DNA from: a virus
Length of the DNA stretch: 23,298 nucleotides
Strand: one strand, 5' to 3'
IMG/VR virus record: IMGVR_UViG_3300028571_000125
Location: 1-23,298 of that record
The translations under genes and the position numbers were made by a program. Shown in pieces: positions 1 to 23,298 of this stretch; position 1 is the first letter of the stretch, and every line of letters starts with the position of its first letter. The notes below the pieces were generated by a model, which was given only the letters and a program-made list of their open reading frames with translations, did no database searches and was not told the origin of the DNA.

Positions 1-1
1 T

Positions 2-772
2 GACAACGGCAACAGCAGTGTATCAATTCCAGAAGACGATGCTAACATATTGATTCAAGTCAATTCTGTCAACGTTGCTGAGTTTACTCCCCAGGGACTT
101 GAAGTAAGTGGCACAGTTACAGCACCGCAGATTGTGACCAACAACATTAAGTCTGATGATTCAAGTTTTGTCAACATAGCAGACGGGTTAAATGTTGAGC
201 AAGGATTAACAGTCGTTGGATCAGTTGATGTAACTGGCAACGTCACTGCCAACGTTGTTGTTGCCAACTCATTTGTGGGCAATATTTCTGGCAATATTTC
301 TATATCTGGAGCCAACACCGGGGTTGTGTTTAACGACAGTGGTGTAGCCACAGCATCTGCAGGATTTACCTTTGATAAAACTGCCAACAGTGTATCGGTA
401 GTGGGCAACGTCACTGCCAATATATTTGTGGGCAGTGGCTCAGGACTCACTGATGCCATGGTCAATCGTGGAGGCGATACGTCAAATTGGAATGTGCTCC
501 TGCAAATGGGCACTTATTTGGTAAATAGAACAAGTTGGGGTGGAGTAACCGGAGCACCAAATGATAGTCAAGTGTATGTGGGATTGTTGGAAGTAAAAAC
601 CAGCGTTTTGTCCAATGGAACCACGGCAATTGAGCAAACATTTTATCCAGGAACTGTTACTCTTGGAGATGTAAAAATTGAGTTCAATCGGAGCTATTGG
701 AACAACCAGTGGACTGAATGGATTCAGATGACAAACAATGACCAACGCATTGACGGTGGCGAGTTTATATAA
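2..772 (+). CDS. Tail fibre protein, 5' end missing, pyocin-knob-like C-terminus
   Basis: The reading frame is open from base 2 to the TAA at 770-772, so the protein starts before the window; the TTG at 50 is only an internal codon. About 256 residues are visible. They hold fibre-type repeats (VTGNVTANVVVANSFVGN), a block ANTGVVFNDSGV...AGFTFDK that recurs in the next fibre genes, and a GSGSGLT turn. The last ~100 residues (NWNVLLQMGTYLVNRTSW ... SYWNNQWTEWIQMT) resemble the pyocin-knob domain found near the tips of phage and pyocin fibres: an N-N-x-x-x-x-G-x-Y entry and a W-W-x-x-W exit. It ends in RIDGGEFI, and the next gene ends in TIDGGTY, so the two share a terminal motif. The likely role is a structural fibre or baseplate-attached adhesin. 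Fibre identity is strong; the knob assignment is moderate. Confidence 0.8.
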   Translation, partial: DNGNSSVSIPEDDANILIQVNSVNVAEFTPQGLEVSGTVTAPQIVTNNIKSDDSSFVNIADGLNVEQGLTVVGSVDVTGNVTANVVVANSFVGNISGNISISGANTGVVFNDSGVATASAGFTFDKTANSVSVVGNVTANIFVGSGSGLTDAMVNRGGDTSNWNVLLQMGTYLVNRTSWGGVTGAPNDSQVYVGLLEVKTSVLSNGTTAIEQTFYPGTVTLGDVKIEFNRSYWNNQWTEWIQMTNNDQRIDGGEFI

Positions 773-787
773 GAGAGAAACAAAAAT

Positions 788-3565
788 ATGTCAAATACGC
801 TGTTAATCAAACGTTCAAGTACGCCAGGTGCTGTGCCAGGCACTGGCAATTTGGCGCTAGGCGAACTAGCAATAAACACTTATGATGGTAAATTATATGC
901 CAAGATAAACGACGGCTCAACCAGCGTATTAAATCTAAGCAAAAATCAAACCATCATTGCCAGTGGTAACGTTACTGGTACCAGCGTTGACAATTCAAGT
1001 AATAGTACAATTACACTGACCTTGAGCAACACTGGTGTCACAGCCGGCACATATGGTGGCTCCAGTGGCAGCTCGGCCAATGTTGGTGTGTTTCAAGTTG
1101 ACCAATATGGTCGAATTGTCAGTGCCAGTAACGTTGCTATTTCGACTTCTAGTTTATCAAACGGCAACAGCAACATTGGTATCAATGCCAATGGCAACAT
1201 CACAGTCAGTGTTGCAGGGGTTGCCAATGTTGCGGTGTTCACAGCAAACGGTGTTGTAGTAACTGGCAACGTCAGTAGCGGTAATGTACTAACCAACAAC
1301 TTGTTGTATGCCAACGGAACTCCCTGGGACTTTCAACTGCCCGGAGGTGCAAACACCGAGATTCAATTCAATCTCAATGGCGACTTTGGTGCCAGTTCGG
1401 CATTTACTTTTAATCAAGCCACCAATGCACTCAGCGTAGGCGGAACAGCCAGTGTGTCAGGAACAGTAACCGGTGGCAATTTGGCCACAGCCGGTACTGC
1501 CAGTGCAGGTGGAAACATCACTGGTGCCAACATCCTAACAGGCGGGCTAGTATCTGCCACTGGCAACATTGTGACTGGTGCCAACGCAGTTGTGTCTGGG
1601 TATGCCACAGTCACAGGCAATGTCACTGGCGGTAACTTAACCACTGGTGGCACTGCCAATGTTAATTTACTCATTGTTAATACCACAGCCAGCATTGTTG
1701 GCAACGTCACAGGTGGCAATGTTTTAACTGGTGGATTAATTTCTGCAACTGCCAACATCACTGGTGGTAACTTGTTGACTGCTGGAGCAGTAAGTGCCAC
1801 AGGTAGCGTCACTGGTGCTAGCTTAGAGACAGGTGGGGGTGCTAACGTAGTTGGTAACGTCACTGGTGGCAACCTCTTGACTGGTGGATTGATTTCTGCA
1901 ACTGCCACAATCACTGGTGGTAATTTGGCCACAGCTGGTACAGTAAGTGCAACTAGTAACATCGCTGGTGGTAATGTACTCACAGGCGGGTTGGTATCAG
2001 CCACAGGCAACATCATTTCACAAGTGGGCTCGTTCTTTATTGGTAACGGTTCACAATTAACTGGTGTAACAGCCAGTTCGGTCAGTGCCAATGCTCTAAC
2101 TGGCAACACTTTAAGTTCTAATGTAATTTTTTCAAGTTTGACCTCGGTTGGAACCTTGAGCAGCTTGAGTGTGAGTGGAAACACCACTTCGGGCAATTTG
2201 CTAACAGGTGGATTGGTCAGTGCCACAGGCAACATAATTGGTGGCAATGTCAACACTGGCACAGTACAACCTGTCAGCGGTGTGCTGACTCTAAGCACAC
2301 TTGGCAACAGCAATATTCAAATTCAGCCCGGCGGAACTGGTAACATTGTTCTCAACGCCACCTACATCAATGCTCTTGCTGATCCTATACAGAATCAAGA
2401 CGCAGCCACTAAAATATATGTTGACAACCTGGTAACTACTGCAATTTCTTATCATGACGCAGTTGTAGTGGCCACCAACACCACTCTAGCTACTGCCACT
2501 GGTGGTACTGTTACATACAACAACGGAACTGCCGGCGTAGGTGCAACCTTGACCACAACTGGTACGTTTAACTTGATTGACACAGGCAACGTGCAAACAG
2601 TGGGCACACGTATCTTGGTCAAGAACGAAGCCAACGCTGCACACAACGGTATCTATACATGGTCCAACGCCACGGTAATTGTTCGCTCTAGCGATGCTGA
2701 CACATATGGTCCCGCCAATGCAGGCAAATTCAGTATAAATGACTACTTCTTTGTCACTGGAGGTAATGTAAACGAAGGATCAGCTTGGATTGTTGATTCT
2801 CCCACTGGTGTCATCACATTTGGCACCTCAAACATTGCTTTTGCTCAATTCAGTTCAAGCCAAGTTTATGAAGCCAATACTCAGGCTGGCTTGAATTTAT
2901 CTGGCACAACGTTCAGTGCCAAAGTTGACAATACCACCACAGCATTTGATGGTGGCGGTAACATCGTAGTCAAAGCCAGTGCAAATCTAACAACCCCCAA
3001 CATTGGTGCAGCAACCGGTACCAGTTTGAGTGTGACAGGTGCTGTTACCGGTAGCACAGTCAGTGCCACCGGCAACATTACCGGTGGTAATGTTGCCACA
3101 GCTGGATTGATCACAGCAACAGGCAACATTGTGACTGGTGCCAATTTGATAGCATCTGGTTATGCCACAGTTACAGGTAACGTCACTGGTGGCAACTTGA
3201 TCACAGCTGGTCTAGTATCAGCCACTGGCAACATTGTGACTGGTGCCAATTTGATAGCATCTGGTTATGCCACAGTTACAGGTAACGTCACTGGTGGTAA
3301 TGTTCTAACAGGTGGCCTGATATCTGCCACAGCCAACATCACTGGCGGCAACATTGTTACAGTGGGTACTGGCAGCATTGCTACCTTGGTGGTGTCAACT
3401 TTGGCCAATATCACAGCTACCACAAACGCCACTTCTAATATCACAGGTGCATTGAGAGTTGCTGGCGGTGTTGGGGTCACAGGAAACGTATATGCTGATG
3501 GTATGTATGTGTTTGGCGACAGTGTGCTAACTGTAAATTCCACAATTGATGGCGGCACCTACTAA
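788..3565 (+). CDS. Long tail fibre protein with GN-TGGN repeats (925 aa)
   Basis: A structural fibre. Residues 1-40 (LLIKRSSTPGAVP..GNLALGELAINT.DGKLY) match the N-terminal domain that begins many marine phage fibres and is thought to anchor them to the particle. About residues 190-220 hold a QFN...AFTFN block. Residues ~225-410 and ~755-865 are degenerate 17-residue repeats. About 535-700 form a globular-looking module: QNQDAATKIYVD, then NNGTAGVGATLT, RILVKNEANAAHNGIY, VRSSDADTY. A paralogue of this module lies in the 1767-residue fibre. The C-terminus (GALRVAGGVGVTGN ... TIDGGTY) resembles a fibre tip. The ATG at 788 follows a weak AAGAGAG ribosome site. An exact 71-base direct repeat sits inside the gene. 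Trimeric beta-structure is expected from the family, not shown. Confidence 0.85.
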   Translation: MSNTLLIKRSSTPGAVPGTGNLALGELAINTYDGKLYAKINDGSTSVLNLSKNQTIIASGNVTGTSVDNSSNSTITLTLSNTGVTAGTYGGSSGSSANVGVFQVDQYGRIVSASNVAISTSSLSNGNSNIGINANGNITVSVAGVANVAVFTANGVVVTGNVSSGNVLTNNLLYANGTPWDFQLPGGANTEIQFNLNGDFGASSAFTFNQATNALSVGGTASVSGTVTGGNLATAGTASAGGNITGANILTGGLVSATGNIVTGANAVVSGYATVTGNVTGGNLTTGGTANVNLLIVNTTASIVGNVTGGNVLTGGLISATANITGGNLLTAGAVSATGSVTGASLETGGGANVVGNVTGGNLLTGGLISATATITGGNLATAGTVSATSNIAGGNVLTGGLVSATGNIISQVGSFFIGNGSQLTGVTASSVSANALTGNTLSSNVIFSSLTSVGTLSSLSVSGNTTSGNLLTGGLVSATGNIIGGNVNTGTVQPVSGVLTLSTLGNSNIQIQPGGTGNIVLNATYINALADPIQNQDAATKIYVDNLVTTAISYHDAVVVATNTTLATATGGTVTYNNGTAGVGATLTTTGTFNLIDTGNVQTVGTRILVKNEANAAHNGIYTWSNATVIVRSSDADTYGPANAGKFSINDYFFVTGGNVNEGSAWIVDSPTGVITFGTSNIAFAQFSSSQVYEANTQAGLNLSGTTFSAKVDNTTTAFDGGGNIVVKASANLTTPNIGAATGTSLSVTGAVTGSTVSATGNITGGNVATAGLITATGNIVTGANLIASGYATVTGNVTGGNLITAGLVSATGNIVTGANLIASGYATVTGNVTGGNVLTGGLISATANITGGNIVTVGTGSIATLVVSTLANITATTNATSNITGALRVAGGVGVTGNVYADGMYVFGDSVLTVNSTIDGGTY
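1460..2016 (+). repeat. Degenerate 51-bp (17-aa) coding repeats, block 1
   Basis: About ten in-frame units of the pattern GNxTGGNxxTGGxxSAT inside the 925-residue fibre gene. Unit length is usually 51 bases, sometimes 54 (GNIVTGANAVVSGYATVT). Third codon positions vary freely between units while the residues hold, so these are old repeats under protein-level selection. Limits are approximate. Confidence 0.8.
3060..3370 (+). repeat. Degenerate 51/54-bp coding repeats, block 2
   Basis: The second repeat block of the 925-residue fibre, with alternating 17- and 18-residue units. It contains the exact 71-base duplication described separately. Confidence 0.75.
3122..3297 (+). repeat. Exact 71-bp direct repeat, 105-bp offset
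   Basis: Bases 3122-3192 and 3227-3297 are identical. The offset of 105 bases is two repeat units (17+18 codons) and keeps the frame. Perfect identity among otherwise diverged units points to a recent duplication or gene conversion. Confidence 0.85.
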
Positions 3566-3578
3566 TTAAGGTGGCGCA

Positions 3579-4307
3579 ATGTCCAACACAGTCCTCCTAA
3601 AGAAATCAAACACAGCCAATGCAGTCCCTGTACCCGGGGACTTGCAACCTGGTGAGTTGGCCATCAACTACACAGATGGCAATTTGTTTTTTGAGGACAA
3701 TTCGGGCAATGTTCAAATCATTGCCAGCAAAAAATTCATCACTGTTTCAGGCAACGTAACCGGCGGCAATGTAGTCAGTCTGGGCAATATCAGTGCCACA
3801 GGCAACATTGCTGGAAACTATATCTTGGGCAACGGCAGCCAACTCACTGGTTTGCCCCCGGCGTTTGGTTCCATAGCTGTGATTGGTGCCAATACTGTGG
3901 TAGCAAATTCTTCAGGCGCCACAGTGAATTTTGTAGCCGGAACAGGTATCAGCATTACAACCAACTCTGCTACTGATACTATCACATTTGGCGGCGCCAG
4001 TACCATTGTTTGGGAAGTGGGCGGCAGTCTTGGCAGCGTTTGGGACGCACCAGCAACCTATTATGATTTTGGATCAGTTACCGAAGTACCGGCCACTACA
4101 GTTTATGATCTTGGCACAGTTTATGTGAGTGGTGTTTTCTACCCCAACCAATTGGTTCTTCCCTCGTACACTGTGTCTGGTCTTCCCAGTGCAGCCACAG
4201 CGGCTCAGTTTGTGTATGTCACCAATGACGCAGGCGGCCCAGTTCCGGCATTCAGTGACGGAACTAATTGGCGCAGAGTTACAGATCGAGCAATAGTCAG
4301 CACATAA
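3579..4307 (+). CDS. Short tail fibre protein (242 aa)
   Basis: The N-terminus (MSNTVLLKKSNTANAVP...GDLQPGELAINYTDGNLFF) is a clear paralogue of the start of the 925-residue fibre, so both probably attach at the same kind of site. Only one or two GN-TGGN repeats follow (ITVSGNVTGGNVVSLGN). Then come GNGSQLTG, a GTGISIT / DTITFGG block typical of phage fibres, and an unrelated C-terminal ~100 residues (WEVGGSLGSVWDAPATYYDF ... SDGTNWRRVTDRAIVS). Its NDAGGPVPAFSDGTNWRRV segment resembles short fibre-end modules carrying a D-G-T-x-W-R signature. The start at 3579 follows AAGG 5 bases after a good spacing, 13 bases from the previous stop. A NATAAATA late promoter for the next gene overlaps its stop codon. 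Confidence 0.8.
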   Translation: MSNTVLLKKSNTANAVPVPGDLQPGELAINYTDGNLFFEDNSGNVQIIASKKFITVSGNVTGGNVVSLGNISATGNIAGNYILGNGSQLTGLPPAFGSIAVIGANTVVANSSGATVNFVAGTGISITTNSATDTITFGGASTIVWEVGGSLGSVWDAPATYYDFGSVTEVPATTVYDLGTVYVSGVFYPNQLVLPSYTVSGLPSAATAAQFVYVTNDAGGPVPAFSDGTNWRRVTDRAIVST

Positions 4308-4310
4308 ATA
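4303..4310 (+). promoter_or_regulatory. T4-type late promoter CATAAATA
   Basis: CATAAATA fits the NATAAATA late element of T4-like phages and ends 16 bases before the ATG of the giant fibre gene at 4327. It overlaps the TAA of the preceding gene. The same octamer stands before the tail sheath gene and before the homing endonuclease. Confidence 0.7.
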
Positions 4311-4326
4311 TGGTATAGGATAAACC

Positions 4327-7300
4327 ATGGCATCAACACAAGTACAATACCGACGCGGTACCGCATCAGAAAACAACGCTTTCACTGGCGCATTGGCCGA
4401 AATCACGGTTGACACAACCAATAATACCTTGCGGGTGCATGATGGCGCTGTGGCAGGCGGGTTTGCCACAGTGGGGCTCACACAAACTCAAACTCTGAGC
4501 AACAAAACACTAAACGGTGTCACAGTCACAGGCAACATAATTGGTAACCTAGTACCATCGGCCAATATCACTTACAATCTGGGATCAGCCAATCAGGCCT
4601 GGAGCAGTTTGTATGTGGGCGGTAACACTATTTTCTTGGGTGGTTTGCAGCTAAAAGAAATAGCTGGTAACACATTTGCAGTGTACACCAGTGACGGCGT
4701 CACACAGGCCAACATTGATGTGGGCAACATTGACGTAAGTTCAATCACTCAAGGCACCAGCATAATTGGTATTTCAGGTGTCAACGGCAATGCCTACATC
4801 ACTGTAGCCGGAGCCAGCAATGTGCTTGTGGCCACTTCTGCTGGAATCAATGTCACTGGCAATTTGGCAGCTACTGCCAACGTAAATTCAGGTGGCCTAC
4901 TGGTATCAGGAACAGGAACCATTGGTACTTTGGCAGTAACCGGTGACGCCACAGTCAACGGTGATCTTTATGTCAATGGCAATATCAGCTACATCAACGT
5001 TTCTAACCTGGCTGTGGAAGATCCTATTATTAGCCTGGGACGTGGCCCCAATAATACCCCGCTGACTAGTGATGACAACAAAGATCGTGGCACACAGTTA
5101 TGGTATTTTAACACAGCTGGCAACGTAGAAAAAAGTGCGTTTTTTGGTTACGACAACAGTGCTGGCAAAGTGTTTGCTGCCACAGATGTTGTCTATGCCA
5201 ACGAAGTAGTCACAGTCACCAATTTTGGCACCTTTGTTGCTGGCACCGTAGAAGCTGCAACAGCATCACTAACAGGCAATGTCACTGGTGGCAACATCAT
5301 TACTGGCGGCTTGATCACTGCCATTGGCAATGTGTCAGGTGGTAACTTGATCACAGCAGGCCTGGCCACAGTTACTGGTAACATCACTGGTGGTAACATT
5401 GCTACTCCAGGCACTGTGGTTGCCACTGGCAACGTCACTGGTGGCAATATCATCACTGCTGGTGCAGTACAAGCCAGCAGTGTGAGTGCAACCACCACAG
5501 TCAGTGCTACGGGCAACATCACCGGTGGCTCGCTGATCAGCGGCGCTATTGTGTCAGCCATTGGTAACATTACTGGTGGTAACATCTTGACTGCAGGACA
5601 AGCATCTGCTGGCGGTAATATTACTGGTGCTAACTTGCTCACAGCTGGTATTGTGTCAGCTACTGGTAACCTCACTGGTGGTAACATTGACACTGCTGGA
5701 CAAATAAACGCAACTGGAACAATCACTGGTGGTAATTTGGCCACAGCAGGCACAATCAGTACTACTGGTAATATCTCTGGTGGCAATCTTGCAATTGCAG
5801 GCGCTATTGCCACAACTGCCAACATCACTGGTGGTAATATTATCTATGGTTCAGGCGTTGTAAGCGGAACAGGAAACGTATACGCTGCAAACTTTATCGG
5901 TAATGTGATTGGTAACATCACCGGTAATATTGATGCAGCTGGCTCCAACACACAAGTTCAATTCAATGACAATGACGTCATTGCTGGAAGTGTTGGATTT
6001 ACTTTTGACAAAATCAGCAATGCTGTAACTATTTCTGGCAATGTCACTGGTGGCAATGTGCTCACAGGTGGTTTGATCAGTGCCACCGGCAACATCACCG
6101 GTGGAAACTTAATTACATCCGCAACAATCAGCGCAGCATCTATTACTGCATCAGCTAACATCACTGGTGGCAATGTCAGCACTGCTGGTTTGATCAGCGC
6201 TGGTGGTAACGTTACTGGTGGCAATGTCAGCACTGCTGGTTTGATCAGCGCTGGTGGTAACGTTACTGGCGCCAACATTGTTACAGCAGGCACAGTCACT
6301 GCCACAGGAAACATCACTGGTGGCAACGTATCAACTGCATTGTTGTCGGCAACCACAATCAGTGCATCAGGCAACACTACTTCAGGCAACTTGCTCACTG
6401 GTGGCGAGGTTTCAGCTACAGGAAACATTTCTGCTAGCACGTTTATAGGATCAGGTGCTGGACTCTCATCAATCCCAGGTGGCAATGTCACCGGCACAGT
6501 GGCATCAGCTACCACAGCTGGTACGGTTACTACAAACGCACAACCAAATGTTACCTCGGTTGGGGCATTAACATCGCTTTCTGTAACTGGTAACACTACT
6601 TCAGGTAACCTTATTACCGGTGGTCTGATAACAGCCACCGGTAACGTCACTGGTGGCAATGTTAGCACAGGTGGACAAGTATCTGCAACTGGTAACGTCA
6701 CCGGTGGCAATGTGTTCACTGGCGGGCAAGTATCAGCTACCAGTAACATCACTGGCGGCAACTTGATTACCACTGGTGTGGTGATCTCCACAAACACTGT
6801 GAGTGCAGCTGGCAACGTCACAGCCGGTAACGTTACAACAGCTGGTCAAGTGTCGGCCACTGGCAACATTACTGGTGCAGCAATTACTGGTTCAAGTTTG
6901 ACCGTTGGTACTGGCAACATCACAAGTGGTAACTTGTTGTTGAGCGGCGCCATTGTTGACAGTGCTCAATTAGACATACAGACATCTGCGGACAATGCCA
7001 ACATTGTACTCACACCCAATGGCACTGGTAATGTAAACATTGGACGCATGAGTGCATCAGGTAACATCACTGCTGCAACATATCATGGGTCAGCAGCTGG
7101 ACTCTCATCAATTCCGGGTGCTAATGTCACAGGTACTGTTCCAGCAGCCACTGTAGCTGCCACAGTCACAACAGCAGCACAGCCCAATATTACTTCGGTA
7201 GGTACGCTAACTTCTCTAAGTGTGACTGGTAACGTGGTTGGTGGAAATATTTCCACAGCCAACACAGTTGCAGCCAACATACTAACAGTAACGGCTACTG

Positions 7301-9630
7301 CTAGTATCAGCGGCAACCTCAACATGAATAGTCAGAATATCACAAGTGTTGCCAATCCAGTGTTGGCTCAGGATGCTGCCACCAAATCTTATGTAGACAC
7401 CTTGGTTGCAAGTGGTATTCACTTCCATCAGCCTGTTCGGGTTGAGTCTCCAATCAACCTAAACGCCACCTACAACAACGGCACCTCTGGAGTTGGGGCT
7501 ACCCTTACAAACGCAGGCACACAGGTGGCGCTAGTTATTGACGGCGTGACAGTAAGCGTCAACGACCGGGTTTTGGTTTACGAGCAGACCACTCAAACGC
7601 AAAACGGTATCTATGTCGTTACAAGTGTAGGCTCCGGCTCCACAAACTGGATACTGACTCGTTCCAGCGATGCAGACACCTACGTCATCAACAACGCAAA
7701 CGGCTTGAGCGAAGGCTCCACAGTCTTTGTGCAACAAGGTACTACAGGCGCAGGTGAGACCTATACCTGCAACACTTCTGGCGTGATCACATTTGGCACG
7801 ACCAATATCACGTTCGCTCAAGTTTCTTCAGTGCAGGTTTACAGCGCCGGCAATGGTCTGACTCTTTCTGGCACACAGTTCAGCATCACCAACACTGCGG
7901 TATCCTCTGGATCTTATGGCAGTGCTGATCAAGTGGCATCGTTTACTGTTAACTCACAAGGACAAATAACTTCTGCGGCAAACACAGTGATAACAGCCAA
8001 TGCGGCCAATTTGTCAGGCACAACTCTAAATTCAACGGTGGTTAATTCTAGCTTGACCAGTGTTGGAACTCTTGGTAGTCTGGCTGTAACGGGAAATGCC
8101 ACCGCAGGCAACTTTGTGGGCACACTCAATGGTTCAGGTGCAAATGTTACCAATATCAATGCCAGTAACATAAGTTCAGGCACACTGGTCCAAGCCAGAC
8201 TAGCCAACGCCGCAGTGACACTGGGTAGTACAGCGTTAACCTTGGGTGCAACTGTGACCACAGTGGCTGGGCTATCAAGCGTAACATCAACTACATTTGT
8301 GGGGGCATTGACTGGCGCAGCTACCACAGCCGGTACTGTAACCACTAATGCACAGCCCAACATTACAAGTGTTGGTACGCTCGGCAGTCTCACTGTCACA
8401 GCCAACACTACCTCAGGCAACTTGCTCACTGGTGGACTGATTTCAGCTGCCGGACAAGTTACTGGATCACAGTTCAATGGATCAGGTGCTGGCTTGACAT
8501 CAATTCCAGGTGGCAACGTCACTGGCACAGTGGCATCAGCAACATCGGCTACTTCGGCAACCACGGCCGGTACAGTTACAACAGCAGCACAGCCCAATAT
8601 CACATCTGTGGGCACGTTGACTAGCCTGGCAGTGACTGGCAACACCACAAGTGACAACTTTGTGGGCACACTCAATGGTTCGGGTGCAAATGTTACATCA
8701 ATTTCAGCTACCAACATCAGTTCAGGCACATTAGCGCAGGCCCGATTGGCCAACTCCAGCCTCACAGTGAACGGTACTTCAATTGCGCTAGGTGGATCAG
8801 GCACAATTACTGCCACAGCAACCAACGCTCTCACAATTGGCACAGGCCTTGGCGGTAGTAGCTACAACGGCAGCACAGGTGTTACTATCACCAACACAGG
8901 TGTTACCAGCATTGTGGCAGGTACAAACATTGCGGTAAGTGGTGCAACTGGTGCAGTTACAGTAAGTGTGACTGGCACTGTGCCATCAGCCACAACTGCG
9001 GCCACAGTCACAACAGCAGCACAGCCCAATATCACCAGCGTGGGCACACTCAGTAGTTTATCAGTCACAGGCAACGTCACAGCTGGCAATGTGATTACAT
9101 CAGGTTCAGGTGGCAACATAACTGGCGCCAACGTGGTCAGTGCCACCACAATCAGTACCACACAGATTGTAAATTCGGGTAGCAACGGCGTGGGCAACAT
9201 TGGCAGTTCTACCACCTACTTCAACACAGTGTTTGCCAAGGCCACATCAGCACAGTACGCTGACTTGGCTGAAGCCTATGTAGCTGATGCCACATATGAG
9301 TCAGGCACAGTGTTGAGTTTTGGCGGTGCCAACGAAGTCACAAGATCAAACACTCCAGCCGATACCAAGATTGCTGGTGTGGTTTCAACCAATCCAGCCT
9401 ATGTGATGAATGCAGGATTACTGCAACCCTTTGTCACAGTGGTGGCCTTGACTGGTCGTGTGCCAACCAAGGTCACAGGATCTGTACGCAAAGGCGACAT
9501 GATGGTGTCAGACGGCGCTGGCAGAGCACAGGCCTGCGCTACTCCGGCTCTGGGATCAGTGATTGGCAAAGCCTTGCAAGATTTTGACGGTGAATCTGGA
9601 ATCATTGAAGTGGTAGTGGGCAGGCTGTAA
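4327..9630 (+). CDS. Giant tail fibre protein (1767 aa), Mtd-like N-terminus
   Basis: The largest structural gene in the window. Residues 1-52 (VQYRRGTASENNAFTGALAE ... LRVHDG) resemble the N-terminal domain of Mtd-type fibres. About 83-105 is the NLGS..W.SLYVGGNTI.LGG motif, and ~206-262 the NGDLYVNG ... DDNKDRGTQLWYF block of phage fibres. About 315-860 is dominated by 17-residue GN(I/V)TGGN repeats, interrupted by a QVQFNDND...GFTFDK block near 540. QPNITSVGTLTSL-type motifs occur about six times between ~735 and 1580. About 1014-1180 is the QDAATKSYVD module shared with the 925-residue fibre. Residues ~1617-1767 (FNTVFAKATSAQYADLAEAY ... IAGVVSTNPAYVMN ... RVP ... KGDMMVSDG) form the compact C-terminal domain common in marine phage fibres. 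AGGA precedes the ATG. Likely the main long fibre. Confidence 0.85.
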   Translation: MASTQVQYRRGTASENNAFTGALAEITVDTTNNTLRVHDGAVAGGFATVGLTQTQTLSNKTLNGVTVTGNIIGNLVPSANITYNLGSANQAWSSLYVGGNTIFLGGLQLKEIAGNTFAVYTSDGVTQANIDVGNIDVSSITQGTSIIGISGVNGNAYITVAGASNVLVATSAGINVTGNLAATANVNSGGLLVSGTGTIGTLAVTGDATVNGDLYVNGNISYINVSNLAVEDPIISLGRGPNNTPLTSDDNKDRGTQLWYFNTAGNVEKSAFFGYDNSAGKVFAATDVVYANEVVTVTNFGTFVAGTVEAATASLTGNVTGGNIITGGLITAIGNVSGGNLITAGLATVTGNITGGNIATPGTVVATGNVTGGNIITAGAVQASSVSATTTVSATGNITGGSLISGAIVSAIGNITGGNILTAGQASAGGNITGANLLTAGIVSATGNLTGGNIDTAGQINATGTITGGNLATAGTISTTGNISGGNLAIAGAIATTANITGGNIIYGSGVVSGTGNVYAANFIGNVIGNITGNIDAAGSNTQVQFNDNDVIAGSVGFTFDKISNAVTISGNVTGGNVLTGGLISATGNITGGNLITSATISAASITASANITGGNVSTAGLISAGGNVTGGNVSTAGLISAGGNVTGANIVTAGTVTATGNITGGNVSTALLSATTISASGNTTSGNLLTGGEVSATGNISASTFIGSGAGLSSIPGGNVTGTVASATTAGTVTTNAQPNVTSVGALTSLSVTGNTTSGNLITGGLITATGNVTGGNVSTGGQVSATGNVTGGNVFTGGQVSATSNITGGNLITTGVVISTNTVSAAGNVTAGNVTTAGQVSATGNITGAAITGSSLTVGTGNITSGNLLLSGAIVDSAQLDIQTSADNANIVLTPNGTGNVNIGRMSASGNITAATYHGSAAGLSSIPGANVTGTVPAATVAATVTTAAQPNITSVGTLTSLSVTGNVVGGNISTANTVAANILTVTATASISGNLNMNSQNITSVANPVLAQDAATKSYVDTLVASGIHFHQPVRVESPINLNATYNNGTSGVGATLTNAGTQVALVIDGVTVSVNDRVLVYEQTTQTQNGIYVVTSVGSGSTNWILTRSSDADTYVINNANGLSEGSTVFVQQGTTGAGETYTCNTSGVITFGTTNITFAQVSSVQVYSAGNGLTLSGTQFSITNTAVSSGSYGSADQVASFTVNSQGQITSAANTVITANAANLSGTTLNSTVVNSSLTSVGTLGSLAVTGNATAGNFVGTLNGSGANVTNINASNISSGTLVQARLANAAVTLGSTALTLGATVTTVAGLSSVTSTTFVGALTGAATTAGTVTTNAQPNITSVGTLGSLTVTANTTSGNLLTGGLISAAGQVTGSQFNGSGAGLTSIPGGNVTGTVASATSATSATTAGTVTTAAQPNITSVGTLTSLAVTGNTTSDNFVGTLNGSGANVTSISATNISSGTLAQARLANSSLTVNGTSIALGGSGTITATATNALTIGTGLGGSSYNGSTGVTITNTGVTSIVAGTNIAVSGATGAVTVSVTGTVPSATTAATVTTAAQPNITSVGTLSSLSVTGNVTAGNVITSGSGGNITGANVVSATTISTTQIVNSGSNGVGNIGSSTTYFNTVFAKATSAQYADLAEAYVADATYESGTVLSFGGANEVTRSNTPADTKIAGVVSTNPAYVMNAGLLQPFVTVVALTGRVPTKVTGSVRKGDMMVSDGAGRAQACATPALGSVIGKALQDFDGESGIIEVVVGRL
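5270..6900 (+). repeat. Degenerate 51-bp coding repeats of the giant fibre
   Basis: Roughly 25 units of the GN(I/V)TGGN(I/L/V)xTAGxxSAT type in three runs (about 5270-5850, 6030-6450 and 6590-6890), separated by a non-repeat QFN/FTFDK block and a GSGAGLSSIPGGNVTGTV block. Limits are approximate; unit number was counted by eye. Confidence 0.8.
6163..6264 (+). repeat. Perfect 51-bp tandem duplication
   Basis: Bases 6163-6213 and 6214-6264 are identical and encode the same 17 residues twice (TGGNVSTAGLISAGGNV). This gives the exact register of the repeat and shows unit gain is recent here. Confidence 0.9.
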
Positions 9631-9633
9631 ATA
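9626..9633 (+). promoter_or_regulatory. Possible late promoter TGTAAATA
   Basis: Seven of eight bases match TATAAATA. It overlaps the stop of the giant fibre gene, 16 bases before the ATG at 9650, the same geometry as the CATAAATA at 4303. It breaks the NATAAATA pattern at the second base, so this is a weaker call. Confidence 0.35.
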
Positions 9634-9649
9634 GTGTGCAAGGATTGCT

Positions 9650-10372
9650 ATGCCCACACTTAATGGTATTACTTTTGGGTCCGGTATCACAGTAAGCCCA
9701 GGTGTTGTGCAAGACAGCTTGGTCATGGACTTGAACAGCAATGCTGCTTTGAGTTATCCTGGATCGGGTGCGTCGTGGGTTGACACCAGCCGCAGCAAGC
9801 TGGTGATGGCAGGCAACGCCAGCTATATTGCTTCAAACGCAAACGGTGCAGTGTCAGGGGTCGCTTGGAGCACAGCCACCACAGACATACTCAATACTGA
9901 CACGCACTCTATATTTTTTGCAGTGCGTTTCAATTCCAGCGTGTCTTATCCCAGTGGTTACACTGGTAGCTGGGAAAAAATCTTTGCATACAATGCTGGG
10001 GGATCTGATCGTTCACCAGGAATTTGGCGTTATCCCAGTTCACGTTACATACACTGGCGCTACGACCCCAGCAACTCAGGCATTGATTTTGGTCCGCAAG
10101 GACAAAACGGAGTAGAGTTCAATATCAACACCTGGTACTATATTGGGGTCACCAAAAACAACGGCACAGCCACTTGCTATGTCAACGGTACAAACCTTGG
10201 CACAGCCGGAGTAAGCTATCCCAAAACTGCTGGCACATCGCCAGTGTACCTATACGAGTACTACACCAATCCTTTGGCCAACATCAACAACATCTTGGTG
10301 TATAACAAAGTGTTAACTGACGCCGAAGCCAGTCAAAATTTTGCTGCTGTGCGCAGTATCTACGGAATATAA
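9650..10372 (+). CDS. LamG/concanavalin-like lectin-head protein A (240 aa)
   Basis: First of four tandem genes that share a short N-terminal adaptor, here MPTLNGITFGSGITVSPG. The body looks like a LamG/concanavalin A-like jelly roll: opening strand SLVMDLN, then GASWVDTS, a central HSIFFAVRF strand, NTWYYIGVTKNNGTATCYVN (the W-x-x-x-x-V...Y-V-N-G signature of the family), and the closing NILVYNKVLTDAEASQNF. Such domains bind glycans or other surface ligands. No catalytic residues are evident. AAGGA lies 5 bases before the ATG at 9650. The next gene begins one base after its stop. Inferred role: receptor-binding tip attached to a tail fibre or baseplate. Confidence 0.8.
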   Translation: MPTLNGITFGSGITVSPGVVQDSLVMDLNSNAALSYPGSGASWVDTSRSKLVMAGNASYIASNANGAVSGVAWSTATTDILNTDTHSIFFAVRFNSSVSYPSGYTGSWEKIFAYNAGGSDRSPGIWRYPSSRYIHWRYDPSNSGIDFGPQGQNGVEFNINTWYYIGVTKNNGTATCYVNGTNLGTAGVSYPKTAGTSPVYLYEYYTNPLANINNILVYNKVLTDAEASQNFAAVRSIYGI

Positions 10373-10373
10373 C

Positions 10374-11735
10374 ATGCCCACAATTGGACCAGGAATCTCA
10401 ATAGGCCCCGTGGCCATGAACTATGGCATGTCACAAGACAGCCTGGTGCTGGATCTTGATGCCACCAATGCTACCAGCACTCGAGGACAGCGCAGTCTCA
10501 TCAACTACACCACTTGGGCCACAGGATCAGGCGGAACCGCAGGGTTCAATCAAAACGGTCAAACTGCCGAAAACGAACGAGTGGCCAGTGGCTGTCCTTT
10601 TGGCTACAATGACGTGGTATGGGAAGCTAGGCCCCTGGCACAGACCAACGACGACGGCGGCTGGAACACTGACTGGTTCAATATTGACAACACCAAACTG
10701 TATCGTTTCAGTGTGTGGGTGCGTAGAACCAGCGCCACAGCAGGTGGTACTTTTTACTTTGGTATGTATGCCAACGGTGACGGTTCACGACGTACTGACA
10801 ACAGCGCAGTGGAAAGCAATGCCTACTGGGAATGTTCAGGTACTGGTTTGTTGTCGCAGAATCAGTGGTATCTGTGGGTGGGTTTTGTGTATCCGTGGAA
10901 CACAGCGTACACTGGCCGCAATGCCGAAACTGGTTATTACACTGTGAGTGGCGGTAGAGTGGGCAACATCAATGGTTGTAACATTGGCTCAGGCGATCTC
11001 AAGTGGAGTTCAAACTCCACTCAAGGCATTCATAGAACCTACTTGTACTATTGCAGTGACAACACCACACGCCTGCAGTTTTGGCAGCCCAGGGTGGACG
11101 TAATTGACGGAACTCAGCCCAGTATACAAGACCTGCTGGCCAATGCTGGCTCCACATGGTTTGACGTCAGTGGACGAGTCAACAACGCCACCATGTACAG
11201 TCAGCCCACGTTCAGCACCAGCACTGGATACTTTGCCTTTAACGGCACAGCCAACTACGGCACTGTGATCAACAATGCCAGTTTGAACTTTGCTTCGGCA
11301 CAGACTCTGCAGATTGTGATGCGACACAGCTACACTTCAGAACGTAGAAATCCCTGGAACCAGGCCTATGCGGGGTGGGGCACTTGGACTCATGAACAAG
11401 GCGAAAATATCAGTCAATACTTTGGTAACGGTGGTGGCGATAATTCGCCTTATGTGGGCATTGGCAGTGCAGCCACACCCAGGAATGTGTGGAATGTGAT
11501 GTGTGCAGTACGCAGTACCACGGAATTCAAGTGGTATATCAATGGTGCGCTGTCGTCGACCAGTTCCAATCCCTATGGCGTGCTAGCCACCACAGCTGCC
11601 AATACTACCATTGGCAATGGCTACGCAGGTTATTGGCAAGGTGACATGAGTAGAGTTACTGCATACACTCGAGCACTGTCAGACGCCGAAGTCAGTCAAA
11701 ATTTCCAGGCCATAAGAGCCACTTACGGATTGTAA
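10374..11735 (+). CDS. Lectin-head protein B: LamG with inserted jelly-roll-like module (453 aa)
   Basis: The start is ATG 10374 (MPTIGPGISIGPVAMNYG), one base after the previous stop; an upstream TTG in frame would overlap the previous gene and lacks the adaptor. Residues 1-20 match the adaptor of its neighbours. The LamG opening strand (SLVLDLDATN, ~23-32) is followed by about 225 extra residues (NYTTWATGSGG ... YRFSVWVRRTS ... TFYFGMY ... RLQFWQPRVDV) that look like a CBM4/9-type beta-sandwich. LamG then resumes with GSTWFDVSGRVNNATMY and closes with VTAYTRALSDAEVSQNF. Proteins A and C lack this insertion, so a whole module appears nested inside the lectin fold. Likely a receptor-binding protein with two ligand-binding faces. 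LamG is confident; the identity of the inserted module is moderate. Confidence 0.78.
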   Translation: MPTIGPGISIGPVAMNYGMSQDSLVLDLDATNATSTRGQRSLINYTTWATGSGGTAGFNQNGQTAENERVASGCPFGYNDVVWEARPLAQTNDDGGWNTDWFNIDNTKLYRFSVWVRRTSATAGGTFYFGMYANGDGSRRTDNSAVESNAYWECSGTGLLSQNQWYLWVGFVYPWNTAYTGRNAETGYYTVSGGRVGNINGCNIGSGDLKWSSNSTQGIHRTYLYYCSDNTTRLQFWQPRVDVIDGTQPSIQDLLANAGSTWFDVSGRVNNATMYSQPTFSTSTGYFAFNGTANYGTVINNASLNFASAQTLQIVMRHSYTSERRNPWNQAYAGWGTWTHEQGENISQYFGNGGGDNSPYVGIGSAATPRNVWNVMCAVRSTTEFKWYINGALSSTSSNPYGVLATTAANTTIGNGYAGYWQGDMSRVTAYTRALSDAEVSQNFQAIRATYGL

Positions 11736-11736
11736 T

Positions 11737-12465
11737 ATGTCAACTATAGGATCAGGAATCACTATTGGCTCAGGCGTCACTGTACAACAAGGCGTACTCA
11801 GCAACGGACTGCAACTGTATCTCAATGCTGGAACTTATGCTGGGTCTGGCACAGCCTGGCAAGATCTCAGTGGCAATAGCAGAACATTTACCTGGGCCAG
11901 CACTCCCACATGGACCAATGCTGGACCAGCATCTTATTTTTCAACCCTGGGTAATCTTGCAGTGGGCCCAGCATCCAACAGTTTTGGTATCAACAATACA
12001 TCAGGTTATACAATCTTTTTGGTTATGATGCAAAATGCATTGGTTAGCACAGCAGCCTTCAAATTTTACGGAGACGTGCTCTACAGTCGAGGAATTTTTT
12101 CACATTGTACTTGGAGTGACGATGTTGTTTATTTTGACCAAGGCGGCTGTTGTGCATCAGACACTAGAACTTCCGTGGGCAGTGGCGGATCGCAAACTTG
12201 GAATGTGTGGACTTTTAGAAGAAATACCAACAGCAGTAGCAGGTACATTATGAAAAATGGGTCAACTCTAGCAACCAATACAGCAGCAGCAGCTAATATT
12301 GATCTTAACTCTACAGCAGCTAATCTTGGAGGGTCTGATGAATATGGTGGCAATAGTTCAACATGGAACGCCCGATTAGGTGCTTTTATTGTGTACAATC
12401 GTGGGCTGAGTGACACTGAAGTGTCTCAAGTGTACAATACTATACGAGGTGGATGGAGCATCTAA
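11737..12465 (+). CDS. LamG-like lectin-head protein C (242 aa)
   Basis: ATG 11737 sits one base after the previous TAA. The adaptor is MSTIGSGITIGSGVTVQQG. The LamG body opens with GLQLYLNAGTY and GTAWQDLSGN, has a central TIFLVMM strand, TWNVWTFRRN...RYIMKNGSTL, and closes with FIVYNRGLSDTEVSQVYN. A CC pair (GGCCASD) and a single C nearby (SHCTW) could form surface disulphides or a metal site; this is a guess. Closest in architecture to protein A. Role inferred as an alternative or co-assembled receptor-binding head. Confidence 0.78.
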   Translation: MSTIGSGITIGSGVTVQQGVLSNGLQLYLNAGTYAGSGTAWQDLSGNSRTFTWASTPTWTNAGPASYFSTLGNLAVGPASNSFGINNTSGYTIFLVMMQNALVSTAAFKFYGDVLYSRGIFSHCTWSDDVVYFDQGGCCASDTRTSVGSGGSQTWNVWTFRRNTNSSSRYIMKNGSTLATNTAAAANIDLNSTAANLGGSDEYGGNSSTWNARLGAFIVYNRGLSDTEVSQVYNTIRGGWSI

Positions 12466-12466
12466 C

Positions 12467-13264
12467 ATGCCAGTATCTTTAGGTCCAGGAATCACAATAG
12501 GTGCAGGCATAGGGGTCAACACAGCATTTGGACCTTATGCTGCTTATCGAACTGCATCCGAACTGTTAACTGCCAAGCCTGAGCTAGCTGGGCAGGACAA
12601 TTATTACTTGTTGTATCCTGGAGGTACTGGTGCAGCACCACAGTGGGTATGGTGCGACATGACCACCAACGGTGGTGGATACATGCTGGTAGCTAGAAGT
12701 CATCCCTCTGTGGTGAATTACAATGGTCAAAACTGGGGTTGGCAAGGCGGCAAAATTGGAGATGTTCGTTGGTTTGATCAAGCCTATCAGGCCGGCTGGT
12801 GGAGTTTTTGGCACAACAATGCCACGTTCACTGAATACATATTTGGCAACAGAGCCAACATCAACAACAATGCCTGGGGACCTTTTATCTACAGAGTCAG
12901 CAGTATCAGTTACACTACATTTTTGACATCTGACACTCAACAAAGCTACAGCTATTCCACACTCAAAAGCAATACTGGCGTGTATGGCTCAGTTGATTAT
13001 CCAGGTATGCAAGGCGCTATTGGATTTCCGGTAACTGGAACAGCCAATAACTTTTATTACATGAGAGACTGCTGTGGATTTGCTGGCTACGGTGGTGTAC
13101 CAACTTCAATGGTAACGACCTATTGCGGGGCTAACTTTTACTATGCTGGCCCATGGTGCGGCGGCTCAACCACTGACGGCAGTGGGAATTTCCAAAACGG
13201 CACCTTTGTCAGCAATGGGCTAACATTTGGTGGAACCAACCAGTACATGATCATGGTGCGATGA
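12467..13264 (+). CDS. Fibrinogen-like-domain lectin-head protein D (265 aa)
   Basis: ATG 12467 lies one base after the previous stop; the longer in-frame opening at 12410 lies inside the previous gene and is rejected. The adaptor (MPVSLGPGITIGAGIGV) links it to proteins A-C, but the head differs. Residues ~30-77 (SAxELL..KPEL...YYLLYPGG ... WVWCDMTTNGGGYMLVAR) match the start of fibrinogen-related domains (G-x-Y-x-I-x-P ... V-x-C-D-M-x-T-x-G-G-G-W), with Cys63 in the CDM motif. The C-terminal part has a CC pair (~202), YCGANFYYAGPWCGG (~218-233), reminiscent of the family's C...GWWY..C motif, and ends GTNQYMIMVR, like the family's closing strand. Fibrinogen-like domains often bind N-acetylated sugars. 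Its stop overlaps the next start (ATGATG). Function inferred: receptor-binding tip. Confidence 0.7.
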   Translation: MPVSLGPGITIGAGIGVNTAFGPYAAYRTASELLTAKPELAGQDNYYLLYPGGTGAAPQWVWCDMTTNGGGYMLVARSHPSVVNYNGQNWGWQGGKIGDVRWFDQAYQAGWWSFWHNNATFTEYIFGNRANINNNAWGPFIYRVSSISYTTFLTSDTQQSYSYSTLKSNTGVYGSVDYPGMQGAIGFPVTGTANNFYYMRDCCGFAGYGGVPTSMVTTYCGANFYYAGPWCGGSTTDGSGNFQNGTFVSNGLTFGGTNQYMIMVR

Positions 13265-13533
13265 TGCAATACAATTTTTATGTTCTTACAAATCAAGGTT
13301 TGAAAAACACCACAGTACAATCGCAGAGTGATTTTGCATGCGCACCTTTTGGGTTTGTGCCTTACCGAATGACATCAACTTGTGAATGCGAGCCACAAAT
13401 TATTGCAGATTTTTGGTATTGCGTGGATCTTGTGCTGAATGCGCACGGACTCACTGCTGAAAATTATGTGCGTGCTGTGCGTGCTTACAAAGCAGATGGC
13501 GTCTTGTGCGGCGAGTTTGATTCTGGCAGTTAA
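13261..13533 (+). CDS. Small unknown protein coupled to fibrinogen-like gene (90 aa)
   Basis: I do not recognise this protein. It starts at ATG 13261 (or the adjacent ATG 13264), overlapping the TGA of the fibrinogen-like gene, which points to coupled translation. The sequence has five cysteines (FACAPF, TCECEP, WYCVD, LCGEF) and a predicted helix near EPQIIADFWYCVDLVLNAHG. There is no signal peptide or membrane segment. Position after the receptor-binding genes is where T4-like phages often keep fibre-assembly factors, so a chaperone or accessory role is possible but not shown. Its stop overlaps that of the convergent Nudix gene by four bases. Confidence 0.65.
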   Translation: MMQYNFYVLTNQGLKNTTVQSQSDFACAPFGFVPYRMTSTCECEPQIIADFWYCVDLVLNAHGLTAENYVRAVRAYKADGVLCGEFDSGS

Positions 13534-13937
13534 TTTTGTTGTTCAACCAAAGCCAGCTTGACTTTTACAGCGTCAAGATTCACAGTTGACCACAATCCAG
13601 GATGCATGGGTTTTGGAAAAACTCCCGAATCAATCCAGGCATAGCCAAGATGCTCATGATTGAGCACCGGCACAAACTCCTGAGCTATAACACACACCCA
13701 GGTATGGTATTCAAAATCACCTGCGGTGAATTTTTCCACAGGGATCAGCCGCTGATACACTGGAAAGCTGCCTAGCTCTTCGGTACACTCGCGCTCCATG
13801 CCACCCAGCAAGGTTTCGCCAGATTCAAGTTTGCCACCAGGCAGCCCCCATGCTCCAGGATGTTTGTGATCATTGCGCAACAGGTACAGATATCGACCAG
13901 TGCTGGCTGCATAAAACCAAACACCAACTGCTTTCAC
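13530..13937 (-). CDS. Nudix hydrolase (135 aa)
   Basis: Hydrolyses nucleoside diphosphates linked to another moiety; the exact substrate cannot be told. The Nudix box is complete from residue 35 to 57 (GKLESGE, x7, REC-TEE-LGS): the metal-binding glutamates E50, E53 and E54 are present, though the last position is Ser instead of an aliphatic residue. The preceding WGLPGG is typical. I chose the GTG at 13937, giving KAVGVWFYAAS as the first strand; it overlaps the TGA of the gp15-like gene in the arrangement GTGA. Longer openings up to 14006 would run 73 bases into gp15 and add no family-like residues. It is the last gene of the minus-strand neck unit and converges on the 90-residue gene with a 4-base stop overlap. 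Confidence 0.88.
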   Translation of the reverse strand: MKAVGVWFYAASTGRYLYLLRNDHKHPGAWGLPGGKLESGETLLGGMERECTEELGSFPVYQRLIPVEKFTAGDFEYHTWVCVIAQEFVPVLNHEHLGYAWIDSGVFPKPMHPGLWSTVNLDAVKVKLALVEQQN

Positions 13938-15346
13938 AGCACTATGCTCCAGGTACCAGCGGGATACACACCTTGATATGATTTGATCCAAGCATCTCCA
14001 GTCCACTCATACTGTGTGCCTGTGGTGATGTTGGTGACAAATTGTCCAGCCGGCTGATTGCTGCTGTCAAACAACACACGCCAGTAACCCCACTGGTACA
14101 CAATGATGTCATTGGCTTGAGCCACCAAGGGCCGGTTACCTTGCCCCAACCATGCCACAGCTGGAAATTCATTGTCAGCACTGCCAGTTCCATCGACCAG
14201 CAGGTATTGTTGACCATCTGCGGCCACTGGTAATCCAGTGCCCGGACCACTCAGTAGTGGATTGATAATGGCATCAATGGGTGGCAAAGTATTTTGCGGA
14301 GCAGTATCAGGATCTGGATTGAAAATCACCAGTCGATCATCATTGGGATCCACCACAAATGTGCCCACAATGGCGTATTCGGTGGTGTTGGAGTCTGGCG
14401 GACGATTCAATCGAATTTGACTGATACCCGGACGATACACGCCGTACGCACCCAACACAGCTGGCCACAACAAGGGAGAATCAGCCACAATTGCAGTGGG
14501 GCTGAGATTTACATAGCTGCCATCAGGCACCACTGTGGCATCATACAGCACTTGAATTTTGTTGTCAATCACAACCAATTTGTAATTCCATGGTGTGAAC
14601 ATTTGGCGTGTGCCCAACAACAAGTCATTATTGGTGATGGAATCAACCATGTCACCTTGGCCATCAAAAATTCCAGCGACCACTCGTTCTACCACACCCA
14701 GTTTCTTGACCATGGCCGGAGAACTGATCCAAATTGGAATGCCAAATGTTATGGTCATGATGTCAATGGGATTGTCAGTGCCCATGGGAATGGTGCGACT
14801 GGTCCAGTTCACTCGTTCTAGATCCACCACGGTCAAGCTGGTCCAGTCAATATAGTTGTCAGTGGCCTGTATCTCCAAGGACGGATTAAACAGTGTGGCA
14901 ATTTGTTCAAATATCTGTAACTTTTGATTGGTGTTGCTGGTCCACACATCTAGGTTAATGGTCATGCGATAGGGCACCGGCATGAGTCGTTCAATACTGA
15001 ATGCGTTGCCCTGTGTGGTTTCGTAGGTTTGACTGAAAGAATCATATGTGCGCTGGCGCACAGCAGTCTTGCTCACAAAGTAAGGTTCCTGCATTCGTGG
15101 ACGATCATATTCCATGCCAGTGATGTAGAATGACATCATGGGCGAAGAAGGCATGGAGTTGGCTGAATTTTCTTGAATAATGGTTTGAGCATTGCGACTG
15201 GCGTCACCATACCGCACAGGAACTCTCAAATAGGCTGCATTTTCACTGTTGGCCTCACGGCCGTATTCTACTTGAAATCCCGTGAAGATTCTAGTGAATT
15301 GCAGCAGGAACCTGCGTATCTGTTCGTCGTAAAAGAATTCTTGCAT
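13934..15346 (-). CDS. Tail sheath stabiliser/completion protein, T4 gp15-like (470 aa)
   Basis: T4 gp15 caps the top of the tail sheath and joins it to the head. The N-terminus (MQEFFYDEQIRRFLLQFTRI ... LRVPVRYGD) follows the gp15 pattern F-x-Y-F...R-R-Y...L-F-x-x-I-x-V...I-R-V-P-I-x-Y. The central region has PVPYRMTINLDVWTSNTNQK, LFNPSLEIQ, VDLERVNWTSRTIPMGTDN, TFGIPIWISSPA, all characteristic of environmental gp15 proteins. The family core ends near residue 245. The remaining ~225 residues (from LLLGTRQMFTPWNYKLVVID) are an extension absent from T4 gp15 (272 aa). It ends with YEWTGDAWIKSYQGVYPAG, similar to knob-like W-rich ends. The ATG lies two bases after the gp14-like stop; the 3' end overlaps the Nudix start. 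Confidence 0.82.
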   Translation of the reverse strand: MQEFFYDEQIRRFLLQFTRIFTGFQVEYGREANSENAAYLRVPVRYGDASRNAQTIIQENSANSMPSSPMMSFYITGMEYDRPRMQEPYFVSKTAVRQRTYDSFSQTYETTQGNAFSIERLMPVPYRMTINLDVWTSNTNQKLQIFEQIATLFNPSLEIQATDNYIDWTSLTVVDLERVNWTSRTIPMGTDNPIDIMTITFGIPIWISSPAMVKKLGVVERVVAGIFDGQGDMVDSITNNDLLLGTRQMFTPWNYKLVVIDNKIQVLYDATVVPDGSYVNLSPTAIVADSPLLWPAVLGAYGVYRPGISQIRLNRPPDSNTTEYAIVGTFVVDPNDDRLVIFNPDPDTAPQNTLPPIDAIINPLLSGPGTGLPVAADGQQYLLVDGTGSADNEFPAVAWLGQGNRPLVAQANDIIVYQWGYWRVLFDSSNQPAGQFVTNITTGTQYEWTGDAWIKSYQGVYPAGTWSIVL

Positions 15347-15348
15347 GT

Positions 15349-16710
15349 TTAGTAGTTAAATGTTGTGGGTGGTGGATTTGGGGGCTTGTTGCCTCCTTGA
15401 TCACCGTTGTCGGCCCTGGGCCGTAGAATTTCACTGAGACTCTGACGACTTGGTATATTGCCCATGTCCGTGGTGGGCACAGTGTAGGGATTGTTGACAA
15501 AGCCGCTGCGCAGGGTCTTGTTGTTGAATCCGTTGTTGAGATCATTGCGAACCTTGCTCTCAATCTTGATCCACATTTTACCATTGAAACGGAACAAGCG
15601 ATTGGGAAAGTAGTCCAATCTCAAGAAGAAGTCGCCGGCCAAGGGCGCGGGCGGGAAACTAACACCAGCGCCTGTGGGCAATCCATTGGGTGGAATGCCG
15701 TCACCGGTCAAGTAACCCACAGTGTAACCATCGGCCTTGGGAGTCACACTCATGCCGCCTTGTGTGCCATCCACGGTGTCGCCACTTTCGGATGTGAGTG
15801 AATCAGGATTGGCTGGTTGTCCGTCGATTGTGGTGGGCAACACATAGAAGTTTTGCACATCAAACCCACTGAGTGGTACTTCAATATTGGCTTGAGTAAC
15901 AATGGCGTCGTTGATTTCTTGATCCTTGGTGCGAGTGGTAAACACGTCACTCTGTGTGGGTGGTGTGTATTCCATCCAGTAAGTGGTATTGGTGATGTCT
16001 GTGCCTGCTGGAACATTGATCTTGGCCACATAGTACACATCACCTGCATTGACCACACTGCCCGCAGGGTAGAAATTGTCATTGTCCCAAATTTGTTCGC
16101 TTACCACTGGTTTCTTGAGTATGTCTTTGAATTCTTGTGCGTTGGTCAGCGGTGTGGCTTTTACACGCCACAGGTGTGGCAACCAAGTTTGACTGAAACC
16201 TTCGGATGCAAATGCCGCGTCCTGTATCACATAGTACTTGGGAAATGGTTGTGGTATGGCAGCATTGAGTGGATTGTAGTCTCTGAGATTGGGCACTTCC
16301 AGCACATCACCGTTCATGAGCTTGCGTTGAAACGTGTCAATCATGTCATTGTAGTGAAATGTGATAAACAGGGTGTCGTTGTTCAAGAACAGTCCAAATT
16401 GACTCAAGTCAAAGTCCACGTCCTGGGTGTTGTACACGCCGCGCATGACGTAGATGTCAGGATCGTACACACGATCACGGTTTTCCAACAACAGCAAGTC
16501 TTGTATGTGCAAGGGGCTCTGAGTGTCATATGTGGGCTGGGTTGCATCAGCATTGCCCGAAAACGCCGAATCCTCCCCGCCAGTTTGTGGGCCCAGATAT
16601 TTGTGGATGAAAATGTCGAGGCCACCTACCGTGTACATCTCACTAATAGTGCGATCCAAAAATTGATAATCTTTGGTTCTGTTAGGTCTGTAAAGTGACA
16701 ATCTTGGCAT
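15349..16710 (-). CDS. Neck protein, T4 gp14-like (453 aa)
   Basis: Part of the head-tail connector with gp13. The sequence MPRLSLYRPN ... ISEMYTVGGLDIFIHKYLG, IQDLLLLENRDRVYDPDIY, FDLSQFGLFLNNDTLF, LMNGDVLEVPNLRDYN and SEGFSQTWLPHLWRVKATPL is the pattern I know for gp14 of T4-like environmental phages. A C-terminal section (FFLRLDYFPNRLFRFNGKMW ... GNKPPNPPPTTFNY) ends in a Pro/Gly-rich tail. ATG 16710 is chosen because family members start M-P-R-L-S-L-Y; the TTG at 16716 adds only two residues and overlaps the endonuclease stop. No strong ribosome site is visible. It lies two bases after the homing endonuclease stop and two before gp15, so the genes are one transcription unit. Confidence 0.82.
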   Translation of the reverse strand: MPRLSLYRPNRTKDYQFLDRTISEMYTVGGLDIFIHKYLGPQTGGEDSAFSGNADATQPTYDTQSPLHIQDLLLLENRDRVYDPDIYVMRGVYNTQDVDFDLSQFGLFLNNDTLFITFHYNDMIDTFQRKLMNGDVLEVPNLRDYNPLNAAIPQPFPKYYVIQDAAFASEGFSQTWLPHLWRVKATPLTNAQEFKDILKKPVVSEQIWDNDNFYPAGSVVNAGDVYYVAKINVPAGTDITNTTYWMEYTPPTQSDVFTTRTKDQEINDAIVTQANIEVPLSGFDVQNFYVLPTTIDGQPANPDSLTSESGDTVDGTQGGMSVTPKADGYTVGYLTGDGIPPNGLPTGAGVSFPPAPLAGDFFLRLDYFPNRLFRFNGKMWIKIESKVRNDLNNGFNNKTLRSGFVNNPYTVPTTDMGNIPSRQSLSEILRPRADNGDQGGNKPPNPPPTTFNY

Positions 16711-16712
16711 AA

Positions 16713-17282
16713 TCAATTATTTAGTTGTTTTTTTAATGCCCAAGTGCGGCGACAAGATTCTGCCCTTTTTGCTACAGATTCGGGATTTTGTTTCTTACCT
16801 TTTAATGCATTTGCAATTTTATCCGACCATAATATCTCTCTACCGGCTAAAGATTCTGAACGTTTTTTCTTAGACTCGTCGCTGTGCTTTCTTCCAGAAT
16901 GTATTTTACTTGCTATTTCTTTTTGTTTTTCTGATGATGGTTTGCCAAAAGAAGGATTCCCGCGACCACTACGATTAGCCTTTGCCTCTTCTGACCATTT
17001 CCATCCCCCAATCTTATGCCCAGACGATCCATCACCGCCTTCGGTTCTATTATACAAAATTCCAGTGCCCAAGTCTTTGCGACCATACTCAGCAATTAGT
17101 TTTTTCTCTAAGTTGAATGCTTGTTCTTCGGTTAGGTTGTTTTCAACAATGATGATTTGTTCGGCACCCTCGGGTGGCTTTATGTCCTTTTTGCCCCATT
17201 TTTTGTAAGCACGTTCACCGCTGCCTTTTCCAATATAATATGGAGTTCCGTCTTCCCTAAGATATTTGTAAACATAAAACAT
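16713..17282 (-). CDS. Free-standing GIY-YIG homing endonuclease with NUMOD3 repeats (189 aa)
   Basis: A DNA endonuclease that spreads its own gene. The GIY-YIG domain opens at once: [20 protein letters not shown] supplies the two conserved tyrosine motifs, followed by [21 protein letters not shown] and [15 protein letters not shown]. Residues ~112-170 hold NUMOD3-type DNA-binding repeats ([50 protein letters not shown]). The ATG at 17282 is preferred: the longer start at 17303 would place the CATAAATA promoter inside the coding region, and related enzymes begin M-F-Y-V-Y-K. The gene is visibly more AT-rich than its neighbours, as expected for an invader. It sits directly upstream of the gp14-like gene. 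Confidence 0.9.
16718..16725 (-). promoter_or_regulatory. Possible degenerate late promoter ACTAAATA before gp14
   Basis: On the minus strand ACTAAATA ends 7 bases before the gp14 ATG, the same distance as the better elements nearby. It lies inside the 3' end of the endonuclease gene. Only the TAAATA part matches, so confidence is low. Confidence 0.3.
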
Positions 17283-17290
17283 AGTGTGAG

Positions 17291-17298
17291 TATTTATG
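17291..17298 (-). promoter_or_regulatory. T4-type late promoter CATAAATA (minus strand)
   Basis: An exact CATAAATA reading toward the homing endonuclease, 8 bases before ATG 17282. With the downstream genes nearly abutting, it probably drives endonuclease, gp14, gp15 and Nudix together late in infection. Confidence 0.65.
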
Positions 17299-17320
17299 TT
17301 CATACTACAAAAACTGCAGG

Positions 17321-17349
17321 TTGACCAATAAATCTCAAAGTGCTATAAT
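17321..17349 (+). promoter_or_regulatory. Sigma70-type promoter P1 (TTGACC-17-TATAAT, extended -10)
   Basis: TTGACC at 17321-17326 and TATAAT at 17344-17349 are 17 bases apart, with TGC directly before the -10 box. The start codon at 17356 is only 7 bases past the -10 box, so the message would be nearly leaderless. Divergent from the late promoter at 17291-17298. Confidence 0.85.
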
Positions 17350-17355
17350 TTGGTT

Positions 17356-17631
17356 ATGAAAGTAGTTAAACTGGACCGTAGATTCCGCCAATACAAACAG
17401 CACGGACATGTGATTGCTGTGCGATGTGATTCATGGCCAGGGGAAGGCATATCTTTTGAACAAATATGCAAGGCCAAATTGGGGAACCAAGGTTACATGC
17501 CCACCAACGATTGGCATGCCTACTTTGGCAAAAACAACGGCCGCGCCAACCGTCCATACTGGATCTCATTTCGCAACGAAGCAGACTTGACCATGGTACT
17601 ACTTTCTGCTGACTTGACTAAAATTGATTGA
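17356..17631 (+). CDS. Small unknown early protein (91 aa)
   Basis: I do not recognise it. ATG 17356 (MKVVKLDRRFRQYKQHGH) lies 7 bases downstream of a strong sigma70-type -10 box, and no Shine-Dalgarno sequence is present; the TTG at 17350 abuts the -10 box and is unlikely. The protein is basic and Trp-containing (CDSWPGEGISFEQICKAKLG, NDWHAYFGKNNGRANRPYWI) and reads as a small compact fold with no membrane segment. The promoter of the next gene lies inside its last ~20 bases. Its promoter type suggests expression early by host RNA polymerase. Confidence 0.75.
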   Translation: MKVVKLDRRFRQYKQHGHVIAVRCDSWPGEGISFEQICKAKLGNQGYMPTNDWHAYFGKNNGRANRPYWISFRNEADLTMVLLSADLTKID

Positions 17632-17642
17632 TCTGCTATAAT
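17614..17642 (+). promoter_or_regulatory. Sigma70-type promoter P2 (TTGACT-17-TATAAT, extended -10)
   Basis: TTGACT at 17614-17619 and TATAAT at 17637-17642, spacer 17, TGC before the -10 box. It overlaps the end of the 91-residue gene. It shares GATCTGCTA(T/C)AAT with P3. Confidence 0.85.
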
Positions 17643-17656
17643 TACAACATTGATTC

Positions 17657-17671
17657 AAAGGAGCCACCTTG
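17657..17671 (+). promoter_or_regulatory. Strong Shine-Dalgarno with TTG start
   Basis: AAAGGAG at 17657-17663, a 5-base spacer, then TTG at 17669. The strength and spacing fix this TTG as the start of the 380-residue protein; no ATG competes nearby. Confidence 0.8.
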
Positions 17672-18811
17672 AAAACCACTGCAACACCCAAATCCCTAAA
17701 ACTGCTGAACCCCCGCAGTGCTGACACCAACATCCTGGGACAAGAGCCCACCTGGCAGACTCAGCCCACTGAATACCGTATTACAGCACTAAGCAAAGCA
17801 TTCACCTGGTACAATTACTTTTACGGCAAAAAAGATGCCCGTGACATGATTGTGAATTACTTGGAAACACATGGTCGCAAGGATGATGTGCGACTGCTCA
17901 AGGGCATTCCTGACTCGGCCATTCGCTTGACCACAGGCTGGTTGTGCCGCATGATCATGCTGGGTCTGGAGTTAAACAACAGCGAACAGACTAGACTGCA
18001 AAGCCAGTTGAGAGAAATACTGGACAGCAAACAACACACGGTGGAAGAAGCGCCGGAAGAACCGGCGGTGCCCAAGATCACAATTCAAGATCGTCTGCGT
18101 GAAAAAACCAACGAGTGCAACGGTGAGCTAGAGGGCTTGTTTGACGATTTCTTGTTGAGTGGTGCCAAGATGACCGCAGACTTCAAGCCTGTGGTGATCA
18201 TGCGTGGCATGAACATAGCACCACAAATGGTCAGTCAGATTTCTGACAACTGGAAACGCAAACTCTCAGAGTTCGAGCGTGTGGCGGAAGGCAAGGATGC
18301 ACAACTGGTCGAGGGCTACAGTCATCTCTCCAAGATTCAAATGCGCAATGTAATCAAGTTCTGCGAATCAGTGATCAACGACTGCGGTGCGTATGTACAG
18401 ATCAAGAAGGTTGAACGCAAGCCACGCAAGGTTCGAGCAGTGCCGCCTGAGAAACGTGCCGCTAAGTTTAAAATTCAAGCAGAATTTGCTGAACTCAAAC
18501 TGAAATCATTACCGGCTGCAAGTCTTGTGGACAAGAGCGAGGCCTGGTTATATGACACTAAAAAACGCAAACTGATACACTTGGTAGCAGATGAATATGC
18601 CAAGGCGTTCACAGTCAAGAGCAACAGCATCATTGGTTTTTCCACAGCAGAAACCCTGCAAAAAACTGTGCGCAAACCAGCTGACACCCTCAAGACCATG
18701 ACCACAGCCGGCAAACCAGCGGCTCGTAGAGTTTTCAAGGAACTCACCACAACTGAGACTGCATTCAACGGTCGAGGCACTGAGAATTTGATCATTCTAA
18801 GAGTGTGGTAA
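17669..18811 (+). CDS. Unknown conserved-looking phage protein, TTG start (380 aa)
   Basis: I do not recognise this family with confidence. Visible features: an N-terminal globular part (YRITALSKAFTWYNYFYGKK ... ARDMIVNYLETHGRKDDVRL), an acidic linker near residues 130-140 (VEEAPEEPAVP), a helical middle section (NECNGELEGLFDDFLLSG ... MVSQISDNWKRKLSEFERVAEG), and a very basic C-terminal third (KKVERKPRKVRAVPPEKRAA ... YDTKKRKLIHLV ... KTVRKPADTLKTM). The basic region suggests contact with nucleic acid, which is inference only. It has its own sigma70-type promoter and a strong ribosome site, so high early expression is likely. The gp13-like gene follows 24 bases after its stop. Not a homologue of any T4 neck or tail protein that I can see. 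Confidence 0.8.
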   Translation: MKTTATPKSLKLLNPRSADTNILGQEPTWQTQPTEYRITALSKAFTWYNYFYGKKDARDMIVNYLETHGRKDDVRLLKGIPDSAIRLTTGWLCRMIMLGLELNNSEQTRLQSQLREILDSKQHTVEEAPEEPAVPKITIQDRLREKTNECNGELEGLFDDFLLSGAKMTADFKPVVIMRGMNIAPQMVSQISDNWKRKLSEFERVAEGKDAQLVEGYSHLSKIQMRNVIKFCESVINDCGAYVQIKKVERKPRKVRAVPPEKRAAKFKIQAEFAELKLKSLPAASLVDKSEAWLYDTKKRKLIHLVADEYAKAFTVKSNSIIGFSTAETLQKTVRKPADTLKTMTTAGKPAARRVFKELTTTETAFNGRGTENLIILRVW

Positions 18812-18815
18812 ATAT

Positions 18816-18838
18816 GGGGGAACGGAGTCCCCCCAATG
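18816..18838 (+). promoter_or_regulatory. Hairpin presenting the gp13 Shine-Dalgarno in its loop
   Basis: GGGGGA (18816-18821) pairs with TCCCCC (18828-18833) around the 6-base loop ACGGAG (18822-18827). GGAG in the loop is the ribosome site, 8 bases before the ATG at 18836. There is no T-run after the stem, so it is not an intrinsic terminator. A weak GGTAAATA late-promoter-like string lies at 18807-18814. Confidence 0.65.
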
Positions 18839-19597
18839 TCTGAAAAAACACTGCAAGAGCTCAAGCAAGAGCTTGTTGATTACTGCGGCCTAACTCTAGG
18901 CAACCAAATTGTTGACCTAGAGTTGGACCCGGCTCACTACGAAGCCGCCTATCAAAGAACCATTGGAGTGTACCGCCAACGTGCCAACTATGCCTATGAA
19001 GAAGCCTATATCTTCATGGAACTCATACGTGATTTAAACATCTACACCCTGCCCCAGGAAGTTGTAAGTGTTCGACAGATCTTTCGCAGAACATTTGGTG
19101 ATGCCACTGGACCTTTTGCATCAAACTTTGACCCGTTTGCACAGGCCAGTTTGAATGTGTATCTCATGAACTTCAACGTGGCCGGTGGCCTGGCCACATA
19201 TGACTTCTATTCACAGTATGTCGAGTTAGCAGGCAAAATGTTCGGCGCCTACATGAACTACACCTGGAATCCAGTCACAAAGAAATTGCAACTGATTCGT
19301 GACCCCAAAGGCACTGGCGAAAATGTGTTGATCTGGGCCTACCAACTCAAGCCTGAAATTACTCTGTTGCAGGACTATCAAATCAGCCAGTGGCTGCGCG
19401 ACTACATGGTAGCTGCCTGCAAAATGATCATTGGTGAAGCCCGCGAAAAGTTTGGTTCCATTGCTGGACCACAAGGCGGCGGCACACTAAACGGCACTGC
19501 CATGAAGGCCGAAGCCCAGACTCAAATGGATGCCAAACTGGCTGAACTGGTGAACTATGTGGATGGCTCGCAGCCCTTGACCTGGGTTATTGGCTAA
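18836..19597 (+). CDS. Neck protein, T4 gp13-like (253 aa)
   Basis: gp13 and gp14 form the connector below the portal after DNA packaging. The sequence EAYIFMELIRDLNIYTLPQE, VVSVRQIFRRTFG, FDPFAQASLNVYLMN, GGLATYDFYSQYVELAGKMF, NYTWNPVTKKLQLIRDPKG, LIWAYQLKPEITLLQDYQIS, GEAREKFGSIAGPQGGGTLN and YVDGSQPLTWVIG matches my knowledge of gp13 in environmental T4-like phages across its whole length. The start at 18836 is set by GGAG in the loop of a hairpin. The stop TAA overlaps the next ATG (TAATG). Unlike in T4, it is on the strand opposite gp14 and gp15 and more than 2 kb away from them. Confidence 0.82.
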   Translation: MSEKTLQELKQELVDYCGLTLGNQIVDLELDPAHYEAAYQRTIGVYRQRANYAYEEAYIFMELIRDLNIYTLPQEVVSVRQIFRRTFGDATGPFASNFDPFAQASLNVYLMNFNVAGGLATYDFYSQYVELAGKMFGAYMNYTWNPVTKKLQLIRDPKGTGENVLIWAYQLKPEITLLQDYQISQWLRDYMVAACKMIIGEAREKFGSIAGPQGGGTLNGTAMKAEAQTQMDAKLAELVNYVDGSQPLTWVIG

Positions 19598-20301
19598 TGT
19601 CTCGTACACTGTTGGTGGGCTGTAGTTTCTTGGTCAGCTTGACCATGGAGGATGTTCATCCTATCAATACCAACAAGTACACAATCCTGGCTTCAACCGG
19701 TTCTGGCAACCAAGCCATGGCAGCACAGACCATACACGAAGTTTGTAGCAACCCCTATGATCAAGTTGTGGTATTATGGTCTGGTATCAATCGTGTGGAT
19801 ATACCCATTAGTGCGCAACTGGGAAATTACTACAGGTCAAACAGCAAAGAGCATCTTTATCAGTGGCAAATTGGCAACATGTCATGGTTTCACTCAGGGG
19901 GAATGTTGGGCGACACTAGGCAAACTCCAAAAGTGATTAAAAATTTTCTTCAAACTCAATACATGTCTGCAGATGATCAAAGTCAATATCTCACTGAGTT
20001 GTCGTTGTTGAGCATTGTGTCAACACAGGCTGTGTTGAATCAGCGTAACATACCCTATCAAATGGGATTTATATATGATGCCAAATCCACTGAATACGAT
20101 CGGTTTGAGCATTGCCACGGAACCATGGATCAGCAGACTCCCTTGTACCATGCAGTGGATTGGACAAAGTTCACAGATTATACAGCACCCTATATCTGGG
20201 CCCGTGACCATAATTGTCTCCAAGAAGACGGCTATCATCCCACCAAAGATGCCATGATTGACTGGTTTCGTTTGGCCATGAACATTGACTTGTGTAATTA
20301 G
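19597..20301 (+). CDS. SGNH/GDSL-family hydrolase (234 aa)
   Basis: The four family blocks can be seen: block I VGCSF with nucleophile candidate Ser10; block II STGSGNQ; block III VLWSGINR, in place of G-x-N-D; and block V EDGYHP with Asp211 and His214 completing the triad. SGNH enzymes cleave esters, including acetyl groups on sugars and lipids. The length is normal for the family. There is no signal peptide, so it acts in the infected cell or as part of the particle. Its ATG shares a base with the gp13 stop, so it is translated with gp13, a late structural gene. A virion or host-envelope deacetylase role is therefore possible, but this is inference. Confidence 0.8.
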   Translation: MSRTLLVGCSFLVSLTMEDVHPINTNKYTILASTGSGNQAMAAQTIHEVCSNPYDQVVVLWSGINRVDIPISAQLGNYYRSNSKEHLYQWQIGNMSWFHSGGMLGDTRQTPKVIKNFLQTQYMSADDQSQYLTELSLLSIVSTQAVLNQRNIPYQMGFIYDAKSTEYDRFEHCHGTMDQQTPLYHAVDWTKFTDYTAPYIWARDHNCLQEDGYHPTKDAMIDWFRLAMNIDLCN

Positions 20302-20313
20302 ATCTGCTACAAT
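20285..20313 (+). promoter_or_regulatory. Sigma70-type promoter P3 (TTGACT-17-TACAAT, extended -10)
   Basis: TTGACT at 20285-20290, TACAAT at 20308-20313, spacer 17, TGC before the -10 box. It overlaps the end of the SGNH gene; the exonuclease ATG is 6 bases beyond the -10 box, so the message would be leaderless or nearly so. Confidence 0.8.
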
Positions 20314-20318
20314 GTAGC

Positions 20319-20840
20319 ATGGACTTAATGATTGACCTTGAAGGCCTGGCTACTGGCCCCGACACAACTATCTTGACTATTGCTGCCCAGACGTTTGATC
20401 CGTTTGGCATAGGCCACTATGATCGGTCATTCTATGCTCGAATCACACTAGAGAGTCAAGAGAATCGCAAAATTGAAGATGGTACTGTGGAGTGGTGGGC
20501 CACGCAACCTGCGCATGCTCGTGAAGAAGCCTTTGCTGAACAAGGACGAATCCCACTAGATCAAGCGTTAGATGAGTTAGGCCGGCTGATTTGGCACTCC
20601 AACAGAATCTGGGCACAAGGTCCCACTTACGACATGAACATCCTGGAGCATGCTTACAAGAGTTATGGTAAAGCATTGCCCTGGAAATACTACATGGTGC
20701 GTGATAGCCGTACTGTGTTTAGCCTGTGGCCAGATCAGCCTATTCCACCTACCAGCCACCATGCCCTAGAAGACTGCCGCAGACAAATTGGCATGCTACA
20801 GAGCACCCTCAAACACCTAAATGTAACACAACTCAAATGA
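20319..20840 (+). CDS. DEDDh 3'-5' exonuclease (173 aa)
   Basis: RNase H-fold exonuclease of the Rv2179c/DUF5051-like type seen in many phages. Exo I is MIDLE (Asp6, Glu8), followed by ILTIAAQTFDP. A characteristic DGTVEWWATQPAHAREEAF segment comes next. Exo II is GPTYDMNIL (Asp105), then AYKSYGKALPW and RDSRTVF. Exo III is HHALED (His147, Asp152). All four acidic residues and the histidine are in place, so it is probably active on single-stranded DNA or RNA ends. The start at ATG 20319 is 6 bases from a sigma70-type -10 box; the second Met (20328) is an alternative. The stop overlaps the next start (ATGA), tying it to the dNMP kinase gene. Confidence 0.85.
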   Translation: MDLMIDLEGLATGPDTTILTIAAQTFDPFGIGHYDRSFYARITLESQENRKIEDGTVEWWATQPAHAREEAFAEQGRIPLDQALDELGRLIWHSNRIWAQGPTYDMNILEHAYKSYGKALPWKYYMVRDSRTVFSLWPDQPIPPTSHHALEDCRRQIGMLQSTLKHLNVTQLK

Positions 20841-21385
20841 CACTACCCAAACTGCTGATCATTGGTCATGGCCGCCATGGCAAAGACTCTGTGTGCGAAA
20901 TACTGCGTGAAAAATTTGGATATGAATTTCAATCCAGCTCAGAGTTTTGTGCTGAGAAATTCATCTATCGTGAACTGAAAGATCAGTATGGCTACACAAC
21001 ATTTCAAGAATGCTACACAGATCGACACAATCATCGTGCGGAATGGTATGACATGATACATGCTTACTGTGCCGATGACTATGCTCGTTTGGGCAGAGAA
21101 ATATTTGCAGACAACGACATCTATTGTGGCCTGCGCAACAAAGCAGAATTTCATGCCATGCGGAATACCGGAGTATTTGACTATGCCATCTGGGTGGATC
21201 GGAGCGATCATTTGCCACCAGAAGATTCATCCAGCATGAGCTTGGAAATCTGGATGGCTGATTATGTGATTGACAACAACGGTGATCTGGCAGCTCTACG
21301 CCGCAACACCATTGAACTAGTGGATAGACTGATCAAACGTCGGCCTCAAGGTCACCGCGACGCCATGGCAAATCTTCCCGGTTAA
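20837..21385 (+). CDS. Deoxynucleoside monophosphate kinase, T4 gp1-like (182 aa)
   Basis: P-loop kinase that would raise dNMPs to dNDPs for phage DNA synthesis. The Walker A variant GHGRHGKDS is at residues 10-18 (Lys16). It is followed by SSSEFCAEKFIY, YTDRHNHRAEWYDMI, ADDYARLGREIFADNDIYCG, LRNKAEFHAM, FDYAIWVDRS and LPPEDSSSM, and ends with ADYVIDNNGDLAAL. This string is typical of the phage dNMP kinase family. ATG 20837 overlaps the exonuclease TGA as ATGA; the longer frame opening at 20726 lies inside the exonuclease and is rejected. The last 53 bases overlap, antisense, the 3' end of the zinc-ribbon gene. Confidence 0.85.
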   Translation: MTLPKLLIIGHGRHGKDSVCEILREKFGYEFQSSSEFCAEKFIYRELKDQYGYTTFQECYTDRHNHRAEWYDMIHAYCADDYARLGREIFADNDIYCGLRNKAEFHAMRNTGVFDYAIWVDRSDHLPPEDSSSMSLEIWMADYVIDNNGDLAALRRNTIELVDRLIKRRPQGHRDAMANLPG

Positions 21386-21680
21386 CTGCTATTTCGCAGT
21401 TTTTGCAGATGCTTTTGAGGTTTTTTTGCGCAACATTGTCAAGCCTGCCATCGCTGTGATACACTGATATTTGTGCTGAATATCTAGCACGAAATCCACA
21501 ACGATCACACGACATTTTCTTTTTGTATCCCTGACTCTGCCACAAGGGAACTCGTGGCTTTAGCCCACGGTTTCGTCTGATGCACGACTCACATCTTGAG
21601 CGATAGTGAGCCACTCCATCTCGATAGTAGTTTATAGCACAGGGCCTTTGCCCGCACACAGGACACATGGGTCGGTTCAT
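21333..21680 (-). CDS. Zinc-ribbon / degenerate HNH-like protein (115 aa)
   Basis: Four cysteine clusters are visible: CPVCGQRPC (residues 6-14), CESC (30-33), CDRCGF (58-63) and CKNC (92-95). The stretch VYHSDGRLDN...KNLKSICKNC (73-95) follows the HNH layout H-x-D-G...N-L...C-x-x-C, but the residue after the last Cys is Glu, not the usual His. Cleavage activity is therefore uncertain, and a zinc-bound DNA-binding role is possible. Similar small proteins, ending in LPW+xGDLxxD, are common in T4-like marine phages. The start at 21680 is chosen because an AATAAATA element lies 5 bases upstream; 21668 is an alternative and the TTG at 21710 is unlikely. It converges on the dNMP kinase gene with a 53-base overlap. 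Confidence 0.8.
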   Translation of the reverse strand: MNRPMCPVCGQRPCAINYYRDGVAHYRSRCESCIRRNRGLKPRVPLWQSQGYKKKMSCDRCGFRARYSAQISVYHSDGRLDNVAQKNLKSICKNCEIAVNREDLPWRRGDLEADV

Positions 21681-21685
21681 AGTGG

Positions 21686-21693
21686 TATTTATT
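21686..21693 (-). promoter_or_regulatory. T4-type late promoter AATAAATA (minus strand)
   Basis: It fits NATAAATA and lies 5 bases before the ATG of the zinc-ribbon gene. It is divergent from the sheath promoter about 50 bases away. Confidence 0.55.
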
Positions 21694-21700
21694 TGCAGGA

Positions 21701-21713
21701 CCTTTGACAAAGG
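21701..21713. promoter_or_regulatory. Perfect dyad CCTTTG-A-CAAAGG
   Basis: A 6+6 inverted repeat with a single central base, placed between two divergent late promoters. It has the shape of a small operator but may be chance. As RNA it would leave only a 4-5 bp stem. Confidence 0.3.
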
Positions 21714-21744
21714 GCGTAGTAGACGACGGTTTTTTGGCGGGCTC

Positions 21745-21752
21745 CATAAATA
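21745..21752 (+). promoter_or_regulatory. T4-type late promoter CATAAATA before tail sheath
   Basis: Exact CATAAATA, 26 bases before the sheath ATG at 21779. An AAGGA ribosome site at 21765-21769 lies between them. Confidence 0.75.
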
Positions 21753-21778
21753 TTAACACTTGAAAAGGAACCCCGAAC

Positions 21779-23298
21779 ATGGCTCTAATATCCCCAGGCG
21801 TAGAAGTAACGGTAATTGACGAAAGTCAGTATTTTCCATCAGCTGTTAACACAGTACCTTACTTTGTCATTGCCACTGCACAAAACAAAATTTCCAGCGA
21901 CGGCGTCACAGTAGCCGCTGGTACCACTGCTGCCAACATCAACAAGACTTATTTAATCACAAGTCAGCGAGATCTCGCTGCCACTTTTGGCGTACCATTC
22001 TTTTATCAGACCACAACTGGTACCCCAATCAATGGTTACGAACTCAACGAATACGGCTTATTGGCCGCGTACTCAGCCCTGGGCGTTACAAATCGTGCGT
22101 ATGTACAGCGTGTGGCAGTTGATTTAAGCCAGCTCACTGCCAGCTTGAGCCGCCCAGTTGGCGCTCCCGCTGATGGTACATTCTGGTTGGATACTGCAAA
22201 CTCTACCTGGGGCATCCAAGAGTGGAATCAAGCCACTGCTGCATTCACAGTCAAAACTCCAATTGTGATCACTGAAACTAATGAAGTTGTAAACTATGCT
22301 GGCGGAGACTACACTCCCCTGGCCAGCATTGGCAGTATTGGCGACTATGCAGTAAGTGCTGTGAATCTTTATAATCCTGGCTACTACAAAAATTCAAACA
22401 ATACATGGGTTCAAGTGGGCACCGATACTTGGAAGAGCTCATGGGCCACCGTAGCTGGCGCCAATAGTCCATCAAGTCTAACAGTTGGTGCAAACATGTA
22501 CATCAACAGCAACTTGATCACAGTGGGTGCTACCAACACAGTTACAGGACTAGCTGCCGTGATCAACGCAGCGGTCATCACAGGTATTACTGCTGCCGCT
22601 GTGAGTGGTAAATTAGAAATCTATGCCAACAGCTCAGCCACCAGCGATGGTTCCACTGCCAATGGCGGCATTGTGAACATTGAAGTTGGTCCCAACCAAG
22701 GTGCAGCACTGTTGACTGCACTGGGCATCACTGCTGGCAGCTACTTGGCCCCTGAGTACTTTCCAGGATACAGTTACCAAGCTCCGCGTTGGAGAACCAC
22801 TGACACATCGCCAAAGCCCACAGGTTCTGTGTGGAACAACATCAGCGCCGTGAACAATGGTGCTTTCTTGTCGGTGAAACGCTACAGTGCTGCTCTAGCT
22901 GCTTTTGTTCCACAGGCCTGTAACATTTACACCAGTGACCGCAATGCTGTATATGGACTAGACCCCACCAGTGGTGGCAGCAACGTTCCCGTGGGAACTA
23001 CCTATGCATTGTGTGATGCATCTCAGTTCAACACTGGATCTAATGAAAGTTTTTCCTTTCAGATCCTTGAAAAAATTGCAATTGGACAAACGGTGGTAAC
23101 TGGCAACGGAGTGCCAACTGCGTTTACCAACGGTGATACATTCCAAATTGATGCCACTGAAGCTGGCACTGCCGACCTCAATCAAGCAGTTGTCACACTC
23201 AACGGTACTACTCCGGCTGCGTTTGTGGCAGCCGTGAGTGCAGCCAACATTCCTTATGTGTCTGCCAGTGTAAACAGTGCTGGCAACATTGTGTTCAC
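21779..23298 (+). CDS. Tail sheath protein, T4 gp18-like, 3' end missing
   Basis: The contractile sheath subunit; the frame stays open to the window's end, giving 506 residues. MALISPGVEVTVIDES is the classic sheath start, followed by TVPYFVIATAQ, TYLITSQRDLAATFG, GYELNEYGLLAAYSALGVTN and RAYVQRVAVDL, as in T4 gp18. From about residue 120 comes a long insertion expected to face outwards. Within it, residues ~237-285 (SLTVGANMYINSNLITV ... LAAVINAAVITGITAAAVSGKLEIYANS) resemble a flagellar hook IN-type module, and a second similar stretch lies at ~455-506 (TADLNQAVVTLNGTTPAAFV ... SASVNSAGNIVF). The conserved C-terminal sheath core lies beyond the window. AAGGA precedes the ATG, and a CATAAATA late promoter lies upstream. 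Confidence 0.92.
   Translation, partial: MALISPGVEVTVIDESQYFPSAVNTVPYFVIATAQNKISSDGVTVAAGTTAANINKTYLITSQRDLAATFGVPFFYQTTTGTPINGYELNEYGLLAAYSALGVTNRAYVQRVAVDLSQLTASLSRPVGAPADGTFWLDTANSTWGIQEWNQATAAFTVKTPIVITETNEVVNYAGGDYTPLASIGSIGDYAVSAVNLYNPGYYKNSNNTWVQVGTDTWKSSWATVAGANSPSSLTVGANMYINSNLITVGATNTVTGLAAVINAAVITGITAAAVSGKLEIYANSSATSDGSTANGGIVNIEVGPNQGAALLTALGITAGSYLAPEYFPGYSYQAPRWRTTDTSPKPTGSVWNNISAVNNGAFLSVKRYSAALAAFVPQACNIYTSDRNAVYGLDPTSGGSNVPVGTTYALCDASQFNTGSNESFSFQILEKIAIGQTVVTGNGVPTAFTNGDTFQIDATEAGTADLNQAVVTLNGTTPAAFVAAVSAANIPYVSASVNSAGNIVF

Follow-up and report, generated by a model that had tools for sequence, protein, structure and literature searches.

Tandem lectin-like genes with a common leader peptide in a variable slot behind a viral tail-fibre gene

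Four consecutive genes in an uncultured virus, IMG/VR record IMGVR_UViG_3300028571_000125, begin with the same kind of short peptide and continue into different heads, which raises the question of what a common start does in proteins whose remaining parts differ. The whole stretch of DNA that was analysed, hereafter the window, comprises positions 1 to 23,298 of that record. An earlier note on this DNA had seen in the four genes a plug-in receptor-binding cassette, with a conserved N-terminus as anchor and exchangeable heads.

In T-even phages, the gp38-type tip adhesin is a separate small protein, encoded beside the fibre gene, which caps the fibre tip and sets the host range. The array studied here likewise lies directly behind a distal fibre gene, but it consists of several tandem heads of different folds, and their docking to the fibre is only putative; none of its genes (A to E, see below) has a gp38-like match in Pfam or PHROG. 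Lectin heads near phage fibres are in fact already known, and the new part is the shared leader. Laminin G3 (LamG3) domains, which have a ConA-type lectin fold, are reported on jumbo-phage tail fibres and virion proteins in the cited sections of PMC7824862. They are of the same kind as the heads here, occur on tail fibres of large phages and have a proposed adhesion role, but they reside inside virion proteins, whereas here tandem stand-alone heads carry a common N-terminal peptide, an arrangement that those sections do not describe. Similarly, the cited sections of PMC3909814 report metaviromic islands of marine phages, variable regions with tail fibre, lectin-like, carbohydrate-binding and fibrinogen-like genes. 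The locus here is also a variable region with fibre, lectin-like and fibrinogen-like genes; the islands, on the other hand, were defined by read recruitment, and a common leader on different heads is not described in those sections.

Individual phages offer closer comparisons. In the cultured Flavobacterium phage immuto (gp51-gp50-gp49, NC_055915), three LamG-type genes stand in tandem behind a fibre-like gene, their junctions overlapping or one base wide, but the leaders are of another class (MAEIHGPKV, MPTAGGPNT) and lack the GITIG motif, and no head is of the fibrinogen type. The Baltic Flavobacterium paper makes no mention of immuto, and so gives no basis for the label 'structural protein' in its annotation. 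Cyanophage S-PM2 p176 ends in a LamG head of the same family (32.6% identity), which is fused to a long virion protein, whereas the heads here sit on a separate leader. A literature search found no description of tandem LamG arrays.

Genes and head domains of the array

The array starts 20 nt after the stop codon of a tail-fibre gene (4327..9630, plus strand, 1767 aa), whose product matches Pfam Mtd_N at its N-terminus (E 3.5e-10), contains long repeats and ends in a conserved domain of ~130 aa (9241-9630). Mtd_N is the one feature noted in the window, a fragment, that recalls a diversity-generating retroelement target of the Mtd type. The four open reading frames, all on the plus strand, are separated by single bases, just as the note had described them. 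Gene A (9650..10372) encodes the leader MPTLNGITFGSGITVSPG and a LamG head, and gene B (10374..11735) the leader MPTIGPGISIGPV, an insertion of ~220 residues and then a LamG head; both heads exceed the curated Laminin_G_3 (PF13385) cut-off of 27.6 bits, with 34.7 bits (2.4e-8) for A and 48.8 bits (1.1e-12) for B. Gene C (11737..12465; leader MSTIGSGITIGSGVTV) has no Laminin_G_3 match, and is termed LamG-like only, because its assignment depends on PHROG matches that it shares with A and B. Gene D (12467..13264; leader MPVSLGPGITIGAGIGV) itself has no Pfam match, including Fibrinogen_C (PF00147); however, Fibrinogen_C is matched by 15 of the 16 proteins aligned from its family (best 3e-9), and the profile of these 16 relatives matches tenascin (1.6e-7), FIBCD1 and intelectin structures over residues ~45-95, hence the description of D as fibrinogen-C-like. 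The earlier observation of one leader on differing heads holds, with C as LamG-like and D as fibrinogen-C-like. Among the proteins of named phages, neither C nor D gave a match.

The AlphaFold2 model of B (pLDDT 58.4) matches ConA-like jelly rolls, among them clostridial neurotoxin receptor-binding domains, sialidase lectin domains and the cyanophage Pan3 tailspike; this is a general likeness of fold, and no kinship with toxins is claimed. The model of D (pLDDT 43.6) was too poor for a fold search. In addition, the LamG heads match portions of virion-structural and baseplate PHROGs. A fifth gene, E (13261..13533, plus strand, 90 aa), shares 4 nt with D and has no Pfam or PHROG match; although absent from the earlier note, it belongs to the same unit as A to D, and accompanies D in about 12 other contigs in a tblastn search over the loci.

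A leader constrained as a peptide

The GxGITIG leader stands at the start of all four genes A to D. Among the 46,592 codons in the six frames of the window, the pattern G[SPA]G[IV][TS][IV][GS] has exactly four occurrences, all of them at these starts. A common leader is therefore confirmed, although its length is about 12-16 residues and not the ~18 first proposed; gene A has an additional NGITF ahead of the motif. For D we used this motif count, since in a leader matrix test its leader scores low through a one-residue offset. The leaders of the window are 44-62% identical, versus 22-32% for the heads, and the leader was more alike than the heads within every array compared. Over 16 leaders, identity is 0.74, 0.91 and 0.49 at the first, second and third codon positions, respectively, which shows that selection acts on the peptide, and a repeated GxGIT pattern is retained in residues 10-16. 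In the AlphaFold2 monomer, a mediocre model, the leader is unstructured, with pLDDT <50. Matches to the exact pattern in L040-L042 are MPTLGGGITLGLG proteins without relation to the array, and a further 37 exact matches were set aside as internal or lacking a start.

At the DNA level, the leader region forms a direct repeat (family D1, plus strand) with copies in A (9672..9703, 66% identical to the reference), B (10381..10412, 69%), C (11744..11775, the reference) and D (12477..12508, 78%). Identity of the leader DNA in the window is 0.70, versus 0.60 forced by the peptide, a modest excess (p about 0.002). A second family, D2, lies at the 3' ends of A (10319..10341, coding DAEASQNF) and B (11682..11704), both on the plus strand, with 22 of 23 nt in common. 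Among the direct repeats in each of the three GITIG arrays, the leader DNA ranks first, which makes recombination at this DNA plausible, and it is identical over 27 of 27 nt between two genes of L025. The suggestion that it may serve as a recombination point is partly supported; no breakpoint was mapped inside the leader.

Gain, loss and re-assortment among relatives

The array occupies a variable slot (9631..13529) between the fibre gene and a convergent gene on the minus strand (13530..14006), called NUDIX-type from a GxxxxxExxxxxxREUxEE-type motif in its translation and 65-91% conserved in the slot contigs. Of 38 related contigs, 27, among them a neighbour with 89% identical DNA, have nothing in this slot; in the others it holds A-B-C, X-A-B, unrelated cargo, or LamG or glycine-rich heads behind a related leader. 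The relatives thus do not keep the same four genes in the same order, the case that the note had named as a refutation. Homologues of A lie in the slots of L025 and L026, which also have homologues of B with the same leader class (82-85%), and L025 has one of C (89%). Filled and empty contigs with 89% identical flanks differ in these adhesion-type genes, and such a difference between close genomes is the mark of a variable host-recognition module of the metaviromic-island type.

The conserved C-terminal domain of the fibre, which adjoins the slot, is kept in the 38 slot contigs and is also found in PA5oct, Phosso, Atu_ph07 and Campylobacter phages. Leader arrays lie directly behind it in the window and in L025, L026, L043, L057 and L069. 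Most relatives with this domain have no array, so the domain alone cannot require one. Behind it, Phosso and Atu_ph07 lack a head array, and PA5oct was rejected as a carrier, as an unrelated protein follows its fibre. Genes with the leader are also found at a distance from fibre genes, beside lysis or replication genes.

Leaders and heads re-assort. The same heads, 62-76% identical, are found under a different leader in other phages, whose arrays can reach about 11 genes, and thus the leader goes with the array and not with the head; B, for example, has homologues (72-76%) under another leader in L016, L028 and L029. In 11 of 12 cases, the leader of D matches that of its own array. Where heads carry other leaders, the boundary between the two falls at residue ~20-28. 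Furthermore, the GITIG leader is also joined to other LamG, Gly_rich_2, fibrinogen-C and unclassified heads, and to mini-proteins of 45-50 aa. The variable slot and this exchange in both directions bear out the proposed plug-in modularity.

A putative host-adhesion cassette

We consider it fairly probable that a large T4-like (jumbo-type) phage has in this locus an accessory cassette for host adhesion, in which tagged small lectin-like heads are gained, lost and replaced. Each gene would yield one small lectin-like head behind the common Gly/Ile/Thr peptide, which most likely acts as a docking tag placing any head at the same virion site. This is probably the end of the fibre whose gene lies directly upstream, where the heads, displayed together or in competition, would bind surface glycans. 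Head genes may be exchanged at gene junctions and re-joined to whichever leader the recipient phage uses, with the repeated leader DNA and 3' ends as candidate short homologies. This reading is favoured by the confinement of the motif to the four starts, the selection on the peptide, the re-assortment of leaders and heads, the variable slot, the position behind a fibre gene here, in five related contigs and in immuto, the PHROG matches of the LamG heads and the LamG3 domains reported on jumbo-phage fibres. Against it weigh the many relatives that have the fibre C-terminal domain but no array, the leader genes at a distance from fibres and the unstructured leader of the monomer model. The heads and leaders mixed and matched in relatives suggest that the array may be an interchangeable set of host-adhesion tips.

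The tagged heads might instead decorate another virion site, such as the capsid or tail sheath whiskers, and confer general stickiness rather than specific receptor-binding tips. Leader genes do occur in several late-gene contexts besides fibres, including one tandem pair behind a tail sheath stabiliser gene (L218), and the related phage Atu_ph07 is reported, in the cited sections of PMC7824862, to have hair-like fibres on head and tail sheath; however, the position directly behind the fibre C-terminus in the six loci named above makes this rather unlikely. We regard a role outside the virion, with the proteins released or kept in the infected cell, e.g. to block receptors against superinfection, as very improbable: the cassette is dispensable among relatives, but its neighbourhood is late and structural, its heads match virion-structural and baseplate PHROGs, and S-PM2 has an annotated virion structural protein ending in a LamG domain.

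Other explanations concern the leader itself. In an old LamG family expanded by tandem duplication, it could simply be the first strand, the shared start reflecting common descent without docking. Three of the four heads are LamG-type, possibly old duplicates, and the leaders resemble one another slightly more in DNA than the peptide requires; yet the same leader precedes fibrinogen-C and glycine-rich heads of other folds as well as headless proteins of 45-50 aa, LamG heads with other leaders are common, and leaders are 44-72% identical where heads are 22-33%, so that we think this quite unlikely. That the start-region DNA aids initiation in a tightly coupled operon, with the peptide as a by-product, is hardly credible: the leader does lie at the start codons of genes one base apart and its DNA identity exceeds the synonymous expectation, but conservation is lowest at third codon positions and highest at second ones, and the GxGIT repeat is retained.

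The favoured reading of an adhesion cassette has a bolder extension, which we put forward tentatively and would not yet bet on, namely that GxGITIGxGITI is a phage-wide display tag. Its 12-16 residues would bring any protein that carries them, whether a LamG, fibrinogen-C or glycine-rich head or even a mini-protein of 45-50 aa, to virion sites of a single kind. Phages would then draw interchangeable or mixed adhesin sets from a common pool, in which the phage determines the leader and the prey the head. Should the leader prove to be a docking tag, a single short peptide would mark host-adhesion proteins in many uncultured phages and would suffice to find heads of different folds. The dock, in turn, could be found via the virion protein that accompanies each leader class, the simultaneous display of several adhesins would become testable, and the evolution of host range could be read as the gain and loss of tagged genes.

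Content of the slot among relatives

The variable slot at 9631-13529 is bordered upstream by a fibre gene of 1767 aa that ends at 9630 and on the other side by a convergent NUDIX-type gene (13530-14006), with five genes between them: A (LamG), B (insertion plus LamG), C (LamG-like) and D (fibrinogen-C-like), together at 9650-13264, and E (90 aa; 13261-13533, plus strand). The junctions within A-D measure 1 base each, and E overlaps D by 4 nt; the earlier note described A-D correctly and did not include E. One contig, L046, is near-identical to the window, an IMG/VR fragment of 23.3 kb (99.9% over 17 kb). Among named phages, the closest relatives of the structural gene at 15349-16716 are found in the jumbo phages PA5oct, Atu_ph07 and Phosso, and more distant ones in a group including CBB and Munch.

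Using this structural gene as an anchor together with the earlier loci, we surveyed 38 contigs in which both borders are visible, a few being near-duplicates. The slot was empty in 27 of them, with 7-92 bp from the fibre match to the NUDIX match, and filled in 11. In three pairs of close neighbours the slot is filled in one member and empty in the other: filled in the window and empty in L047 (342,865 bp; the closest contig whose slot differs), with flanks 89.0% identical over 3.1 kb, and likewise in L057 against L056 (88.7%) and in L090 against L067 (89.6%). Since the slot is gained or lost among such close relatives, and a LamG-head profile found no match in all 343 kb of L047, the head cassette is accessory.

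The filled slots are diverse. That of L025 holds A-B-C without D-E, and that of L026 an extra LamG-like gene followed by A-B, without C-D-E. L057 and L069 carry LamG and Gly_rich_2 heads with leader-like starts (MPITFTPGLTMTPGFTV, MGITFSPGLTMTPGLTL, MSITMTTGLTIGNGVSI, MTITITGGMTFGAMTL) plus a small gene. This gene of 116-127 aa (MSHFAQLDxNNTV.../MSHYARIENGV...) recurs between tagged heads in L057, L069, L170 and L221, and is phrog_7759 in L170. Unrelated proteins of 1230-1321 residues occupy the slots of L051, L073, L121, L123 and L124, where they and a 133-aa gene stand in place of the lectin heads, an arrangement conserved across several contigs. Two long genes, enzymatic-looking in translation, fill the slot of L090.

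Two other features of the window were observed. A gene at 16713-17303 (minus strand) resembling a GIY-YIG homing endonuclease has a structural gene on either side, and most of that region is missing from L047 (89% identical; alignment gap 16692-17634). Furthermore, three fibre genes at 788-9630 (plus strand) contain long runs of TGNVTGGNxxTGGLISATGNITGGN-type repeats, which align out of register with each other and with other contigs, and may undergo recombination of their own.

A leader peptide shared by different heads

The motif G[SPA]G[IV][TS][IV][GS] has four matches in the six frames of the window, each at the start of A, B, C or D. Pairwise identity in the window is 44-62% for the leaders and 22-32% for the heads; the corresponding ranges are 50-72% and 28-33% in L025 and L026, two contigs found through the B and C heads rather than through the leader. 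In 12 LamG-type proteins drawn from eight contigs, mean identity is 74% over columns 1-16 and 34% in the head, a figure biased upward because some of these contigs were retrieved via the leader itself. Across 16 leaders, first, second and third codon positions show identities of 0.74, 0.91 and 0.49, indicating that what is conserved is the peptide. The leader is unstructured in an AlphaFold2 monomer model (mean pLDDT 58), which would hint, faintly at such model quality, at a peptide that becomes ordered only on a partner.

The earlier note had also proposed the leader DNA as a recombination point. An unsupervised search for repeats placed this DNA among the top-ranked direct ones of the window and of both L025 and L026; a second family in the window comprises the 3' ends of A and B (22/23 nt). 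A and B of L025 are identical over their first 27 nt, compared with 21.1 expected by synonymous shuffling (p = 5e-5), and the window shows a modest excess (0.70 vs 0.60, p about 0.002). This fits a leader that was duplicated or converted locally, and it makes short-homology exchange there possible. The proposal is partly supported: the repeat and its excess identity are seen, and no breakpoint was mapped.

Re-assortment of leaders and heads

In other phages, D heads (62-76% identical) and B heads (72-76%) sit behind another, shorter leader of the type M-S/A-x-x-x-G/S/N-P, in arrays that reach about 11 head genes in L007 and L010. These two, at L007:1142-10729 and L010:4-10235, are far longer than that of the window. 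A matrix built from the LamG genes of the arrays with this leader recognises 11 of the 12 D leaders there (p <= 0.005), while the D leader of L013 fails it. L011 has a GITV-type leader, and two contigs, L014 and L018, have the D head fused downstream of a LamG domain whose start is of a third kind. The leader follows the array and the head does not. What the earlier note observed is confirmed, and modular heads on a shared N-terminus, the core of its proposal, are well supported by comparison. A chimeric head in L030 (10297-11682), joining a B-type insertion to an A-type LamG domain, indicates that domains are also shuffled within heads.

Gene E, which belongs to no known family, lies directly 3' of D in about 12 other contigs; it was not found behind D in L014, L015, L018/L022 and L020, and was never seen without D among the loci compared. 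The simplest guess is that E is a candidate D-specific partner or assembly factor.

Breadth of the leader and possible role of the heads

Searching IMG/VR with a DNA pattern that encodes GIT[IV]G[PSA]G[IV]T added about two dozen genes in which the motif lies no more than 10 residues from the start; the other 37 matches, internal or without a nearby start, were taken as chance. The carriers include LamG domains, Gly_rich_2 domains (L170, L198, L221), heads without a known family (L183, L218), and proteins of 45-50 aa with a short acidic TQD/TED-type tail (L171:3081-3233, L172:4330-4476, L206:6143-6295, L224:4476-4613 and, on the minus strand, L223). Fibre-like genes lie directly downstream of these mini-proteins in L172, L223 and L224. 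Many leader genes are set in tail or late regions, downstream of a tail sheath stabiliser in L218, adjoining fibre-like genes in L033, L036, L043 and L172, and adjoining genes of lysis-like appearance in L032, L035 and L154. Among 84,980 bacterial and archaeal species, a genome scan revealed no relative.

LamG-type and fibrinogen-C folds bind glycans and proteins. The heads match segments of PHROG families labelled virion structural protein or baseplate wedge; the same domain ends an annotated virion structural protein in S-PM2, and in the cultured Flavobacterium phage immuto a fibre-like gene is followed by three tandem LamG-type genes. One study reports LamG3 domains associated with jumbo-phage tail fibres (PMC7824862), and another describes marine-phage host-recognition islands with variable lectin-like, fibrinogen-like and fibre genes (PMC3909814). 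Such heads and variable host-recognition slots are of known kinds. No description of a leader common to unrelated heads across phages was found in the searchable literature, most subscription journals being outside its scope, and this sharing appears to be undescribed there. On the best reading, the heads are a set of interchangeable adhesins that would all be displayed by way of one short docking peptide, with the docking, the location on the particle and the ligand each putative.
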